Source: Eubacterium sp. 1001713B170207_170306_E7 (GTDB lineage: Bacteria > Bacillota > Clostridia > Eubacteriales > Eubacteriaceae). Taken from it: a DNA stretch of 64,000 nt. Shown one piece after another: positions 1 to 64,000 of this stretch. The position numbers were made by a program, and so were the translations under genes. The notes under the pieces were generated by a model, which saw nothing but the letters and a program-made list of their open reading frames with translations, did no database searches and had not been told where the DNA came from. The stretch is from contig NZ_JADMVE010000001.1 of the NCBI RefSeq assembly GCF_015547515.1, forward strand, positions 248,406 to 312,405, read 5' to 3'. Within the stretch, counting starts at the first letter, position 1. Every line of letters starts with the position of its first letter.

Positions 1-252
1 TCCAGGCGCAAGCCGGGAGCAAGAGCGACTGGCGCTCTCAGTGCTACTGCGAAGCGGTAGCAACCGAAAAGGGACCCAGACACGTCAAAGGAACACAGAT
101 GATCCACGGTTTGTTTTGATTCGTATTTCATACGAAACAAACCGATCACATCTGCGAAACCGATTCACACCAAATTACAAATTTGGGTTCTCTGGTTCCC
201 GCAGGCCGCTTTTTCCTTCCTTAGGTAAAAAGCTCCGTCTCTTGAGAGTTTG
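1..252 (+). repeat. Dispersed structured element, copy 1 (long form, 5' end cut by window edge)
   Basis: This is the 3' part of the same element seen complete at 2588-2905. About 195 nt, from roughly position 9 to 205, is identical to copy 2. It holds several hairpins: AGAGCG/CGCTCT, GCTACTGC/GCGGTAGC, a long stem CGGTTTGTTT..AAACAAACCG closed by CGTAT/ATACG, and the palindrome around ACCAAATTACAAATTTGGGT. Relative to copy 2 it lacks 12 nt near its start. The 3' arm (TTCCTTAGGTAAAAAGCTCC, then GTCTC at 237-241) is the conserved element end. A GC-rich terminator follows at 265. A 70-codon frame crosses it but has no ribosome site and is shared only because the DNA is identical. Confidence 0.8.
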
Positions 253-264
253 AGATATACAAAA

Positions 265-292
265 ACCGGCGCAAAACGGCGCCGGTCTTTTT
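265..292 (+). terminator. Intrinsic terminator, probably bidirectional
   Basis: ACCGGCGC (265-272) pairs with GCGCCGGT (279-286) and is followed by CTTTTT. It closes the element copy 1 and, read on the other strand (AAAAAGACC..GGTTTTT), also lies just downstream of the minus-strand dehydrogenase gene. Confidence 0.8.
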
Positions 293-323
293 GAGGGGTT
301 ATATTTAGGAGAGAAGGGGTTCT

Positions 324-1364
324 TTAGAATTTTTCGGTTTCAAAGGCTTTCCAGGGGATATCCACTTCTGCGCCGTTGCTGATGATGTCGTCCACGTGCA
401 TGAGCAGCGGGAAATCGGCCAGGTCGACCTTGCCGTTTTCGGCCAGTCTGCGGACGGCCTTGGCGGTGCGGGTGGCGATGACAATGGATTCCAGTGTGAC
501 GCCTGCCAGTTCGTTCATGGCGTTGTCGAAGGACAGTCCGCGGCCCAGCAGGGTGCCGATTTTGCGGGTTCTGCCGCCGAAGATGGTGACATAAAGGTCG
601 CCCGCGCCGTAGATGATGTTTTCCTCGCCGCCGTTTACCAGGCGCAGCAGGTGTTTCATTTCCTTCACGCTCTGTCCGAACAGGGCGGCCTGGGAGTTAT
701 AGTGCTGGACGCCGATGCCTTCGTTCTTTTCCGCGATGCCGACAGCCAGGGAAACGCCCAGGGCGTAAGCGTTTTTGAGGGCGACGGCGCACTCGACGCC
801 GATCACATCGGTTGAGAGGCTTACATGGTAGTAGGGTGCTGTGAACATGGCCTTGATTTTGCGCAGGATTTCGATGTCACGGCCGCAGAAGGCCACGGCG
901 GAGTTGTCCTTGTCGGCCAGCTCGTAGCTGGTGCAGGGGCCGCCAATGCCGTTGATGGAAAGCTTTTTGCCTTCGGGAAGTCTGGATTCCCAGTAGTGCG
1001 GGTAGGTGATCATGGAGCCGTCCTCCTGGTCGATCATGCCCTTGGTCACCGCGATCATGGGAACGCCGTCCGGGATAATGGGGAGGATATTTTCTGCAAA
1101 CCAGTCTACGCCGAAGCTGCTGACGCCGCATAATACAACATCTGCGCCTTTGAGGGCTTCTTCCACTTCTTCTACCTGATAGTATTTAACCGTGTCTGGC
1201 AGAGTGCGCTTTAAATTAATATGGAAGTTTGATTTGCGAAGCTCATCAATGACTTCTCTGTCAAGCGGGGTGCCCACCAACCGTACTTCGTGTCCGTTTT
1301 CAATAACTGGATAAGTTAATGCAGATGCCATCTGGCCTGCGCCGACATAGGTAAGAATGCTCAT
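324..1364 (-). CDS. NAD(P)-dependent glycerol-3-phosphate dehydrogenase-like protein
   Basis: 346 residues, GpsA/6-phosphogluconate-dehydrogenase-type fold. The N-terminus carries the Rossmann motif TYVGAGQMASAL; NGIGGPCTSYELA and the conserved lysine segment CAVALKNAYALG match the GpsA catalytic region, and GAGDLYVTIFGGRTR the C-terminal domain. I start at the internal ATG at 1364, which has an AAAGGAG site 8 nt upstream; an upstream ATG at 1451 would add 29 unlikely residues. It is divergent from a SorC-family regulator and near an FGGY kinase, so it may oxidise a polyol phosphate in a catabolic pathway rather than supply lipid precursors. That role is inference; it could also be the ordinary biosynthetic enzyme. 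Promoter and operator candidates lie in the shared intergenic region. Confidence 0.8.
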   Translation of the reverse strand: MSILTYVGAGQMASALTYPVIENGHEVRLVGTPLDREVIDELRKSNFHINLKRTLPDTVKYYQVEEVEEALKGADVVLCGVSSFGVDWFAENILPIIPDGVPMIAVTKGMIDQEDGSMITYPHYWESRLPEGKKLSINGIGGPCTSYELADKDNSAVAFCGRDIEILRKIKAMFTAPYYHVSLSTDVIGVECAVALKNAYALGVSLAVGIAEKNEGIGVQHYNSQAALFGQSVKEMKHLLRLVNGGEENIIYGAGDLYVTIFGGRTRKIGTLLGRGLSFDNAMNELAGVTLESIVIATRTAKAVRRLAENGKVDLADFPLLMHVDDIISNGAEVDIPWKAFETEKF

Positions 1365-1418
1365 AGTTTTAATCTCCTTTGGTTCTCTTGTTTCTCGTGG
1401 TATTTCGTTGTTGATTAT

Positions 1419-1447
1419 AGAATACTCCCTTTTTTTTGAATTGTCAA
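1419..1447 (-). promoter_or_regulatory. Candidate promoter of the dehydrogenase gene
   Basis: Read on the minus strand, TTGACA (1447-1442) is followed after 17 nt by TATTCT (1424-1419); an overlapping TATAAT lies at 1419-1414. The operator half at 1457-1470 is just upstream. Confidence 0.5.
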
Positions 1448-1456
1448 GCAAAATTT

Positions 1457-1585
1457 GAGAAAAATTTCAAATACTGAAAATAATCCCATAAATCTGAAAC
1501 ACACTGATTTTTTCACAAAATATGCTTGACAAAAAAATGAAAAACCATTACAATGAAAATAATCTCAGATATTGAAATTTTTCTC
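1457..1585. promoter_or_regulatory. Paired inverted operator-like boxes in divergent region
   Basis: GAGAAAAATTTCAA at 1457-1470 recurs exactly inverted at 1572-1585, and similarity extends a few bases inward (ATACTGAAA versus TATCTGAGA). The two boxes flank both divergent promoters, about 115 bp apart, a layout expected for looping or cooperative binding by the adjacent SorC-type regulator. Binding is inferred. Confidence 0.55.
1526..1554 (+). promoter_or_regulatory. Promoter of the SorC regulator
   Basis: TTGACA (1526-1531), 17 nt spacer, TACAAT (1549-1554): close to the sigma-A consensus. The downstream operator-like box starts 18 nt after the -10, so a bound protein would block initiation. 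Confidence 0.8.
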
Positions 1586-1611
1586 TACCATCAAGAAGGG
1601 ATGACAGCATT

Positions 1612-2580
1612 ATGGAACAGAGCAAGGTTAATCAGATCCTGCGCGTCGCTAAAATGTACTATGAGCTCAAAATGAGCCAGCAGGATATCGGCGCCAAGGA
1701 AAACATTTCAAAGTCCACGGTCAGCCGTCTGCTGAAAAACGCCATGGACGAAGGGTTTGTGGAGGTGCGGATACGCCAGCCGCATTACGCGCTGGCCGAT
1801 CTGGAGGCGGAATTTACAGGCCGTTTCGGGCTCCGGAAGGTCGTGATCGCGGCGGATATTGTGGAAAACCGGGAGGTGCTGGTGCAGGATGTCTGCAGCG
1901 CCATGGCGGCGGACCTGCCCAAGTACATTGAGGACGACAGCGTGGTGGGCGTGGCCTGGGGAAGGACCTTAAATGTCCTGATCAGGCACCTGCCTAAAAT
2001 GAGCAGAAGCAATACCCTGACCATCCAGCTCAACGGCGGGGCTTCAAGGGCCCTGTATGAGTCGGGCGCGACGGATATTGTCAAGGCCTTTAAAAACGCC
2101 ATCGGCGGCGACGGTTACCTGCTGCCCGCACCGGCCATTGTGGATACCGCGCACATTGCCGGGGCGATCATGGGCGATTCCCAGATCAGCTCGGTGCTGC
2201 AGCTGGCAGAGCGCTGCCGGACCGCGGTCTTTTCGGTGGGCAACATCACCGAGCATTCTGTGCTCTATGAGCTGGGCTGCTTCAGCCCGCGGGAGTACAT
2301 GAGCTTTAAGACCAAGGGCGCGGTGGGCGATGTCTGCTCACATTATATTGACATACACGGCAATGTGGCCGACGCCGGCTTGGACGGCAGAGTGGTGGGC
2401 ACTTCTCTTGCGCACATCAAAAAAATACCGAACAAGCTGATGGTGGCAGTGGGGCTGGAAAAGGCTGAGGCGGTTCTGGGCGCGCTGCGCGGCGGATATG
2501 CCGACGTGCTCTATCTCGATGAGCCGCTGGCGAGAAAAGTTCTGGAGATTGATGAAAATTCAGAGGACTCGAAAAAATAA
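1612..2580 (+). CDS. SorC/DeoR-family sugar-sensing transcriptional regulator
   Basis: 322 residues, normal for the family. Residues about 8-55 form the helix-turn-helix (KMSQQDIGAKENISKSTVSR), followed by a sugar-phosphate-binding SorC domain; GVAWGRTLNVLIRHLP and the C-terminal GGYADVLYLDE are typical. It acts as a DNA-binding switch controlled by a phosphorylated sugar. ATG at 1612 follows AGAAGGGATG. It is transcribed away from the dehydrogenase gene and toward the FGGY kinase, so the three genes probably form one catabolic unit responding to the kinase product. The effector cannot be read from the sequence. A copy of the dispersed element separates it from the kinase. Confidence 0.88.
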   Translation: MEQSKVNQILRVAKMYYELKMSQQDIGAKENISKSTVSRLLKNAMDEGFVEVRIRQPHYALADLEAEFTGRFGLRKVVIAADIVENREVLVQDVCSAMAADLPKYIEDDSVVGVAWGRTLNVLIRHLPKMSRSNTLTIQLNGGASRALYESGATDIVKAFKNAIGGDGYLLPAPAIVDTAHIAGAIMGDSQISSVLQLAERCRTAVFSVGNITEHSVLYELGCFSPREYMSFKTKGAVGDVCSHYIDIHGNVADAGLDGRVVGTSLAHIKKIPNKLMVAVGLEKAEAVLGALRGGYADVLYLDEPLARKVLEIDENSEDSKK

Positions 2581-2587
2581 ATCAGGT

Positions 2588-2905
2588 GTGTCAAAAAAGT
2601 GGCACAGACCGAGACTGCGCCTTTTATCCAGATAAGAAAAAAGGTCCAGGCGCTGGGGTAAACGCAAGCCGGGAGCAAGAGCGACTGGCGCTCTCAGTGC
2701 TACTGCGAAGCGGTAGCAACCGAAAAGGGACCCAGACACGTCAAAGGAACACAGATGATCCACGGTTTGTTTTGATTCGTATTTCATACGAAACAAACCG
2801 ATCACATCTGCGAAACCGATTCACACCAAATTACAAATTTGGGTTCTCTGGTTCCCGCAGGACGCTTTTTTCTTCCTTAGGTAAAAGGCTTCGTCTCTCA
2901 GTTTT
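2588..2905 (+). repeat. Dispersed structured element, copy 2 (long form, complete)
   Basis: Begins with the conserved block TGTCAAAAAAGTGGCACAG, then the 5' arm GAGAC (2611) CTTTTATCCAGATAAGAAAA. The middle is the approximately 195-nt hairpin-rich insert shared with copy 1. The 3' arm TTCTTCCTTAGGTAAAAGGC ends in GTCTC (2893-2897), followed by a T6 run. The two arms pair over about 30 positions. The element lies in the 5' leader of the FGGY kinase gene and could act as a terminator or attenuator there. Confidence 0.85.
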
Positions 2906-2952
2906 TTCGATAATCCGAAAATAAATTTCAAATTTCTAAGGGGGAAATTGAT

Positions 2953-4461
2953 ATGAAGCAAGCGAATTATTTTATGGGCATTGATTTGGGCACACAGAGT
3001 GTGCGTGTGGTGGTCGCCGATACGAGCGGCAACGTGGTGGTATCGGACGAGCAGGCTTACGAAACCCTGTATCCCCATGCGGGCTGGGCTGAGCAGCGGC
3101 CCGCGGACTGGTGGAGCTGCCTGAACACCGCGGTGGCCAATGTGACGGAAAAGCTGTCCATCGGCCTGCGCTACAGCATCTCGGCCATCAGCGTGTGCGC
3201 CACCTCGCCTACCATTATCCCGGTGGATGAGCACGGCGAGGCCTTAACCAATGCCATCATGTGGATGGACAACCGCGCCGTGAAGGAGACCGAGCTTGTC
3301 AACGCGACCCACCACCCGATTCTGGACTACTGCGGCGGCGAGGATTCTGTGGAGTGGACGGTCCCCAAAATGCTCTGGATTAAAAACAACCAGCCGGAGG
3401 TTTACCAGAAGAGCTATAAAATCATCGAGCAGCTGGATTATATCAACCACAAGCTCTGCGGCAAATTTACCAACTCGGTCTGCCAGGCAGCCTGCAAGGC
3501 CCACTATGTGGCCTGCGAGGGCGGCTGGTCTGACGATTTCTTTAACCAGGTCGGCCTTGAGGATTATCGGGATAAGATGATTCTGGACGTGACCCGCGTG
3601 GGCGATGTGCTGGGCACCATCCATAAGGACTTCGCGGAGAAATATGACCTGAACCCGGATATGCTGGTGGTGCAGGGCGGCATCGACGCGCATATCGGCA
3701 TGCTGGGCCTGGGGGTAGACCGGGCTGGCAAGATGGCCATGATCATGGGCACCAGCTTTGTCCAGCTCTGCTTTTCTGAGCAGAAGCTTCAACTGGACGG
3801 CCTCTGGGGGCCCTACGACGCGCCCATCATCCCGGACGCCTGGCTTCTGGAGGGGGGACAGACTTCGGCCGGCTCCATTGTAAAATGGTACATGCGTGAG
3901 TTTGGCGTGGACAAGCTGGACAACCCCTACGCCTATATGAACGGGCAGATCGAGGGCATCGCCCCCGGGGCCGACGGGCTGGTGGCTCTGGATTTCTTCC
4001 AGGGGAACCGCACCCCCTACAAGGACGCCAACGCCAAGGGGGTTATCTACGGCCTGACCCTCAGCCACACCAAGGCGCATATTTACAGGGCGCTGCTGGA
4101 ATCCGTGGCCTTTGGCACCAAGAACATCATCGACAGCTTTGAGAAAAACGGCAGCCCGGTCAATACCATTGTGGGCTGCGGCGGCGTCACCAAGGATAAG
4201 GTCTGGATGCAGATCATCTCTGACGTGACCGGAAAGCCCATCGTGGTGACTGAGGACGCGGGGGCGAGCGCCCTGGGCTGCGCCATTGTGGCCTCTGTGG
4301 GCTCTAAGGCCTACACGAACTTTGAGGATGCCACCCGCGGCATGGTCAAGGAGGCCTACGTGGTCGAGCCGAACCCGGAAACACACGCGGTGTATGAGGG
4401 CATCTTTGAAAAATATGTGGAAATCTACAATCAGCTGAAGGGAACCATGGCAAGGGGGTAG
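2953..4461 (+). CDS. FGGY-family carbohydrate/polyol kinase (xylulokinase-like)
   Basis: 502 residues, full length for an FGGY kinase. The N-terminal ATPase motif GIDLGTQSVRVVVAD, the substrate-side GWAEQRPADWW and MWMDNRA, the catalytic-aspartate region VQGGIDAHIGMLGLG and the C-terminal GCGGVTKDKVWMQIISDVTG are all intact. It phosphorylates a sugar or polyol with ATP in the cytoplasm. It is xylulokinase-like, but specificity within this family cannot be assigned by eye; the neighbouring glycerol-phosphate-dehydrogenase-like gene suggests a polyol that is phosphorylated, then oxidised. ATG 2953 follows AAGGGGGAAATTGAT. It is separated from its regulator by element copy 2. Confidence 0.88.
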   Translation: MKQANYFMGIDLGTQSVRVVVADTSGNVVVSDEQAYETLYPHAGWAEQRPADWWSCLNTAVANVTEKLSIGLRYSISAISVCATSPTIIPVDEHGEALTNAIMWMDNRAVKETELVNATHHPILDYCGGEDSVEWTVPKMLWIKNNQPEVYQKSYKIIEQLDYINHKLCGKFTNSVCQAACKAHYVACEGGWSDDFFNQVGLEDYRDKMILDVTRVGDVLGTIHKDFAEKYDLNPDMLVVQGGIDAHIGMLGLGVDRAGKMAMIMGTSFVQLCFSEQKLQLDGLWGPYDAPIIPDAWLLEGGQTSAGSIVKWYMREFGVDKLDNPYAYMNGQIEGIAPGADGLVALDFFQGNRTPYKDANAKGVIYGLTLSHTKAHIYRALLESVAFGTKNIIDSFEKNGSPVNTIVGCGGVTKDKVWMQIISDVTGKPIVVTEDAGASALGCAIVASVGSKAYTNFEDATRGMVKEAYVVEPNPETHAVYEGIFEKYVEIYNQLKGTMARG

Positions 4462-4480
4462 TCTGAGTCTGGTTTTCTGT

Positions 4481-4510
4481 CAGGGGAAAGGCTTTGTCTC
4501 TCAGGTTTTT
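4481..4510 (+). repeat. Relic of the dispersed element (3' arm only)
   Basis: AGGGGAAAGGCTTTGTCTCT followed by CAGGTTTTT matches the 3' end of copy 2 (GGTAAAAGGCTTCGTCTCT, then CAGTTTTTT) with few changes. No 5' arm is present, so this is probably a decayed or solo end. A terminator follows directly. Confidence 0.6.
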
Positions 4511-4517
4511 AGGGGCA

Positions 4518-4554
4518 GAGAGACCGGCGCAAAAATGTGCCGGTCTCTTTTTTA
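4518..4554 (+). terminator. Intrinsic terminator after FGGY kinase
   Basis: AGAGACCGGC..GCCGGTCTCT stem with an A-rich loop and a T6 tract. The GACCGGCRCA..TGYGCCGGTC core is reused at many terminators in this window. Confidence 0.85.
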
Positions 4555-4645
4555 GTATAAGCCCATATACATTTACCCCCCTCTGTGATATGATTAATAA
4601 AGAGAAAAAAGCGTATTCATAACAATAGAGAAAAGGAGGGTTGCT

Positions 4646-6319
4646 ATGAAAGTAAAACTTTGCGATCTGAAGGCTTTGGAAAACCTCACCATTGCGGCGT
4701 ATGACATACCGGACAATATGGTGCTGGCCTCCAAGGCTAAATTTACCAAGGCGGCGGGGAAAAACAACTGCTTTATCTCCGGGGCCCCTTCACAGGCCAT
4801 TGACCGGGATCTGGAGGTCCTGTCGGTTTCCGCACACCGCATATCCTGTACCTATTCCTTCTCCATGAGTGAGAAGGGGTACGAGGAGCTGATCGAAACC
4901 CTGATGAAACGGCCGGATTTTACCAATAATCCAAAATACAATAAAAAGTATCACCGGGTTTTTTATGTGAACAAGCGCAAGTTCACCATTTCTTATTTTA
5001 ACAAAAAGCGCATCGCCACGGTCTACGCCAGCAACGATCTGTTTGATACCGATCTGGCGCCTTTGTTTGACCGCCAGTGGGGGGACCCCATTGAGAGCGG
5101 CACCGCCAAAAAGGAGGCGGCCAAAAAGGAAACGGCCAAGAAGGAAGCGGTTAAAAAGGAAGCGGCTAAAAAAGAAACGGCTAAGGAAGCCCCCAAAAAA
5201 GAGGCGGCTAAAAAGGCGGCGGTGAAAACCGAAAGCCACAAGTGGGAAAAGAAAAAACAGCCGGCGGTGGCAGCGCTCACAGCTCTGCTGGTGGCCGAGG
5301 AGCCCCTGCGCCTTGAAAAAAGCGAGCCCCACTGGACGGTGCAGGACATCAGCTTCAGGGTTAACCGGATTGTGGTGGTGGGCGAAAAGCTGAGCCTCAG
5401 CTCGACCAAAAAGCTGAAGGAGATCACGGATAAAAGCAACAACAGCGTCAGCCTCAAAATAGAGAACACAGGACCGGGAAAAAGAAAGCAGGCCGTCACC
5501 CTGACCAGCAACATCAACAGCTACCTGGTGGAAGCCATCGACTGCGTAAAGGCCGAATCACCTGAGCCCTTATCCTTTGAGCTCCGCTTCCCCATGAAAA
5601 CCGCCACCTGGGACTATATCTGTAAGAACAGCTGGCTGGACGGCGCGGCCAACGAGTCTCTGGAAAACGGCTTTAAGATGGTATCCGAGGGCCAGTCTGT
5701 ATTTTTCAAGCGCAACAACAATACCGGCGTCTGTGAAATGAAGGGCCTGAATACCGAGCTGCTGCGGGACTGCATTATCAGGCTGGAGGATATTTTCGAG
5801 AACAATACCGGTGACCGCAGGGTGGAAAAGGAATCCATCAACGAGGTGATCCGGAAAAAGATCCCCTATACCATCCGGATATTAAAGGACCAGGCGGACC
5901 AGTTCATCAACCTGATTTCACCGTCCTTTGTACTGCTGAACGACGCCAGCATCGAGCTGACCGACTACAGCCCCATGGTCTTTTCGGTATACCGCGGGAT
6001 TGAGCTGTACCTCAAATATCTGGCGGACCTGAGCGGCATTGACCTGGCCAACCAGCCTGTGGGCAAGATTTTTAAAACCGTCGGGCGGCAGAAGCACCAG
6101 TACCTGCAGATGATCAACGACTCCATGAAGGGCGAGATGCTCCAGTCCATTTTTGAGAATTTCGGGAGCTACCGCAACGCGCTGTTCCACGCCAATCTGG
6201 ACAATGTCATGGTGATCGGCAGCCGTGAGGCGGCCGAGGACATCTGCATCAGCGCCTTACAGAACCTGGAGGCGGCCAGCTTCCAGTTTCATCTGGAAGA
6301 GATGACCATCACCATCTGA
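4646..6319 (+). CDS. HEPN-domain protein, RnlA (RNase LS)-like, with lysine/alanine repeat linker
   Basis: 557 residues in three parts. Residues 1-145 and about 225-400 look like two TBP-type alpha/beta domains (KFTISYFNKKRIATVYAS resembles the RnlA repeat). Between them residues about 152-195 are a low-complexity linker of KKEAA/KKETA pentads. The C-terminal about 130 residues are helical and carry R510-N-A-L-F-H515, the Rx4H motif of HEPN ribonucleases, within GSYRNALFHANLD. RnlA is the mRNA-cleaving toxin of a type II system and of phage defence. RnlA of Escherichia coli is about 357 residues, so this is longer. No RnlB-like antitoxin is adjacent; the next gene is a PHP phosphatase 13 nt downstream. 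ATG 4646 follows AAAAGGAGGG. Family assignment is moderate. Confidence 0.6.
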   Translation: MKVKLCDLKALENLTIAAYDIPDNMVLASKAKFTKAAGKNNCFISGAPSQAIDRDLEVLSVSAHRISCTYSFSMSEKGYEELIETLMKRPDFTNNPKYNKKYHRVFYVNKRKFTISYFNKKRIATVYASNDLFDTDLAPLFDRQWGDPIESGTAKKEAAKKETAKKEAVKKEAAKKETAKEAPKKEAAKKAAVKTESHKWEKKKQPAVAALTALLVAEEPLRLEKSEPHWTVQDISFRVNRIVVVGEKLSLSSTKKLKEITDKSNNSVSLKIENTGPGKRKQAVTLTSNINSYLVEAIDCVKAESPEPLSFELRFPMKTATWDYICKNSWLDGAANESLENGFKMVSEGQSVFFKRNNNTGVCEMKGLNTELLRDCIIRLEDIFENNTGDRRVEKESINEVIRKKIPYTIRILKDQADQFINLISPSFVLLNDASIELTDYSPMVFSVYRGIELYLKYLADLSGIDLANQPVGKIFKTVGRQKHQYLQMINDSMKGEMLQSIFENFGSYRNALFHANLDNVMVIGSREAAEDICISALQNLEAASFQFHLEEMTITI

Positions 6320-6332
6320 GGAGGGAGCGCTT

Positions 6333-7124
6333 ATGGCGGGTTATCTTGCCGATTACCATGTCCACACCCGTTTCTCCTTCGACTCGGAGGAGACCATCGG
6401 GGCCATCCGTAAAATGGCGGCGGCCAGGGGGCTTGACGCGGTGTGCATCACCGATCATTTCAGCGTTAACCCAAAGGACAAAAGCTTTGGCCTTTACCCC
6501 TACCGGGAAGCCCGGGCCGAGTACCTCAGCGGCAGCGCCGGGCCGGGTCCGGCTGTGTCCTTTGGCCTTGAGATCGGAGAGGGGCAGTACCGCAGGGATA
6601 CCCTGGCCAGGTTTCTGGACCAGGCTGATTATGATTTTATCATTGGCTCGGTCCACAACATCGGGGATATCACCATCCGCCAGACCATCCGGCAGCACGG
6701 GGCGGACTACGCCTTCGACGCCTATTATGACGAGGTGCTGGGCCTGGCCGAGCAGGGCGATTACGATGTGATCGGCCACCTCGACCTGGTGAACCGCTAC
6801 GCCTGGGACGAGCAGGGTATCTACCGGCTCGATGCCTACGCGGATAAGATCGACGCGGTCCTGAGGGCGGTGGTCCGCCGGGGCATTGAGGTCAATACCT
6901 CGAGCCTGCGTAAAAACTGCCGGCAGTTTCTGCCAAACCCCTGGATCGTAAGGCGTTTCCGGGAGCTTGGCGGCGAGATCATCACCCTCGGCTCCGACGC
7001 CCACAGCGCGACCCGGGTGGGCGATGGCCTGCCCGAGGCCGCCGCGCTGTTAAAAGACTGCGGCTTCGAGGCCACCGCTGCTTTTGAGAAGCGGCGTCCC
7101 AGGCTGATGCCCATCGGAGATTAA
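6333..7124 (+). CDS. PHP-domain phosphatase, histidinol-phosphatase (HisJ)-like
   Basis: 263 residues, the size of HisJ. The PHP metal ligands are all visible: DYHVHTRFS at the N-terminus, CITDHFS, LEIGEG, GSVHN, VIGHLDLV and LGSDAHSA near the C-terminus. Such proteins hydrolyse phosphoesters (L-histidinol phosphate in HisK/HisJ) with a trinuclear metal site. It lies 13 nt after the HEPN gene and has its own good ribosome site (GAGGAGGGAGC). No other his gene is near, so substrate is uncertain. A strong bidirectional terminator follows. Confidence 0.8.
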   Translation: MAGYLADYHVHTRFSFDSEETIGAIRKMAAARGLDAVCITDHFSVNPKDKSFGLYPYREARAEYLSGSAGPGPAVSFGLEIGEGQYRRDTLARFLDQADYDFIIGSVHNIGDITIRQTIRQHGADYAFDAYYDEVLGLAEQGDYDVIGHLDLVNRYAWDEQGIYRLDAYADKIDAVLRAVVRRGIEVNTSSLRKNCRQFLPNPWIVRRFRELGGEIITLGSDAHSATRVGDGLPEAAALLKDCGFEATAAFEKRRPRLMPIGD

Positions 7125-7125
7125 A

Positions 7126-7176
7126 CAAAAAAGGTGTAAGGAACCAGCACGTCGTGCGGCTCCTTACACTTTTTTG
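7126..7176. terminator. Bidirectional intrinsic terminator
   Basis: A long hairpin: AAAAAAGGTGTAAGGA pairs with TCCTTACACTTTTTT around an inner GCAC/GTGC stem. A-runs and T-runs on both sides let it end both convergent genes. Confidence 0.9.
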
Positions 7177-7177
7177 T

Positions 7178-8902
7178 TTATTCGGCTGTGTCTGGCGGGT
7201 TTTGGGCGTTGTAGACCTCATCGCCCCTGAAAAAGGTCTGGAGCACAGTGGTGTCCTTGATCTCATCGGTGGGGATGCTTAAGAGGTCCCGGTCCAGCAC
7301 GATGAAATCCGCGCTTTTTCCGGCTGTGATACTGCCGATCTCATCCCCGGCGCCGACCTGCCTGGCTCCGTTGATGGTGTAGGCCCTGATAGCCGTGGCG
7401 ATGTCGATGCCCTCGCTCTTTGGCGGATCATAGTCGTCGGATTCGCCGCGCTTAACGGCATGGTACATTTCTGCAAAGGGGTTGATGCCGGCCAGGCCGT
7501 TGCTCACCGGGGCGTCGCTGCCAAAGGTCAGCAGCGTGCCGTTCTGGGAGACGGTGTTCAGGGGCATCTGGCGGCCGTAGCGTGTCTGACCCAGGGCGGA
7601 TTTTGTAAATTCATCGCCCAGGGCCCAGACCGGGGTGGTCTGGTAAAAAACATCGGTCTGCTCGGCAAAGCGCCGGATACCGTCTTCAGGCAGGATCTGC
7701 ACGTGGGCCATGGTCTTGGTGCCCTCAATATCCCCTAAATCCTGGTAGAGGTCGAGGGTTTCGTCAATGGCCTTGTCGCCGATGGCGTGGGTGTGGATAT
7801 TAAAGCCCTTGCCGGCCGCGGCCTGGGCGATGGCCAGCATGTGGCTGTTGTCCAGGATCTCGATCCCCTCGCCGTTGTGATCGCTGAAGTCCTCAAACAT
7901 GAGGGAGGAGTAATCCTCCAGGGTGCCGTCCTTAAAGAGCTTGAGGGTGGTGGGGCGCACAGTGTCCGAGGTGTATTTGTCCCGCACCGCGGTCATTTTG
8001 GACACAAACGCGTCGACGGGGACAGGGTCTCTGTAGACAAAGGAGGTAAAGACACGGATGTCGGCCCCGGATTTGCTGAGGGCGTCGATGGATTCCTCCT
8101 CGTCGGCCACGAGCAGGCCCGCGTCATAGTAGGCGGTGTAGCCGTAGGGGCTGAGGACCGTCTGGGTAAAGACCGGGAAACGGGTCTCGATTTCCTTTCC
8201 CGAGGTTAAACCAAGGCCCTGGAGCATGATGGACATGGTGGAGGCCTCCTTGAACTCGCCGGTGGGATTGCCGCTTTCGTCCCTTACAAAATAGCTGATA
8301 CCCGGCGAGGGATCAGGCGTGGCGGCGGTTATGCCAGCCATTTCCAGAGCCTTTGTGTTGGCCCAGCCGCCGTGGCCGCCGCTGTTGGTGAGCACCACGG
8401 GCCTGTCGGACACTACCTTGTCCAGCTCGGAGGCCAGGGGCCTGGCGTCGGTGCCGTAGCCCGAGCCCGAGATCACTGGCGCCACCTCGGCGGGGTACTG
8501 GGCGGCGTAATCCCGGACCGCCTCCAGAATCTGGTCATGGGTCAGGGCCAGGTCGATCTGAAGGGGCAGCACGTCGCTGGTCCAGGTGTTGATGGCCAGG
8601 TAGTGGGCGTGGCTGTCGATGAGGCCGGGCAGAATGAGCCGGCCCTCCATATCGTGGGATGCTGCACCCCTCCCGGCGAATTTGAGGGCTTCGGTGCTGC
8701 TGCCTACAAAGGTGATTTTGCCATCCTTTACCACCAGGGCGCTGGCCTCGGGTTTTTCATCGTCCGAGGTGAAAACTTTGGCGTTGTAATACACCTCGCC
8801 GCCCTGGTTTACAACTGCGTTGGAGCAGCCGGCCAGAAAGATGACCGAGGAAGCCAGCAGGCCGACCGCAGCGGCCCGGATTTTACGCGATAACTTCTGC
8901 AT
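7178..8902 (-). CDS. Amidohydrolase-family lipoprotein (YtcJ-like)
   Basis: 574 residues from the ATG at 8902, which has AGGAGG 9 nt upstream; the longer frame to 8947 has no such site. A lipoprotein signal peptide is clear: positive KLSRKIR, hydrophobic core and lipobox LAGC at about residue 25. The body is an Amidohydro_3 (YtcJ-type) metal-dependent hydrolase: GRLILPGLIDSHAHYL (HxH ligand pair), NIHTHAIGDKA, MAHVQI and LTFGSDAPV. It would hydrolyse an amide or related bond outside the membrane. Most YtcJ relatives are cytoplasmic; a lipid-anchored version is less usual. Substrate unknown. Confidence 0.82.
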   Translation of the reverse strand: MQKLSRKIRAAAVGLLASSVIFLAGCSNAVVNQGGEVYYNAKVFTSDDEKPEASALVVKDGKITFVGSSTEALKFAGRGAASHDMEGRLILPGLIDSHAHYLAINTWTSDVLPLQIDLALTHDQILEAVRDYAAQYPAEVAPVISGSGYGTDARPLASELDKVVSDRPVVLTNSGGHGGWANTKALEMAGITAATPDPSPGISYFVRDESGNPTGEFKEASTMSIMLQGLGLTSGKEIETRFPVFTQTVLSPYGYTAYYDAGLLVADEEESIDALSKSGADIRVFTSFVYRDPVPVDAFVSKMTAVRDKYTSDTVRPTTLKLFKDGTLEDYSSLMFEDFSDHNGEGIEILDNSHMLAIAQAAAGKGFNIHTHAIGDKAIDETLDLYQDLGDIEGTKTMAHVQILPEDGIRRFAEQTDVFYQTTPVWALGDEFTKSALGQTRYGRQMPLNTVSQNGTLLTFGSDAPVSNGLAGINPFAEMYHAVKRGESDDYDPPKSEGIDIATAIRAYTINGARQVGAGDEIGSITAGKSADFIVLDRDLLSIPTDEIKDTTVLQTFFRGDEVYNAQNPPDTAE

Positions 8903-9107
8903 TTCTTGTTCCTCCTGAGCATTTGAGTATAGTTTAGCCGTATGCACTTATCATGAAATAAAATATACACCGGAGGGCGCAAAGCAAAACAGAAAAATCC
9001 CGGGATTAAGAAAAGGTCAAGGTTTGTAAAGAGAGGAAAGCCAGTCTTTGCAAGAGCGGGGCCACCAGCGCGCTGGACGGCGCAATCCTGATAAATTTTT
9101 GTCAGCC

Positions 9108-9136
9108 TTGTCATTTTATGTAAATTCAGCTACAAT
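9108..9136 (+). promoter_or_regulatory. Promoter of the molybdenum cofactor operon
   Basis: TTGTCA (9108-9113), 17 nt, TACAAT (9131-9136). Predicted transcription starts near 9143, leaving a leader of only about 32 nt with no clear Shine-Dalgarno and no room for a Moco riboswitch. Confidence 0.65.
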
Positions 9137-9174
9137 AGAAAGTATGAAATATAGAAAGTGTAGATTATATAAAA

Positions 9175-10398
9175 ATGGAGTTATTTGAAGTCAAAACAAC
9201 CGATGAAATGAAAACACTGATGGAGAAATATTTCTCAGATTACCGGCTCGGCACCGAGAGCGTTTCCCTTGGGCAGGCCCTGGGCAGAGTGCTCGCAGGA
9301 CCTGTTGTCTCAGGTGTAAACGTCCCACACTTTGACCGGTCCGTGGTGGACGGCTACGCGGTAAAATTAAAGGACGTCCAGGGCGCCAGCGAGGCCATCC
9401 CGGCCTTTTTAAAGCTGACCGGAGCCGCGGAGATGGGCCGGGAGACAAAGCTTGTCCTGGGCCCCGGCGAGACGATCTATGTGCCCACCGGCGGCATGGT
9501 GCCCGCAGGCACCGAGGCCATGGTCATGATCGAGTACACCGAGAAATTTGGCGGCGATGAGCTGGCCATCTACAAGGGGGCCGGCTCTCTGGAAAACATG
9601 ATGCTGACCGGCGATGACATAAAGGCCGGCGAGCCGGTCTTTGAGGCCGGGCACACTGTCAGGCCCCAGGATGTAGGGGTGCTGTCCTCGGTGGGGGCAG
9701 TGGAGGCGCTGGTCTACAAAAAGCCAAAGATCACCATTATCTCAACCGGCGATGAGATCGTGCGCCCCGGGCAGACTCCGGGGCTGGGCGAGATCGTGGA
9801 CATCAACACCCCGGCCATCGCGGCGCTGACGCAAAAGCTGGGCGCGGAGGTAACCGAGATGGCCTACGCGGCCGACGATCCGGCCGCCATCGAGACGGCC
9901 ATCACCCGGGGGCTGAAGAGCAGCGACGCTGTGGTGCTGTCCGGCGGCAGCTCGGTGGGTGAGCGGGATTACACGCTGGCGGTGCTGGAAAAGCTGGGTG
10001 AGGTGTTCCTCCACGGCCTGTCCATCAAGCCGGGCAAGCCCACCATTATGGGCAGGGCCCTGGGCAAGCCGGTCATTGGCCTGCCCGGACAGCCCGCCTC
10101 GGCCATCATGGTGTACATGGTGGTCATGAAAAAGCTGATGAATATTTTCCACCGGACCGATTTGTATAAAAACCAGTACATTGTGGGAACCCTGACCGAG
10201 AATGTCCACGCAGCCCCCGGGCGCAGGACCTTCCAGACGGTGGCGGTGGCATCCGACGGCGGCGGGGTTCTGGTAAAGCCGACCTACGGCAAGTCCGGCA
10301 TGATCACCCTGCTGGCCTACTCGGACGGTTATATCGAGATGACCGAAAACGAAGAGGGCAAAAATTCCGGCGATACCGTTAAGGTCATGCTGTTTTAA
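9175..10398 (+). CDS. moeA: Molybdopterin molybdotransferase MoeA
   Basis: 407 residues, standard for MoeA, which inserts molybdate (or tungstate) into adenylylated molybdopterin. The N-terminal domain has PHFDRSVVDGYAV; the MoCF-like domain has ITIISTGDEIV, the phosphate-binding VVLSGGSSVGERDY and IKPGKPTIMG followed by GLPGQPASAIMVYM. First gene of a five-gene Moco operon with a second, fused moeA next. ATG 9175 has only a weak ribosome site in a short AT-rich leader, which stands out from its neighbours. A later ATG at 9208 is possible but would cut conserved N-terminal sequence. Confidence 0.92.
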   Translation: MELFEVKTTDEMKTLMEKYFSDYRLGTESVSLGQALGRVLAGPVVSGVNVPHFDRSVVDGYAVKLKDVQGASEAIPAFLKLTGAAEMGRETKLVLGPGETIYVPTGGMVPAGTEAMVMIEYTEKFGGDELAIYKGAGSLENMMLTGDDIKAGEPVFEAGHTVRPQDVGVLSSVGAVEALVYKKPKITIISTGDEIVRPGQTPGLGEIVDINTPAIAALTQKLGAEVTEMAYAADDPAAIETAITRGLKSSDAVVLSGGSSVGERDYTLAVLEKLGEVFLHGLSIKPGKPTIMGRALGKPVIGLPGQPASAIMVYMVVMKKLMNIFHRTDLYKNQYIVGTLTENVHAAPGRRTFQTVAVASDGGGVLVKPTYGKSGMITLLAYSDGYIEMTENEEGKNSGDTVKVMLF

Positions 10399-10416
10399 GG
10401 AAAGAAGGAGAGAACA

Positions 10417-12351
10417 ATGGCAAAAATAGTGGATATCAGCCAGCGTAACCTGTACCTCAAAAATGAGGATCTGGAGGACGCTGTCTCGAAATATTTGAAA
10501 ATGACCGAGGCGGGAAGGACCGGCGCAGCCGGGGAAACCGTGCCGGTGACGGCCAGCCTGGGCATGGTGACCGCAGAGCCGGTCTTTGCGAAAATATCCT
10601 CGCCCTACTACAACGCCTCCGCCATGGACGGGATCTGTGTCAGAGCGCTGGAGATCGTGGGCGTGGACGAACGCAGCCCTAAGGTGCTGGCCCTGCACGA
10701 GGATTTTGAGTTTGTGGACACCGGCGACGTGATTGAGGAGCCCTACGACGCCGTGGTGATGATCGAGGACGTGGTAACCGTGGACGACACCCATGTGCGT
10801 ATCGCGAAGCCGGTTTCTTTGTGGCAGCATGTGCGGCCCATCGGCGAGGACATTGTGGCCGGAGAGCTCATCGTGCCTGCTTACCATAAGCTGCGGGCCA
10901 TGGACATCGGCGCCCTGCTGGCCGGCGGGATTCTCAGTGTAGCGGTGCTCAGCCGGCCCCGGGCAGGCATTATTCCCACGGGCACCGAGATCGTGGAGGC
11001 GGGCTCGCCCATGGAAAAGGGCAAGATCATTGACTCCAACACCCGCATGTTTGAGGCCCTGGTGAAAGAATACGGCGGCGAGCCCACCCGCTACGCCCCG
11101 GTGCCCGACGATTATGAGGTCATCAGGGCCGCAATCCAGAAGGCAGTGGCCGAAAACGACCTGGTGCTCATCTCGGCCGGCTCCTCGGCCGGCACCGAGG
11201 ACTACACCAGAGCCCTGGTCGAGGAGCTGGGCCAGGTCGCCATTCACGGGGTTGCCATCAAGCCGGGCAAGCCGGCCATTCTGGGCTTTATCGAGGGCAA
11301 GCCTGTCATTGGTATTCCGGGCTATCCGGTATCGGCCTACTTTGTGTTTGAAAACTTCGTGAAGCCTGTAATTCTGGGCATGACCCACCAGCTCAGCGTG
11401 AGACGCCCGGTCATAGAGGCCACCCTGTCCAAGCGGCTCATGTCCACCCTCAAATATCTGGAATTTGTGCGCATGAAGTGCGGCAAGGTAGGGGGCCGTT
11501 TTGTGGCGACACCCCTCGACCGGGGCGCGGGTGTGACCATGTCCCTGGTCAACGCCGACGGCATCCTGCGGGTGCCCAAAAACGTCGAGGGCTACGAGGC
11601 CGGGCAGACTGTCGAGATCGAGCTGCTGCGCCCGGTGGAGGAAATCGAGAATACCCTGGTCACCATCGGCAGCCACGATGTCATGATCGACATCATGGCC
11701 AACATTCTTCATAAAAACAAAAAGCTGGTGAACCTGTCCTCAGCCCATGTGGGCAGCCTGGGCGGCATCATGGCCTTTAAGAAGGGCGAGTGCCACCTGA
11801 CCCCCACCCATCTGCTGGACGAGCAGACCGGCACCTACAATGTCCCGGTTATCAGGAAATACCTGGGAGAGGGAAAGGTCGCGCTCATAAAGGGCGTGAA
11901 GCGTGTCCAGGGCTTTATGATCCCAAAGGGCAACCCCAAGCATATCGAGAGCATCGAGGACCTGCTGAGGGACGGCGTAACCTTTGTCAACCGCCAGCGC
12001 GGGGCAGGCACCCGGGTGCTTTTCGACTACCTTTTAAAACAGAAGGGCATTGATCCGGAGCAGATCGTGGGCTACGACCGCGAGCTGAGCACCCACATGA
12101 TGGTGGCCAGCGCGGTGCAGTCCGGCTCCTGCGACGTGGGCATGGGCGTGCTGTCCGCCGCCAACATGATGGGGCTGGACTTTATCCCGGTTGGCGATGA
12201 GGAATACGATTTTATCGTGGCCCGGGAAAATCTGGAGGACGAAAAGGTCCAGGCCTTTTTGGAAGCCCTGCGGGGAGATGAGCTGAGAGCCGCCCTCACC
12301 GAACTCGGGGGCTACGGCTTTGACACGCCCGGAAAAGTGGTGCTGATTTGA
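10417..12351 (+). CDS. MoeA fused to a periplasmic-binding-protein-like (LysR substrate) domain
   Basis: 644 residues. Residues 1 to about 405 are a second MoeA (SPYYNASAMDGICV, IIPTGTEIVEAGS, VLISAGSSAGTEDYT, IKPGKPAILGFIEGKPVIGI). Residues about 430-640 are a PBP-like domain of the kind found in molybdate-sensing fusions (SAHVGSLGGIMAF, FVNRQRGAGTRVLFDYLL, GSCDVGMGVLSAANMMGLDF). The fusion is known in archaea and clostridia and is thought to bind molybdate, tungstate or a pterin. ATG 10417 follows AAAGAAGGAGAG. Tandem moeA genes may separate Mo from W loading; that is inference. Confidence 0.9.
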   Translation: MAKIVDISQRNLYLKNEDLEDAVSKYLKMTEAGRTGAAGETVPVTASLGMVTAEPVFAKISSPYYNASAMDGICVRALEIVGVDERSPKVLALHEDFEFVDTGDVIEEPYDAVVMIEDVVTVDDTHVRIAKPVSLWQHVRPIGEDIVAGELIVPAYHKLRAMDIGALLAGGILSVAVLSRPRAGIIPTGTEIVEAGSPMEKGKIIDSNTRMFEALVKEYGGEPTRYAPVPDDYEVIRAAIQKAVAENDLVLISAGSSAGTEDYTRALVEELGQVAIHGVAIKPGKPAILGFIEGKPVIGIPGYPVSAYFVFENFVKPVILGMTHQLSVRRPVIEATLSKRLMSTLKYLEFVRMKCGKVGGRFVATPLDRGAGVTMSLVNADGILRVPKNVEGYEAGQTVEIELLRPVEEIENTLVTIGSHDVMIDIMANILHKNKKLVNLSSAHVGSLGGIMAFKKGECHLTPTHLLDEQTGTYNVPVIRKYLGEGKVALIKGVKRVQGFMIPKGNPKHIESIEDLLRDGVTFVNRQRGAGTRVLFDYLLKQKGIDPEQIVGYDRELSTHMMVASAVQSGSCDVGMGVLSAANMMGLDFIPVGDEEYDFIVARENLEDEKVQAFLEALRGDELRAALTELGGYGFDTPGKVVLI

Positions 12352-13304
12352 GAGACCACTTTGGACGAAAAGTCAATTACCTGAGAATATCCATCACCGA
12401 CCTGTGCAACCTGCGCTGTGTCTACTGCATGCCCGAGCAGGGCGTGTCCAAGCGCCGACACGCCACCAACCTTTCCTTTGAGGAGATCGAGGCCCTGGTG
12501 CGGGCCGGCGTGGACATGGGCATCGACAAGCTCCGCCTGACCGGGGGCGAGCCCCTGGTGCGCGCCGGGGTGCTGGAGCTGGTGAAGAAAATCGGCGCCA
12601 TTCCCGGCATCCGGGATTTCGCCATGACCACCAACGGCATTCTGCTGCCCCAAATGGCCCGGGAGCTCAAGGCCGCGGGGCTCAGGCGCGTCAACATCAG
12701 CCTGGACACCCTTGATCCGGAAAAGTACGCCCGGATCACCCGGTGTGGGCGGCTGGAGGACGCTCTGGCTGGCATCGGCGCGGCTGTGGAGGCGGGGCTT
12801 GCCCCGCTGAAAATCAATACCGTTCTGATCCGGGGCTTTAACGATGACGAGATCAAAACCTTTGTGGATTATACCCGGAAGTACCCGGTGGAGGTCCGTT
12901 TTATCGAGCTGATGCCCCTGGGCGAGGGCGCCGACTACGCTGCCCACCAGTATATGCCCGGCGACGCTGTGCTCGAGCGGGTACCGGAGCTGGCGCCTCT
13001 GGAGGCTGTGCCCGGCGCGCCCGCCAGGCGTTTCGCCCTGCCCGGCGCGCCCGGCAGCGTGGGGCTGATCAACCCCATCAGCCACCGCTTCTGCTCCGAC
13101 TGCAACCGCATCCGGCTCACGGCCGACGGCAAGCTCAAGCCCTGCCTCCACTCCGACGAGGAGCTGGACGTGGCGGCCCTGCGGCAGGCGGGCAGAAGCT
13201 ACCGGGAGATCCTTGAAATGGCGGTTTCGGCCAAGCCGGAGCGCCACCATATCGACGAGTGTGAAACCATTAAAAAACGCAATATGAATGAAATAGGAGG
13301 ATAG
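12348..13304 (+). CDS. moaA: GTP 3',8-cyclase MoaA (radical SAM)
   Basis: 318 residues. It opens with a TTG codon at 12348 overlapping the upstream stop (TTGA), implying translational coupling. The radical-SAM cluster motif is DLCNLRCVYCMP (CX3CX2C) near residue 21; GGEPLVR and NISLDTLDPEKY are typical; the C-terminal second cluster is FCSDCNRIRLTADGKLKPC. The end should carry a GG dipeptide: the last residues are NEIGG, as required for MoaA activity. It makes the first Moco intermediate from GTP, with MoaC encoded next. Confidence 0.94.
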   Translation: MRDHFGRKVNYLRISITDLCNLRCVYCMPEQGVSKRRHATNLSFEEIEALVRAGVDMGIDKLRLTGGEPLVRAGVLELVKKIGAIPGIRDFAMTTNGILLPQMARELKAAGLRRVNISLDTLDPEKYARITRCGRLEDALAGIGAAVEAGLAPLKINTVLIRGFNDDEIKTFVDYTRKYPVEVRFIELMPLGEGADYAAHQYMPGDAVLERVPELAPLEAVPGAPARRFALPGAPGSVGLINPISHRFCSDCNRIRLTADGKLKPCLHSDEELDVAALRQAGRSYREILEMAVSAKPERHHIDECETIKKRNMNEIGG

Positions 13305-13305
13305 T

Positions 13306-13806
13306 ATGGCCATCTCAGACGAATTTACCCATTTTAACGCCGAGGGCCGCGGCCGCATGGTGGATGTGACCCACAAAAAAGACACGGCCCGCATGGCCCT
13401 GGCCCGGGGCGCGGTTTATATGAAGCCCGAAACCCTTGAGAAGATTTTGAGCAACCAGATGAAAAAAGGGGATGTGCTGTCCGTGGCCCAGATCGGGGGC
13501 ATCATGGGGTGCAAACGCACCTCGGAGCTGATCCCCATGTGCCACAATATCCCCATCACCGGCAGCGACCTGCGCTTTGAGCCCGATGTGGAAAACAGCT
13601 GTATCCGCATCGAGGCCGAGCTTAAAACCACCGGCAAGACCGGGATCGAGATCGAGGCCCTGACCGCCGTATCGGTGGCGGCCCTGACCATTTATGACAT
13701 GTGCAAGGCCGTCGACCGTGAAATGGTCATCGGAGACATTAAGCTCATCAAGAAAACCGGAGGCCATTCCGGGACTTTTGAGCGGAAAGAGGAGGATTTG
13801 CAGTGA
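13306..13806 (+). CDS. moaC: Cyclic pyranopterin monophosphate synthase MoaC
   Basis: 166 residues, normal length. Diagnostic segments: THFNAEGRGRMVDVTHKKDT at the start, IMGCKRTSELIPMCHNIPI with the catalytic region, and IEIEALTAVSVAALTIYDMCKA then IKLIKKTGGHSG. Converts the MoaA product to cyclic pyranopterin monophosphate. Starts 1 nt after moaA with AGGAGG upstream. Confidence 0.95.
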   Translation: MAISDEFTHFNAEGRGRMVDVTHKKDTARMALARGAVYMKPETLEKILSNQMKKGDVLSVAQIGGIMGCKRTSELIPMCHNIPITGSDLRFEPDVENSCIRIEAELKTTGKTGIEIEALTAVSVAALTIYDMCKAVDREMVIGDIKLIKKTGGHSGTFERKEEDLQ

Positions 13807-14243
13807 AAGGAAAAGTAATCGCCATTAACCGGAGCGAAAAAAAAGGCGTGATGAAAACCCCCATCGGTGAGGGCGTGTTTATTGAGAAGTTCGGGCTGGA
13901 GGGCGACGCCCACGGCGGCGACTGGCACCGCCAGGTCAGCCTGCTGGGCCAGGAGAGCATTGACAAAATGGTGGCCATGGGCGCGGGCGGCCTGGAGCCC
14001 GGCAATTTTGCTGAGAACATCACCACCGAGGGCATCACGGTTTACGAGCTGCCAGTCGGTACCCGGCTGAAAATCGGGGAGACGCTCCAGGAGGTCACCC
14101 AGATTGGCAAGGAATGCCACAAGGGCTGTGAGATCGCGAAAAAAGTGGGCGACTGCGTCATGCCCAGAGAGGGCATTTTCACCATTATCCTGAAAGGCGG
14201 CGTGGTAAAGCCCGGCGACACCATCGAGGTGTTAGAGGGGTAG
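13803..14243 (+). CDS. MOSC-domain protein, Moco-associated
   Basis: 146 residues, a bare MOSC domain: VFIEKFGLEGDAHGGDWHRQ, GGLEPGNFAENITTEGI, IGKECHKGCEI with a conserved cysteine. It starts at GTG 13803 overlapping the moaC stop (GTGA), so it is coupled to it. MOSC domains bind pterin-metal cofactors or carry sulfur for Moco enzymes. Its exact partner is unknown; position at the end of the Moco operon supports a role in cofactor handling or delivery. Confidence 0.88.
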   Translation: MKGKVIAINRSEKKGVMKTPIGEGVFIEKFGLEGDAHGGDWHRQVSLLGQESIDKMVAMGAGGLEPGNFAENITTEGITVYELPVGTRLKIGETLQEVTQIGKECHKGCEIAKKVGDCVMPREGIFTIILKGGVVKPGDTIEVLEG

Positions 14244-14250
14244 CAGGATG

Positions 14251-14285
14251 AGAGCACAGCGCAAAATTGCGCCGTGCTCTTTTTA
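14251..14285. terminator. Intrinsic terminator between Moco operon and MATE gene
   Basis: AGAGCACAGCGCAA/TTGCGCCGTGCTCT hairpin with T5. The hairpin from GAGCACAG onward is identical to the one at 42838-42870. Confidence 0.9.
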
Positions 14286-14287
14286 AG

Positions 14288-15649
14288 TTAGGAAATCTGG
14301 CGGCCGGCCAGTGACAGCTCCCGGTGGAGGCGGGCTGCCATCAGGACGGTGACTGCGGCGGAGAGCACGTCCGCAATGGGCTGGGCGTACAGTATGCCGT
14401 TCAGGCCCCAGAGGGACGGGAGTACCAGAATCACCGGGACGAAGCAGAGGCCCTGCCGGCAGGCGCCCAGGATAAAGCCCTCCCGGGCCCTGCCCATGAC
14501 CAGAAACAAGAAAGAGTAAACCGTATAAAAGCCAAAGAGCATAAAGGACAGGCCGTTCGCCCTTAGCGCGGCCGCCCCGATCTGCACCATGACCATGTCG
14601 TCTCTGGTGAACAGGGACAGGATCGGTGCCGCGAAAACCGCTGCCACCAGACCAAAGACCACACAAAACAGGGTGGACCAGAGAACCGCGGTTTTAATGG
14701 CCTGCCGGAGGCGGTCCAGTTTGCCGGCCCCATAGCTGTAGCCCGCGATGGGCTGGAAGCCCTTTAGGAACCCGAACACCACCAGAGTGCCCATGGACAT
14801 AAGCTTGGTAACCGGCCCCATGGCCGCCAGCGCGGAAGCCCCGTACGCCTTGGCCGCGTCGTTGACCATGCCGATCGAAAGGCTGGTCAGCAGCTGGAAT
14901 ACCAGCGTGGGAACCCCGATCTTCAGAATTTCGGACAAAATTTCTCTGGAAAACCGGCACGCTTTGACGCTGAAGCTGAACACGCTTTTTTTCCTGAGAA
15001 TATAACAGAGGTAAACCAGGGTGGACACCATCTGCGAGAGGGCTGTGGCCACGGCCGCGCCGGTGACGCCGAGGCCAAGGGTATAGATGAAAACCGGGTC
15101 CAGCGCCACGTTCAGCACAGCGCCCGCCATCAGCGCGCACATGGCTGTTTTGGCTGCGCCCTCGCTGGACACAATGTTGTTCATGGCGACGTTGAATACA
15201 TTGAAGATGGAGCAGATAATGTAAATGCGGCTGTAGGCCAGGGCGTAGGGCATGACGCTGTCAAGGGCGCCGAGCTGCCTTAAAATGGGCTCCAGAAAAA
15301 CAACGGAGCAGAGAATAACCACGGCCCCGGTGAGCATACTGCTGTACAGGGCCGTGCTGGCCACTTGGTTCGCGGTTTTGTTATCCCCGCGCCCCAGCAG
15401 CCTGGAAATATAAGCGGCCGCGCCGTTTCCGAACAGCAGGCCCAGCCCCACGACCACCTGCCCGAGGGGAAAGGCCACCGTGACCGCACCCATCTGGTCG
15501 GTGCCCAGACCGCCGACAAAATAGGTGTCGGCCAGATTGTACAGGGCGTTGATGAGCATGCCGATCATGGTCGGCAGCCCCAGGGCCAGCAGCGCTTTCG
15601 GTATAGGGGCGCTGCCCAGCAAAGCCATTTTTGTGTTGTGTTCCTTCAT
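14288..15649 (-). CDS. MATE-family multidrug efflux transporter
   Basis: 453 residues with about twelve hydrophobic segments, the MATE architecture. The first helix region (PMIGMLINALYNLADTYFVG) and repeat-half motif (PIAGYSYGAGK) are characteristic. It would export cationic drugs using Na+ or H+. ATG 15649 has AAAAGGAG upstream. It diverges from a PadR regulator whose palindromic operator sits between the -35 and -10 of this gene, so it is probably repressed by PadR and induced by its ligand. Confidence 0.9.
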   Translation of the reverse strand: MKEHNTKMALLGSAPIPKALLALGLPTMIGMLINALYNLADTYFVGGLGTDQMGAVTVAFPLGQVVVGLGLLFGNGAAAYISRLLGRGDNKTANQVASTALYSSMLTGAVVILCSVVFLEPILRQLGALDSVMPYALAYSRIYIICSIFNVFNVAMNNIVSSEGAAKTAMCALMAGAVLNVALDPVFIYTLGLGVTGAAVATALSQMVSTLVYLCYILRKKSVFSFSVKACRFSREILSEILKIGVPTLVFQLLTSLSIGMVNDAAKAYGASALAAMGPVTKLMSMGTLVVFGFLKGFQPIAGYSYGAGKLDRLRQAIKTAVLWSTLFCVVFGLVAAVFAAPILSLFTRDDMVMVQIGAAALRANGLSFMLFGFYTVYSFLFLVMGRAREGFILGACRQGLCFVPVILVLPSLWGLNGILYAQPIADVLSAAVTVLMAARLHRELSLAGRQIS

Positions 15650-15667
15650 GTTTAAGTCTCCTTTTAC

Positions 15668-15706
15668 TTGACATTTGTTGTAAAATATAATACTATAAAA
15701 TATAGC
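15668..15706 (+). promoter_or_regulatory. PadR gene promoter with operator half
   Basis: TTGACA (15668-15673), 17 nt, TACTAT (15691-15696). ATACTATAAAATATAG at 15690-15705 overlaps the -10 and resembles the main operator, so autoregulation is likely. Confidence 0.6.
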
Positions 15707-15724
15707 AAATCGACTGAGGAACTC

Positions 15725-15753
15725 ATAATACTATAAATTATAGTATCTGTCAA
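15725..15753 (-). promoter_or_regulatory. MATE gene promoter with palindromic operator
   Basis: On the minus strand TTGACA (15753-15748), 17 nt, TATTAT (15730-15725). The 19-nt near-perfect palindrome ATACTATAAATTATAGTAT at 15728-15746 fills the spacer: a typical PadR-type operator. Confidence 0.75.
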
Positions 15754-15772
15754 GAAGCAAAAGGAGGTTATT

Positions 15773-16300
15773 ATGGCAACCATTGATTTGATCGTACTCG
15801 GAATGCTGAAAAAGGAGGCCCTGAGCGCCTATGATATCCAGAAGCTGGTGGAATACCGGAACATATCCCGCTGGGTGAAGATCAGCACCCCCTCAATTTA
15901 TAAAAAGGTTATAAAGCTCGAGGAAAAAGGGTATATTAAAAGCAGTGTCGTGAAGGAGGGGAAAATGGCCGAGAAGGCTGTCTATTCCCTGACCGATGCG
16001 GGCGGGCGGGAATTTGAGAAGCTCATGCTGGAGATCGCCGGCAAGCCCATCCATATTTTTCTGGATTTTAACGCGGTCATCGTCAACCTGGACAGTCTGG
16101 ATCCGGAAAGCCAGAAGCAGTGCCTGGAGAAAATCGAAGCGAATGTAAAAATCCTGAAAGCGTATCTGGAAGAAAACATGGCACAGAAAGCGGACAGTCC
16201 GGAAATCCCTGAAACCGGGAAGGCTGTTCTGCAGCAGCAGCTCATCCTGGCCGGGGCCATCGAGACCTGGGTGGCCTCGGTAAAGGACCACAGGGCCTGA
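15773..16300 (+). CDS. PadR-family transcriptional repressor
   Basis: 175 residues. Residues about 1-80 are the winged helix (MLKKEALSAYDIQKLVEY, SIYKKVIKLEEKGYIKS), followed by a C-terminal helical dimerisation domain of the Vir_act_alpha_C type. PadR proteins repress efflux pumps and release DNA on binding a phenolic or drug-like ligand. ATG follows AAAAGGAGGTTATT. Divergent to the MATE exporter with shared operators, a strong contextual match. Confidence 0.88.
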   Translation: MATIDLIVLGMLKKEALSAYDIQKLVEYRNISRWVKISTPSIYKKVIKLEEKGYIKSSVVKEGKMAEKAVYSLTDAGGREFEKLMLEIAGKPIHIFLDFNAVIVNLDSLDPESQKQCLEKIEANVKILKAYLEENMAQKADSPEIPETGKAVLQQQLILAGAIETWVASVKDHRA

Positions 16301-16390
16301 GCAGCCGCACACTGAGACTGGCGCAGCTTAAAGCCGGTTTTTTTAATGGTAACGACTTTCTTTACCAATGTGGCGGGATTGCTCCGGGGC

Positions 16391-16399
16391 TGTTATAAT
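16391..16399 (+). promoter_or_regulatory. Extended -10 promoter
   Basis: TGTTATAAT (TGnTATAAT) with no good -35. It predicts a leader of about 20 nt before the GTG at 16425. Confidence 0.55.
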
Positions 16400-16424
16400 G
16401 GTTAAAGAATGTTAACGAAAGAAG

Positions 16425-17204
16425 GTGTCAAGTATTAACAAGCATAGCATCAGCATTGACCATGAAAAATGTATTGGCTGCGGCCTGTGTGTAAAGGACT
16501 GTGTTGCCCGCAATATCACGCTGAAGGACAAAAAGGCCGGAATATTGGCGCAGGACTGTATTTTGTGCGGACACTGCGTGGCCGTCTGCCCAAAGGCCGC
16601 TGTTTCCATAAGCGGCTATGAGGAGGAACCGTCCCCCAGCCAGGGGGTCCGGCTGGACCCGGAGGCCGTGCTGGAGGTGATCCGGCAGCGGCGGAGCGTC
16701 CGGCAGTTCCAGAACCGGGAAATCCCAGAGGCCGTGCTGGCACAGGTGCTGGAGGCCGGGAGAATAACCCACACAGCAAAGAATATGCAGGACGTTTCCC
16801 TGATTGTACTGGACCGGGAAAAATCAAAAACAGAGCAGATGGCAGTGAACCTGTTCCGCAGGATCAGGCCCCTGGCCGGGCTGTTTAATCTCCTGGCAAG
16901 GCGTGTCCCCATCGACGACCACTTTTTCTTTTTTCACGCGCCCATCGCGGTTGTCATTGCCGCCAAAGCCCCCATCGACGGCGCCCTGGCGGCCCAGAAT
17001 ATGGAGTTTGCCGCCGAGGCCCACGGGCTGGGCGTTTTGTTCAGCGGCTATTTTACCACGGCCGCCGGCGCGTCGCGCAAAATCCGGAAAGCGCTGGGGA
17101 TCCCAAAGGGTAAGAAGGCTGTGACCACCCTGGTGCTAGGCTACCCAAAGGTAAGCTATCAGCGGTCGGCCCAGCGGGAGCCTCTGGATGTCCGGTACCT
17201 GTAG
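16425..17204 (+). CDS. Nitroreductase with N-terminal 2[4Fe-4S] ferredoxin domain
   Basis: 259 residues. Residues about 10-60 hold two 4Fe-4S motifs (CIGCGLCVKDC and CILCGHCVAVCPKAA), followed by an FMN nitroreductase domain starting at VIRQRRSVRQF. Ferredoxin-linked nitroreductases reduce nitro compounds or flavins in clostridia. The start is uncertain: GTG 16425 lies almost directly on AAAGAAGG, leaving no spacer, while no in-frame ATG exists before the first cluster motif and a stop lies upstream. The ATT codon at 16434 would have proper spacing. First gene of an apparent operon with ArsR and EFR1 genes. Confidence 0.88.
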   Translation: MSSINKHSISIDHEKCIGCGLCVKDCVARNITLKDKKAGILAQDCILCGHCVAVCPKAAVSISGYEEEPSPSQGVRLDPEAVLEVIRQRRSVRQFQNREIPEAVLAQVLEAGRITHTAKNMQDVSLIVLDREKSKTEQMAVNLFRRIRPLAGLFNLLARRVPIDDHFFFFHAPIAVVIAAKAPIDGALAAQNMEFAAEAHGLGVLFSGYFTTAAGASRKIRKALGIPKGKKAVTTLVLGYPKVSYQRSAQREPLDVRYL

Positions 17205-17215
17205 AGGAGCATATT

Positions 17216-17575
17216 ATGGAAAAAACATGCGAAGCGCGGATCGCTGAGATCACGCAGGGCTTTCAGGAGTGCCGCGACGCCTTTACCGCCATCGGCGATG
17301 AGACCAGGCAGCTGATCCTGCTGGTGCTGCTGCAAAGTGACCTGTCCGGTATCCGGGTTGGGGAGATTGCGCAGAAAACGCACCTGACCAGGCCCTCGGT
17401 GTCCCATCACCTGCAGATTCTGAGAGGAGCGGGCATTGTGAACATGCGCCGGGAGGGCACCCGGAATTATTATTACATCAGCGCGGACGGGACCCAGTGG
17501 CGGGCCATGGCAGAGCTGGTGAACCAGATATACGACGGCGTTATGCACATCGGCGAAGGCCGGCAGGACGGTTAG
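17216..17575 (+). CDS. ArsR-family winged-helix regulator
   Basis: 119 residues. The ArsR fold is clear (VGEIAQKTHLTRPSVSHHLQ recognition region, then the wing MRREGTRNYYYIS). The metal-binding ELCVC-type motif of classic ArsR sensors is absent, so it probably senses something other than arsenite, perhaps redox or an organic ligand. ATG follows GAGGAGCATATT. It sits between two iron-sulfur redox genes and may autoregulate them. Confidence 0.85.
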   Translation: MEKTCEARIAEITQGFQECRDAFTAIGDETRQLILLVLLQSDLSGIRVGEIAQKTHLTRPSVSHHLQILRGAGIVNMRREGTRNYYYISADGTQWRAMAELVNQIYDGVMHIGEGRQDG

Positions 17576-17605
17576 CCGGCCGGGCTTTTGAAAGGAGCAG
17601 TTAAA

Positions 17606-18358
17606 ATGATTTTATATTTTTCAGGCACTGGAAACAGTGCGTACGCGGCCGGGAGAATCGGCCGGGAAATAGAGGATGAGACCCTTGACCTGTTTGACCG
17701 CATCAGGCGCCAGGATACCAGCACCCTGCGTTCTGAGCGGCCCTGGGTGGTGGTCGCGCCGACCTATGGGTGGCGTGTGCCCCGGGTGCTGAGCGGCTGG
17801 CTCGCAAAAACAGCCCTTGACGGCGCCCGGGATATCTATTTTGTGCTGACCTGCGGAGGAAGCATCGGCAACGCGGGCGCTTATCTGAGAAGCTTGTGCG
17901 CCGAAAAGGGCCTGCGATTCCGGGGCTGTGCGGCCGTCATCATGCCGGAGAACTATGTGGCCCTTTACGATGTGCCCGGCAGAGCGGAGGCTCTGGCCCT
18001 CATCGACCGGGCCGAGCCGGTGATTACCGGGATCGCCCGCCGTATCGGACAGAATAAGGATCTGCCGGAGTCCCGGGTCCGCTTTAAAGACAAATGCCGG
18101 AGCGGCCTGGTCAACGCGGTCTATTATCCCGCGCTGGTGCATGCCGGCAAATTCAGGGCGGAGGACACCTGTATTGGCTGCGGGAAGTGCGAGCAGGTCT
18201 GCCCCCTGAACAATATTAGGCTGGAAAACGGCAGGCCCCGCTGGGGCGGGCACTGCACCCACTGCATGGCCTGTATCTGCCGTTGCCCCAAAGAGGCCAT
18301 CGAATACGGAAAACAGAGCCGGGGAAAGCCCCGGTACATCTGCCCAAAGACCCTGTAG
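17606..18358 (+). CDS. EFR1-family flavodoxin-ferredoxin protein
   Basis: 250 residues from ATG 17606, chosen because AAAGGAG precedes it; an upstream TTG would add six residues. N-terminal flavodoxin-like FMN site ILYFSGTGNSAYAA, then a C-terminal pair of 4Fe-4S motifs, CIGCGKCEQVCP and CTHCMACICRCP. It is an electron carrier or oxidoreductase joining FMN and iron-sulfur clusters. A relative is encoded at 44191. Operon partner of the nitroreductase upstream. Confidence 0.87.
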   Translation: MILYFSGTGNSAYAAGRIGREIEDETLDLFDRIRRQDTSTLRSERPWVVVAPTYGWRVPRVLSGWLAKTALDGARDIYFVLTCGGSIGNAGAYLRSLCAEKGLRFRGCAAVIMPENYVALYDVPGRAEALALIDRAEPVITGIARRIGQNKDLPESRVRFKDKCRSGLVNAVYYPALVHAGKFRAEDTCIGCGKCEQVCPLNNIRLENGRPRWGGHCTHCMACICRCPKEAIEYGKQSRGKPRYICPKTL

Positions 18359-18378
18359 ATTTAGTTTTCAGCGCCATT

Positions 18379-18419
18379 GGCCCGGTTAAGCTTAAGACAA
18401 GCTTTCCGGGCCTTTGCCT
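18379..18419 (+). terminator. Terminator after EFR1 gene
   Basis: GGCCCGG..AAGCTT/AAGCTT..CCGGGCC hairpin (18379-18412), then an imperfect T-rich TTTGCCTTT tail. Confidence 0.65.
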
Positions 18420-18432
18420 TTGGGCTGGAATA

Positions 18433-18441
18433 TGTTAAAAT
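18433..18441 (+). promoter_or_regulatory. Extended -10 promoter for rsgA leader
   Basis: TGTTAAAAT, a TGnTAAAAT extended -10; TTGCCT 16 nt upstream is a weak -35. It would place the 18-codon leader frame and rsgA in one transcript. Confidence 0.5.
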
Positions 18442-18479
18442 GAAGCCGAAATAATAAATTGAAAAGGAGACAGTGATTT

Positions 18480-18536
18480 ATGTTTAAATACAGTACAGCG
18501 GATCTTGCAGCAGGCCGGGAGGTTTGCGCAGGTTAA
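18480..18536 (+). CDS. Possible 18-residue leader peptide upstream of rsgA
   Basis: A short frame, MFKYSTADLAAGREVCAG, with a good ribosome site (AAAAGGAGACAGTGATTT) ends 56 nt before the rsgA start. Its 3' half overlaps the left arm of a hairpin GGGAGG (18517-18522)/CCTCCC (18549-18554). Translation through it could alter folding of the rsgA leader. It may also be chance; the ribosome site is the main support. Confidence 0.4.
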   Translation: MFKYSTADLAAGREVCAG

Positions 18537-18592
18537 TGCGGCGGAAAGCCTCCCATAGGTTAATACAATATAACTTTAAGGAGGAAAATACA

Positions 18593-19678
18593 TTGAAAAA
18601 TATAACATTGAAGCAGATGGGAATGACCGACCAGTTTTTGGCGGCAGCAGGTCAATACAGCGGGCTCTACGCCGGGCGGGTGGTATCACAGTATAAGGAT
18701 GCTTACCGGGTCATGACGGAGGAGGACACGCTGATGGCCGAGGTTTCCGGCAGGCTCCGGTATGGGGCGGCAGGGAGCTCGGACTTTCCGGCAGTGGGCG
18801 ATTTTGTCATGCTGGACCGGCAGAGCGGCGGAGGCGGCAACGCCATTATCCACCAGGTGCTGCCGAGAAAGAGCGCCTTTATCCGTAAGGCGGCGGGCAC
18901 GGCTCAGGACGGGCAGGTGGTCGCCAGCAACATCGACACGGTTTTTATCTGCATGGCCATGAATCATGATTTTAATTTGAGGCGGCTGGAGCGCTACCTG
19001 GCCATTGGCTGGGACAGCGGCGCGGCGCCAGTGGTGGTTCTGACCAAGTCGGACCTGTGTGAGAACCCGGCGGCGTGTCTGGCCGAGGTGCAGTCTGTGG
19101 CTGTCGGGGCCGACGTGCTTTTGACCACAGCCCTTGACGGCGCGGGCGTTGAGCCGGTTCTGCCTTATATGAAGCCCGGGCGCACAGTGGCCTTTATCGG
19201 GTCGTCCGGTGTGGGAAAATCCACGCTCATCAACCGTCTGACCGGGGAGGAAAACCTGGCGACAAACGGCCTGCGAAACGACGACAGGGGCCGGCACACC
19301 ACCACCCGGCGGGAGCTGATCCTGCTGGCGGGCGGCGCCATGGTCATCGACACCCCGGGCATGCGTGAGCTGGGCGTGGAGAGCGCCGACCTGGACAAGG
19401 CCTTTTCGGATATCGAAGCCCTGGCCCGGGCGTGTAAGTTCCGGGACTGCACCCACACCGCTGAGCCGGGCTGCGCGGTGCAGAAGGCTGTGGAGGACGG
19501 CGCGCTGGATCCGCAGAGGCTGGCGAGCTACCACAAGCTGAAAAAGGAAGCGGGCTACGAGGGCCTGAACGCGCGCGAGATCGAGGCAAAGAAGCTGGAG
19601 CGCATGTTTGGCAGCGTGGGCGGCATGAAAAATGCCCGGCGTGTTCTGAAAGATAAGGACAAAAGAAAATACCGTTAG
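18593..19678 (+). CDS. rsgA: Ribosome small subunit-dependent GTPase RsgA
   Basis: 361 residues from TTG 18593, chosen because AAGGAGG precedes it at ideal spacing; a frame from 18524 lacks a site. N-terminal OB-fold, then a circularly permuted GTPase: TKSDL (G4) precedes the P-loop GSSGVGKSTLINRL (G1), with DTPGMREL (G3). The C-terminal zinc knuckle is CKFRDCTHTAEPGC. RsgA helps late maturation of the 30S subunit. The upstream leader contains a small frame and hairpin. Element copy 3 follows the gene. Confidence 0.93.
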   Translation: MKNITLKQMGMTDQFLAAAGQYSGLYAGRVVSQYKDAYRVMTEEDTLMAEVSGRLRYGAAGSSDFPAVGDFVMLDRQSGGGGNAIIHQVLPRKSAFIRKAAGTAQDGQVVASNIDTVFICMAMNHDFNLRRLERYLAIGWDSGAAPVVVLTKSDLCENPAACLAEVQSVAVGADVLLTTALDGAGVEPVLPYMKPGRTVAFIGSSGVGKSTLINRLTGEENLATNGLRNDDRGRHTTTRRELILLAGGAMVIDTPGMRELGVESADLDKAFSDIEALARACKFRDCTHTAEPGCAVQKAVEDGALDPQRLASYHKLKKEAGYEGLNAREIEAKKLERMFGSVGGMKNARRVLKDKDKRKYR

Positions 19679-19680
19679 CA

Positions 19681-19705
19681 TGAAACCGGCACAGGAATGT
19701 GCCGG
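19681..19705 (+). repeat. Terminator-like hairpin, first copy of a 25-nt direct repeat
   Basis: Starts TGAAACCGGCACAG and ends GTGCCGG; the same 25 nt recurs at 19941-19965, flanking element copy 3. Here the T-run is absent. Confidence 0.8.
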
Positions 19706-19710
19706 ATCAG

Positions 19711-19931
19711 GCTGTCAAAGCAGTGGCATAGGCCGAGACTGCGTCTTTTATCCAGATAAGAAAAAGTGTCCAGGCACTTTTATTAACGGCCAGGAATCGA
19801 GCTGTTTTATAAGTACAGCCGGACATTAGGGAGATATCGTATAGACTTTAGTAAAAAGGAAACAAGTGAGCGGGTAGTGCCCGCAGGACGACTTTTTCTT
19901 CCTTAGGTAAAAGACTTCGTCTCTTAGATTT
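19711..19931 (+). repeat. Dispersed structured element, copy 3 (short form)
   Basis: TGTCAAAGCAGTGGCATAGG, then GAGAC at 19735 and the arm TCTTTTATCCAGATAAG. Inner stem: GTCC (19768) and GGCACT (19773-19778) pair with AGTGCC (19876-19881) and GGAC (19886). The 3' arm TTCTTCCTTAGGTAAAAGAC ends in GTCTC (19919-19923), then a T5 run. The T-A pair in the outer stem here replaces the C-G pair of copies 2 and 4. Confidence 0.85.
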
Positions 19932-19940
19932 TTGAAACGC

Positions 19941-19972
19941 TGAAACCGGCACAGGAATGTGCCGGTTTTTTT
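19941..19972 (+). terminator. Intrinsic terminator, second copy of the 25-nt repeat
   Basis: ACCGGCAC/GTGCCGGT hairpin followed by T7. Identical over 25 nt to 19681-19705. Confidence 0.88.
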
Positions 19973-20034
19973 GCGTTGTTTTGTCCCGAAAGCTTAATAA
20001 AAAATTTAGTGATGATGCCTTGAGGGCGAAAGAC

Positions 20035-20062
20035 TTGCATTCAGTGAAATATATGATAAAAT
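20035..20062 (+). promoter_or_regulatory. Promoter upstream of the LarC-like gene
   Basis: TTGCAT (20035-20040), 16 nt, TAAAAT (20057-20062) with an extended TG. It implies a leader of about 450 nt before 20517. Confidence 0.6.
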
Positions 20063-20069
20063 GAAGTTA

Positions 20070-20516
20070 AGAAAATGTTTACATTGACGATGGTTTTGAA
20101 GGACAAGGCTTCAGGGCAGCTCCTGCCCGGGGCCCCTGGTGGTGCTGGTCCTTGCCTGCGCAGATGCTCTGGAGAATCCGCAGGACAGGCCTTTCCTTAC
20201 TGGTCCGGGAATACCCGGCCCCTGGGGGAACCGCAGGATCGGCGTCCGGGAGGGACAACACGCTAATCATACGGGCCGCCACTTGCCGCTAAAGGCGTCA
20301 GAACCATGCGCGATGAAACACATTCTTCTTTTCGAGCTTGTACGTGTATGGCATCAATTCTTTCGATTGCTTGTTTTATTCAATGCGGAAATCGTCTTTG
20401 TTCTGCGCCAAATTTTGCGCCTATTCCATTATTCGCGGTTTTGCAAACGACTTATTTTAATAAAAACGCTGTTCAATAGAAAAAGAGTATCAAGGATATC
20501 AGAGGAAGGAGGCGTT
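20070..20516 (+). other. Long untranslated leader, GC-rich then AT-rich, no gene recognised
   Basis: No convincing coding frame or known riboswitch consensus. Up to about 20310 it is GC-rich with possible hairpins (GGGCAG CTC CTGCCC at 20114-20128). From 20320 it becomes AT-rich. The frame of the downstream gene stays open back to 20139, but the encoded residues look random and there is no start signal. Confidence 0.4.
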
Positions 20517-21017
20517 ATGGAGATTCATTCAAAAAACGGGCTTGTCTTTATGGTTCAGGTTGACCACCTGACAGGCGAATGTGTGGGCCAGGCCATCGAC
20601 CGCCTTTACGGCGCGGGGGCCGCAAATGTCCAGGTGGTGTCCGCCATCACCAAAAAAAACAGGCCGTCCTACGTGTTTTTTATCGACTGCTGCCCCGCTT
20701 CCGGAGACGCGGTTGAGGCGGTCATTGCCGGAGAGCTGACCAGCGGCGGCTGGCATAAGCTCAGCACCGAGCACCGCTACCAGTATAACGACAAGCTGAA
20801 GCGCCCCGTGGTCATCGAGCACGGGGGAGAACGGCTAAGCTTCAGCGTGGAGGGCAAGCGGTTTGAGAGCGGCAGCCTGCGGCCGGAGCACGACAGTGTC
20901 ATGGCGCTGCGGGAGGCTGTCTATGAAAAGTGGCAGAAGCCCGTCACCTACGACGCGGCCTACCACATTGCCTTTTCGGTCCTGCGGGACGAAGAAAACA
21001 GTGTACACCATCTTTAA
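20517..21017 (+). CDS. Stand-alone LarC C-terminal-like (nickel insertion) protein
   Basis: 166 residues from ATG 20517 with AGGAAGGAGGCG upstream. It matches the C-terminal half of LarC, the nickel chelatase that completes the nickel-pincer cofactor of lactate racemase: VDHLTGECVGQAIDRLYGAG, then KKNRPSYVFFIDCC, then ELTSGGWHKLSTEHRY correspond to the LarC DDMTGE..KKNRP..E.TT.G.R pattern. No LarC N-terminal half, LarA, LarB or LarE is in the window. It is 26 nt upstream of an unrecognised 593-residue gene, with which it likely forms an operon. Assignment by pattern memory; metal role is inferred. Confidence 0.65.
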   Translation: MEIHSKNGLVFMVQVDHLTGECVGQAIDRLYGAGAANVQVVSAITKKNRPSYVFFIDCCPASGDAVEAVIAGELTSGGWHKLSTEHRYQYNDKLKRPVVIEHGGERLSFSVEGKRFESGSLRPEHDSVMALREAVYEKWQKPVTYDAAYHIAFSVLRDEENSVHHL

Positions 21018-21043
21018 TTCAAGGATTTTCAGGAGGGAATATC

Positions 21044-22825
21044 ATGAATGATGTAAAAAGCAGAGTGATCTCTGCGGTAGAAATGGCTTCGGTATCCAAT
21101 ATTTCAAATCTGACCAATGACCGGATCGAGGCGCTGGCCGGCGGCCACGGCATGGTCAATATGGCTATCCACACGGTGGCCAATGTGATCACCCGGGAGC
21201 TTTTAAAAGGGGAGCAGCTCTCCATCGAGTTTGCAGACGCCAGACGGCTGCCCGTGGACGATATTCTGGAAAAGGCCGTCAATGTGGCCAAGAAATCCGG
21301 CGCGGACGGGGCCAACGCGGCGCTGATCACGGCCTGTATCATGTATCTGGCTGGCTCTGCCGCCCAGGTGGGGATCCCGGCCGGCAACCGGAAGCTCGGC
21401 GCCACCGCGCGCATGCTGGCCGGTGTGGACCGCAGCGGCGTGGCCGCCATCCCCACTGCCAAAATGAACAATAAAATCTCGGCTTTCCCGGCTGTGCTGG
21501 CCATTAACAAGGCCATGCTGGAGGGGACGCTCTCCACACTGGACGGCCGTAATGTGCCCGTGAACGTGGGCGGCGGCCCGCTCTACGGCCACAGCGCCCT
21601 GGGCGAGGACTATGTCTGGCCTGAACTGGCCGTCAATGGCGCGCGCATCGGCACGCAGGCCATGCTGGACGCCATGGCAGGCGCGGTGATGGTTCCCCAT
21701 CCCTTCACCGCTGCGGTGCTGGGCGCTGCCGCCATTCTGGAGATTATCCATCCCGACGCCGAGGTGCCTGAGGGCGAGGGCGTCTACGGACGGACAAGCT
21801 CCGCCTATCTGGTGGGCAAATCTGCGGCAGCCACCGCAGGCCTGCCGGAAGAACTCCATTTCAAGGTGACCGGCGAAGCAGTTGATACCGCCAAGCTGGT
21901 GGGCGACGTGGGCCTGATCCTCAAGGATATCGGCGCGCCGTCGGTTATCGGCATGATGGCCTTTGACGAAATCTTCTCCTGCTTCCAGGAAGGCATTGCC
22001 GGCTTTTCCGGCGGTCCGGTCAACGCGCCGCTGGGCCATGTGGGCGCCTACGCGGTTATCGGCATGAAGGCCCTGATCAAAAATAGCGGCGACGCAGCCA
22101 AAACCGGACAGGAAATCGTGGCCGAACGCAGCGCCTGCTCCCTCGATCCCGAGGTGGCCCAGCTGAGCATCAACACGGTCTGCCGCAAGGCGAACGAGCT
22201 CTGGCGCGGACCAGTGACCGATATGCTCATCGACGCCACCGAGCCGGCACGGGCCTGGGCGATCCACCGCCGGGCAGCGTACGCTTACGGGCAGCTTGAG
22301 GCCGGTACCAGCCTGGAAGCCATCGTGTCTAAATTTGACGACGACCGCATCGCGGAGGTCGAAAAGAACGCGGGTGTTCTGCTCTCTGGCATGGTGGGCG
22401 AGGCCGTGACCGTCAAGGTGCGCCGGATTGAGCCCGCGGCCCGGAGAACCTCCAAGCTGGCCCGGAAATACTGGTCCTTTGACCCGTTGGTGGACCTCAC
22501 GGTGACCGTGGGCGAAAACGTGGCGGAAATGGACGGCTTTGTCCATGACATTATCCCCAAGGTGGTCAGGGGCGAACGGAACGATGTGGCCTGGGCAGTG
22601 CCTCTGGGCGCAGCCGTGATGGATGAGCTGGCCCTGTGCGCCTGTAGTATCCTCAACGTGACCGTGCCTGCGGCGGTGGCGGCAGCCATGAAGAAATACA
22701 CGCCGGACGAAGCCGGTGACATCGTGGAAAAGGCCGCGCACCTTACCCGCGCCATTCCAGGCGGCAAGTTCGCCGCGCAGAAGGTGGCCGCGCTGGCCTT
22801 AAGCATTGTGGAGTACCAGGCATAG
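21044..22825 (+). CDS. Unrecognised 593-residue protein paired with LarC-like gene
   Basis: 593 residues from ATG 21044 (AGGAGG upstream); not recognised. It is rich in Ala, Gly and Val but has no clear signal peptide or membrane helices, so it is probably a soluble cytoplasmic enzyme. Striking conserved-looking segments are GNRKLGATARMLAGVDRSG, VGGGPLYGHSALGEDYVWP, AVMVPHPFTAAVLGAAAI, GFSGGPVNAPLGHVGAYAV and VVRGERNDVAWAVPLGAAV. Cysteines are scattered and do not form a ferredoxin motif. Glycine-rich loops suggest a nucleotide or cofactor enzyme. The pairing with a LarC-like protein suggests a metal- or nickel-pincer-linked role, which is speculative. Confidence 0.75.
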   Translation: MNDVKSRVISAVEMASVSNISNLTNDRIEALAGGHGMVNMAIHTVANVITRELLKGEQLSIEFADARRLPVDDILEKAVNVAKKSGADGANAALITACIMYLAGSAAQVGIPAGNRKLGATARMLAGVDRSGVAAIPTAKMNNKISAFPAVLAINKAMLEGTLSTLDGRNVPVNVGGGPLYGHSALGEDYVWPELAVNGARIGTQAMLDAMAGAVMVPHPFTAAVLGAAAILEIIHPDAEVPEGEGVYGRTSSAYLVGKSAAATAGLPEELHFKVTGEAVDTAKLVGDVGLILKDIGAPSVIGMMAFDEIFSCFQEGIAGFSGGPVNAPLGHVGAYAVIGMKALIKNSGDAAKTGQEIVAERSACSLDPEVAQLSINTVCRKANELWRGPVTDMLIDATEPARAWAIHRRAAYAYGQLEAGTSLEAIVSKFDDDRIAEVEKNAGVLLSGMVGEAVTVKVRRIEPAARRTSKLARKYWSFDPLVDLTVTVGENVAEMDGFVHDIIPKVVRGERNDVAWAVPLGAAVMDELALCACSILNVTVPAAVAAAMKKYTPDEAGDIVEKAAHLTRAIPGGKFAAQKVAALALSIVEYQA

Positions 22826-22920
22826 CCGGAGCAGGATGTCCTTTTGAAAAATGAATGCCGGCCGGCGAATCCCGATTCCAGTGGTTCGCGGGCTTTACCG
22901 GTATCTGGCACCAAAATCCA

Positions 22921-22950
22921 AAAACCTGACAGACATTGTCAGGTTTTTTT
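22921..22950 (+). terminator. Terminator after the 593-residue gene
   Basis: AACCTGACA/TGTCAGGTT hairpin and T7. TATAAT at 22953-22958 just after it is a probable -10 for the next gene. Confidence 0.85.
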
Positions 22951-22996
22951 GGTATAATAGTAAAAGAGTGCCAAATGGCGCGGGAGGGAGGAACCA

Positions 22997-23743
22997 ATGT
23001 GTGAAGCATACATCAATTTAACTGTCGAAAATCTGGACGACCAGCACCTGTGCTGCGCCATTTCGGATAAAAAGCACCAGTGCGGGGTGGCGGCCAAAAA
23101 GCAGTGGCTGCGGGAGCGGCTGCCCGAGGGCCATGTTTTCAGAAAGCTGGACGCCCAGGGCAAGGTCTTTATCGAGTACGCCCCGCTGGAAACCGCCTGG
23201 GTGCCCGTGGAGGGGGAGCGTTATCTCTACATTTACTGCCTGTGGGTATCGGGCTCCTTTAAGGGCAAAGGCCACGGCAGGGCACTGCTGGATTACTGTA
23301 TCCAGGACGCCAGAAGCCAGGGCTGTTCGGGGGTGTGCATCATGAGCGCGAAGAAGAAAAAGCCCTACCTGTCCGACAAAAAGTTTCTGGAGCGCCAGGG
23401 CTTTGAGGTGGCGGACCGTGTGGGCGACTATGAGCTCATGGCCCTGTCCTTTGATGGCACGCTGCCGCGCTTTGCGGAGAACGCAAGGCGGCAGGAGGCG
23501 GACAGCCCGGAGCTGACCATCTATTACAGCCTGCAGTGCCCCTTTATTCCCAACTGCATCGAGCAGGTCCGGGACTACTGCGAGGATAATGACATTCCGC
23601 TGGAGCTGGTGGCAGTGGACACCCTGGAAAAGGCCAAAACCCTTCCGGCTGTCTTTAACAACTGGGCGGTTTTTTATAAAGGCCAGTACGCGGGCGTGCA
23701 GCTGCTCAATACGGGCGCGCTCAAAAAACTGCTGAACCGGTAA
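22997..23743 (+). CDS. GNAT acetyltransferase with C-terminal YoaP-like domain
   Basis: 248 residues. The first about 150 are a GNAT fold with the acetyl-CoA loop KGKGHGRALLDYCIQDAR; the last about 90 (ELTIYYSLQCPFIPNCIEQV, then KAKTLPAVFNNWAVFYKG) match the YoaP domain, thioredoxin-like with a CPFIPNC cysteine pair. The role of this combination is not known. ATG follows GGGAGGGAGGAACC. The next gene, an SRPBCC protein, starts 22 nt downstream. Confidence 0.82.
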   Translation: MCEAYINLTVENLDDQHLCCAISDKKHQCGVAAKKQWLRERLPEGHVFRKLDAQGKVFIEYAPLETAWVPVEGERYLYIYCLWVSGSFKGKGHGRALLDYCIQDARSQGCSGVCIMSAKKKKPYLSDKKFLERQGFEVADRVGDYELMALSFDGTLPRFAENARRQEADSPELTIYYSLQCPFIPNCIEQVRDYCEDNDIPLELVAVDTLEKAKTLPAVFNNWAVFYKGQYAGVQLLNTGALKKLLNR

Positions 23744-23765
23744 ACACGAAAAGGAGAAAAAAGAA

Positions 23766-24185
23766 ATGGCAAAAGCAACAAAAGAAATCCGCTTTCTCTG
23801 CGGGGCTGAGACCCTCTGGGGGATTGTGGTCAACAATGAGAACAGCGCGTGGCGCAGCGACCTGAGCAGAATCGAGATTCTGGACGGGCGGCGGTTTGTG
23901 GAGTACACGAAGGACGGCTATCCCACCACCTTTACCATCACGGCCTTTGAGCCCAACAGGCGGTACGCCTTCGAGATGGAAAACACCAACATGAAGGGGC
24001 AGTGGATGGGCACCTTCAGCGAAGAAGACGGCCAGACCGTCTTTACCTTTACCGAGGAGGCCGCCCCCAAAAAGTTTTTCATGCGGCCTTTTATGGGCTC
24101 GTACCTGAAAAAACAGCAGGACCTGTACGTAGCCGACCTGGCCCGGGAGCTGGGCCGCCAGACCAAAGAGGAAGAAGCCAATTAA
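23766..24185 (+). CDS. SRPBCC-family small ligand-binding protein
   Basis: 139 residues of the START-like fold: the N-terminal strand, NENSAWRSDLSRIEIL, then FTITAFEPNRRYAFEMEN and GQWMGTFSEEDGQTVFTFTE, ending in a long helix. Such proteins bind hydrophobic ligands. ATG 23766 follows AAAAGGAGAAAAAAGAA. Ligand unknown; cotranscribed with the GNAT/YoaP gene. Confidence 0.78.
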   Translation: MAKATKEIRFLCGAETLWGIVVNNENSAWRSDLSRIEILDGRRFVEYTKDGYPTTFTITAFEPNRRYAFEMENTNMKGQWMGTFSEEDGQTVFTFTEEAAPKKFFMRPFMGSYLKKQQDLYVADLARELGRQTKEEEAN

Positions 24186-24191
24186 GCGGCC

Positions 24192-24226
24192 AGCCGCTGC
24201 CCCGGGAAGGGACAGCGGCTTTTTTA
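24192..24226. terminator. Terminator between convergent genes
   Basis: AGCCGCTG/CAGCGGCT hairpin followed by T6 on the + strand; overlaps the stop of the minus-strand GntR gene. Confidence 0.85.
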
Positions 24227-25702
24227 CGCCCTGCCCCGGGCCTGCCATACCGGGCGGGGCTCGGGCACCGTCACCAGCTGGCTTCGATCAAAGCCCAGCC
24301 GGACGAGCTGTTCCACGGCGAACTGAACCTTGCCGGACAGCAGGGCTTCCAGTTCAGCGGCCAGGCCCTGGGCGTCGCGGCCTGAGAGGCAGGCGGTCAG
24401 GGTGTCGAGGCATGGTCCGAAGCGGTTGTCCAGGGGCTCCCGGCCGCCGTACAGGCTGCGCAGCGGGCAGCCCCAGAGCAGGAGACTGTCCAGCTCCCGG
24501 TAAACGCCCTGCAGGATCGGGCTGGGAACGTGTTGGGCGATGAAGGACAGGCAGACATAGGGCGCCAGCTCCGGCCGCCCCAGAGAGCGCACCTGCTCGA
24601 GCTGGGCGGACCATTCCCGGACGCCGCCGTCGTCCAGCGCGTCCAGTGTCATCCGGGCCGCCGGGCCGCAGGAAAAGGCCAGCAGCTGCAGAGCCTGGGT
24701 GAACTCCACCAGGCGTTTGCGCACCGCCGGGTTTGAGAAATCGCAGTTTTGGGCGCTCTCCTCCAGAGGCAGCACCTGTGTGCCCACGCCGTTGATCGAG
24801 CGTGTGACGCCCACGCCGCACAGCAGGCTCAGAGTACGGCGCACGGTGCTCAGCGACACGCCATGGGTCTCTGCCAGACGGCCCTGCGAGGGCAGAAAGC
24901 TGCCGGGCGCGCATTCTCCGCGGCAGATCTGGCTGAGCAGCGACCGGGCCAGCGTGTAGCACACCTGGGAGGTTTTCTGGTAGGCGCTCCAGCAGAAAAC
25001 CTCCGGCTCTGGCCCGGGCCGGGCTGTGATTCGGTCTGCGCAGAACTGGTCCAGCGAAGCGCTCAGGCGGTTCTGGAAAGCGGCGAGGGCGCGCCACAGT
25101 CCGGCCCAGTCCTTCTGGCGGCAGAGGGCGATGATCTCAAGGAAAGGGTTTTCCTGCCGGTTAAAGGAATCGACAATCTCCGGCACGCTCAGAAAAGGGG
25201 CGTGGAAAAACATATAGCTCCGCCACACAAGGCGCAGGAGTAGATCGTTTTGAAGGGTGGCGTAGATCTGCTGCAGCTGGTGGATGATCTTGAAGGGCGG
25301 CGGGACCTCGCACTGCCGGGCAGAGGCCTCCAGGCTGTCCAGCCGCTCAGGCGTGGCCTGCCTGAGGGCGCACCACTGGGCGTGGAGAAACAGCGCGGGC
25401 ATGACGTGGCCCAGGTCGCTCATGGCAGCGGCGCGTTGGGCGAACAATTCCTGAACCGCGGCCTCGGAGGCCTGCGCGTCATAGTGGGCGCAGACCACCG
25501 CGCCCAGCTTTTGGGACAGGGTAATGACACCCTCGCGCCTGAGGCGGTTGTAGGCAGGGCGGATTGTATCCAGTGAGACTGAAAACCATTTGGCGGCCTC
25601 CTCAATGGTGGGCAGGCGCTCGCCGCAGGCAAAGGTGCCGAACTGTATCTGTGTTAAAAGGACGCGGTAGACAACCTGCCGCAGATCCATGTTATTTTCC
25701 AT
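24224..25702 (-). CDS. GntR-type regulator with two winged-helix domains
   Basis: 492 residues from the ATG at 25702 (AAAAGGAGGAAACAC upstream). Residues about 5-75 are a GntR winged helix (ERLPTIEEAAKWFSVSLDTI). A second one lies near residues 240-310 (SFLPSQGRLAETHGVSLST, VRRTLSLL). Between and after are helical regions of unknown type; no aminotransferase or FadR/UTRA domain is recognised. Tandem GntR heads in one chain are unusual. It diverges from a hybrid sensor kinase and may control it. Its promoter TTGGCT-N17-TATACT is at 25782-25754. Confidence 0.75.
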   Translation of the reverse strand: MENNMDLRQVVYRVLLTQIQFGTFACGERLPTIEEAAKWFSVSLDTIRPAYNRLRREGVITLSQKLGAVVCAHYDAQASEAAVQELFAQRAAAMSDLGHVMPALFLHAQWCALRQATPERLDSLEASARQCEVPPPFKIIHQLQQIYATLQNDLLLRLVWRSYMFFHAPFLSVPEIVDSFNRQENPFLEIIALCRQKDWAGLWRALAAFQNRLSASLDQFCADRITARPGPEPEVFCWSAYQKTSQVCYTLARSLLSQICRGECAPGSFLPSQGRLAETHGVSLSTVRRTLSLLCGVGVTRSINGVGTQVLPLEESAQNCDFSNPAVRKRLVEFTQALQLLAFSCGPAARMTLDALDDGGVREWSAQLEQVRSLGRPELAPYVCLSFIAQHVPSPILQGVYRELDSLLLWGCPLRSLYGGREPLDNRFGPCLDTLTACLSGRDAQGLAAELEALLSGKVQFAVEQLVRLGFDRSQLVTVPEPRPVWQARGRA

Positions 25703-25753
25703 GTGTTTCCTCCTTTTCCCCAGCCCTTTGGGCCGTGGCGGCTGACTGGTTCC

Positions 25754-25782
25754 AGTATAGCACTGATCGCCGGGAAAGCCAA
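25754..25782 (-). promoter_or_regulatory. Promoter of the tandem GntR gene
   Basis: On the minus strand TTGGCT (25782-25777), 17 nt, TATACT (25759-25754). Confidence 0.6.
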
Positions 25783-25809
25783 TGTTTTTAAAGAAACGAA
25801 GAATCAGCA

Positions 25810-25838
25810 TTGTTATTTTTTGTTTTTCCTGATATACT
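25810..25838 (+). promoter_or_regulatory. Promoter of the hybrid sensor kinase
   Basis: TTGTTA (25810-25815), 17 nt, TATACT (25833-25838), about 80 nt before the start codon. Confidence 0.55.
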
Positions 25839-25917
25839 GATAATAAAAATGGTATATGAACAAGGCTGATGGCCGCCACCGGAAAAGGCGCGCTGCCGGC
25901 AGGGAGGTAGAGTAATA

Positions 25918-28200
25918 ATGAAAAAAAGTGTCCGGATAAAGGCCAGGGAAAGCAGCGGACCGGCGGCAGCGGTAAAGCGGGGAACACCCCTGCTGATTGT
26001 ATGGATTCTGTTGGCGGTGGCGGTTTTAGCCCTGCTGACCATTTTGTTTTACCGATCTCTGGAGCGGGAGATTTACCGGGAGCGCGCGGCTTATCTCAAG
26101 GAGATCTCCGAACAGATCACCACCACCACGGACACCATCTCCACAGCCCAGTGGGACCTGGCGGCCATTTTTTCCACCCAGCTTCAGAGCATGCCGCTGG
26201 CCTCCTTCGAGGGGCTTACTGGCTTTTTGGGCCAGGAGGAGCACGCTTTCTCCCAGGAGGAGGAGGGGCTCTCCCTGCTGGTCTTTGACGACCAGGGGCA
26301 TTACTATAACAGCGCGGGGCGGCAGGAGGCCCTGCCCGGTGAGCTGACCGCCCAGACCGGCGCGGGCTCAGACCGGCAGGTGGTCATCACCACCCTGCAG
26401 TCCACACCCAGCACCACCGACGAGATGGTGTTTGTGCTGCGTCTGGCCCGGCCCGTGGTGGTAGGCGGCAGCGGCGTCACCCTCACCCACGTGGCAGTGG
26501 CCCGGGACATGGCTTTGTTCGACCAGACCTTTCAGGTGCCGGTGTTTTCGGGACAGGGCGAAAACTACATTGTTCGCGCCGACGGCGCCCGGGTCTACCA
26601 CGGCCAGGAGGCCAGCGGGGCGATGGACAACAGCCGCAATGTGCTTGCGCCTTTAAGGGACTACCGGTTTCTCTACGGCAGCTCCTACAGTGCCCTGCAG
26701 GACGCCGTGGCCGCGGGTGAGAGCTACAGCCTGGTGTTTGCCGACGCGGCCGGAAAGCGGTACTATGCCACCAGCGCGCCGCTGAACAGCAATGGCTGGG
26801 TCCTGCTGAGCTTTGTGCCCGAGGACGTGGTGAGCGCCGATATGCAGCAGTTTATGAGAAAAACGCTGCTGGGCATGGGCACCATTGCAGCTGTGGCCAT
26901 CGCCAGCGTGTCCATTGTCATGTATATGGGGGTGCGGTGCCGGGCCAGCCAGAAGTTCATGCGCCAGCAGGAGCAGAGTAATCTTCTGCTGGAGCAGGCT
27001 GTCAGAACCGCCGAGGAGGCCAGCCAGGCCAAAACCGTTTTTCTTTCCCACATGTCTCACGATATCCGCACGCCCATCAACGGCATCATGGGCATGACGG
27101 ACATTGCCAGGCGCAATATGCAGGATCCGGCCCGGGTGTCCGACTGCCTGGGCAAGATCGCGGCCTCCACGCAGCATCTGCTGCGGCTGGTCAACAACGT
27201 GCTGGACATGTCCCGCATCGAGAGCGGCAAAATTGAGCTCGAGGACGAGGTGTTTCATTTGAAGGATGTGCTGGAGGGCTGCTGCAGCGTGGTTTCCGGA
27301 CAGTGCTTTGAAAAGAAGCTCCGTCTGGAAAAAAAGTTTACCGACATCCACAGCCCCTACCTGCGCGGGGACGCCCTGCACCTGCGCCAGATCATCATCA
27401 ACCTGCTCAGCAACGCCATCAAGTTCACGCCCGAGGGCGGCGTGATCGTCTTTACCGCCCGGCAGATGGCCAGGCACAACGGGACCGTGGGGCTGTACCT
27501 GGCCATCCGTGACAACGGCATCGGCATGAGCGAGGCTTTCCAGAAGAAAATCTTCGAGCCCTTTGCCCAGGAGGACGGCAAGGCCCGCAGCCAGTACCAT
27601 GGCACCGGGCTCGGCATGTCCATTGTCCGGCAGCTGGTGGATCTGATGGACGGGGAGATCGAGGTCCAGAGCGCCCAGGGCCATGGCAGCACCTTTACCG
27701 TCAGCCTCAGGCTGCCTGTCGGCGAAGCGCCCGAGACAAAGGAGGCCGAGCCGGAGGAAACAAATTGCAGCGGCCTGGACCAGGTGCGGATTCTGCTGGT
27801 GGAGGACAATGCCCTGAACCTGGAGATCGCCCAATATATCCTGGAGGAGTGCGGCGCCGTGGTGACTTCGGCCGGCAACGGCAGGGAGGCCCTGGATCTT
27901 TTCAGGCAGCAGCCCGAAAACAGCTTTGACGTGATTCTGATGGACATTATGATGCCGGTCATGGACGGCCTGGAGGCCACCCGCTGTATCCGCAGATGCG
28001 ATAAGGGCGACGCGGCCAGTATTCCCATTGTGGCCATGACCGCCAACGCCTACGCCCGGGACCGGCGGGCCGTGATGGAGGCCGGCATGGACCACTACCT
28101 GTCCAAGCCCATCCAGCGGGAGAAGCTCATCGCCCTGCTGGAAACACTGACCAAGGGCCCGACACAGGCGGTCCGCACACCCGACGTCCCCCAGACTTGA
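25918..28200 (+). CDS. Membrane hybrid sensor histidine kinase/response regulator
   Basis: 760 residues. TM helix at about 22-45 (LLIVWILLAVAVLALLTILF), an extracytoplasmic Cache-like sensor to about residue 300, a second TM near 305-330, then HisKA with FLSHMSHDIRTPINGIMGMT, HATPase (NLLSNAIKFTPEGG, DNGIGMSEAF, GTGLGMSIVRQL) and a C-terminal receiver (LLVEDNALNLEIAQY, LMDIMMPVMDG, KPI). It autophosphorylates and passes phosphate to its own receiver. ATG follows CAGGGAGGTAGAG. No HPt domain is fused. Divergent to the tandem GntR gene; the next two-component pair has its own promoter. Confidence 0.88.
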   Translation: MKKSVRIKARESSGPAAAVKRGTPLLIVWILLAVAVLALLTILFYRSLEREIYRERAAYLKEISEQITTTTDTISTAQWDLAAIFSTQLQSMPLASFEGLTGFLGQEEHAFSQEEEGLSLLVFDDQGHYYNSAGRQEALPGELTAQTGAGSDRQVVITTLQSTPSTTDEMVFVLRLARPVVVGGSGVTLTHVAVARDMALFDQTFQVPVFSGQGENYIVRADGARVYHGQEASGAMDNSRNVLAPLRDYRFLYGSSYSALQDAVAAGESYSLVFADAAGKRYYATSAPLNSNGWVLLSFVPEDVVSADMQQFMRKTLLGMGTIAAVAIASVSIVMYMGVRCRASQKFMRQQEQSNLLLEQAVRTAEEASQAKTVFLSHMSHDIRTPINGIMGMTDIARRNMQDPARVSDCLGKIAASTQHLLRLVNNVLDMSRIESGKIELEDEVFHLKDVLEGCCSVVSGQCFEKKLRLEKKFTDIHSPYLRGDALHLRQIIINLLSNAIKFTPEGGVIVFTARQMARHNGTVGLYLAIRDNGIGMSEAFQKKIFEPFAQEDGKARSQYHGTGLGMSIVRQLVDLMDGEIEVQSAQGHGSTFTVSLRLPVGEAPETKEAEPEETNCSGLDQVRILLVEDNALNLEIAQYILEECGAVVTSAGNGREALDLFRQQPENSFDVILMDIMMPVMDGLEATRCIRRCDKGDAASIPIVAMTANAYARDRRAVMEAGMDHYLSKPIQREKLIALLETLTKGPTQAVRTPDVPQT

Positions 28201-28225
28201 AATAAAGGCAAAAAACACCTATAAT
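28197..28225 (+). promoter_or_regulatory. Promoter of the two-component pair
   Basis: TTGAAA (28197-28202), 17 nt, TATAAT (28220-28225). The -35 overlaps the stop codon of the preceding hybrid kinase. Confidence 0.72.
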
Positions 28226-28261
28226 AGATTTATCCTATTGAAGAACGAGAGGAGATCGGTT

Positions 28262-29617
28262 ATGTGGATCGAGCTGTTTGCCAATTTTCTGACCTTTTTC
28301 GGCCCGCTTTTTCTGCGGTACTATCCGTTCCGCAGCCGGCTGCGCGTGCCCGCCTGGGTGATCGGCCTGTTTGTGGCCCTGGTGTGGGGCGGGGTGGTGG
28401 CCGCGCTTCTGGTCTTTGGCTACTCGGGCCCGCGCACCGTGTGGCTTTACCGCGGCATTACCTTTGTCATCTTTTTTATCTCATCCTGCTTTTTTATAAG
28501 GGACCGGTTCGTCAAGCATTTCTTTGTGTACCTGATCTGCTATACCTTTATGGCCGTGTGCATCGGCATCGCCCAGTTTGTCATGGTGCGCACCGGCGGA
28601 GGCTATCCGGCCATGATCATGGCCACCCTGGTCTTTGATCTGGTCACCTATCCCTTTATCTTTCTGTTTTTCCGCCGGGTGCTGGAGCCGGTGATGGACA
28701 TCGACAACACCCGGATCTGGAACATCATCTGGGTGCCGCCGCTGCTGTCCTGCTTTCTGATTTCCGTGGCCACGCCCGGCATGCTGGACGCCCAGAGCGT
28801 GAGTTATGTGGCCATCCGTACCCTGCTGGGCATCAGCAGCCTTGCCACCTGTTCCATACTGGTCATTGCGCTGGGCCACGTGAGGGAGCAGGCCCGCAGA
28901 GAGGCCGAGCTGACCCGGGAGCGGGAGGTGTCCGCCATGAAGCAGAACTTTCTGCACGACCTCTCCCACGAGCTCCAGGTGCCTGTGACCGTGGTGTCCG
29001 GCTTTGCCCAGCTCACCGGGGAGATGATGGACGATCCCGACATCGACCGGGCCGCCGTGCGGGATAACATGCGCCGGGTGGACAGCGAGGCCGGGCGCAT
29101 GGAACGCCTGGTGCGCCAGCTGCTGGACGCCGCGGCGATGGAAAACGGCAGCTTTACCCTGAACCGGCAGGCCGTGGACCTGGTCCCGGTGCTGGAGAAC
29201 GCCGCCAAAGTGCACTTTCCCGTGCTGGACGGCGGCGGCAACACCCTGCGCCTGAGCCTGCCCCAGGACCTGCCGCCAGTGGACGGCGACCGGGAGCGGC
29301 TGCTGCAGGTAGTGCTGAACCTGCTGACCAACGCGGCCAAGCACACCCGGAACGGCCAGATCACCCTGTCCGCCCAGGAGCGGCACGGACAGGTGGAGGT
29401 GGCCGTGGCCGACACCGGCGAGGGCATAAGCCCCGAGGCCATGTCAAGGCTCTTTAAACGTTACGCCAAGGGCGGCGGGCCCGACAGCCACGGCCTGGGC
29501 CTGTACATCGCCGACCAGATCGTCAAAGCCCACGGCGGCCAGATCGCTGTGGTGAGCGCGCCGGGGAAGGGAACCACTGTGCGCCTGACACTGCCTGTCA
29601 TGGAGAGGAGAGGATAA
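28262..29617 (+). CDS. Multi-TM sensor histidine kinase
   Basis: 451 residues from ATG 28262 (GAGGAGATCGGTT upstream; a TTG at 28238 is less likely). About six membrane helices fill residues 1-205, with no large external domain, so it may sense the membrane or a small signal. HisKA follows: FLHDLSHELQVPVTVVSGFA, with QVP instead of the usual RTP. HATPase: NLLTNAAKHTRNGQ, VADTGEGISPEAM, GLGLYIADQIVKAHGG. Partner response regulator starts 1 nt after. The pair directly precedes the exported-paralogue operon. Confidence 0.87.
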   Translation: MWIELFANFLTFFGPLFLRYYPFRSRLRVPAWVIGLFVALVWGGVVAALLVFGYSGPRTVWLYRGITFVIFFISSCFFIRDRFVKHFFVYLICYTFMAVCIGIAQFVMVRTGGGYPAMIMATLVFDLVTYPFIFLFFRRVLEPVMDIDNTRIWNIIWVPPLLSCFLISVATPGMLDAQSVSYVAIRTLLGISSLATCSILVIALGHVREQARREAELTREREVSAMKQNFLHDLSHELQVPVTVVSGFAQLTGEMMDDPDIDRAAVRDNMRRVDSEAGRMERLVRQLLDAAAMENGSFTLNRQAVDLVPVLENAAKVHFPVLDGGGNTLRLSLPQDLPPVDGDRERLLQVVLNLLTNAAKHTRNGQITLSAQERHGQVEVAVADTGEGISPEAMSRLFKRYAKGGGPDSHGLGLYIADQIVKAHGGQIAVVSAPGKGTTVRLTLPVMERRG

Positions 29618-29618
29618 A

Positions 29619-30308
29619 ATGACCGACAAACATTCACACACTGTACTCATGGTTGAGGACAACGAACACGTGCTGGCCCTTAACCAGTCCGTGCTGCAGC
29701 GCAAGGGCTACCGGGTGCTCACCGCCCGGAGCCTGGCCGAAGCCCACAGTCTGCTGGCCCGGAAGCCCCAGGTGGACGCGGCCGTGCTGGACATCCGGCT
29801 GCCCGATGGCGATGGCCTGGCCTTTATCCCCGAGCTGCGCAGGGCCACTCCGGCTCCGGTGCTCATGCTGACCAGCAGCCAGGACTACGAGAGCATGGTC
29901 CGGGGCCTGACCGGCGGGGCCGACGACTATATGACCAAGCCCTACCGCATTGACGAGCTGCTGGCCCGCATCGACGCCATGATCATCCGGCGGTCGGCGG
30001 CCCTGTCCGCCACCGAGGTAGTGCGGGGCCCCCTGGTGCTGGACACCGTGGCCCAGCGGGGGTTTCTCTTTGAACAGGACATGCTGCTCCAGCCCAGAGA
30101 GTTCGCCCTGCTGCTGTTTCTGATCCGCAGCGGGGAGCAGAGCGTGTCCGCGGACGCGCTGTACGAGGCCGTCTGGAAGCTGCCCCCTGCCGGCAGCGGC
30201 GGCGCCGTCAAGACCACAGTCTCCCGCCTGCGCAGCAAGCTGCGGGGCAGCGGCTATACCATCACCGCAGTCCGCGGCCAGGGCTACCAGTTCGGGCCCG
30301 AGGAATAA
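29619..30308 (+). CDS. OmpR/PhoB-family response regulator
   Basis: 229 residues: receiver domain (MVEDNEHVLALNQSV, phospho-acceptor in VLDIRLPDGDGLAF, KPYRIDELLARI) and a C-terminal winged helix (LLQPREFALLLFLIRSGEQS, KTTVSRLRSKLRG, TAVRGQGYQF). Coupled to the upstream kinase. A 10-bp inverted repeat begins 7 nt after its stop, just before the promoter region of the exported-protein operon, and is a candidate binding site. Confidence 0.9.
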   Translation: MTDKHSHTVLMVEDNEHVLALNQSVLQRKGYRVLTARSLAEAHSLLARKPQVDAAVLDIRLPDGDGLAFIPELRRATPAPVLMLTSSQDYESMVRGLTGGADDYMTKPYRIDELLARIDAMIIRRSAALSATEVVRGPLVLDTVAQRGFLFEQDMLLQPREFALLLFLIRSGEQSVSADALYEAVWKLPPAGSGGAVKTTVSRLRSKLRGSGYTITAVRGQGYQFGPEE

Positions 30309-30314
30309 ACCAGC

Positions 30315-30340
30315 CAAAGGTTACAAATTGGTAACCTTTG
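30315..30340. promoter_or_regulatory. Perfect inverted repeat upstream of exported-protein operon
   Basis: CAAAGGTTAC (30315-30324), 6-nt loop AAATTG, GTAACCTTTG (30331-30340). No T-run follows, so it is a poor terminator and a better operator candidate for the adjacent response regulator. Confidence 0.5.
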
Positions 30341-30363
30341 CAGTTTCGGGGCGTGGATTATAG

Positions 30364-30369
30364 TATAAT
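30364..30369 (+). promoter_or_regulatory. -10 box of exported-protein operon
   Basis: TATAAT at 30364-30369 has no good -35 (CAGTTT at the 17-nt position). A weak -35 next to an inverted repeat fits activator-dependent transcription. Confidence 0.45.
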
Positions 30370-30475
30370 GAACACAGGTGCAGGCGTGTCCCAAAAACAG
30401 GAAGCTGAAATCCGGCTTTCTTTTTTTATTGGTGCGCCGCCGTCAGTCACAATAAGCACAACAGGGAGAAACAGC

Positions 30476-30946
30476 ATGGAAAAATCAAAAGCAAAAAATG
30501 GACTCATCATCGTTTTGGCGCTGCTGCTGCTGGCCGCCATCGGCTTTATCGCCTGGCGCTTCGCGGGCGGCAGGGAGCCGGGCATGGAACCAGGCGTGGT
30601 GGCTCTCACACCCACGCCCGAGGGACAGCAGGCCCCAGACGGCATCCAGGTGCCGGGCTACCCTTTGCTCACAGCCAGCAGCAGCACCGGGGTGCTGGCC
30701 GTTCAGTTTGAGAACCCCGAGGGCAACCCCTGCACCTTCCAGATCGATCTGGTGCTCGAGGACACCGGGGAGACCATCTACCAGTCCGGCCTCTTTAAGC
30801 CGGGCACCGGCATCCGGAACCCAAAGCTGGATAAGGTGCCCGCGCCCGGCAGCTACAACGCCACCATTGTCTACAACACAAAGGGTCTGGAGGATGACAG
30901 CCCCATGAACGGCGCGGCAGTCAAAACCCAGCTCATCGTTGAGTGA
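30476..30946 (+). CDS. Membrane-anchored extracellular beta-domain protein
   Basis: 156 residues from ATG 30476 (AACAGGGAGAAACAGC). One N-terminal TM anchor (IIVLALLLLAAIGFIAWRFA), a Pro/Glu-rich stalk, then a beta-sandwich-like domain: QVPGYPLLTASSSTGVLAV, FENPEGNPCTFQIDLVLED, SGLFKPGTGI, PAPGSYNATIVYNT, MNGAAVKTQLIV. Similar short proteins are frequent in gut Firmicutes beside exported Ig-like proteins; the function is unknown. First gene of the operon. Confidence 0.75.
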   Translation: MEKSKAKNGLIIVLALLLLAAIGFIAWRFAGGREPGMEPGVVALTPTPEGQQAPDGIQVPGYPLLTASSSTGVLAVQFENPEGNPCTFQIDLVLEDTGETIYQSGLFKPGTGIRNPKLDKVPAPGSYNATIVYNTKGLEDDSPMNGAAVKTQLIVE

Positions 30947-30981
30947 CCGGATTTGCCGCACCGCGGCGGAAAGGAAACGTT

Positions 30982-31488
30982 ATGAAACGCAGAAAATTCA
31001 CAGCCGTCCTGCTCCTTGGCGTGCTGCTGGCCGCGGCCGGCGGCAGCGTGTGCCGGGCGGAGAGCCCGGACCGCAGCGTTCCGGTCTCGGTCAATTTTAT
31101 CCCGAAAGCCACCTACCGCGTGGTCATACCCGAGCGGGCCAGCCTGAGCTACGACGGCCGCCTGGAGTACGAACTGGGCGATATCCTGGCCGACCAAATC
31201 GTTCTGCCCGAGGGCAGGGCCCTGCAGGTCAGCATTGTGCAGCCGGCCCTGCGCCTGTACCGGGAAGGCACAGCCGGGCCCGGCAGCACCCTGAGCTACC
31301 AGGCCGCCCTGGCGCCCGCCGGACAGACCGCGCGCACCCGCCAGACCCTGCTGACAGCCGGCGAGCCCTGCGGCCTGTACGCCGCCTTTGACAGCGCGGC
31401 CGCCCGCCAGGCCGGAGCGGGAAAATACGTGAGCCGCCAGGCAAAGGATACCCTGCGCCTGAGCTTTGAACTTGTGGAGGTACCGTGA
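30982..31488 (+). CDS. Secreted Ig-like protein 1 of the paralogue operon
   Basis: 168 residues from ATG 30982 (GGAAAGGAAACGTT). Signal peptide with core AVLLLGVLLAAAGGSVC, cleavage near CRAES. The mature part has the family signature: ATYRVVIPERASLSYDG (aromatic-x-V-x-IP motif) followed by GDILADQIVLPEG and a C-terminal strand LRLSFELVEV. It is the least like the middle genes and more like the last one (34297). Function unknown; exported beta-sandwich. Stop codon overlaps the next start. Confidence 0.72.
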   Translation: MKRRKFTAVLLLGVLLAAAGGSVCRAESPDRSVPVSVNFIPKATYRVVIPERASLSYDGRLEYELGDILADQIVLPEGRALQVSIVQPALRLYREGTAGPGSTLSYQAALAPAGQTARTRQTLLTAGEPCGLYAAFDSAAARQAGAGKYVSRQAKDTLRLSFELVEVP

Positions 31489-31787
31489 TGAAAAAACTGA
31501 GCCTGCTCCTGGCCGTCACCCTGTGGCTGGGCCTGTCCGCCCCGGTGGTCTGCGCCCAGGACGCCGCCACCTACGGCAGCGACCTGACCGTCGGTGTGTC
31601 CCAGGAGCTCATCGACGCCGACCGGGCCGCCCGGGACGGAAAGAACCCTCCCTCCGGGCAGAAGGGCCAGAACCCGCCCACCGGCATGGCCGGCATGGTC
31701 TGGGGGGCCGCTGGCGCCCTGGCGCTGGGGACCGGAGCCGTGGCCCTGCATATGAGCAGCAAGAACAGAAAGCGAGGCAGAAATTGA
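31488..31787 (+). CDS. Small surface protein with sortase-type NPPTG sorting signal
   Basis: 99 residues; ATG 31488 shares one base with the previous stop. Signal peptide MKKLSLLLAVTLWLGLSAP. A short mature region (about 40 residues) leads to NPPTG, then a hydrophobic span MVWGAAGALALGTGAVALHM and a basic tail SKNRKRGRN: the full three-part sortase signal. NPPTG fits the (S/N/P)PxTG motif used by class B sortase of Clostridioides difficile. No sortase gene is in the window. Probably the wall anchor of whatever the paralogues build. Confidence 0.72.
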   Translation: MKKLSLLLAVTLWLGLSAPVVCAQDAATYGSDLTVGVSQELIDADRAARDGKNPPSGQKGQNPPTGMAGMVWGAAGALALGTGAVALHMSSKNRKRGRN

Positions 31788-31789
31788 AA

Positions 31790-32413
31790 ATGAAAATAAA
31801 AACAAAGCACATCACCGCCGCCCTGCTCCTGGCCGCCCTGCTGGCCGCCCCGGTCCGGCCCGTTCTGGCCGGGGACAGTCAACAACAGGTAAGCATACCC
31901 GTGCCCAGTGCAGGGCTCAAAGTGAATTATATAACGCGCAGTTATACCATAACCATACCTGCACGCATTGATTTTGGCAATATGTACTGGACCGGTAACG
32001 GTGTTGACGATGGTACAAAGAATGTGCAGCCTGTCCACTGGACAGAGGCTGCGATTATACTCGGCGAGGTGAGCCCGCCCGATCGTAAGAGCCTGTATTC
32101 TGTCAATGTGACCGTCGAAGCCCGCGACCCGAAGCCCACGCAGGATAAGGCAGGTGAATTCTGGCTGAAAAACGAGACCGAACAGACACCTCTCCGGTAC
32201 CGGATCTACCTGGAAGGTGAGGCAGGCAAGCCGGGGCTCGAAGTAATATCCGGGGGTTCCTTTGGTCTGAACACAAACCCTGAAAACACTGAAGTGACCC
32301 AGAAGATAATGCTGGGCGCGTACGAGCCTGCCAGGGGCAGAGAGCTGGGCCAGTACAAGGGCACGCTGGTCTTTAGCTCAGAGCTGGTCCGTAGAAATCC
32401 AAGCACACCATAG
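31790..32413 (+). CDS. Secreted Ig-like protein 2 of the paralogue operon
   Basis: 207 residues from ATG 31790; a TTG at 31784 overlapping the preceding stop is possible, but the duplicate at 33101 has TTA there, favouring ATG. Signal peptide core TAALLLAALLAAPVRPVLAG. Family signature: VNYITRSYTITIPARIDFG, then a long variable middle with EVSPPDRKSLYSVNVTVEA, ending AYEPARGRELGQYKGTLVFS. The signal peptide and C-terminus are nearly repeated in the gene at 33101. Confidence 0.75.
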   Translation: MKIKTKHITAALLLAALLAAPVRPVLAGDSQQQVSIPVPSAGLKVNYITRSYTITIPARIDFGNMYWTGNGVDDGTKNVQPVHWTEAAIILGEVSPPDRKSLYSVNVTVEARDPKPTQDKAGEFWLKNETEQTPLRYRIYLEGEAGKPGLEVISGGSFGLNTNPENTEVTQKIMLGAYEPARGRELGQYKGTLVFSSELVRRNPSTP

Positions 32414-32426
32414 GAGGCGTTATAAG

Positions 32427-32990
32427 ATGAAAAAGAAAATAACCGCGGCCCTGCTGTGTCTGGGTCTGCTGGTTCTGCCGGCCTCCCAGGCGGCGGCAGA
32501 GTCAGCCGTACCCACAACCGGAGAGGAGACCGCCGACGTATCCCTCAGCTATATGCTTCCCAGCTATCTGGTCACTGTCCCCAAAGATCTGGATTTTGGC
32601 GATCAGGTTCGAGCGGACGGCGACCTGGAGAAGGAACTGAAGGTTTCTGTCCAGGAAATAAAGGCCGTCAACGATGATCCTGCCGAACAGGCGTGGGTCG
32701 AGAGCCACTACCGGGTTAATTTCGATATTTATGGCGGTGGTACACATCATGCGTTTGTCCTGTTACAAGGTACGCCGGAGGGAGGAAACTTGGTAGCCGA
32801 ATACAAGGTCTATAAGTTTGTCGGGACAAATCCGGAGGAGGTGCCCGTTAACGGTTCTTTTGCGACCCTGGCGAAGGATGAGGAGCAAACGGGTAAGATC
32901 GTACTGTCACCGCCAGATCAGGATAAGGATGGTGTATATAAAGGCGTACTCAATTTTAGTGTGAGTCTGAAATGCCAGGACACGCAATAA
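32427..32990 (+). CDS. Secreted Ig-like protein 3 of the paralogue operon
   Basis: 187 residues; ATG follows TAGGAGGCGTTATAAG. Signal peptide KKKITAALLCLGLLVLPASQ. Signature SYMLPSYLVTVPKDLDFGD near residue 42 and C-terminal GVYKGVLNFSVSL. Its upstream region and signal peptide are nearly identical to those of 33708, showing the two are duplicates. Middle part (YRVNFDIYGGGTHHAFVLL, then YKVYKFVG) matches 33708 more loosely. Function unknown. Confidence 0.75.
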   Translation: MKKKITAALLCLGLLVLPASQAAAESAVPTTGEETADVSLSYMLPSYLVTVPKDLDFGDQVRADGDLEKELKVSVQEIKAVNDDPAEQAWVESHYRVNFDIYGGGTHHAFVLLQGTPEGGNLVAEYKVYKFVGTNPEEVPVNGSFATLAKDEEQTGKIVLSPPDQDKDGVYKGVLNFSVSLKCQDTQ

Positions 32991-33100
32991 CAGCCGCTCT
33001 GGCTGTCAAAGGGCGCCCGGCCTTTTTGGCCCCGGGGGGAGCCCCTTGGCGGCGGCCTGTATTGAAGCATCAAGAACAGAAAGCGAGGCAGAAATTAAAA
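32991..33100 (+). pseudogene. Relic of the sortase-tail gene between duplicated gene pairs
   Basis: AAGAACAGAAAGCGAGGCAG followed by AAATTAA, ending at 33096, encodes KNRKRGRN-stop, the exact C-terminal tail of the NPPTG protein (31488-31787). The rest of that gene is gone. It marks the breakpoint of a tandem duplication that copied the gene pair 31790/32427 to 33101/33708. Confidence 0.7.
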
Positions 33101-33685
33101 ATGAAAATAAAAATGAAGCACACCGCCGCCCTGCTCCTGGCCGCTCTGCTGGCCGCCCCGGTCCGGCCCGTTCTGGCCGGGGAATCAGGCCCAGCCAAGC
33201 CCACTGTGCCGGTCTCCGTGAATTATGTGATGCCCAGTTATTCGATCACCTACCCAGAGAAGATCGACTTTGGAACCAGGTACTGGACCGGTAAAAACGT
33301 TGAGAATTCTGAGATCACCAATCAAGACTCGGATGTCGAGGTAACGGATGCGATTGTGTTTAAAGCCATTGACCCGAATCCAGACGGGTATACCATCAAG
33401 GTGAGCGTCGCTCCCGGCGATAAAGAAGGTCATCCGCAGCCTGACGGTAAATTTGAACTGAAAAGCCCGGATGGAAAGTCCTCGCTCAGCTACTGGGTCT
33501 GCGATGCCACTGGGGGTAAAGTACAGTCCGGGGACGTCATTGCCCAGGTCGGGACAAAAGACTTGTCAAAAGACATTCAACGGGATATAAAGCTCAAGAC
33601 ATACGAGCCTGCAAGGGGCCAATCGATGGACCAGTACAAGGGCATCCTGCTCTTTACATCGGAAATTACCCAAAACGGACCGTGA
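33101..33685 (+). CDS. Secreted Ig-like protein 4 (duplicate of 31790 gene)
   Basis: 194 residues. The first about 25 residues (signal peptide HTAALLLAALLAAPVRPVLA) match those of the 31790 gene, and VNYVMPSYSITYPEKIDFG, TRYWTG and TYEPARGQSMDQYKGILLF align with its counterparts, while the middle has diverged. ATG 33101 lies in the duplicated leader carrying GCGAGGCAG. Divergence confined to the middle suggests selection on surface-exposed loops. Confidence 0.76.
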   Translation: MKIKMKHTAALLLAALLAAPVRPVLAGESGPAKPTVPVSVNYVMPSYSITYPEKIDFGTRYWTGKNVENSEITNQDSDVEVTDAIVFKAIDPNPDGYTIKVSVAPGDKEGHPQPDGKFELKSPDGKSSLSYWVCDATGGKVQSGDVIAQVGTKDLSKDIQRDIKLKTYEPARGQSMDQYKGILLFTSEITQNGP

Positions 33686-33707
33686 ACACACGAGGAGGCA
33701 TTATAAG

Positions 33708-34280
33708 ATGAAAAAGAAAATAACCGCAGCCCTGCTGTGCCTGGGCCTGCTGCTCCTGTCCGCCGCCCCGGTGTCAGCCGGGACGCCAGACCCAGCGCCG
33801 TCACCGGCGCCCACACCCGCTTCTAATACCAGCGTATTGGCCCACTTTGTTCTGCCGGAATATAAAATCCGCATCCCTGATAAACTGGATTTTGGGAGCC
33901 CCAGTATTGCGGACGAGAATGTAATGGTGGACCTGAATGTTGAAGTCACAGGGATGACACCGTACAACAATGATGCGTCAAAACAGGCGTATGTCAATGA
34001 GCACTACCAGGTCCGTTTCAAAATCAATGGCGAGTCTGGCGATCCAAATTTCAAATTGACTAAGGTGTTATCTGGAGCAACAACCGATGAGTCTGTCGAG
34101 TATTATGTCTTTAAGAAGATAACAGGGTCGGGGGATGAACAGGTGTATCCAAACAGCACTTTTGCGGAGCTGAAAAACGGAGGGCAGCAGGCTGGCTATC
34201 TCAAGCTCGGAAAGCCTCCAACGGCAGGTCTGTACCAGGGCGTCGTCCAATTCGAGATTGGGCTGGAATATGTGGATTAA
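33708..34280 (+). CDS. Secreted Ig-like protein 5 (duplicate of 32427 gene)
   Basis: 190 residues; ATG follows CGAGGAGGCATTATAAG. Signal peptide matches that of 32427. A Pro-rich spacer (TPDPAPSPAPTPAS) precedes the signature HFVLPEYKIRIPDKLDFGS; VEVTGMTPYNNDASKQAYVN aligns with VQEIKAVNDDPAEQAWVE of its duplicate. C-terminal GLYQGVVQFEIGLE. Exported, function unknown. Confidence 0.76.
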   Translation: MKKKITAALLCLGLLLLSAAPVSAGTPDPAPSPAPTPASNTSVLAHFVLPEYKIRIPDKLDFGSPSIADENVMVDLNVEVTGMTPYNNDASKQAYVNEHYQVRFKINGESGDPNFKLTKVLSGATTDESVEYYVFKKITGSGDEQVYPNSTFAELKNGGQQAGYLKLGKPPTAGLYQGVVQFEIGLEYVD

Positions 34281-34296
34281 ACGCAGGAGCAAAGCC

Positions 34297-34794
34297 ATGA
34301 AAACAAAACTGAACACACTGCTGCTGTCCCTCTGCCTGCTGCTGGCCGCCGGGCCCGCTGCTGCCGCCCAGGTGGTCACGCCCGACCCCTCCACCATGAA
34401 GGCCGAGGGCAGCGTGGCCGTGGACATGCACATCGACGAACACTTTGTGGTGGTGATCCCCGGGGCGCTGACCATCGCGCCCGCTTCCGGCGGCCGTGAG
34501 TACGCCGTGGGTGACGTGCAGCTCACCGAGGTGCATCTGCTGGACGGCCACCAGCTGGCCCTGGGCCTGCCCCAGGAGATGACCCTTGCCAGCACCGTGC
34601 GGGCCGGCAGCACCCTGCGGGCCGCGCCCTTTATCGGCAGCCCCGGCAGCGCCCGGCAGAGCCAGACCGTCATGGCCCTCGGGCAGCCCGTGCCCGTAAG
34701 CCTGGGCTTCGCGCCCTACGCCTTTGCAGACGCTGTGGCCGGGCAGTACAAGGGCGTGATCCAGTACCATGTCTGGATCGAAAATACGCCCTGA
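34297..34794 (+). CDS. Secreted Ig-like protein 6, last gene of the operon
   Basis: 165 residues from ATG 34297 (CGCAGGAGCAAAGCC). Signal peptide LLLSLCLLLAAGPAAAA. Signature DEHFVVVIPGALTIAPASG and C-terminal AGQYKGVIQYHVWIE. The central LASTVRAGSTLRAAPFIGS is like GPGSTLSYQAALAPAG in the first paralogue. A clear terminator follows at 34844. Confidence 0.74.
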   Translation: MKTKLNTLLLSLCLLLAAGPAAAAQVVTPDPSTMKAEGSVAVDMHIDEHFVVVIPGALTIAPASGGREYAVGDVQLTEVHLLDGHQLALGLPQEMTLASTVRAGSTLRAAPFIGSPGSARQSQTVMALGQPVPVSLGFAPYAFADAVAGQYKGVIQYHVWIENTP

Positions 34795-34843
34795 GGGGCG
34801 ACAACAGCATACCAAGCCGGGACAGTGGGTGTCACCCGGAGAA

Positions 34844-34880
34844 AAGAACTGAAGACCAGCAAGTCTCAGTTCTTTTTTTA
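34844..34880 (+). terminator. Terminator of the exported-protein operon
   Basis: AAGAACTGA/TCAGTTCTT hairpin with an inner GAC/GTC and a T7 tract. Confidence 0.9.
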
Positions 34881-34919
34881 TTTGTCAAAAAAATAACACA
34901 GTATCAAGAGGAGGAGAAC

Positions 34920-35486
34920 ATGATTTTATCAAACGCAACCCTGACCCTGGATGAACAGGAAAACAGTGAGCTGGACCTGAGTGTGCCCCAGCGCTACAGA
35001 ATTGAGTACCACGGCATGCCAAGCTGCCCGTGCTGCGGCGCGCCCATGAGCCACCGGGATACCTTTGGCCGCAGCATGACCGGCGCCGCGGGGGAGCCCA
35101 TGCGCCTGACCCCGCGGCGGGTGGTCTGCGACAACAAGGACTGCTACTACCACGACCACCCGGTGCGCAACCTGCCCAACGCGGTTCTGCCCTACCGCCG
35201 CTACAGCGCCAAGGCCCACGAGGCCGTGGCCCAGGGCAGCGCCGACATGCCCTGCCCGCCCAACACCCAGAGCCGCCTGTACCAGTGGCTCACCGAGGCG
35301 GCCCCAAAATGGCTGGAGCAAGTGTGCGGCGGGGAGGACCCGCCGGATTTCTGTCTGGTTCAGGAGGCGCAGGAGGCTCTGGAGGCCCTGCCCGGCAAAG
35401 CGCTGGACTGCCTGCGCGAGGCCTACGGCAGCCAGCCCGGCTGGCTGGGCCGGCTAATCCAGCAGCTGCTCAATCAAAAAAGATGA
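34920..35486 (+). CDS. DUF6431-like zinc-ribbon protein
   Basis: 188 residues; ATG 34920 follows GAGGAGGAGAAC. A zinc ribbon is visible: CPCCG near residue 36, then CDNKDC with nearby histidines (YYHDHP), followed by LPNAVLPYRRYSAKAHE. This layout matches DUF6431 proteins, which often accompany mobile elements. The C-terminal half is helical. First gene of a phage/element-like cluster; function unknown. Confidence 0.65.
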   Translation: MILSNATLTLDEQENSELDLSVPQRYRIEYHGMPSCPCCGAPMSHRDTFGRSMTGAAGEPMRLTPRRVVCDNKDCYYHDHPVRNLPNAVLPYRRYSAKAHEAVAQGSADMPCPPNTQSRLYQWLTEAAPKWLEQVCGGEDPPDFCLVQEAQEALEALPGKALDCLREAYGSQPGWLGRLIQQLLNQKR

Positions 35487-35582
35487 TTTGCATCGACTTT
35501 GAGAGGACAAAGGCTCCTGGCTGCAATAAAATAAAGGCATCATCACAAAAGGATGATACAAATTTATTATAAGGAGAATAAC

Positions 35583-36383
35583 ATGAACACCAACACAGAA
35601 TTAAAAAGCCCTCAGGCCCCTGCGGTCCAAAGCCCGGACAGCGGCCCCGAAATCCCCGTGACCCTCTGGGAGAACCGCCCCGTGGTCAGCAGCCGGCAGG
35701 TAGCCGGAGACTTTTTGAGAGAGCACAAAAGCGTGCTGCGGCGGATCACGGTGCTGCTGCGTGAGACCAGAGCGCAAAATTGCGCCGGTCTCTTTACCGA
35801 GTCCTCCTACCTGGACGCGGGCGGCCGGTGCCGCAAGGAGTACCTCATCACCCGGGACGGCTTCGCCCTTCTGGTCATGGGCTTTACAGGCCCGCGCGCC
35901 CTGAGCTGGAAGCTTAAGTACATTCAGGCCTTTAACCGCATGGAGCAGGCCCTGCGCTGTCCGCCAGCCCACCTGCCGGCAGACCAGACCCTGCTGGCCG
36001 CCGCGCTGCTGGAGGCCGAGCGTATCGTCGCCGGGCTGAAGCGCGAGGCCGACTACGCCAAAACCGTGCTCGCCAGCAGGGCCCTGGTGCCCATCAGCGG
36101 CATTGCCAAGGACTACGGCATGACCGCCGAGTTTATGAACCGTCTGCTCTGCAGCCTGGGCGTCCAGTACAAAAAAGGCAGCCGGTGGTACCTGTACGAG
36201 CCCTGGCAGGACGAAGGCTTTGCCGCCACCCGGTCCGATACCATCCGCAAAAAGGACGGCAGCGTCATGGTGGTGGAGAGCCTGCAGTGGACCCAGAAGG
36301 GCAAGCGGTTTCTGTACGAGCTGCTGGCCGAAAACAGCATTTACCCGGTATTGGAGCGTGGCCAGCATGAACTTCGTGACTGA
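35583..36383 (+). CDS. Rha-type phage regulator/antirepressor
   Basis: 266 residues from ATG 35583 (TATAAGGAGAATAAC). N-terminal pRha domain: VVSSRQVAGDFLREHKSVLR, YLITRDGFALLVMGFTG, KLKYIQAFNRME. The C-terminal half resembles the ANT/KilAC antirepressor domain (ISGIAKDYGMTAEFMNRLL, then LQWTQKGKRFLYELL). Rha proteins interfere with lysogenic control in temperate phages. The gene contains a terminator-like palindrome at 35763-35792. It overlaps the next gene by 17 nt. Confidence 0.8.
   Translation: MNTNTELKSPQAPAVQSPDSGPEIPVTLWENRPVVSSRQVAGDFLREHKSVLRRITVLLRETRAQNCAGLFTESSYLDAGGRCRKEYLITRDGFALLVMGFTGPRALSWKLKYIQAFNRMEQALRCPPAHLPADQTLLAAALLEAERIVAGLKREADYAKTVLASRALVPISGIAKDYGMTAEFMNRLLCSLGVQYKKGSRWYLYEPWQDEGFAATRSDTIRKKDGSVMVVESLQWTQKGKRFLYELLAENSIYPVLERGQHELRD
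35763..35792 (+). other. Terminator-like palindrome inside the Rha coding region
   Basis: GAGACC (35763) with inner GCGCAA/TTGCGC and GGTCTC (35787-35792), then TTTA. The inner core GCGCAAAATTGCGCC is the same as in the terminators at 14251 and 42838. It encodes the AQNCA stretch of the protein. Confidence 0.5.
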
Positions 36384-37026
36384 GTTTTTAAGCTTTATGG
36401 CCTGGCTGCGCTGCCGCCGCCACAAGGTCTTGGAATATCTGGGCCTCTGGGTGTACCTCTTTACCTGCAACAACGCCGCCGCCGTACAGGACGAGGACGG
36501 CAGCTGGTGCTGGCCCGTGTGGTTCGAGGTAGACAGCCGGGACCTGTGCGGCTTCATGGACGGAATGTCCTCGAAACGCCTCTGGGACCTGCGGCAGGAG
36601 CTGATCCGGAATTCCAGGGTGGAATACCAGAAGGCTTCCGGCGGACAGCCCGCCCGTTACGCCCTGGTGCCCTTTGACACCGAGTTGGCCCAGGTTCACC
36701 TGGCTTCCACGGCTTCTTCCGGAGCCTGCACGGTCTGGAAACCCCGTGGGGAAACCCCGGGAAATCCGGCCCGGTTTATTTTGGAACCACCCCGGGAACC
36801 AAACCGCTTTTCTTCTGATTTTGATATAAATAATAAATATATAAATATAAAAGCATTACCGGGGGATGAGGCGGCCAACCCCAACGGCTTCAACATTCCG
36901 CCCCAGCTCACCGAGGAAGAAAAGCAGCAGCTCGAGGCCGAATATCCCGATCCGGTCCAGCGCTTCTGGGCCGGCATGGCCCTGCGGGATAAAAAAGCCG
37001 AGGAGGAAAAAGCATGGGCCTATTAA
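36367..37026 (+). CDS. Unrecognised protein of phage-like cluster, possible replication protein
   Basis: 219 residues; ATG 36367 overlaps the Rha gene by 17 nt. The N-terminus (LRCRRHKVLEYLGLWVYLF) through RLWDLRQELIRNSRVEYQ looks like a winged-helix or DnaD-like fold. A low-complexity stretch encoded by AT-rich DNA at about 36814-36860 (DINNKYINIKALPG) separates it from a charged C-terminal end. Position after an antirepressor and the AT-rich tract suggest a phage replisome organiser, but no clear motif proves it. Confidence 0.5.
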   Translation: MNFVTEFLSFMAWLRCRRHKVLEYLGLWVYLFTCNNAAAVQDEDGSWCWPVWFEVDSRDLCGFMDGMSSKRLWDLRQELIRNSRVEYQKASGGQPARYALVPFDTELAQVHLASTASSGACTVWKPRGETPGNPARFILEPPREPNRFSSDFDINNKYINIKALPGDEAANPNGFNIPPQLTEEEKQQLEAEYPDPVQRFWAGMALRDKKAEEEKAWAY

Positions 37027-37235
37027 AAGACCGCTACACCGACCTGTACAACGAGCGTTTTTACGAGGATCCGGGCTACACGGTTTACGAGTGCCTGGCC
37101 GAGGGAACCCTGCGCCTGAGCATCCGGGCCCACACCCTGGAGGAGGCCGAGGCCCGCTTCGCCGAAGCCCTGGACGAGACTGAGGATAACCACCCGGGCC
37201 TGGTGCTGCGCCAGCAGTGGGTGGCGGAAACGTGA
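37014..37235 (+). CDS. Small hypothetical protein
   Basis: 73 residues; ATG 37014 overlaps the upstream gene by 13 nt, with GAGGAAAAAGC as ribosome site. Acidic and Glu/Ala-rich (LEEAEARFAEALDETED). Not recognised. The overlaps on both sides show a compact, phage-like operon. Confidence 0.55.
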   Translation: MGLLKDRYTDLYNERFYEDPGYTVYECLAEGTLRLSIRAHTLEEAEARFAEALDETEDNHPGLVLRQQWVAET

Positions 37236-37480
37236 TGGACGCTGCCTTTGGCCGATGGCTGCGGGAAAGCCGACGCGCCAGAGGGCTCACCCAGCAGGGC
37301 CTGGCCGACGCGGCCGGCCTCAGCCACAAGACCGTGTTCCGGGCAGAGCGGGGCCAGCCCGTGAGCGCCTACAGCAGGGCGCAGCTGACCGCTTTTCTGG
37401 GAGAGCCGCCCCCGGCCCCGGCTGACCAATCGGACCAGAGTGGTCACTTTACACTGTCCATATACCGGGAGCACCTGTGA
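37235..37480 (+). CDS. XRE-family helix-turn-helix protein
   Basis: 81 residues from ATG 37235, sharing one base with the previous stop. The HTH is clear: WLRESRRARGLTQQGLADAA, then GLSHKTVFRAERGQ, the Cro/C1 type. The DNA-binding domain is nearly the whole protein. Likely a local regulator of the cluster. Confidence 0.8.
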   Translation: MDAAFGRWLRESRRARGLTQQGLADAAGLSHKTVFRAERGQPVSAYSRAQLTAFLGEPPPAPADQSDQSGHFTLSIYREHL

Positions 37481-37520
37481 TGGTAAACTAAAGTCAGGAA
37501 ATCGAAAGGAGGTACACCCC

Positions 37521-37754
37521 ATGGCCTATGAACGCATCAAAACCAAGCACGAGCTTAAGCTGAGCTTAAACTACGGCGAAGTCGAGGGAAAAAGCAAGAA
37601 AAAGCTCAAAACCCTTGGCGGCCTCAACCTAGACGAGACCGTCGCCACCACCGAGGCGGTGGTCAAAACCGCCAAAGCCCTCGGCACCCTCATAGAACCC
37701 ATTGTCCAGGACGTCACCAACGTCATGTACTACGATAACGTCGAGACCGCCTGA
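37521..37754 (+). CDS. DUF1659-like small protein
   Basis: 77 residues from ATG 37521 (GAAAGGAGGTACACC). KLSLNYGEVEGKSKKKLKTL followed by NLDETVATTEAVVKTAKAL matches the DUF1659 pattern. Function unknown; such genes are usually followed by a DUF2922 gene, as here. Confidence 0.7.
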   Translation: MAYERIKTKHELKLSLNYGEVEGKSKKKLKTLGGLNLDETVATTEAVVKTAKALGTLIEPIVQDVTNVMYYDNVETA

Positions 37755-37798
37755 CGCGGAAGCGATAAATAACCCAGTAAAAGAAAGGAGGAACCCCC

Positions 37799-38032
37799 AT
37801 GGAAACCGTCAACACCAAGACACTGGATCTGGAGTTTATGATGGAGAACGGCGATACCGACACCATCAGCCTGCCAGACTATTTACCCGATGTCACCAAG
37901 GAGCAGATCCTGGCCGCGGCCGGCATCGTCATTGCCCAGAACATCTTTAAGCCCGACGGCTTCAGCTACACCAGGCTCGCGGGCTACGAATTCATTGATA
38001 AAACCGTGCGTAAGGAAGAACTGGAAGATTAG
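37799..38032 (+). CDS. DUF2922-like small protein
   Basis: 77 residues; ribosome site GAAAGGAGGAACC. LEFMMENGDTDTISLPDYLP, then TKEQILAAAGIVIAQNIF fits DUF2922, the usual partner of DUF1659. Function unknown. Last gene before a terminator and element copy 4. Confidence 0.7.
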   Translation: METVNTKTLDLEFMMENGDTDTISLPDYLPDVTKEQILAAAGIVIAQNIFKPDGFSYTRLAGYEFIDKTVRKEELED

Positions 38033-38036
38033 GCTA

Positions 38037-38061
38037 AAAGGGAGCGAAAGCTCCCTTTATA
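38037..38061 (+). terminator. Terminator after DUF2922 gene
   Basis: AAAGGGAGC GAAA GCTCCCTTT, a tetraloop hairpin with TATAA after; short T-run. Confidence 0.75.
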
Positions 38062-38150
38062 ATTTCGATAAAGCCTGGCAGTAAGCGCTGAAGCGGAAGA
38101 AAGAGGCGGCTTTTGCCGGAGGTGATGGGATGTGGCCGCAGACGCTTCAG

Positions 38151-38376
38151 GGTGTCAGGAAACCGGCCAAGCCCGAGGCTGCGCCTTTTATCCAGATAAG
38201 AAAAAAAGGTCCAGGCGCTGTATAAACGACCAAAAATCGTGATGATTCAGCAGAACAGCCGGACATTAGAGAGATAGAATGCCAGCTTTAGTGAGTAAAG
38301 TTACAAGTGTAAGGACAGTGCCCGCAGGACACTTTTTTCTTCCTTAGGTAAAAGGCTTCGTCTCTTGAGTTTTTTG
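38151..38376 (+). repeat. Dispersed structured element, copy 4 (short form)
   Basis: GTGTCAGGAAACCGGCCAAG, then GAGGC at 38175 and CTTTTATCCAGATAAG. Inner stem GGCGCTG (38214-38220)/CAGTGCC (38316-38322). The 3' arm ends TAAAAGGCTTC then GTCTC (38360-38364) and T6. It ends 30 nt before the start of the peptidase gene, so it occupies that gene's leader. The outer stem has a G.U pair in place of A-U. Confidence 0.83.
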
Positions 38377-38406
38377 GCATTAACAATAACCGAAAGGAGG
38401 TGCTTT

Positions 38407-38976
38407 ATGAAAATCAGAAAATATACGGTGCTGTTGATTCTGGCCTGCTGTGTGGGCGTCGGCTGTTATTTTTTCGCCGGGCAGCTTGTCCTTATGCGCG
38501 GCGTGGAAAGCAAGGGCCCGCCGGATAAAGGCGGCTGGGAGGCGGTGACGCCGGAAAACCCCGGCGCGCCAGAACCCGGCGCCGGGGAGCTGCCCGCCGA
38601 GGGGCAGAGCCCACCGGAAACGGACAGCCCGCAGGAGCCCGTCATGGCTACGGCCCATTTCGCCAGGGACGAATACCGCTGCGACTGTAATGGCAGCTGC
38701 GATGGCTGGCCCTGTGAGATGAACCCCGCGCTGCTGGATAAAATCGAGGCCCTGCGCTGTGCCTGCGGGGGGCCGGTCATCATCACCTCGGGCGTGCGGT
38801 GCGTCGCGCGCAACGCCGAGGTGGGCGGGGTGGACTGGTCCTTTCATCTGCGGGGCGACGCGGCGGACCTGTACTGCCCCGGCGTGGCCGTGGGCGATCT
38901 GGCCCAGATGGCAGAGGCCCTGGGCATGAACATCCTGCCCTATTACGGGAGCGGCTATATCCATGTGGAAATCTGA
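38407..38976 (+). CDS. Membrane-anchored peptidase M15_3-like (D-Ala-D-Ala carboxypeptidase fold)
   Basis: 189 residues from ATG 38407 (CCGAAAGGAGGTGC). A signal anchor (TVLLILACCVGVGCYFFAG), a Pro/Glu-rich linker to about residue 75, then the M15_3 domain: cysteine-rich CDCNGSCDGWPCEM, IITSGVRCVARNAEVGG, the zinc-site SFHLRGDAADLY (HxxxxxxD) and YIHVEI. It would act on peptidoglycan outside the membrane. The cysteine pairs suggest disulfides. Confidence 0.8.
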   Translation: MKIRKYTVLLILACCVGVGCYFFAGQLVLMRGVESKGPPDKGGWEAVTPENPGAPEPGAGELPAEGQSPPETDSPQEPVMATAHFARDEYRCDCNGSCDGWPCEMNPALLDKIEALRCACGGPVIITSGVRCVARNAEVGGVDWSFHLRGDAADLYCPGVAVGDLAQMAEALGMNILPYYGSGYIHVEI

Positions 38977-39046
38977 TCAGCCTGAAAAAAACCGAAGCGG
39001 CCACGCGGCAGGCGTGCTCCAGACCGACCGCACCGACGATGGTGAC

Positions 39047-39078
39047 AAGACCGGCGTAAAAACGCGCCGGTCTTTTTT
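39047..39078 (+). terminator. Terminator after peptidase gene
   Basis: AAGACCGGCG/CGCCGGTCTT hairpin with T6; member of the recurring GACCGGC family. Confidence 0.88.
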
Positions 39079-39104
39079 GCGAAATGGACGAAACCGCCGG
39101 ACTG

Positions 39105-39113
39105 TGCTAAAAT
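39105..39113 (+). promoter_or_regulatory. Extended -10 promoter for eutH
   Basis: TGCTAAAAT, about 110 nt before the start codon. Confidence 0.5.
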
Positions 39114-39223
39114 AAAGGGAAAACAAGATTTTTGCGCGCTGTGAAAAGCGTGGGAGAGCGGCCGTCTGGAAAATGGGGACGGCGTTGTGTATTCTAGGGC
39201 GTTAAAGCGTGGGGGAGAAAGCG

Positions 39224-40339
39224 ATGGATCATACGAGTGTCAACCAGATCATCATTGATGTGATGGTGGTTTTTATGGCGATTGGGGGAGTCGACCGTAT
39301 TTTTGGCAACAAACTAAAGCTCGGCGCGCAGTTTGAGGAGGGTTTTCATTCTTTTGCGCCGCTGGCCCTGGGCATGGTCGGGTTTTACTGCCTGGCGCCT
39401 GTTCTGGCAAAGCTGCTCGCGCCAGTGGTGGTGCCGGTTTACACCGGGCTGGGCGCCGATCCGTCCATGTTTGCGCCCACGCTGCTGGCAGGCAGCATGG
39501 GCGGCTATCCCATCGCCCAGGAGATGGCGCTGACCAGAGAGGCCGGACAGTTCTCAGGGATTCTGCTCAGCAGTATGATGGGCACCACCATCGCGTTCTC
39601 GATCCCGGTGTCCCTCTCGATGGTGGATCAGGCGGATCACCACTGGCTCGCCACCGGGGTGCTCTGCGGGATTATCACCATTCCCTTTGGCTGCCTTGCC
39701 GGCGGACTGGCAGCGGGCTTTGAGGTGCCGATGATTTTGCACAACCTCGTCCCCATTATCATTGTGGCAGCCCTGATCGCTGTGGGGTTAGTCTTTATCC
39801 CGGGCAGGATGATCCGGGGTTTTGGGGTTTTCGGAAGGCTGATGATCGCGCTCGGGACCCTTGGAATCATTGCCGCTGTTGTCGAGGCGCTGACAGGCCT
39901 TGTCCTCATCCCGGGAATGGCCCCTGTCTCTGAGGGAATAGGTATTGTCGGCTCGATTGTCATTGTCCTTGCCGGGGCGTACCCGATGGTCACCATTATT
40001 CTGAAGGTGTTCAGCCGGCCGCTGGGCATGGTGGGAAGGAGGCTGGGGATCAATGAGAAAGCCGCCGGCGGTCTGGTGGCCAGTCTTGCGAACAGCATCC
40101 CCATGCTGGGCTATATCCACGAGATGGACCCAGTGGGAAAGACCGCGAATTTTGCCTTTATGGTCAGTGGCGCTTTTGTTTTAGGCGATCATCTGGGCTT
40201 TACGGCAGGCGTTGACAAGGCAATGGTGATGCCGCTGATCTGCGGAAAGCTTACCGCGGGGGTACTGGCTGTGGCCCTGGCGATTTTCGTTGCCAGAAAA
40301 GGGCTCAGCCCAAAAGGAGGAAAATATGAATCAAAATAA
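39224..40339 (+). CDS. eutH: EutH-type ethanolamine transporter
   Basis: 371 residues from ATG 39224, chosen for GGGGGAG at ideal spacing; a GTG at 39209 would put the site inside the gene. About ten or eleven hydrophobic helices. EutH-like segments: FMAIGGVDRIFGNKLKLG, FEEGFHSFAPLALGMVG, AGSMGGYPIAQEMA, LANSIPMLGYIHEMDPVGK and FVLGDHLGFTAGVD. It imports ethanolamine. No other eut gene (ammonia-lyase, shell) is in the window, so here it is isolated; a 50-codon gene overlaps its end. Confidence 0.9.
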   Translation: MDHTSVNQIIIDVMVVFMAIGGVDRIFGNKLKLGAQFEEGFHSFAPLALGMVGFYCLAPVLAKLLAPVVVPVYTGLGADPSMFAPTLLAGSMGGYPIAQEMALTREAGQFSGILLSSMMGTTIAFSIPVSLSMVDQADHHWLATGVLCGIITIPFGCLAGGLAAGFEVPMILHNLVPIIIVAALIAVGLVFIPGRMIRGFGVFGRLMIALGTLGIIAAVVEALTGLVLIPGMAPVSEGIGIVGSIVIVLAGAYPMVTIILKVFSRPLGMVGRRLGINEKAAGGLVASLANSIPMLGYIHEMDPVGKTANFAFMVSGAFVLGDHLGFTAGVDKAMVMPLICGKLTAGVLAVALAIFVARKGLSPKGGKYESK

Positions 40340-40478
40340 GCTAAGCATACATCCCGCCGTGCAGGACTTCAGGCGCCTGGGCTATGCCCGCGCCGGCAGC
40401 CCTGTGCCCCAGAGCGGCCAGCCCCCGGTCAAATCCTTTGACGAGGTTCGGGAAGCGCTGGAGGTGCGGTATGCGTGA
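40326..40478 (+). CDS. Small 50-residue hypothetical protein
   Basis: ATG 40326 with AAAGGAGGAAAAT upstream overlaps the end of eutH by 14 nt, and its stop overlaps the next start. Sequence includes HPAVQDFRRLGYARAGS and ends FDEVREALEVRYA. Not recognised. Strong ribosome site and overlaps support that it is translated. Confidence 0.6.
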   Translation: MNQNKLSIHPAVQDFRRLGYARAGSPVPQSGQPPVKSFDEVREALEVRYA

Positions 40479-41100
40479 GCGCCCGAATCTGGATAAAAAC
40501 CTGGACAGCGCGGTTTTTCGCCGCTATTATTACCTGAAGGAGGAGCTTGTGGCCTTTTGCAGGCAGAACGGCCTGCCTGTCTCCGGCGGAAAGCTGGAGC
40601 TGACCGAGCGCATCGCCGGCTTTCTGGACACGGGCAGCGTGGCGGCCCCTCTGGCCAGAAGCCGCCGCAAAAAGCCCCAGATGGGCGAGATCACCGAGGA
40701 GATGAGCATCGAGCCGGATTTTGTCTGCTCCGAGAAGCACCGGACCTTTTTTAAGGAAAAGCTCGGCAAAAGCTTTTCCTTTAACGTGGCTTTTCAGAAA
40801 TGGCTGAAAGCCAACACGGGCAAAACCTACCGGGAGGCCATCGCTGCCTACAAAACGCTTCAGGCGGAAAAGAAAAAGGGAAAAACCACCATTGACCGGC
40901 AGTTTGAGTACAACACCTATATCCGGGATTTTTTCGCGGACAACGCGGGCAAAACCCTGGAGCAGGCCATTGCCTGCTGGAAGCATAAAAAAAGCCGCCC
41001 CGGCCACAACCGCTACGAGCGGGCCGACCTCGACGCCCTGTCAGGCGGGCAGGAGGCCGAAAACAGAGAGGAGCACCCAGCATGCGGGCAGAACACCTGA
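40471..41100 (+). CDS. SAP-domain protein with DUF6434-like region
   Basis: 209 residues from ATG 40471. Residues about 15-55 form a SAP motif (YYLKEELVAFCRQNGLPVSG, then KLELTERIAGFL), which binds DNA or RNA in other proteins. The central FFKEKLGKSFSFNVAFQKWL, then NTGKTYREAIAAY matches DUF6434. The C-terminus repeats a related unit (YIRDFFADNAGKTLEQAIAC). Basic. It overlaps both neighbours, so it is in one transcript with them. Confidence 0.7.
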   Translation: MRERPNLDKNLDSAVFRRYYYLKEELVAFCRQNGLPVSGGKLELTERIAGFLDTGSVAAPLARSRRKKPQMGEITEEMSIEPDFVCSEKHRTFFKEKLGKSFSFNVAFQKWLKANTGKTYREAIAAYKTLQAEKKKGKTTIDRQFEYNTYIRDFFADNAGKTLEQAIACWKHKKSRPGHNRYERADLDALSGGQEAENREEHPACGQNT

Positions 41101-41816
41101 AAATCGAAAGCATCCCCGCCATGCTCTGGGGCAGGCCGGAGGACCGGGGCATCATCGCCGTCCACGGCAGCCAGTCCCACAAAGCCGACGAGCCCATCCG
41201 CATACTGGCCGAAAACGCCGTGGCCGCCGGGTATCAGGTTTTGAGCTTTGATCTGCCCGGGCACGGGGATCGGCGCCATGAGGACACCCCCTGCCGGCCG
41301 CGGGAATGTGTGGCCGAGCTGGCCACGGTCATGGCCTGGGCCCGGAGCCAGTGGCGGTTCGTCAGCCTGTTCGCCAACAGCCTCGGCGTCTATTACAGCC
41401 TTATGGCCTATTCCGGTGAGCCCCTGGAGCGGGCCTGGTTTCTGTCGCCGCTGGTGGACATGCAGCGTATGATCGAGAACATGATGGCCTGGTCCGGCGT
41501 GACCGGGGAGCAGCTCCGGCGGGAGCAGGCCGTGGCCACGCCCATCGGCCAGACCCTGTACTGGGACGACTATACCGAGGCGCGGCAGCACCCGGTCAGC
41601 GTGTGGCCCATACCCACCGAGATCCTGTACGGCGAAAAAGACGGCACCTGTGAGCGCGGCACCGTCGAAGCCTTTGCCGCCCGTTTTTCCAGCGGCCTCA
41701 CGGTCGTGCCGGACGGCGAGCATTACTTCCATACGCCAGAGCAGCTGCGGGCCTTTGACACCTGGCTCAAGCAGACCGGGCTGGGCCGGGATAAAAAACG
41801 GCCGGCAGCCCCTTGA
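41082..41816 (+). CDS. Alpha/beta hydrolase
   Basis: 244 residues; starts 19 nt inside the SAP gene with AGAGAGGAGCACC as site. Alpha/beta-hydrolase features: IIAVHGSQSHKADEPI (oxyanion loop), SFDLPGHGDRR, nucleophile elbow FANSLGVYY (x-N-S-L-G), acid region ILYGEKDGTCE and catalytic histidine GEHYFH. Probably an esterase or lipase-like enzyme; substrate unknown. Confidence 0.82.
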   Translation: MRAEHLKIESIPAMLWGRPEDRGIIAVHGSQSHKADEPIRILAENAVAAGYQVLSFDLPGHGDRRHEDTPCRPRECVAELATVMAWARSQWRFVSLFANSLGVYYSLMAYSGEPLERAWFLSPLVDMQRMIENMMAWSGVTGEQLRREQAVATPIGQTLYWDDYTEARQHPVSVWPIPTEILYGEKDGTCERGTVEAFAARFSSGLTVVPDGEHYFHTPEQLRAFDTWLKQTGLGRDKKRPAAP

Positions 41817-41928
41817 CCCTCACGCCGCGTGATAGTGTAAGATAGCCTTAAAGGGAACGCGCAAAGGGAATAACGGCCGGTTCATCTGCGGCGGGCTCTT
41901 TACCATCATGAGACAGGAGTTGATTTTA

Positions 41929-42795
41929 ATGAGAACGGTAAAACAAGTGGCGGCGCTGACCGGCGTCAGCGTGAGGACGTTGCAGTATTATGATGAAATC
42001 GGCGTGCTTAAGCCCACCGAGGTCACCGGGGCGGGCTACCGGCTCTATGACGATGAGGCCTTAAAAACCCTGCAGCAGATTCTGTTTTTTAAGGAGCTGG
42101 ATTTCCCCTTAAAGGAGATCCGGAAAATCATGGAGGATCCGGGCTTTGACAGAAACCGGGCCTTCAAAAAGCAGCGAGAGCTGCTGCAGGTCAAGCGGAA
42201 CCGGCTGGACCGGCTGCTCGCGCTTTTAGACAGCCTGGAAAAGGGTCAAGCCTGCCCGGACTTTGAGGCCTTTGACCTGAGCGAGTACCTGCAGGCCCTG
42301 GAGGATTTTAAGACCGGGAATAGCGCGCTGGTGATCGAGCACTGGGGCAGTCTGGAGGCCTTTGAGCAGCTCATGAAAAAGGTGAAAGCGGACGAGGCCC
42401 ATGCCGCCGGGCTGGCGGTCCGGCAGTACGGCAGCGTGGAAAAATATACCGCGGCCATGAAGGACAGCCTCCGCCATTTTTCCGAGAACATGGAAAAAAT
42501 AGAGGCCATGAAGCAGGACGGCACCGTCGAAAAAAACGCGGCCCTCATGGAGGCCCTGTACAGCAGCAGGGAAAAGGACCCGGCGTCACCCGGGGTGCAG
42601 GCCATTGTCGGTCAGCTCATCACCCTGGGCGAGTCGGTGAACCTGAACATCGACAGGGGTGAGCACTACTGGGACATGATGATCGACGGGTACCTCCACA
42701 ACGACGCCCTCATCAAAGCTATCGACGGGCAGAAGGGCGACGGGACGTCCGCGTTTGTGGGGCGGGCGTTTCAGTGTTATTTTGGTAAAGAATGA
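41929..42795 (+). CDS. MerR-family regulator with TipAS drug-recognition domain
   Basis: 288 residues from ATG 41929 (GACAGGAGTTGATTTTA; an ATG at 41908 is less likely). Residues 1-75 are MerR (VKQVAALTGVSVRTLQYYDE, GAGYRLYDDEALKTL); a coiled coil follows; residues about 150-285 are TipAS-like (LMKKVKADEAHAAGLAVRQY, HFSENMEKIEAMKQDG). TipAL binds thiopeptide-type antibiotics and activates resistance genes. Target unknown. Confidence 0.85.
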   Translation: MRTVKQVAALTGVSVRTLQYYDEIGVLKPTEVTGAGYRLYDDEALKTLQQILFFKELDFPLKEIRKIMEDPGFDRNRAFKKQRELLQVKRNRLDRLLALLDSLEKGQACPDFEAFDLSEYLQALEDFKTGNSALVIEHWGSLEAFEQLMKKVKADEAHAAGLAVRQYGSVEKYTAAMKDSLRHFSENMEKIEAMKQDGTVEKNAALMEALYSSREKDPASPGVQAIVGQLITLGESVNLNIDRGEHYWDMMIDGYLHNDALIKAIDGQKGDGTSAFVGRAFQCYFGKE

Positions 42796-42837
42796 CAGGA
42801 AAACCCCTTTAAGTAAAGCCAGGGTGCACCACCCTGT

Positions 42838-42870
42838 GAGCACAGCGCAAAATTGCGCCGTGCTCTTTTT
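42838..42870 (+). terminator. Terminator after TipAL-type gene
   Basis: GAGCACAGCGCAAAATTGCG then CCGTGCTC with T5; the same hairpin as 14252-14280. Confidence 0.9.
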
Positions 42871-42920
42871 CATTAAAGGCCGGCAGCGGCCCGGGATCAA
42901 TGGACGGGGCGGGCGGATTG

Positions 42921-42929
42921 TGCTAAAAT
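42921..42929 (+). promoter_or_regulatory. Extended -10 promoter for GNAT gene
   Basis: TGCTAAAAT, 24 nt before the ATG at 42953. Confidence 0.5.
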
Positions 42930-42952
42930 GTTGAGTAAGGAGCGAACGTACC

Positions 42953-43444
42953 ATGAATATAATCATACGGGAAATCCGGGAGGCGGAAATCCCAAGGCTG
43001 AAGGATTTTTTATACGAGGCGGTCTTCATCCCGCCGGGGGCCGGGGCCCCGCCGAGAGCGGTGGTGGACACGCCGGAGCTGCAGGTCTACGTGCGTGATT
43101 TTGGCCGGCAGGCGGCAGATCTTGGCCTGGTGGCCGAGGTGGACGGGCGGATTGCCGGCGCGGTCTGGGCCCGGATTATGGAGGATTACGGACACATCGA
43201 CGATGACACGCCCTCTCTGGCCATCGCGCTTTTTAAAGCCTACCGGGGCCTGGGAATCGGCACCGGCCTGATGCGGGCCATGCTGTCGGCCCTGGAGGAA
43301 AGAGGCTTCGCGCAGGTCTCCCTGTCGGTCCAGAAAGCCAACCGGGCGCTGAAGCTGTACGAGCGCCTGGGCTTCAGGGCTGTGGCCGAAAACGGGGACG
43401 AATACAAGATGGTAAAGACACTGGGAGGGCAAAGGCATGAATGA
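42953..43444 (+). CDS. GNAT-family N-acetyltransferase
   Basis: 163 residues; ribosome site AAGGAGCGAACGTACC. Acetyl-CoA loop KAYRGLGIGTGLMRAML and C-terminal QKANRALKLYERLGFRAVAE are typical of RimI-like GNATs. Substrate unknown. Its end overlaps the next start by 8 nt. Confidence 0.86.
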   Translation: MNIIIREIREAEIPRLKDFLYEAVFIPPGAGAPPRAVVDTPELQVYVRDFGRQAADLGLVAEVDGRIAGAVWARIMEDYGHIDDDTPSLAIALFKAYRGLGIGTGLMRAMLSALEERGFAQVSLSVQKANRALKLYERLGFRAVAENGDEYKMVKTLGGQRHE

Positions 43445-44126
43445 TTTGATCACCAATATTGACAGGCTGCACACCACCGAGCTGGGCGCAGCGCGCATAA
43501 GGAGGAACCTGTCCATCGAGACCGGGGACGTGGTGGCCTGGTGCAGGGCCGCCATCCTGGATCCGGATGCCGAGATGGCCCACAGGGGTAAAAACTGGTA
43601 TGTCCGGACCTCGGGCTGCGAAATCACCGTCAACGCCCGCAGCTACACGCTCATCACCGCCCACCCCATAAAGAAGGCGGAGCCCGGGCGGCGCAGGGGC
43701 AGGAAAGCGGAAAGCAGGGATAAAAAGGCGATTGTAAAATACTTCTACGAGACGGTCGTCTCGCAAAACCAGCTCGGGCAGCTTTCGGATTATATCGCTG
43801 AGGACTGCACCCTGAAGGCAGGCGGGACTATCCTCCCGCTGGGTCTGGAGGGCATGCGCGGGCACCTCGCCGATATCCGCAAAACCTACCCGGATTACAC
43901 GATGCGCATCATCCGGCAGTACGAGGACGGGGACTATGTGATCTCCGAGTTTGTCATGGAGGGAACCCACGAGGGCGAGTGGCTTGGGATGAAGCCGAGC
44001 CACAAAAGGCTGTCCATCACCGGCGTGGATATCGACCGGGTGGCCGGCGGCAAAATCGTGGAGCACGGCGGCGCAGCCAACACCTTTGAGGCCCTTTATG
44101 AAAACCAGCTGATAAAGCCAGTGTAG
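43437..44126 (+). CDS. Fusion of DUF3781 with a SnoaL-like ester cyclase domain
   Basis: 229 residues. Residues 1 to about 80 (LITNIDRLHTTELGAARIRR, then NWYVRTSGCEITVNARSYTL) match stand-alone DUF3781 proteins. After a basic linker (GRRRGRKAES), residues about 100-225 form a SnoaL-type alpha+beta barrel (YFYETVVSQNQLGQLSDYIA, GTHEGEWLGMKPSHKR, GVDIDRVAGGKIVEHGG). The two are normally separate small proteins. Coupled to a GNAT gene. Confidence 0.75.
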   Translation: MNDLITNIDRLHTTELGAARIRRNLSIETGDVVAWCRAAILDPDAEMAHRGKNWYVRTSGCEITVNARSYTLITAHPIKKAEPGRRRGRKAESRDKKAIVKYFYETVVSQNQLGQLSDYIAEDCTLKAGGTILPLGLEGMRGHLADIRKTYPDYTMRIIRQYEDGDYVISEFVMEGTHEGEWLGMKPSHKRLSITGVDIDRVAGGKIVEHGGAANTFEALYENQLIKPV

Positions 44127-44190
44127 CGCCGTGAACAGCCGGGCGGCGGACGCCCGTGTATTCTCAGGAAAAGAAGGACCAGGAGGAATT

Positions 44191-44985
44191 ATGACAGGCA
44201 TTTATTTTAGCGGAACCGGAAACTCTAAGCATTGTGTCGAGCAGTTTCTGGAGGCATACGGCGGGGACGCGCCGGCTTTTTCGATTGAGGCGGAAAGCGT
44301 GGCGGATAAAATCCGGGAGCAGGCTGTCCTCGTGATCGGTTACCCGGTGCAGTTCAGCAATATCCCTAAAATCCTGAGCGATTTCGTGGCCCGGAATCAA
44401 GGGCTCTGGCGGGGTAAAAAAGTGTTTGTGCTGGCCACAATGGGTTTGTTCAGCGGGGACGGCGCAGGTGTTTTGGCCCGCCTGCTGCGAAAGCACGGCG
44501 CTGTTGTGACCGGCGGCCTGCACCTTAAGATGCCGGACAGCATCTGTGATGAAAAGGCACTGAAAAGATCCTTACAGGCCAACCGCAGGCTGATCGCGGA
44601 AGCTGAGCTGAAAATAAAAAGGGCGGTTCAGGCATATAAAAAGGGAAACCCGCCCCAGGAGGGATTAGGGCCGTTTTACCATCTGGCGGGGCTGCTTGGC
44701 CAGCGGCTGTATTTTTACAACAAAACGAAAAAGTATTCGGACAGGCTGAAAATCGACGGGGATAAGTGCGCCGGCTGCGGAAAATGCGTTGGGCTGTGCC
44801 CCACGGGAAACCTGCGGCTGGACAGCCGGGGGGCTGTCGCGGCGGATACCTGCACGATGTGCTACCGCTGCATCAGCCGGTGCCCGGCCCAGGCCATCAC
44901 CCTGCTGGGGAAAAGGGTGGTCGAGCAGGGTTATCTTGAAAAATACCGGGATACCGCCTCAGACAACCGAGGCGGAGGGCTCTGA
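44191..44985 (+). CDS. EFR1-family flavodoxin-ferredoxin protein (second copy)
   Basis: 264 residues from ATG 44191 (CAGGAGGAATT). FMN-site motif IYFSGTGNSKHCVEQF, central flavodoxin-like domain, then two 4Fe-4S motifs CAGCGKCVGLCPTGN and CTMCYRCISRCPAQA. Same family as 17606 but clearly diverged. Probably an electron carrier; partner unknown. Confidence 0.86.
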   Translation: MTGIYFSGTGNSKHCVEQFLEAYGGDAPAFSIEAESVADKIREQAVLVIGYPVQFSNIPKILSDFVARNQGLWRGKKVFVLATMGLFSGDGAGVLARLLRKHGAVVTGGLHLKMPDSICDEKALKRSLQANRRLIAEAELKIKRAVQAYKKGNPPQEGLGPFYHLAGLLGQRLYFYNKTKKYSDRLKIDGDKCAGCGKCVGLCPTGNLRLDSRGAVAADTCTMCYRCISRCPAQAITLLGKRVVEQGYLEKYRDTASDNRGGGL

Positions 44986-45060
44986 GGACGCGAAAACCAC
45001 CCGGACAAACGGCCGCGGCAGCCCTTGGATACATGATAAAAATCTTTATAAATAAACCTG

Positions 45061-45089
45061 TTGACAATAAATTTTTATTCCATTACCAT
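45061..45089 (+). promoter_or_regulatory. Promoter of C45 gene
   Basis: TTGACA (45061-45066), 17 nt, TACCAT (45084-45089). Confidence 0.65.
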
Positions 45090-45108
45090 TAAACCAGAGT
45101 TACCGGTA

Positions 45109-45138
45109 GCTCTCCAGACTAAAATAGAACAGGAGAGC
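45109..45138 (+). promoter_or_regulatory. Hairpin that can mask the ribosome site of the C45 gene
   Basis: GCTCTCC (45109-45115) can pair perfectly with GGAGAGC (45132-45138), which contains the Shine-Dalgarno of the ATG at 45145. Loop 16 nt. Confidence 0.4.
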
Positions 45139-45144
45139 AAAAAC

Positions 45145-46152
45145 ATGTATCACAACCGATTCAAAGGAAACCATTATGACATGGGGTTTCGCTGGGGGGC
45201 CATGCTCAGAAAGCACGGCCGCGTCCTTTTAGACACCATCGACTTTCCCATCACCCAGGAGCGCCTGCGCTTTGCGGCGGCCTGCGTCCCGATCTGCCGC
45301 CAGTATTTTCCAGAGCTTCTGGAGGAGATTCAGGGGCTGGCCGACGGCCAGGGCTGCGCTGTGGCGCCGCTGCACGCTTTTTTATTCAGTATGTACGCCA
45401 TGCCTCCGGCCTGCCACTGCTCCTGCTTTGCCGTGGCCAGCGGCGATCAGGTTCTCTTTGGCCGAAACAGCGATTTTCTGGTCGCGCTGGAAAAATCCAA
45501 CACCAACGCCATCTACCGCTTCGGGGGCGGAGCCTTTGACTTTACGGGCAATTCCACGGCCTTCATACAAATGGAGGACGGTGTCAACGATCAGGGCCTG
45601 GCTGTGGGGCTCACGGCTGTTTATCCCCACGCCATCCGGCCGGGGCTGAACGCGGGCGTGCTGCTGCGGTATTTTCTGGAGAAATGCCAGAGCACCAGTG
45701 AGGTGATCGGGGCGCTCCGGGAGCTGCCTGTCAGCTCGGCCCAGACCTTTACCGTGGCCGACCGCAGCGGGGACATCTCGGTGCTGGAGGTCAACTGCGA
45801 CCGTATGGAGGTGCTGCGCCCCATGGCCGAAAGGCCCTATGTGTGCGCCACCAACCTTTTTCACAGCCGGGCCATGTCGGGCTTTTGCGACACCAGCCTG
45901 GATAACTGGGAGGCGGAGCCCCGGTACCAGACGCTCACCCGGGCCCTGGACAAAAAGGCCGCGAGAATGGATCTGGCAGGTGCCATGGCGCTGCTGTCCG
46001 GCCGCGACGGGTTTATCTGCCAGTACGACCGGAAAACCGGAAAGGACACAGTGTGGTCCGTGGTCTATGATCTGAAGCGGGCGGCCATCTACCGGACCGA
46101 GGGCAACCCGGGCAGAAAAAAATTCCGGGAGGACCGGCGGTTCAGCTTTTAA
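45145..46152 (+). CDS. C45-family acyltransferase/peptidase (AAT-like)
   Basis: 335 residues from ATG 45145 (CAGGAGAGCAAAAAC). Ntn-hydrolase of the acyl-CoA:6-aminopenicillanate acyltransferase type: N-terminal RFKGNHYDMGFRWGAML, the probable nucleophile Cys in CHCSCFAVASGDQ, then LFGRNSDFLV. The nucleophile follows about 90 residues, implying autocatalytic cleavage into two subunits, as in the family. It could hydrolyse or transfer acyl groups on amines or peptides. Substrate unknown. Confidence 0.8.
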   Translation: MYHNRFKGNHYDMGFRWGAMLRKHGRVLLDTIDFPITQERLRFAAACVPICRQYFPELLEEIQGLADGQGCAVAPLHAFLFSMYAMPPACHCSCFAVASGDQVLFGRNSDFLVALEKSNTNAIYRFGGGAFDFTGNSTAFIQMEDGVNDQGLAVGLTAVYPHAIRPGLNAGVLLRYFLEKCQSTSEVIGALRELPVSSAQTFTVADRSGDISVLEVNCDRMEVLRPMAERPYVCATNLFHSRAMSGFCDTSLDNWEAEPRYQTLTRALDKKAARMDLAGAMALLSGRDGFICQYDRKTGKDTVWSVVYDLKRAAIYRTEGNPGRKKFREDRRFSF

Positions 46153-46172
46153 GGCGGGAGGCGGCTTCAATT

Positions 46173-46187
46173 TTAAGAAAATCTTAA
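46173..46187. promoter_or_regulatory. Palindromic box upstream of VanR-like gene
   Basis: TTAAGAAAATCTTAA; nearly the same box recurs at 48075-48089 before the carboxypeptidase gene. Candidate response-regulator site. Confidence 0.5.
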
Positions 46188-46274
46188 GGGGTTCCTAAGG
46201 AAAAGCAAAGGACATTCCGCCAGCGTTCAGATAAAATAAAAGAGCAACCCTATCACTTAAAAAGGAAAGAAAAA

Positions 46275-46964
46275 ATGCAGACAGAAGTATTAGTCGTAGA
46301 CGATGAAAAAGAAATTGCGGATTTGGTGGAGCTTTACCTGGGCAACGAGGGCTACTGTGTGCGCAAGTTTTACAGCGCCCGGGAGGCCCTGGCCTCGGCG
46401 CTTGAAAATCCGCCGGAGCTGGCGGTGCTGGACGTGATGATGCCGGATATGGACGGCTTTACCCTGTGCCGCAGGCTCCGGGAAAAGTACACCTTTCCCA
46501 TCATCATGCTCACCGCCAAGGAGGAGGAGATCGACAAGATCACCGGTCTTGCCATCGGCGCGGACGATTATGTGACCAAGCCCTTCCGGCCCCTGGAGCT
46601 GGTGGCCCGGGTCAAGGCCCAGCTGCGGCGCTGCCAGCGCTACAGCGGCGGGCAGCAGGAGGACGAGGCTCTGGCCGCCTACCGGGGGCTGGTGCTCAAC
46701 CGGGAGACCCATGTGTGCACCCTGGACGAGAAGCCTGTGGAGCTCACGCCCATTGAGTTCGCCATCCTGTGGACCCTCTGCAAAAACAAGGGGCGTGTCA
46801 TCAGCTCCGAGGAGCTGTTTAAGGAGGTGTGGGGGGAGAAATACTTTACAGGCAACAACACGGTCATGGTGCATATCCGCCACCTCCGGGAGAAAATGCA
46901 CGACTCGGCCGAAAACCCCCGGTACATAAAAACCGTATGGGGCGTGGGGTATAAAATTGGATAA
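46275..46964 (+). CDS. VanR-like response regulator
   Basis: 229 residues, OmpR family. Receiver LVVDDEKEIADLVELYLG, acceptor LDVMMPDMDGFTLCRRLRE, LTAKEEEIDKITGLAIGADD and KPFRPLELVARV are typical of VanR. C-terminal winged helix: LTPIEFAILWTLCKNKGRVI, KTVWGVGYKI. ATG follows AAAAAGGAAAGAAAA. It overlaps the kinase gene by 8 nt. No vanHAX genes are near, so vancomycin resistance is not implied; a cell-envelope signal is likely. Confidence 0.9.
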   Translation: MQTEVLVVDDEKEIADLVELYLGNEGYCVRKFYSAREALASALENPPELAVLDVMMPDMDGFTLCRRLREKYTFPIIMLTAKEEEIDKITGLAIGADDYVTKPFRPLELVARVKAQLRRCQRYSGGQQEDEALAAYRGLVLNRETHVCTLDEKPVELTPIEFAILWTLCKNKGRVISSEELFKEVWGEKYFTGNNTVMVHIRHLREKMHDSAENPRYIKTVWGVGYKIG

Positions 46965-48078
46965 TTCCTTCAAAAGGCTGAAGCGGAAAATACTGGTCCA
47001 GGTGGTGCTGACCGCCCTCATCGCCCTGCTGGCGGGCTGGGTGCTCATGGCCCTGTTTGTGGACGGGGTGCTCCAGGACCGCTTTGCCGACTACGTGGTC
47101 TATCTTTTCGCCCAGTTCACCAGCGGGGAACGGGCTGAGATGCTCTACCGGGGTATTTTCCAGAGCAACAAGACCCTGTGGATGGCCGCAGGCTACGTGC
47201 TGCTGCTCTGCGTGATTTTTTACTGGGGCATGACCCGTTTCACCCGGTATTTTGAGGAGATCAGCCGCGGGATCGACGCGCTGGCAGAGGAGCGGGACAC
47301 GGACATCGAGCTGCCCGAGGAGCTGGATGTCATGGCGAAAAAGCTGAACCAGGTGCGCCAGTCTCTGGAAAAACGGACCCGCGACGCCAGGGAGGCCGAG
47401 CAGCGCAAAAACGACCTGGTGGTCTACCTGGCCCACGACATCAAAACCCCGCTGACCTCGGTCATCGGCTATCTGAATATTCTGGAGGAGGCGCCCGACA
47501 TGCCCCTTGAGCAGCGGGCAAAATACACCAGGATCACCCTGGACAAGGCCTGCCGCCTGGAGCAGCTCATCAACGAGTTTTTTGACATCACGCGCTTTAA
47601 CCTGCAGACCGTGGTGCTGGAAAAGGAGCGGATCCACCTCTCCTATATGCTCATGCAGCTGGTGGATGAGTTCTACCCCCTTTTCACAGCCCAGAACAAG
47701 CGGGCCGAGCTTAAGACAGATGGCAGCATCGACCTGGAGGGCGACGCGGACAAGCTGGCCCGGGTGTTCAACAACGTGCTCAAAAACGCGGTGGCTTACA
47801 GCGATCCGGATACGGTCATTGCCATTGAGGCAAAGGAGGTGGGGGACACCGCGGTTGTCACCTTTAAGAACAGGGGGCGCACCATTCCGCCCCACAAGCT
47901 GGAGAGTATTTTCGAGAAATTCTACCGCCTCGACACAGCCCGCTCCACGGCTTCGGGCGGGGCCGGTCTGGGGCTTGCCATCGCCCGGGAGATCGTGGGG
48001 GCCCACGGCGGTGACATAAGGGCCGAGAGCGTCGACGGCCTGACCACCTTCACGGTGACACTGCCGCTCCGGGGTTAA
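46957..48078 (+). CDS. VanS-like sensor histidine kinase
   Basis: 373 residues from TTG 46957, inside the upstream gene's end. Two TM helices (LVQVVLTALIALLAGWVLMA and LWMAAGYVLLLCVIFYWGM) bracket a short external loop of about 30 residues. HisKA VVYLAHDIKTPLTSVIGYLN, HATPase FNNVLKNAVAYSDPDT and GLGLAIAREIVGAHGG. Forms a pair with the VanR-like protein. Confidence 0.88.
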   Translation: MDNSFKRLKRKILVQVVLTALIALLAGWVLMALFVDGVLQDRFADYVVYLFAQFTSGERAEMLYRGIFQSNKTLWMAAGYVLLLCVIFYWGMTRFTRYFEEISRGIDALAEERDTDIELPEELDVMAKKLNQVRQSLEKRTRDAREAEQRKNDLVVYLAHDIKTPLTSVIGYLNILEEAPDMPLEQRAKYTRITLDKACRLEQLINEFFDITRFNLQTVVLEKERIHLSYMLMQLVDEFYPLFTAQNKRAELKTDGSIDLEGDADKLARVFNNVLKNAVAYSDPDTVIAIEAKEVGDTAVVTFKNRGRTIPPHKLESIFEKFYRLDTARSTASGGAGLGLAIAREIVGAHGGDIRAESVDGLTTFTVTLPLRG

Positions 48079-48089
48079 GAAAAACTTAA
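48075..48089. promoter_or_regulatory. Palindromic box upstream of carboxypeptidase gene
   Basis: TTAAGAAAAACTTAA, overlapping the stop codon of the kinase gene; 14 of 15 bases match the box at 46173. Confidence 0.5.
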
Positions 48090-48166
48090 TGGGAAACTAA
48101 ACAAAGGTTAAAAAACGCGGCTTCTTTCTGTGGTTTAATGGAATCAACAGAAAGGAGCTGTTTTTT

Positions 48167-49114
48167 ATGTATGACAACCGAAGAAATATCATCAGGCGAA
48201 GAAGAAAGAAAAAGGCCCGGGGGCGTCCTGCGCTGTTGGCGGTCATTGCCGGTCTCAGCCTTTATATGGCCGTGTTTGCCTTTAAGGCCTTTGGCCCCGG
48301 CGGGCGAGCCCACCCGGTGAGCGCCATGGGCAGCGGGAGCCTGTACAGCCAGAACGCGGTGCTGATGCGGCTGGAGAACGGCCGCGTGCTTTATGAGAAG
48401 AACAGCGGAGAAAGAATCTACCCCGCCTCCCTGACCAAGCTCATGACTGTTCTGGTGATCCTCGAGCAGTTTGAGGATCTGGACCACACAGTGACCCTGT
48501 CCGGACAGGTCTTTGATGAACTGAGGACCTCCGGGGCCTCCATGGCCGGCTTTTTACCCGGTGAGCAGCTCACCCTGCGGGACCTGCTCTACGGCTGCAT
48601 GCTGCCCTCGGGCGCCGAGGCGGCCCTGGGCCTGGCCTGCGCCATCGCCGGATCGGAGGAGAATTTCGCAGAACTGATGAACGAGAAGGCCGCGGCCCTG
48701 GGCATGGGGCACACCCATTTCACTAACGCCACAGGCCTGCACGACCCGGGCCATTACAGCACCGTGTCCGACATGGCGCTGCTGCTGCGGCAGGGCCTGG
48801 AGAACCCGGACTTCCGGGAGCTGTTCACCACCTTCTGCTACCAGACCGGGCCCACCAGCCAGCACCCGGAGGGCCTGTACCTCAGCAGCACCATGAACGG
48901 CCTGATGGCCGCCGCGGACTGCCCCGAGGGCGTGACCCTGCTCGGCGGCAAAACCGGCTACACCGAGGAAGCGGGCCTGTGTCTGGCCTCCCTGGCCGAA
49001 AAGGACGGGCAGGAATTCATCGCGGTTACTGCCGGCGCGCCAGGCAGTCATGAAACCGCGCCCCGCCACCTGGAGGACGCGCTGCGTCTTTATGGGCTGG
49101 CCGATTGCGTTTGA
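48167..49114 (+). CDS. D-alanyl-D-alanine carboxypeptidase (S11, DacA-like)
   Basis: 315 residues; ATG 48167 follows GAAAGGAGCTG. Basic N-terminus (NIIRRRRKKKARGR), one TM or signal anchor (LLAVIAGLSLYMAVFAFKAF), then the PBP fold: catalytic SLTK within YPASLTKLMTVLVI, KTG in LLGGKTGYTEEAG. The second motif reads SGA in LPSGAEAAL rather than the usual SxN. It trims pentapeptides in the cell wall. Context and a shared palindrome suggest control by the VanRS-like pair. Confidence 0.87.
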   Translation: MYDNRRNIIRRRRKKKARGRPALLAVIAGLSLYMAVFAFKAFGPGGRAHPVSAMGSGSLYSQNAVLMRLENGRVLYEKNSGERIYPASLTKLMTVLVILEQFEDLDHTVTLSGQVFDELRTSGASMAGFLPGEQLTLRDLLYGCMLPSGAEAALGLACAIAGSEENFAELMNEKAAALGMGHTHFTNATGLHDPGHYSTVSDMALLLRQGLENPDFRELFTTFCYQTGPTSQHPEGLYLSSTMNGLMAAADCPEGVTLLGGKTGYTEEAGLCLASLAEKDGQEFIAVTAGAPGSHETAPRHLEDALRLYGLADCV

Positions 49115-49124
49115 GCGGTTTCTG

Positions 49125-49133
49125 TGGTAAAAT
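49125..49133 (+). promoter_or_regulatory. Extended -10 promoter for the multi-PAS kinase
   Basis: TGGTAAAAT, about 70 nt before the ATG at 49202. Confidence 0.45.
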
Positions 49134-49201
49134 TAATCCATTACAGCAGACTCGTGAGGTGAGTCCCCGGCGCTTGCATGAAGCCCCGGGCAGGAGGAAT
49201 T

Positions 49202-52200
49202 ATGATGATGGAAGATTATTTGTCCACGCTGGGGGCGGACCAGACAGCGTCCGTGCTGGATAATGCGCCGGTTGCCATTTATGTCAGCGCGCTGGACAAC
49301 TGGGAGCTGCTCTACGCAAACCGACTGGCGAGAGCGCATTTTTCTGAGCGGCTGATCGAGCCGGGGCTGACCTGCTATCAGGCCGCGGGCCAGGACCGTC
49401 CGTGTCCCTTCTGCAGCGCGGAGAAGATGAGCCGGGAGACCCTTCTGGTAAGGAAGTTTAAGCATCCGCAAAGCGGGCGGGTCTATGAGCTCAGCGGCAA
49501 AATCATCGACTGGGCCGGACGGGCCGCCCAGATCGAGTACATCGTGGACATCACCGACCGGGAGCGGGAGGAGGAGCGCTCCCGATCGCTCCGGGACGAG
49601 CTGCAGGAAACCTTTGCGAGCATTCCCTGCGGCCTGTGCGTTTACCAGTTTGACGGCGTCCGCATTTCGCCGGTGTTCCATAATCCGGCCTTTTATGCGA
49701 TCATGGGCTATTCCGAAGCGCACAAAAAGGATATTGAGCAGTCCACCGATTTTCTGGGTGTTCACCCCGAGGACGCGGGCGCTCTGCGGGAAAAAATCCA
49801 GGCGGCCATTCTGTGTAACGGGACGATGCACCATGTCTACCGCCTGTTTAATGACGACCTGGGCGAGTACCGCTGGATTCGCCTGGACGGCTCAGTCAAG
49901 GAGCGGGAGGACGGCACCAGGCTCTTGTACGGCGTTTACAGCGATGTCAGCGAGTCGGTGCGCCTGGAAAAGGAGCTGACCGCTGCCAACGAAAAGCTGG
50001 AGCACATTGTCAACGCCATTCCCGGCGGTGTGGCCAGCTACCGGGTGGAGGGCGACCGTTTTATCCCCATCTACTACTCCGACGGCATCATGGCCCTTTC
50101 GGGCCACAGCCGTGAGGAATACAAAAAGATGGTGCGCCGCGACGTCTTTGACATTATCTACGCGTCCGACCAGAAACGGGTGCGCGGGGCCGTCCGGGCC
50201 GCAGTCCAGAGCGGCGGCGTTCTGGATGTTTCCTACCGCATGCGCCACAAGGACGGCAGCCTGGTCTGGATCCATTTAAGCGGCCAGCGGATGGGCCCTC
50301 TGGCAGAGCAGACCGAATTTTATGCGGTATTTACCGGCATATCGGACGAAACCCGGCTTTTCCAGAGCATTGCCAACGAGATCGCCGACGGCGTCTATGT
50401 CATCGACAAGTCCAATTATGACCTGCTCTACGTGAATGAGTCCGGCGCGCTCTTTAAGGAGGAGCGGCGGTGCGCGGGCCAGAAATGCTATAAGGCCCTG
50501 TACGGGAACGATGCGCCCTGCGCCTTCTGTACCCTCAAAACCCACGCCCCCGACGGCAAAAGCCACAGCATGGACGTGGGCGAGCCGGGGCGCTTTTACA
50601 GCACCCGCTTTAAGGAGACGGACTGGAACGGCATCACCGCCTATGTCAAATATGTGCAGGACGTGAGCGAGGAGACCCGGGCCCAGCAGGAAAAGCAGCG
50701 CATGGAGGAATACTTCCAAACCGTGGTCCGGAACCTGCCCGGCGGAGTGGCGGTGATCCGCTGCGCCGAGGATGGCCGGATGACCCCGGAATATATATCC
50801 GACGGCTTTGCCGAGCTGTCCGGCATGCCGCTGGACCAGGTCTGGCGGCTCTGCGGAGAGGACGCCCTGGCCACCGTGTATCCCGACGACCGCCCGAAAG
50901 TCAGCGCGCGCATGGCCGAGTACATCCAGAACGATGAAAACGCCTGCGAGATGATCTACCGCCTGAAAAAGGGCGACGGCAGCTATCTGTGGGTCAAGAG
51001 CACCCTGTCGCTCATCCAGGGCAGCGGCGGCGAAAAACGCCTTTACGCGGGCTACCACGATATCACCCGGGAGCGCGAGGAGCAGGAGCAGCTGCGCAGG
51101 CAGTACAACGACCTCATCATGCAGCATTACCGCAGGCCCGACCCCGACGCCCTGATCATCGGCCACTGCAACGTGACCCAGAACCAGATCATTGAAATCA
51201 TCGACCACACCGGCTCCGATCTGCTGGGGACCTTCGGAAACGTCCGGGAGACCTTTTTTACCGGTATTTCCCAGCTGGTGGTGGACCCGGCGGAGCGGCA
51301 GGCCTTTCTGAACGCCTACCTCAACGGCCCCTCGCTGGCCGCCTTTGAGCGGAACGAGACCGAGGTGGTGCTCAAAAGCTATATCAAGCTGCCAAAAGAA
51401 GCCCAGGGCCGTTATGTCAAGTTCAAGGTAAACCTGGTGGAAACGCCGGATACCGGGGATGTGACCGGCATTTTAACCGTGACCGATATCACAGGACAGA
51501 CTATCTCCGAGCGCATGATGGGCAAGCTGGCCGTGGCCAGCTACGACCTCGTCGCCGAGGTGGACCTCACCCAGAACCGTTACCGGATCATCTCCCGGGG
51601 CGACAGCTACCAGGATGTGCCGGCACAGGAGGGCGTCTACTCGGAGTGGATCGACAGCCTGCTGAAAGACCGGGTCGTGCCCAAGGACAAGGACCAGGTC
51701 GCGCGAATGCTGGATGTCCGGTCACTGCCGGAGCGGCTTAAGGAGAAGGAAGACTACAGCTTTTCCTATTCAGTCACCGGCGAAAAGGGCGAGCTGCTTT
51801 TTAAGAACATGACCGTGTCCGCCCTGGATATGCGCCTGGGCCGCGTCTGCCTGGCCAGAACCGACATTACCGATTCCATCAGAGAGCAGCAGGGCCTGCT
51901 GAACGTGATCGCCTATACCTTTGAGATGATCGGCTTTATCGACATCGACAGCGGCCGGGCCACCATGTACACGCGCCAGACCGTGCTCGAAAACCTGCCG
52001 GCCTACGTGGCGGAGAATTACGCCGAATCCTCCGGACGCCTTGCGGCGTTTTACGAGCCGGGTGAAGGGCCGGATTCCGCCCAGGAGCAGTTCCGGCTGG
52101 AAACCATGCTCAGCCATCTGAAGAAAAAGCCCGAGGGCTATGATTTTGTGCTGCCCTACCCGCATAACGGCACCCTGCGGTACAAGCAGATCAACGTGCT

Positions 52201-53476
52201 GTGGGGGGACAGCAACCAGAAAACCGTGTGTATGGTGCGGGCAGACGTCACCGATATGCTGGCCTCCGAGCGCCGGACAAAGGCAGCGCTGGAAAAGGCG
52301 CTGTCCCTGGCCGAAAAGGCCAACCAGGCCAAGAGCGACTTCCTGTCCTCCATGAGCCATGACATCCGCACCCCCATGAACGCGGTCATGGGCATGACCA
52401 CCCTGGCCGCCGCCAATCTGGACGACCGGGCACGGGTGAGGGACTGCCTGGATAAAATCGCCGTGGCCTCGCGACACCTGCTCAGCCTCATCAACGATAT
52501 TCTGGACATGAGCAAGATCGAGCAGTCACAGATCACCCTCAACCACTCCGCCATCGCGGTCGCCGACCTGCTGAGCCAGCTCAGCGCCATGATCGCGCCC
52601 CAGGCGGCGGACAATGGCCTGTCCTTCAGCACCCAGATGCAGCATATCGACCACGCCTGCTTTTACGGCGACCCGCTGCGCATCAACCAGATCCTGATCA
52701 ATCTGCTCAGCAATGCCATCAAGTTTACGCCCGAGGGCGGCAGGGTTCAGCTGCTGGTGGAGGAAATTCCGCCGGTCAAGCGGCCCGACGCGGTCCGTTA
52801 CCGCTTCAGCGTTGGCGATACCGGCGTGGGCATGTCCGAGGATTTCCTCGTGCACGTCTTTGAGCCCTTTACCCGGGGCCGCAATGTGACGCGGATCGAG
52901 GGAACCGGGCTGGGCCTCAGCATCACCAAGGGGCTGGTGGACCTGATGGGTGGTGAGATCACCGCCGAGAGCCAGGAGCGGACCGGCACTATTTTCCGGG
53001 TAGAGCTGGAATTTGCAGCCGCCCAGCGGGCGGAAGCCAGCACCGGGCAGCCAAAGGCTCCTGGCTCCGGCCCTGGAGATAAAAGCCTGTTCGCGGGGCG
53101 CTGCTTCCTGATCGCCGAGGACAATGAGATCAACTCCGAGATCCTCAGCGAGCTGCTGAAAATGCTGGGCGCGGATTCCCGGATCAGCGTCAATGGCCTG
53201 GAGGCGGTGCAGGCCTTTAAAAATGAAGCGCCCGGCACCTTCGACGCGATTCTGATGGATATTCAGATGCCGGAGATGAACGGCTTCGAGGCCACCCGGG
53301 CTATCCGCGGCCTGCCAAGGCCCGACGCCGGCAGTATCCCCATTGTCGCCATGACCGCCAACGCCTTTGCCGAGGACATCCAGTCCGCCCTGGACGCAGG
53401 CATGAACGCCCACGTCGCCAAGCCCGTGGACATGGACGTGCTGAAGGCCATGCTGTGTCAGGCCCTGAAGATGTAA
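49202..53476 (+). CDS. Giant cytoplasmic multi-PAS hybrid histidine kinase
   Basis: 1424 residues from ATG 49202 (GGCAGGAGGAATT); an ATG at 49178 lacks a site. No TM helix. Several PAS units: about 20-120, 140-260, 275-385, 395-500, 515-625, and less clear ones to about 1020. Two PAS units carry the motif CY..G..PC..C (CYQAAGQDRPCPFC near 58 and CYKALYGNDAPCAFC near 428). Then HisKA FLSSMSHDIRTPMNAVMGMT near 1050, HATPase NLLSNAIKFTPEGG and GTGLGLSITKGLVDLMGG, and a receiver LIAEDNEINSEILSELL with acceptor LMDIQMPEMNG near 1350. Senses cytoplasmic signals, possibly redox or small ligands. No partner adjacent. Confidence 0.88.
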   Translation: MMMEDYLSTLGADQTASVLDNAPVAIYVSALDNWELLYANRLARAHFSERLIEPGLTCYQAAGQDRPCPFCSAEKMSRETLLVRKFKHPQSGRVYELSGKIIDWAGRAAQIEYIVDITDREREEERSRSLRDELQETFASIPCGLCVYQFDGVRISPVFHNPAFYAIMGYSEAHKKDIEQSTDFLGVHPEDAGALREKIQAAILCNGTMHHVYRLFNDDLGEYRWIRLDGSVKEREDGTRLLYGVYSDVSESVRLEKELTAANEKLEHIVNAIPGGVASYRVEGDRFIPIYYSDGIMALSGHSREEYKKMVRRDVFDIIYASDQKRVRGAVRAAVQSGGVLDVSYRMRHKDGSLVWIHLSGQRMGPLAEQTEFYAVFTGISDETRLFQSIANEIADGVYVIDKSNYDLLYVNESGALFKEERRCAGQKCYKALYGNDAPCAFCTLKTHAPDGKSHSMDVGEPGRFYSTRFKETDWNGITAYVKYVQDVSEETRAQQEKQRMEEYFQTVVRNLPGGVAVIRCAEDGRMTPEYISDGFAELSGMPLDQVWRLCGEDALATVYPDDRPKVSARMAEYIQNDENACEMIYRLKKGDGSYLWVKSTLSLIQGSGGEKRLYAGYHDITREREEQEQLRRQYNDLIMQHYRRPDPDALIIGHCNVTQNQIIEIIDHTGSDLLGTFGNVRETFFTGISQLVVDPAERQAFLNAYLNGPSLAAFERNETEVVLKSYIKLPKEAQGRYVKFKVNLVETPDTGDVTGILTVTDITGQTISERMMGKLAVASYDLVAEVDLTQNRYRIISRGDSYQDVPAQEGVYSEWIDSLLKDRVVPKDKDQVARMLDVRSLPERLKEKEDYSFSYSVTGEKGELLFKNMTVSALDMRLGRVCLARTDITDSIREQQGLLNVIAYTFEMIGFIDIDSGRATMYTRQTVLENLPAYVAENYAESSGRLAAFYEPGEGPDSAQEQFRLETMLSHLKKKPEGYDFVLPYPHNGTLRYKQINVLWGDSNQKTVCMVRADVTDMLASERRTKAALEKALSLAEKANQAKSDFLSSMSHDIRTPMNAVMGMTTLAAANLDDRARVRDCLDKIAVASRHLLSLINDILDMSKIEQSQITLNHSAIAVADLLSQLSAMIAPQAADNGLSFSTQMQHIDHACFYGDPLRINQILINLLSNAIKFTPEGGRVQLLVEEIPPVKRPDAVRYRFSVGDTGVGMSEDFLVHVFEPFTRGRNVTRIEGTGLGLSITKGLVDLMGGEITAESQERTGTIFRVELEFAAAQRAEASTGQPKAPGSGPGDKSLFAGRCFLIAEDNEINSEILSELLKMLGADSRISVNGLEAVQAFKNEAPGTFDAILMDIQMPEMNGFEATRAIRGLPRPDAGSIPIVAMTANAFAEDIQSALDAGMNAHVAKPVDMDVLKAMLCQALKM

Positions 53477-53498
53477 AAAGTGAAGCGTGGAGCTAAAA

Positions 53499-53533
53499 AG
53501 AAAGACCGGCACATTTTTGTGCCGGTCTTTTTA
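53499..53533. terminator. Bidirectional terminator
   Basis: AAAGACCGGCAC/GTGCCGGTCTTT hairpin, A/T tracts both sides; between convergent genes. Confidence 0.9.
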
Positions 53534-53764
53534 GGCTGCTGCGTTAGTGTTGTATTCGATAATCAACAGTTCACTTGCCAGATTTTCTGCAGTTTGCATT
53601 AACGCCTCCAGGCGGTCAACCGTATTGCCATCGAAGTATTCCTCACCGCATTGGCGGCATTTTGAGCAGGGGACGTTTTTTACAATCAGGATGCAGTTTT
53701 TTAATTGTGAAAAAAAGGTGGTCTGTGCGGGTTCCATGGTTCCGCCGCAGGTAAAACACTTCAT
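53531..53764 (-). CDS. YgiT/MqsA-type zinc-finger antitoxin-like protein
   Basis: 77 residues. Two CxxC pairs (KCFTCGG and CSKCRQCGEEYFDG) form the MqsA-type zinc finger, followed by a helix (VDRLEALMQTAENLASELL). The DNA-binding HTH of full MqsA is missing, as in many short YgiT-type proteins. It starts 2 nt after the upstream DUF4258 gene on the minus strand, giving the toxin-first order of mqsRA systems. Confidence 0.8.
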   Translation of the reverse strand: MKCFTCGGTMEPAQTTFFSQLKNCILIVKNVPCSKCRQCGEEYFDGNTVDRLEALMQTAENLASELLIIEYNTNAAA

Positions 53765-53766
53765 GC

Positions 53767-54084
53767 TTATTTCTCCTTTCGCGTTTTAAGATCATCTTCC
53801 CATTCTTCAGGATTCGGATAATATGCGGTGATGAAAAAAAGACCTTCGCCATTAGAGCTGACGACAACATGCAGCCATTTTTCATTTTGACAACATCCAA
53901 GAACCAGACAGCTGGGGTAAGGTTTATCGTCAGCGTACTGTTTAATGATTTCACCATGATGGATAGCATACACGATATCTTTTTTCGTAATGCCGCGTTC
54001 ATAACACCGTTGAATAACATGTCTTGTCATGAAAATAGTATCATTGCTACAAAGCTTTCTCAGCGTTTTAATTGTTAGTTCCAT
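53767..54084 (-). CDS. DUF4258-family putative toxin (MqsR/RelE-like partner)
   Basis: 105 residues from ATG at 54084; longer frames start at 54093 or 54150 but have weaker sites. TRHVIQRCYERGITKKDIVY, then IHHGEIIKQYADDKPYPSCL and WLHVVVSSNGEGLFFITAYY fit DUF4258, which has an RNase-toxin-like fold. Followed directly by the YgiT-type antitoxin. Low GC compared with neighbours, suggesting acquisition. Toxicity not shown by sequence. Confidence 0.75.
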   Translation of the reverse strand: MELTIKTLRKLCSNDTIFMTRHVIQRCYERGITKKDIVYAIHHGEIIKQYADDKPYPSCLVLGCCQNEKWLHVVVSSNGEGLFFITAYYPNPEEWEDDLKTRKEK

Positions 54085-54345
54085 TTTATACATCCCATGT
54101 GTATTTTTTATTGTATGTTCTGATGTGTGCGTATTTTCTATCCCTATCATATCACGTTTCCTTCAATTAATAAACCTCAAAAATCCCGGGGCGCCCATTC
54201 TTCTGAACGTTTCTAAGCTTTTTCAAGATTCCATGAATTTTCGTCCGTTTTTCGATTTTTTGGGTAATATTTATTAATGAAACCTTTTAATCCTTAAAAC
54301 GGATTAAGAAATACAATAAAACGTCATATGTTTTACATAAATCAT
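54085..54345. other. AT-rich intergenic region, no gene seen
   Basis: Markedly lower GC than surrounding genes. It should hold the minus-strand promoter of the toxin-antitoxin pair, but no clear -35/-10 pair stands out. No coding frame with a ribosome site found. Confidence 0.4.
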
Positions 54346-54374
54346 TTGACAAAATATTGCTTAGGGTGTATTAT
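54346..54374 (+). promoter_or_regulatory. Promoter of the RHH gene
   Basis: TTGACA (54346-54351), 17 nt, TATTAT (54369-54374), near consensus. Confidence 0.75.
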
Positions 54375-54398
54375 TAATGCATAGACGAGGTGGAAACT

Positions 54399-55046
54399 AT
54401 GAAAAAAAGTGTATATAGTCTGATGCTTTTTGATGAGATCGTTGAAAAGATCGATCAACTGGCATATGAGAATAATACCAACCGCTCTCAGCTCATCAAT
54501 GACATATTGGCTGAGAAGATCGGTCTGGAAACACCTGAACAGCAGGTGCAGAAAATACTGGAGCAGCTGGATCAAAACCTCAGCGACACCCTGTCGGTGA
54601 GCCAGATCAACAAAAACTCCAGCATCCAGTTTGGCAAAAGTCTGAAATACAAGTACCGGCCAAAGGTGCGGTACAGCTATGAGTTTGTCAATGACAACGG
54701 GCAGAAATACGCGGTGCTCAAGGTAAGCTCCCGCACCAAGTCCGAGGATTTGAACGAGCATTTCGACCAGTTTTTTCAGAAAATCTGCAACATCGAGCGC
54801 AGGAACAACGAGGTGGAGGACAAGGACAGCGAACATCTGACCAACCACAAATTCATCCGTGAGTTCCGGGAAAACGGCGCGGTGCAGAACGGTGTGAGCA
54901 CGGTCACCAATTTTTTGACCGAGTACCTGCGCATGATCGATTCTGCCATGAACCTGTATTTCGAGAGCAGCGAGGACGAAGATCTGGACCGTGAGCTCGA
55001 GGATTTATACGACCAGTTTTTAGGCGGGCCCGAGCCAGAGAAATAG
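54399..55046 (+). CDS. Ribbon-helix-helix DNA-binding protein upstream of clpB
   Basis: 215 residues from ATG 54399 (GACGAGGTGGAAACT). Residues 1-45 are RHH (KSVYSLMLFDEIVEKIDQLA, NNTNRSQLINDILAEKI). The rest is unrecognised: acidic and polar (KLKYKYRPKVRYSYEFV-like strands are approximate, then YAVLKVSSRTKSEDLNEHFD) with an acidic tail. RHH proteins are repressors binding as dimers. It ends 104 nt before clpB with no clear terminator between, so it may be the local regulator of clpB in place of CtsR. That is inference. Confidence 0.7.
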   Translation: MKKSVYSLMLFDEIVEKIDQLAYENNTNRSQLINDILAEKIGLETPEQQVQKILEQLDQNLSDTLSVSQINKNSSIQFGKSLKYKYRPKVRYSYEFVNDNGQKYAVLKVSSRTKSEDLNEHFDQFFQKICNIERRNNEVEDKDSEHLTNHKFIREFRENGAVQNGVSTVTNFLTEYLRMIDSAMNLYFESSEDEDLDRELEDLYDQFLGGPEPEK

Positions 55047-55150
55047 GGCGCGGGCCCCAAGCAAATATACCGGAGCGCGGTTTGGGTGCGCTCCAATCAG
55101 GCCGCCAGACGGCTTTACATATAAAATTTTAAGAGAAGTAGGTGATATTA

Positions 55151-57754
55151 ATGGATATGAACATGTTAACACAAAAATCAATCGAAGCGGTCAAAAACGC
55201 CGAGCAGATTGCCATAGACCATGACCACATGGAGATACAGCCCGAGCATCTGCTGCTGGCGCTGTTAACCCAGGAAAACGGCGTGGTCGGAAGACTTTTT
55301 GAGCGGCTGGGTAAAAATACCTATCCGATTATTGAAGAACTAAAGGGCGATATTGACAACATGCCCAGCGTGACCGGCCCGGGCCGCGAGCCCGGAAAGG
55401 TCTATATCAGCCGCGACACCGACAAAGTCATGAACGAGGCTTATAAGGAAGCCAAAAAGATGGAGGACCAGTACGTCTCCGTCGAACACCTGCTGCTGGG
55501 CTTTTACAGCCTGAGCAGGCAGAACGCAGCCCTCGAGCTGCTCACCCGCCACGGCGTTACAAAGGACGAGGTCTTAAAGGTCTTAAAGGATGTACGCGGC
55601 GGCCAGCGGGTCACCAGCGACAACCCCGAGGGCACCTATGAGGCCCTGACCCAGTACGGGCACGACCTGGTGCAGGACTGCATCGACAACAAGCTGGATC
55701 CGGTCATCGGGCGTGACTCCGAAATCCGGCATACCATCCGTATTTTGTCCAGAAAGACCAAGAACAATCCCGTGCTCATTGGGGAACCCGGCGTTGGTAA
55801 AACCGCCATTGTCGAGGGTCTGGCCGCCCGTATTGTGCAGGGCGATGTGCCCGAGGGCTTAAAGGACAAGCGCATCATCTCGCTGGATATGGGTGCGCTG
55901 GTGGCCGGCGCCAAATACCGGGGCGAGTTTGAGGAACGGCTCAAGGCCGTTTTAAAGGAAGTCAAGGACAGCGACGGGCGTATCATCCTGTTTATTGATG
56001 AGCTCCACACCATCGTGGGCGCCGGGAAAACCGAGGGCTCCATGGATGCTGGCAATATGCTCAAGCCTATGCTGGCCCGGGGCGAGCTCCACTGTATCGG
56101 CGCCACCACACTGGACGAGTACCGCCAGTATATCGAAAAGGACCCGGCGCTGGAACGGCGTTTTCAGTCCGTGCTGGTCGACGAGCCCACCGTGGAGGAT
56201 ACGATCACGATCCTCAGGGGCTTAAAGGAACGCTATGAAATCTTCCACGGCGTCAAGATTCAGGATAACGCCCTGGTCTCCGCCGCGGTGCTGTCAAACC
56301 GCTACATCACGGACCGGTTCCTCCCGGATAAGGCCATCGACCTTGTGGATGAGGCCTGCGCCATGATCCGTACCGAAATTGACTCCATGCCTGAGGAAAT
56401 GGACGAGGTCAACCGCAAGATGATCCAGCTGGAAATAGAGGAAACCGCCCTCAAGAAGGAAGAAGATAAGCTCAGCAAGGAGCGCCTGGAACGGATCCAG
56501 AAGGAGCTGGCCGAATACCGCGACCGCTTCAATGAAATGAAAATCCAGTGGGATAATGAAAAGAACGCCGTGGAATCCGTCCAGAAGATCAAGGAAGAAA
56601 TCGACCGGGTCAACCACCAGATCGAGCTGGCCCAGCGCGAGTCCGACTATGACAAGGCCGCAGAGCTGACCTACGGCAGGCTGCCCGAATTACAGAAGAA
56701 AATGAAGGAAATGGAGGAAGCCGCCGAAGCCAGAGGCGAAGGCGAATCCCTGATCCGTGAGAGCGTGACCGAGGACGAAATCGCCGAGGTGATCTCCAAC
56801 TGGACCGGTATCCCCCTGAGCCGCCTGATGGCAGGCGAACGGGAAAAGCTCCTGAACCTGGAGGATATTCTCAGAAAACGCGTGGTCGGCCAGGAAGAAC
56901 CCATCGAAAAGGTGGTCGACGCCATTATCCGCTCCCGCGCGGGCATCAAAAACCCCAACAGCCCCATTGGCTCCTTCCTGTTCTTAGGACCGACCGGGGT
57001 TGGTAAAACCGAGCTGGCCAAAGCCGTTGCCGCCAACCTGTTCGACTCCGAGGACAACATGATCCGGATCGACATGAGCGAATACATGGAAAAATTCTCC
57101 GTGAGCCGCCTGATCGGGGCACCTCCGGGATACGTTGGCTACGAGGAGGGCGGACAGCTCACCGAGGCCGTGCGGCGTAAACCCTACTCGGTCATCCTGC
57201 TCGACGAAATCGAAAAGGCCCACAAGGACGTGTTCAACGTGCTGCTCCAGATTCTGGACGACGGCCGTGTCACCGACTCCCAGGGGCGGACCATCGACTT
57301 TAAGAACACCATCATCATCATGACGAGCAACATCGGCTCCGAATATCTGCTGGAGGGCATCGACGCCGAGGGCAATATTCTCATTGAAACCGAGGAAGCG
57401 GTTATGAATTCCCTGAAAAATTACTTCCGGCCAGAATTCCTCAACCGTATTGATGAGATCGTGCTGTATAAGCCGCTCACCAAGGGCTCCATCGGCAGAA
57501 TCGTCGATCTGATGATGGCCGAGCTCCAGAAACGCCTGGACGACAAGCGCATCGTGGTGAAGCTCAGCGAAGACGCCAAGGAGGCTGTCATCGACCAGGG
57601 CTACGACCCCAGCTATGGCGCCCGCCCGCTCAAGCGTTTCCTGCAGAAAAACATTGAAACCATGATCGGCAAGGAAATCATCCGGGGCAACCTGGATGAG
57701 GACCAGGTGGTCACCGTCGACTTTAGAGACGGCCACTTTGTCATTGAAAAATAA
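55151..57754 (+). CDS. clpB: ATP-dependent disaggregase ClpB
   Basis: 867 residues from ATG 55151; a GTG at 55142 would add three residues. N-domain ([20 protein letters not shown]), first AAA+ module with Walker [16 protein letters not shown] and Walker [10 protein letters not shown], the long coiled-coil M-domain (about 400-525), second AAA+ module [34 protein letters not shown], and a C-terminal [15 protein letters not shown]. It rescues aggregated proteins with DnaK. The M-domain separates it from ClpC; no IGF/ClpP loop is seen. Confidence 0.95.
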
Positions 57755-57765
57755 TGAAAACCCAT

Positions 57766-57797
57766 GTGAGACCGGTGCAGATACGCACTGGTCTCAT
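57766..57797 (+). terminator. Hairpin after clpB, without T-run
   Basis: GAGACCGGTGC/GCACTGGTCTC stem; no T-run follows, and element copy 5 begins at once. Same arrangement as at 19681 before copy 3. Confidence 0.6.
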
Positions 57798-58020
57798 ACT
57801 GTCAAAGAAGTGGCGCAGCCGAAACTGCGCCTTTTATCCAGATAAGAAAAAGTGTCCAGGCGCTGTGAATAACGGCCAGGAGTCGAGCTGCTTTATCAGA
57901 ACAGCCGGACATTGGTGATATATCGTATAGACTTTAGTGAAAAAGATGCAGGAAAATGGGCAGTGCCCGCAGGACGGCTTTTTCTTCCTTAGGTAAAAGA
58001 CTTCGTTTCTTGAAGTTTTT
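57797..58020 (+). repeat. Dispersed structured element, copy 5 (short form)
   Basis: TGTCAAAGAAGTGGCGCAG, then GAAAC at 57821 and CTTTTATCCAGATAAG. Inner stem GGCGCTG (57859-57865)/CAGTGCC (57961-57967). The 3' arm ends GTTTC (58005-58009). GAAAC/GTTTC replaces GAGAC/GTCTC of copies 2 and 3: a compensated G-C to A-T change. Confidence 0.85.
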
Positions 58021-58027
58021 AATACGT

Positions 58028-58060
58028 TGAGACCGGCGCAGATTTGCGCCGATCTTTTTT
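58028..58060 (+). terminator. Terminator after element copy 5
   Basis: GACCGGCGCA/TGCGCCGATC hairpin and T7. Confidence 0.85.
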
Positions 58061-58125
58061 TACAAACAAAACGGCAGACAAAAGCTTTATCCGGCATAAA
58101 AAGAAATGACCAGAGGCGGAAAGCA

Positions 58126-58134
58126 TGCTATAAT
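58126..58134 (+). promoter_or_regulatory. Extended -10 promoter for YdeI-like gene
   Basis: TGCTATAAT, about 90 nt before the ATG at 58226. Confidence 0.55.
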
Positions 58135-58225
58135 CGTCATATACCACCGGGAACAGTGCGCCGGACGGCCATATTTGTTTTCAGGCACTGTGAAAAAGAA
58201 CATTCAATATTGTGGAGGAACGACG

Positions 58226-58789
58226 ATGAGTGAGCCATTGCATTTTAAGACCCGCGACGCGTTCAGACGCTGGCTGGAGGATAACAGCCAGTCCAGCGAG
58301 GGCGTCTGGCTGGTGTTTGGAAAAACAAAAGCGTTTGTGACGCTAAAAGCAAGCGAAGCGCTGGAGGAAGCCCTGTGCTTTGGGTGGATCGACGGCCAGA
58401 TGAAGCGGGTAGACGACCAGTCCTATATCAAGTATTTTTCCGCGCGCAGAAAGAACAGTCAATGGTCCGAAAAGAACAAGGCCCTGGTCGAAAGGCTGGA
58501 AAAAAGCGGACAGATGACAGATCTCGGCAGAGAAAAGATCGAGGAGGCCAAAAAGAACGGCCAGTGGGCCAGCGCCGCAGGGCCCACCGCCATCACCGCC
58601 GGACAGATCGAGGCAGTGGGCGGACTGCTGCGGGAAAACGAACTGGCCTATGCCAATTTTCAAAACATGCCGCCCTCTGTGAAAAAGACCTATACAAGAG
58701 CCTATCTCGACGCCAAAACAGAGGCCGGCCGGACCAAACGCCTGGCGTGGATGACCGGACGGCTGGAAAAAAATCTGAAGCCTATGTGA
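58226..58789 (+). CDS. YdeI/OmpD-associated family protein
   Basis: 187 residues from ATG 58226 (TGTGGAGGAACGACG). Typical segments: FRRWLEDNSQSSEGVWLVFG, ALEEALCFGWIDGQMKRVDD, YIKYFSARRKNSQWSEKNK, and a C-terminal KKTYTRAYLDAKTEAGRTKR. Cytoplasmic; function in the family is poorly defined, linked to stress or antibiotic tolerance in some bacteria. Confidence 0.85.
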   Translation: MSEPLHFKTRDAFRRWLEDNSQSSEGVWLVFGKTKAFVTLKASEALEEALCFGWIDGQMKRVDDQSYIKYFSARRKNSQWSEKNKALVERLEKSGQMTDLGREKIEEAKKNGQWASAAGPTAITAGQIEAVGGLLRENELAYANFQNMPPSVKKTYTRAYLDAKTEAGRTKRLAWMTGRLEKNLKPM

Positions 58790-58839
58790 GGAGGCAGCCC
58801 GGCGCTTCGGTTCGGCTTTTACTTCCCTAAGTCTTAAAA

Positions 58840-58862
58840 GGCCTGTAAAACATTTACAGGCC
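58840..58862. promoter_or_regulatory. Perfect 10-bp inverted repeat at Uma2 promoter
   Basis: GGCCTGTAAA, 3-nt centre ACA, TTTACAGGCC. It overlaps the -35 (TTTACA 58853-58858) of a promoter with TATAAT at 58877-58882. It could be an operator, or the weak terminator of the previous gene (no T-run). Confidence 0.45.
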
Positions 58863-58882
58863 AGTGCATTCCAGGATATAAT
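58853..58882 (+). promoter_or_regulatory. Promoter of Uma2 gene
   Basis: TTTACA (58853-58858), 18 nt, TATAAT (58877-58882). Confidence 0.6.
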
Positions 58883-58911
58883 AAACTTAAGAACAAAAGG
58901 AGGGTCTGAAA

Positions 58912-59454
58912 ATGCCTTTATTAAAAGAAGATTACACCGAAAAGCCCATAAGTCTGGAGGAGTTTGAAAAGCTTCCGGCCGACGAGCAAAAGGTTTATGA
59001 GCTCATCGACGGAATGGTGATGATGACACCACGGCCAAATGTCGCGCACCATGATATTTCAGGAAATCTTTACTTTGCGTTAAAGACTTACCTGACAGGA
59101 AAACAATGCAAAGTGTACAACGAACTGGAAATACGCCTGAATAAAGATGTTTTGGTGCCGGATCTCAGCGTGCTGTGCGACCCGGATAAATTCACCGACC
59201 AGCGTTATGAGGGCCCGCCTGCCATTGTCATTGAAATCCTGAGCCCCGCTACCTACCGCAACGATCTTTTCGTCAAGCTCAATAAGTACCAGCTGGCCGG
59301 CGTTCGGGAATACTGGATCGTGAACCCTAAGGTAAAGGCTGTCACCGTTCATTATTTTGAGCATGAAACCGCTGCAGAATTCACTGCAGAGGATACCCTG
59401 GAATCCAAAGTGTTTGAGGATCTGAGTGTTTCGCTAAAGGCTGTTTTTGAGTAA
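58912..59454 (+). CDS. Uma2-family (PD-(D/E)XK nuclease-fold) protein
   Basis: 180 residues; ribosome site AAAGGAGGGTCTG. YELIDGMVMMTPRPNVAHHD, then NELEIRLNKDVLVPDLSVLC (the D of the PD motif), PAIVIEILSPATYRNDLFVK (E-x-L-S-P) and YQLAGVREYWIVNPKVKAV are the Uma2 core. The active-site pattern of the nuclease fold is present. Biological role of the family is unclear, although it is expanded in cyanobacteria. Confidence 0.87.
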   Translation: MPLLKEDYTEKPISLEEFEKLPADEQKVYELIDGMVMMTPRPNVAHHDISGNLYFALKTYLTGKQCKVYNELEIRLNKDVLVPDLSVLCDPDKFTDQRYEGPPAIVIEILSPATYRNDLFVKLNKYQLAGVREYWIVNPKVKAVTVHYFEHETAAEFTAEDTLESKVFEDLSVSLKAVFE

Positions 59455-59461
59455 GACAGCA

Positions 59462-59491
59462 GAGAATCTCATTATTTTGAGATTCTTTTTT
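59462..59491 (+). terminator. Terminator after Uma2 gene
   Basis: GAATCTCA/TGAGATTC with T6. Confidence 0.88.
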
Positions 59492-59693
59492 AATTTTTGT
59501 AAGATTTTGCTTCTGGGCGCGTCTTGGGGCTGACAGGCTCCTCCCATTCGCCGGTTCATGATTTTTTTACGATTCTGTTAATCATGCTTCCTGTTTCTGC
59601 TGCTCTGGTTTATCAGTCGGTCAAAAAGCGTCGGCTAACGAAATATTATTGGGCTTAATAAATTCTTAAAAATTGCCTTTCTCTGCGCATTTG
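59492..59693. other. Intergenic region, nothing recognised
   Basis: Mixed composition, no ribosome-site-led frame, no repeat or hairpin of note. Confidence 0.4.
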
Positions 59694-59722
59694 TTGTTAT
59701 TCAGGTCAACCTGTACTATAAT
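59694..59722 (+). promoter_or_regulatory. Promoter of DUF6144-like gene
   Basis: TTGTTA (59694-59699), 17 nt, TATAAT (59717-59722). Confidence 0.65.
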
Positions 59723-59764
59723 GATAGTCAAAATCAAACAGAAATAATTCAAGCGAGGTGAAGC

Positions 59765-60346
59765 ATGAAAAATTTTAGTATGCCGGAAACGGTCAGTCCG
59801 TTTTTGGAGCAGGAGGAGCTGGAACGGTTAAGCCAGAGTCTTGAGAAAAACGTCTCCCGGGAAGCGGCAGAGGCGCTGGTCCGCCGTGTCCCGCTGCGGC
59901 CGGGAGCAACGCCCAAAGAGAGGGCCGAGTGGGTAAACCGCCTGTCGGAGGAGCTGGAGGCAAGCTTTGACCGGGAGACCATTATCAAAATAAGAATGGG
60001 CTGCCACTGCAACGAAAACGGCCGGCTGGAGGAAACCGCTGAGGCTTTCAGAGCGCTGTACCAGTCCAACGGCCAGAATCTGGAACGCTTTGTCAGCCAC
60101 CTCAACAAGAGCGGCGCGGGCTGGCGCATCAAGGGAGACGCGCTGTATACCAAAATGTTTACTTGTGAGTGCCCCATGCTGGAAAAGGCAGAGCCCTCCC
60201 CGTCCCTGACCTGGTGCTACTGCACCGCCGGGTACAGCAAAGCCTTCTTTGAAGCCGTATTTGAGCGGCCGGTAGAGGTCGAGCTGCTCCAGACCATCAA
60301 GCAGGGGCATGACTGCTGCCTGTTGAAGATTACAGGAATCCTTTAA
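59765..60346 (+). CDS. DUF6144-like cysteine-containing protein
   Basis: 193 residues; start follows AAGCGAGGTGAAGC. Cysteine clusters: MGCHCNE near residue 78, MFTCECPML near 137, TWCYCTAGYSKAFFEAVF near 155 and GHDCCLLKI at the end. The C-terminal part resembles the 4-vinyl-reductase/hydrolase-like fold, and the overall pattern fits DUF6144. May bind a metal or iron-sulfur cluster. Function unknown. Confidence 0.65.
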   Translation: MKNFSMPETVSPFLEQEELERLSQSLEKNVSREAAEALVRRVPLRPGATPKERAEWVNRLSEELEASFDRETIIKIRMGCHCNENGRLEETAEAFRALYQSNGQNLERFVSHLNKSGAGWRIKGDALYTKMFTCECPMLEKAEPSPSLTWCYCTAGYSKAFFEAVFERPVEVELLQTIKQGHDCCLLKITGIL

Positions 60347-60376
60347 GTTAAAACAGATGTGAGGAGGTTAAAACCA

Positions 60377-61033
60377 ATGAAATCAAAAGCATGGGACTGG
60401 GAGAAAAACCAGTCGGATTACTGGCTTACCCCCTGTGTGGAGAGTCCCTATCTCGCGGAGCGCTGGCAGAGCAGGGGCTTTTTGCGTTTTCTGGATCTGG
60501 GCTGCGGCCTTGGGCGGCACGCGGTTTACATGGCTCAAAAAGGCTTTGAGGTCACCGCCGCCGACCTGTCCGAGTGCGGCGTTGCGCACACCCAAAAATG
60601 GGCCGGGGAGGAGCAGGTTCCCCTCACGGCCTGCGTGGCCGATATGCTCGACCTGCCCTTTGAGGACAACACCTTTGACTGTGCCCTGGCCTACAATGTC
60701 ATCTACCATACGGATATTGCGGGCTTTCAGGTCGCTCTGGCGGAAATCCGCCGGGTGCTGAGACCGGGCGGCGAGCTGTTCCTCACGCTCATTTCCAAGA
60801 GCAGCTACGGCTACGAGCATGCAGACAGCAGCCGGCGCATTGACGCCAACACCCTGCTGTCGGAAAAGAGCGGTACTGAGACGGGCGTGCCCCACCTCTA
60901 TGTGGATCTGGCAGACATCCAGCGTTTCTTTAAGGACTGGCAGCTTGAGGACAGCCTGAGAGAGTCCTGTGTCCATAACCTTGAGGCCCCGCAGGACTAC
61001 AGCACCCACTGGAGCCTTATGGTCCGAAAATAA
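60377..61033 (+). CDS. Class I SAM-dependent methyltransferase
   Basis: 218 residues from ATG 60377 (TGAGGAGGTTAAAACC). SAM site FLDLGCGLGRHAVYMAQKGF, then VTAADLSECGVAHTQ, ADMLDLPFEDNTFDCALAYN and RRVLRPGGELFLTLISK: Methyltransf_11 type. Substrate unknown. It lies 30 nt after the DUF6144-like gene and is probably cotranscribed. Confidence 0.87.
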   Translation: MKSKAWDWEKNQSDYWLTPCVESPYLAERWQSRGFLRFLDLGCGLGRHAVYMAQKGFEVTAADLSECGVAHTQKWAGEEQVPLTACVADMLDLPFEDNTFDCALAYNVIYHTDIAGFQVALAEIRRVLRPGGELFLTLISKSSYGYEHADSSRRIDANTLLSEKSGTETGVPHLYVDLADIQRFFKDWQLEDSLRESCVHNLEAPQDYSTHWSLMVRK

Positions 61034-61050
61034 ATCCGGCCGATTGGATA

Positions 61051-61079
61051 TTGACAAGCATGGTGGAAGCAGGTATAAT
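61051..61079 (+). promoter_or_regulatory. Promoter of riboswitch-controlled btu operon
   Basis: TTGACA (61051-61056), 17 nt, TATAAT (61074-61079): full consensus. Confidence 0.85.
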
Positions 61080-61097
61080 GATAAAAAATGAATAACC

Positions 61098-61245
61098 TTT
61101 GAGGTGCTTAGCAATAAGAGAATAGGGAAACCGGTGAAAATCCGGTGCGAACCCATCACTGTAAACAGGGACAAAGCCTGAAAGCCACTGGAGCAATCCG
61201 GGAAGGCGGGCCGCGGACGAGCTGTAAGCCAGGAGACCTGCCTTA
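61098..61245 (+). ncRNA. Cobalamin (B12) riboswitch
   Basis: Conserved blocks are in order: GAGGTGC..., GGGAAACCGGTGAAAATCCG, GTGCGAACCCATCACTGTAA, the B12-box-like AAGCCACTGG (61182-61191), CCGGGAAGGCGGGCC and the closing GCCAGGAGACCTGCC. It lies between a consensus promoter and a terminator upstream of a B12/iron-type ABC importer. It should shut off the operon when adenosyl- or other cobalamin is plentiful. Confidence 0.92.
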
Positions 61246-61312
61246 AAGAAGAAATGCGTGCAGGGGGATAATGCAGCGGCGTGTTTGAATAAACGAAATC
61301 TCGGAAAATGGG

Positions 61313-61343
61313 ACCGATGAGCAGAGTGCTTATCGGTTTTTTT
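61313..61343 (+). terminator. Terminator of the riboswitch expression platform
   Basis: ACCGATGAGC/GCTTATCGGT hairpin with T7, about 70 nt after the aptamer and about 90 nt before the first gene: control by premature termination. Confidence 0.85.
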
Positions 61344-61435
61344 ATTTACCAAAAACCGGGCGGGCCTGTTTTCCACGGGGAGATGTTCATATCCAAAAGG
61401 ATTTGACATAAAATTTCAGTTTAATGGAGGAAAAG

Positions 61436-62506
61436 ATGAAAAAGAAAGTGATTGCGCTGATGTGCGCGCTGCTTCTGCTGGTTCCGGTATTCGCCGGGTG
61501 CAGCCAGAACGGGGATTCAGCAAAGGCGGAGAGCATTACCGTGGTGGACGATACAGGCCGTGAGGTAACCATTCCACAGCCCCTTGAAAAGGTGGTGGTG
61601 GCCAACCGCTACAATTCTGAGCTGATCCGTGGGATCGGCGCCATTGACAAGGTGGTGGCCGTGGATAAGAATACGGCCCAGGACCGAGTGTACTGGAGTC
61701 AGTTCGACCCGGAAAATGTCATCGGCAAGGGCCAGAGCGAGCTGAACTATGAAAAGATCGCTGAGCTGGGCGCTCAGGTACTCATTACTCCGGACAACGG
61801 CACCTGGGAAGAGGACATTAAAAAACTGGAGCCCTTCGGCATTCAGGTGGTCGTGGTATCCGGCTATAATAACGCCGAGCTGCCAAAGGAAATCGAGATT
61901 CTGGGCAAGCTGTTCGGCAAGGAAAAGGAAGCCGAAAAGCTTACCAAATTCTACCAGGATAATATGGATCTGGTGGCGGAAAAAATCAAGGACGTCAAGG
62001 GAAGCAAAAAGGTGTACTGGGAATACGGCGACCCGAATACCACCTGTATCCCGGGAACCAGCAATGACGGCTGGAACAGCATGCTGGTCAACGCCGGCGG
62101 TGTCAATATTTTCGGCGATCCTACCATTACCGGAAAGACCATCGACCCGGAAAAGATCCTGCTGGAGGATCCGGACCTCATCATCAAGACCTCGTCCGGC
62201 CCGGCCCTCAAAAATACCGGTGTCTACACGCCGCCGACAGCTGAGGATTACAGCACCATCTCCAGCGAAATGCTGAGCCGCGCGGGCTGGTCCGATTTAA
62301 AGGCCGTCCAGAATGACGATTTCTATGTGACCACTGGCTTCTGCGCCGGCGGACTGGGCAAGATGATCGGAACCGTTTATACCGCGAAATGGCTGTATCC
62401 CGAACAGATGAAGGATGTTGACCCCGACGCGATCTTTGACGAATGGATGGAAATCCAGGGAGTTGATCCGGTAGAGGGACACGTTTTCCAGGTTAAGCAT
62501 CAATAG
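61436..62506 (+). CDS. ABC importer substrate-binding lipoprotein, probably cobalamin (BtuF-like)
   Basis: 356 residues from ATG 61436 (TAATGGAGGAAAAG). Lipoprotein signal with lipobox FAGC near residue 22. Class III (helical backbone) binding fold: TVVDDTGREVTIPQPLEKVV, EKIAELGAQVLITPDN, WNSMLVNAGGVNIFGDP and a C-terminal GKMIGTVYTAKWLYPEQM. Such proteins bind B12, haem or siderophores; the cobalamin riboswitch just upstream favours B12 or a cobamide. Confidence 0.87.
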   Translation: MKKKVIALMCALLLLVPVFAGCSQNGDSAKAESITVVDDTGREVTIPQPLEKVVVANRYNSELIRGIGAIDKVVAVDKNTAQDRVYWSQFDPENVIGKGQSELNYEKIAELGAQVLITPDNGTWEEDIKKLEPFGIQVVVVSGYNNAELPKEIEILGKLFGKEKEAEKLTKFYQDNMDLVAEKIKDVKGSKKVYWEYGDPNTTCIPGTSNDGWNSMLVNAGGVNIFGDPTITGKTIDPEKILLEDPDLIIKTSSGPALKNTGVYTPPTAEDYSTISSEMLSRAGWSDLKAVQNDDFYVTTGFCAGGLGKMIGTVYTAKWLYPEQMKDVDPDAIFDEWMEIQGVDPVEGHVFQVKHQ

Positions 62507-62508
62507 CT

Positions 62509-63564
62509 ATGGAAAAGCAGCCATCGTTAAAGGCCTATCACAAAAAACGAGCGGCTCTGATGCTGGCAGCGGTGATCCTTCTGGTCATTGCTGCCTTTTC
62601 CAGCTGCTTTGTCGGCGTTGCCAATGTGACCGTGGGGCGGGTGCTGGCCACCCTGCTGCCCGGCGGCCATTTTATGGGCGCGGCGGCCCTGAACCAGACC
62701 GAGCTCACCGTGCTCATGCAGCTGCGCCTGCCGCGCATCACCATGGCGCTGGTTTCCGGCGTGGGCCTGGGTATCAGCGGGCTGGTCATGCAGGCCATCA
62801 CGGGCAATAAGATGGCAAGCCCTTTTACCACCGGGCTTTCAAACGCCGCGGCCTTTGGGGCTTCGCTGGCCATTATTTTTGGCTTTATGCCCTTTGGCAG
62901 CAACCAGGTGGGCACAGTCCTGATGGCCTTTGTATTTTCCTTTATCTGCGCCGCCATGGTGTACGGCATCGCCTCGGCCAAGGGCATGGGCAAGACAACG
63001 ATCATCCTGATCGGCATTGCCCTCAACTATTTCTTTTCAGCCCTGAACGCCAGCATGCAGTATGTGTCCAACGAGCAGCAGCTGTCCGCCATTGTCCACT
63101 GGACCTTCGGCAGCCTTTCGGAGATCACCTGGGAGCAGATCATCGTGGTCTCGGTCATTCTGCTCCTGACCTTTCCGTTTATCATCCGGTTTGCATGGCA
63201 TTACAACCTGTTGTCCACCGGCGATGAAAGCGCGGTGGCGCTGGGCGTTAATGTCATGCGGCTGCGGCTGCTTTCGGGCATTGCGGTCACGCTTATTTCC
63301 TCGGCCATTGTCAGCTTTACCGGGGTTATCGGTTTTGTGGGACTGGTGGCGCCGCATATCGCCAGGCTTTTGATCGGCGGCGACTACCGGGCGCTCATAC
63401 CGCTGACGGCGCTTTCGGGCGCCATCCTGCTCATCGCGGCGGACACCGTGGGCCGCGTGGTGGTCTCGCCGGTGATCATTCCGGTGGGCATTGTGGTTTC
63501 CTTTATCGGGGTGCCGGTGTTTATCTATTTAATTGTAAAAGAACAGAAAGAGCGGTTGGTCTGA
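62509..63564 (+). CDS. FecCD/BtuC-type ABC permease
   Basis: 351 residues with about ten TM helices. FecCD motifs: RLPRITMALVSGVGLGISGL, GNKMASPFTTGLSNAAAFGA and GFVGLVAPHIARLLIGGDYR. Starts 2 nt after the binding protein; overlaps the ATPase start by 1 nt. Forms the membrane channel of the importer. Confidence 0.9.
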   Translation: MEKQPSLKAYHKKRAALMLAAVILLVIAAFSSCFVGVANVTVGRVLATLLPGGHFMGAAALNQTELTVLMQLRLPRITMALVSGVGLGISGLVMQAITGNKMASPFTTGLSNAAAFGASLAIIFGFMPFGSNQVGTVLMAFVFSFICAAMVYGIASAKGMGKTTIILIGIALNYFFSALNASMQYVSNEQQLSAIVHWTFGSLSEITWEQIIVVSVILLLTFPFIIRFAWHYNLLSTGDESAVALGVNVMRLRLLSGIAVTLISSAIVSFTGVIGFVGLVAPHIARLLIGGDYRALIPLTALSGAILLIAADTVGRVVVSPVIIPVGIVVSFIGVPVFIYLIVKEQKERLV

Positions 63565-64000
63565 TGAAAATGACAATTCGAGATTTAAGCTTTGGCTATC
63601 GAAAGGCCAGGATTTTAAAGGGGGTCAGCATCGACGTGGAGCCGGGAAGGCTGTGCGTGCTGCTGGGGGCCAACGGAGCAGGCAAAAGCACGCTGATCAA
63701 GTGTGTTAACGGGATATTGAAGCCTGAAGAGGGCGAGATCCGCCTGGATACCACCGATCTTCTCAGACTGCCGCAAAAGGAAAAGTCCAAGCTCATCGGC
63801 TATGTGCCCCAGAGCACTGAGGTGGAGGACAGCGGCCTGAATGTCTTTGAGATGGTGCTGTCCGGCCGCGTGCCCCATATGAAGGGAAAAATGAAGGATG
63901 CCGATTATGAGATTGTCCGGTCAGTTCTGGAAAAGATGTCCCTCACCGCTTACAGCACCAAGCTTTTGAACCAGCTGAGCGGCGGTGAGCGCCAGCGGGT
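63564..64000 (+). CDS. BtuD/FepC-type ABC ATPase (cut by window end)
   Basis: ATG 63564 overlaps the permease stop (TGATG). The first 145 residues include Walker A GANGAGKSTLIKC, the Q-loop YVPQSTEVED and the ABC signature LSGGERQRV, just at the window edge. Energises the BtuC-type permease. The rest lies beyond 64000. Confidence 0.92.
   Translation, partial: MKMTIRDLSFGYRKARILKGVSIDVEPGRLCVLLGANGAGKSTLIKCVNGILKPEEGEIRLDTTDLLRLPQKEKSKLIGYVPQSTEVEDSGLNVFEMVLSGRVPHMKGKMKDADYEIVRSVLEKMSLTAYSTKLLNQLSGGERQR

Follow-up and report, generated by a model that had tools for sequence, protein, structure and literature searches.

An operon of Eubacterium with its own two-component system appears to encode an undescribed clostridial surface-attachment system

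The operon at 28262-34794 of the window (the whole 64-kb stretch of DNA analysed here, from a Eubacterium genome of 4.27 Mb) appears to be a clostridial surface-attachment system that has not been described before. It is neither a WxL cluster nor a chaperone-usher system nor TasA; its layout is like that of the first, and its domains are like those of the second. At a probability of about 0.55, we favour a surface complex that is activated by the two-component system and built of pilin-fold modules; g3 would anchor it in the membrane and g5 on the wall, and N-terminal donor strands probably link its parts. The function in attachment is one that we infer.

The features of the operon are listed in Table 1. 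As initially annotated, genes for a kinase and a regulator precede eight small genes (30476-34794); all ten are on the + strand and the gene calls agree. All eight products of the small genes (g3-g10) are exported, membrane-anchored or wall-sorted, and searches of these products against Pfam and NCBIfam gave no family above cut-off. Domain searches found no chaperone or usher gene among the ten operon genes. The operon contains no large adhesin, which counts against the complex that we favour; the domain described below is present as small proteins only.

Table 1. Positions of genes and regulatory features in the window
Feature	Coordinates	Strand	Remarks
HK, sensor histidine kinase	28262..29617	+	~six TM/hydrophobic stretches, HisKA and HATPase_c
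RR, OmpR/PhoB-type response regulator	29619..30308	+	family match; orthologues 67-76% identical
Operator-like dyad CAAAGGTTAC-AAATTG-GTAACCTTTG	30315..30340	.	likely RR site; near-invariant in 4 species
-10 element TATAAT	30364..30369	+	GTATAAT invariant in 4 species
Leader hairpin with U run, intrinsic terminator/attenuator before g3	30393..30430	+	conserved; folding z-scores
g3, N-terminal TM anchor and Ig-like ectodomain (IPGY..NPEGNPC.F), remotely like DUF3324 of WxLIP	30476..30946	+
g4, secreted pilin-fold domain protein, conserved type (41-45% in other species)	30982..31488	+
g5, 99-aa sortase substrate, NPPTGM, CscD-like	31488..31787	+
g6, secreted pilin-fold domain protein, variable type	31790..32413	+
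g7, secreted pilin-fold domain protein, variable type; member chosen for modelling	32427..32990	+
g8, secreted pilin-fold domain protein, duplicate of g6	33101..33685	+
g9, secreted pilin-fold domain protein, duplicate of g7	33708..34280	+
g10, secreted pilin-fold domain protein, conserved type (55-58% in other species)	34297..34794	+
Inverted repeat AAGAACTGA..TCAGTTCTT then T run, likely operon terminator	34844..34880	+	read from sequence; absent from consensus-scan list

The six secreted proteins (g4 and g6-g10) form one family, as had been proposed. All have signal peptides, and a profile of the six matched just these six genome-wide, as well as relatives beside g3 homologues across Clostridia. 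The motifs by which the family had been recognised are shared in part: the Y-x-V-x-IP strand occurs in all six, but LDFG/IDFG is confined to g6-g9, and the C-terminal strand has its exact form in g6, g7 and g9 and a near-exact one in g8 and g10, whereas in g4 an insertion interrupts it. The pairs g6-g7 and g8-g9 represent a tandem duplication: two stretches around the signal peptides, of 246 and 170 bp, have DNA identities of 77.6% and 75.9%, respectively; the mature proteins of the duplicated pairs are about 34-35% identical, far below the signal-peptide DNA. Between species, g4 and g10 are conserved (41-58% identity) and g6-g9 are variable (about 24-34%). Core and variable members with conserved signal-peptide DNA would be the pattern expected for exposed, diversifying subunits. 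Cysteines are absent from the pilin-fold domains of this operon. The first profile gave a match to YncM at E 0.08.

Remote similarity suggests that the subunits have a pilin-like fold. The AF2 model of g7, one of the six (29 input sequences, pLDDT 86), had as top Foldseek matches almost exclusively chaperone-usher pilins, plus TasA (8aur) and archaeal bundling pili (7ueg), at TM-scores of ~0.4-0.53. Searched against the PDB, the domain profile matched CsuA/B (E 2e-4) and an SCPU pilin (0.026), a line of evidence that is moderate by itself because an IgA receptor scores similarly via two short repeats. In hhalign, where all E-values come from single comparisons, the domain aligned with SCPU pilins at a score of 34.6 (best of 40 shuffles, 12.3) and with WxL at 33.7 (Prob 72; best column shuffle 14.5, reversed 11.2), although the probability of the WxL match falls to 9% with a smaller alignment. 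The alignment with WxL covers the last strand (GxYxGxLxF versus YxTTLTW). Direct homology between WxL and SCPU was rejected, with a score (13.3) under that of the shuffles. As these two do not match each other directly, the subunit family is placed between them. No protein encoded in the window matched the Pfam families for WxL, SCPU, DUF916/3324 or TasA. The view that the operon cannot be assigned to a described system can now be narrowed to a WxL/csc-like layout with a domain like that of chaperone-usher pilins; at the family level, there was no confident match to a pilin, WxL or TasA system that would have refuted it. A pilin-like fold would make the fibre or adhesive layer that had been suggested plausible.

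In each subunit, a short segment of alternating hydrophobicity precedes the first strand of the domain (mean score 3.02 versus 2.16 when shuffled, reached by 0 of 2000 shuffles). In the g7 model, this segment is unpaired and of low confidence. In Csu pilins and TasA, an N-terminal strand completes the next subunit (PMC9452303, PMC9674648), and for WxL, a completing strand supplied by WxLIP has been predicted (PMC10599100); by analogy, subunits of this operon may exchange strands. However, the low pLDDT of the segment may come from the shallow alignment, and amphipathic strands are also ordinary edge strands.

Gene g3 encodes the membrane-anchored beta-domain protein noted in the initial annotation, with an uncleaved N-terminal TM helix and a single Ig-like ectodomain (AF2 pLDDT 92) that finds generic Ig matches. 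Its sequence is remotely similar to the DUF916-DUF3324 protein: in hhalign, 62 columns aligned with the DUF3324 part at a score of 29.4, and none of 100 shuffles exceeded 20.8; PF06030 itself had no match in this genome. Identification of g3 as a Csu-type chaperone was unsupported (score 19.7 versus a shuffle maximum of 19.2). Homologues of g3 are present in up to eight copies per Eubacterium genome, and 19 of 291 sampled Clostridia were positive. Some copies have a domain of ~100 residues ahead of the TM helix, which would be cytoplasmic. A published proposal places the helix of WxLIP in the membrane of the host (PMC10599100). The N-terminal TM helix of g3, together with the would-be cytoplasmic domain in some copies, favours an anchor in the bacterial membrane instead.

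The gene that had been read as sortase-type, g5, turned out to encode a substrate of sortases: a signal peptide and a short segment are followed by NPPTGM, a hydrophobic stretch and KNRKRGRN, and the catalytic domain with TLxTC is absent. The genome encodes five sortases, all away from the operon, of which three are class C and two class B-like (one above cut-off). The only weak family pointer among g3-g10 is that of g5 to NCBIfam EF0750_LPXTG, at an E-value (0.01) below cut-off. Across four species, g5 consists of an invariant TYGSDLTVxVSQELIDAD (x variable), a variable linker, the sorting signal, a TM segment and a basic tail. On the simplest reading of this sequence, g5 would be fixed to the wall and would insert its strand (YGSDLTVGVSQEL) into a subunit. 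Comparison of the g5 strand with the N-termini of its own co-encoded subunits revealed no detectable similarity, bar a weak signal in one species. The SrtB of Clostridioides difficile cuts (S/P)PXTG (PMC4155245), and a class B sortase would probably fix g5 to peptidoglycan at NPxTG.

In the mechanism that we favour, six subunits, each consisting of one incomplete-Ig (pilin-fold) domain, would be exported by Sec, and g3, through its N-terminal TM helix, would keep the complex on the outside of the bacterial membrane. The amphipathic N-terminal strand would enter the open groove of a neighbour, thereby docking subunits to each other, to g5 and perhaps to g3.

The operon was compared with WxL/csc clusters (as defined in PMC1534035, PMC9772566 and PMC10599100), which in the Bacilli that we compared consist of a large surface protein, small WxL proteins, a membrane DUF916-DUF3324 protein and a tiny LPXTG protein. 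Its layout is WxL/csc-like, as it also combines a large protein with a C-terminal domain (here in sister operons), small stand-alone domain proteins, one membrane-anchored Ig-like protein similar to DUF3324 (g3) and a tiny sortase substrate. The latter falls within the definition of CscD, with 90-140 aa, a signal peptide and a sorting signal (PMC1534035), and the last strand of the subunit domain resembles that of WxL. Unlike WxL/csc clusters, the operon lacks the W and L that are conserved in the two WxL motifs, as well as PF13731 and PF06030, has NPxTG instead of LPxTG, has its own two-component system and is found in a clostridial host. Moreover, g3 has one Ig domain and an N-terminal TM helix, whereas the DUF916-DUF3324 protein has two Ig domains and a C-terminal TM helix. 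With archaic chaperone-usher pili (Csu, SCPU), the operon shares the LDFG-like and G-x-Y-x-x-x-L strands, the alternating N-terminal strand ahead of the domain, the presence of several minor subunits and probably the subunit fold, but the chaperone, usher, outer membrane and domain cysteines are all absent here, and anchoring would be by g3 and a sortase. TasA/camelysin is likewise a Gram-positive secreted beta-sandwich with donor-strand assembly in the absence of an usher, and TasA is among the fold matches; however, the operon has no sequence similarity to it detected with Pfam, no SipW-type gene and a different layout. The small LPXTG proteins EF2685/EF0750 (CscD-type) resemble g5 in size and build, although g5 scores below the curated cut-off and has NPPTG as its motif.

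Several other readings of these data were considered. That this is an ordinary WxL cluster overlooked by annotation is highly improbable despite the similar gene layout: PF13731 had no match in this genome or 30 relatives and the WxL motifs are missing, which refutes this at the family level. A wall-bound layer, in which each domain would bind peptidoglycan or a wall glycopolymer alone and without strand exchange, as proposed for WxL, would account for the WxL-like last strand and layout, and WxL domains have been reported as peptidoglycan binders (PMC10599100). The absence of the conserved W and L of both motifs and the closer structural matches to pilins make this layer unlikely. It is more improbable still that the subunits are unrelated Ig-like secreted domains with a generic beta-sandwich likeness and another role, such as buffering of envelope stress or capture of a ligand. 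The scores are weak, no curated family is matched and g3 has generic Ig matches, as would be the case for such domains, but three independent comparisons (Foldseek, PDB profile and hhalign) pick donor-strand pilins, the shuffle and reverse controls are clearly exceeded and the layout is parallel to that of a known system.

A true fibre is the most probable of the rival readings. One or more subunits would polymerise into a pilus by repeated N-terminal donor-strand exchange without a chaperone or usher, as in TasA, with nucleation on the wall by the g5 strand and large beta-helix proteins as tips in the sister operons. The fold matches are almost exclusively to proteins of donor-strand fibres, the subunits have the alternating N-terminal strand, and the large proteins of the sister operons carry the domain C-terminally, like two-domain tip adhesins. 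TasA forms Gram-positive fibres without a chaperone or usher, and TapA is thought to give the first strand (PMC9674648). Nevertheless, a fibre is doubtful, as the subunits are divergent single copies without one abundant major pilin, and chaperone and usher are absent. It also counts against a fibre that WxL clusters of similar layout are not known to form any.

The sister operons, which contain g3 homologues, encode the same domain both as small proteins and at the C-terminus of 900-1700 aa surface proteins with a beta-helix (Beta_helix_3), as well as a short NPxTG protein. In E. callanderi, a segment of 138 bp is located upstream of sister operons. When a profile made from Eubacterium only was applied to other genera, 22 of 31 loci had the domain beside a g3 homologue and on the same strand; several of the remaining loci are truncated contigs or the broken copy of this genome. 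Among 291 Clostridia, the subunit domain was found in 14 genomes and true WxL (PF13731) in one. Eleven of these 14 genomes were also g3-positive (P about 1e-12), a co-occurrence that retains some non-independence because the profiles derive from loci found via g3. Csc/WxL clusters have been reported absent from clostridia (PMC1534035), and the subunit family gives Clostridia a parallel to WxL that is more frequent there than WxL itself.

The likeness of the subunit family to WxL on one side and to archaic chaperone-usher pilins on the other suggests a common mechanism that can be tested, namely donor strands. We tentatively extend this to a chaperone- and usher-free donor-strand assembly in Clostridia that would start from the g5 strand and g3, with beta-helix adhesins as caps in the sister operons; in Bacilli, WxL/csc clusters would be this same machine. 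This would explain why the N-terminus of CscD in Bacilli is clearly a copy of the N-terminus of the small WxL protein encoded with it, as seen in four or five of six clusters (e.g., EVRSVETEGTVSFT / EVRNVTTDGTIEFT). In the part of the literature that was covered, the one text found to mention both WxL and donor strands was a review from 2013, which names each of them once.

The operon is conserved together with its regulatory genes, as all ten genes are found together in each of the four Eubacterium genomes compared (gene calls in the relatives were made with a simple script). The sensor part of the kinase is single-copy in all four genomes, and the kinase orthologues in the other Eubacterium genomes are 67-79% identical. 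A phage search with the kinase gene gave no match. Kinase, regulator and operon lie together in E. callanderi and in a second relative (G025); in another (G024), a block of ~7 kb that includes a BglG-like gene is inserted between the regulator and the operon. Upstream of the operon, all four genomes have AGGTTACAAATTNGTAACCTTT, followed at a fixed distance by GTATAAT and then by a leader with an intrinsic-terminator hairpin. The promoter lacks a good -35 element, and the dyad occupies that region. Each of the four genomes contains a single GGTTAC-N6-GTAACC, in every case at this promoter. The operon's own response regulator would be expected to bind the dyad (putative site AGGTTACAAATTGGTAACCT), which covers the -35 region of the promoter from which transcription starts, and the transcript must then pass the leader terminator. 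The synteny in four species, the once-per-genome dyad and the eight exported or anchored products support the proposal in the initial annotation of a dedicated, regulated surface structure. With a dedicated kinase and regulator and a single-site promoter, its induction is tractable in a gut acetogen. The leader matched no Rfam family, which rules out a known riboswitch at that level, and its hairpin has folding z-scores of -5.1 in E. callanderi, -4.3 in G025 and -1.6 in this genome.

Paired inverted repeats of 23-26 bp, with the core GTTAAGTTNNNAACTTAAC and a spacing of 138-144 bp, were found where genes or operons for large surface proteins begin, and in most cases a tyrosine-recombinase gene adjoins them. 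Two of these pairs lie in the window's own genome (G000); the window operon itself is without one. The pairs look like candidate invertible promoters, which would serve phase variation. No inversion was seen; in the sister loci L038 and L039 the orientation is identical.

Inverted-repeat pairs at surface-protein genes or operons
Feature	Location	Remark
Inverted-repeat pair	L038:3474-3663	
Inverted-repeat pair	L039:4335-4522	
Inverted-repeat pair	L044:9551-9740	
Inverted-repeat pair	G000:C9:6132-6315	window's own genome
Inverted-repeat pair	G000:C11:101401-101583	window's own genome

In the Bacilli WxL clusters L094-L096 and L098, the first 14 residues of CscD, a tiny LPXTG sortase substrate, are almost identical to the start of the small WxL proteins of the same cluster (e.g., AADAEYDSNGVTAF versus AADTDYTSNGAVEF). 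Of six Bacilli clusters, four or five show a likeness that is significant when compared with shuffled sequences. Such near-identical starts suggest a docking strand common to CscD and the small WxL proteins of a cluster.

Downstream of the window operon, positions 34920-38976 contain genes for DUF6431, a Rha/ANT phage-type regulator, an HTH protein, DUF1659, DUF2922 and an M15 peptidase; similar blocks follow several sister surface operons (L037, L038, L039, L043, L044). In another Eubacterium genome, G024 (L137, about 2440-9940), a block of ~7 kb that encodes a BglG-like regulator separates the response regulator from the operon promoter, where an imperfect second dyad, GGTTATAAATTAGTAA, lies directly upstream of the intact one.

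The window's own genome also carries a broken homologue of g3, the membrane-anchored Ig-like protein (L053, G000:C2:279415-279668), at the site that a copy occupies in E. callanderi and G024 (L040, L041). In some g3 homologues (L042-L044, L085, L088, L089), the TM helix is preceded by a presumably cytoplasmic N-terminal domain of roughly 100 residues, in which a YxxKKQMxxLYP motif recurs.
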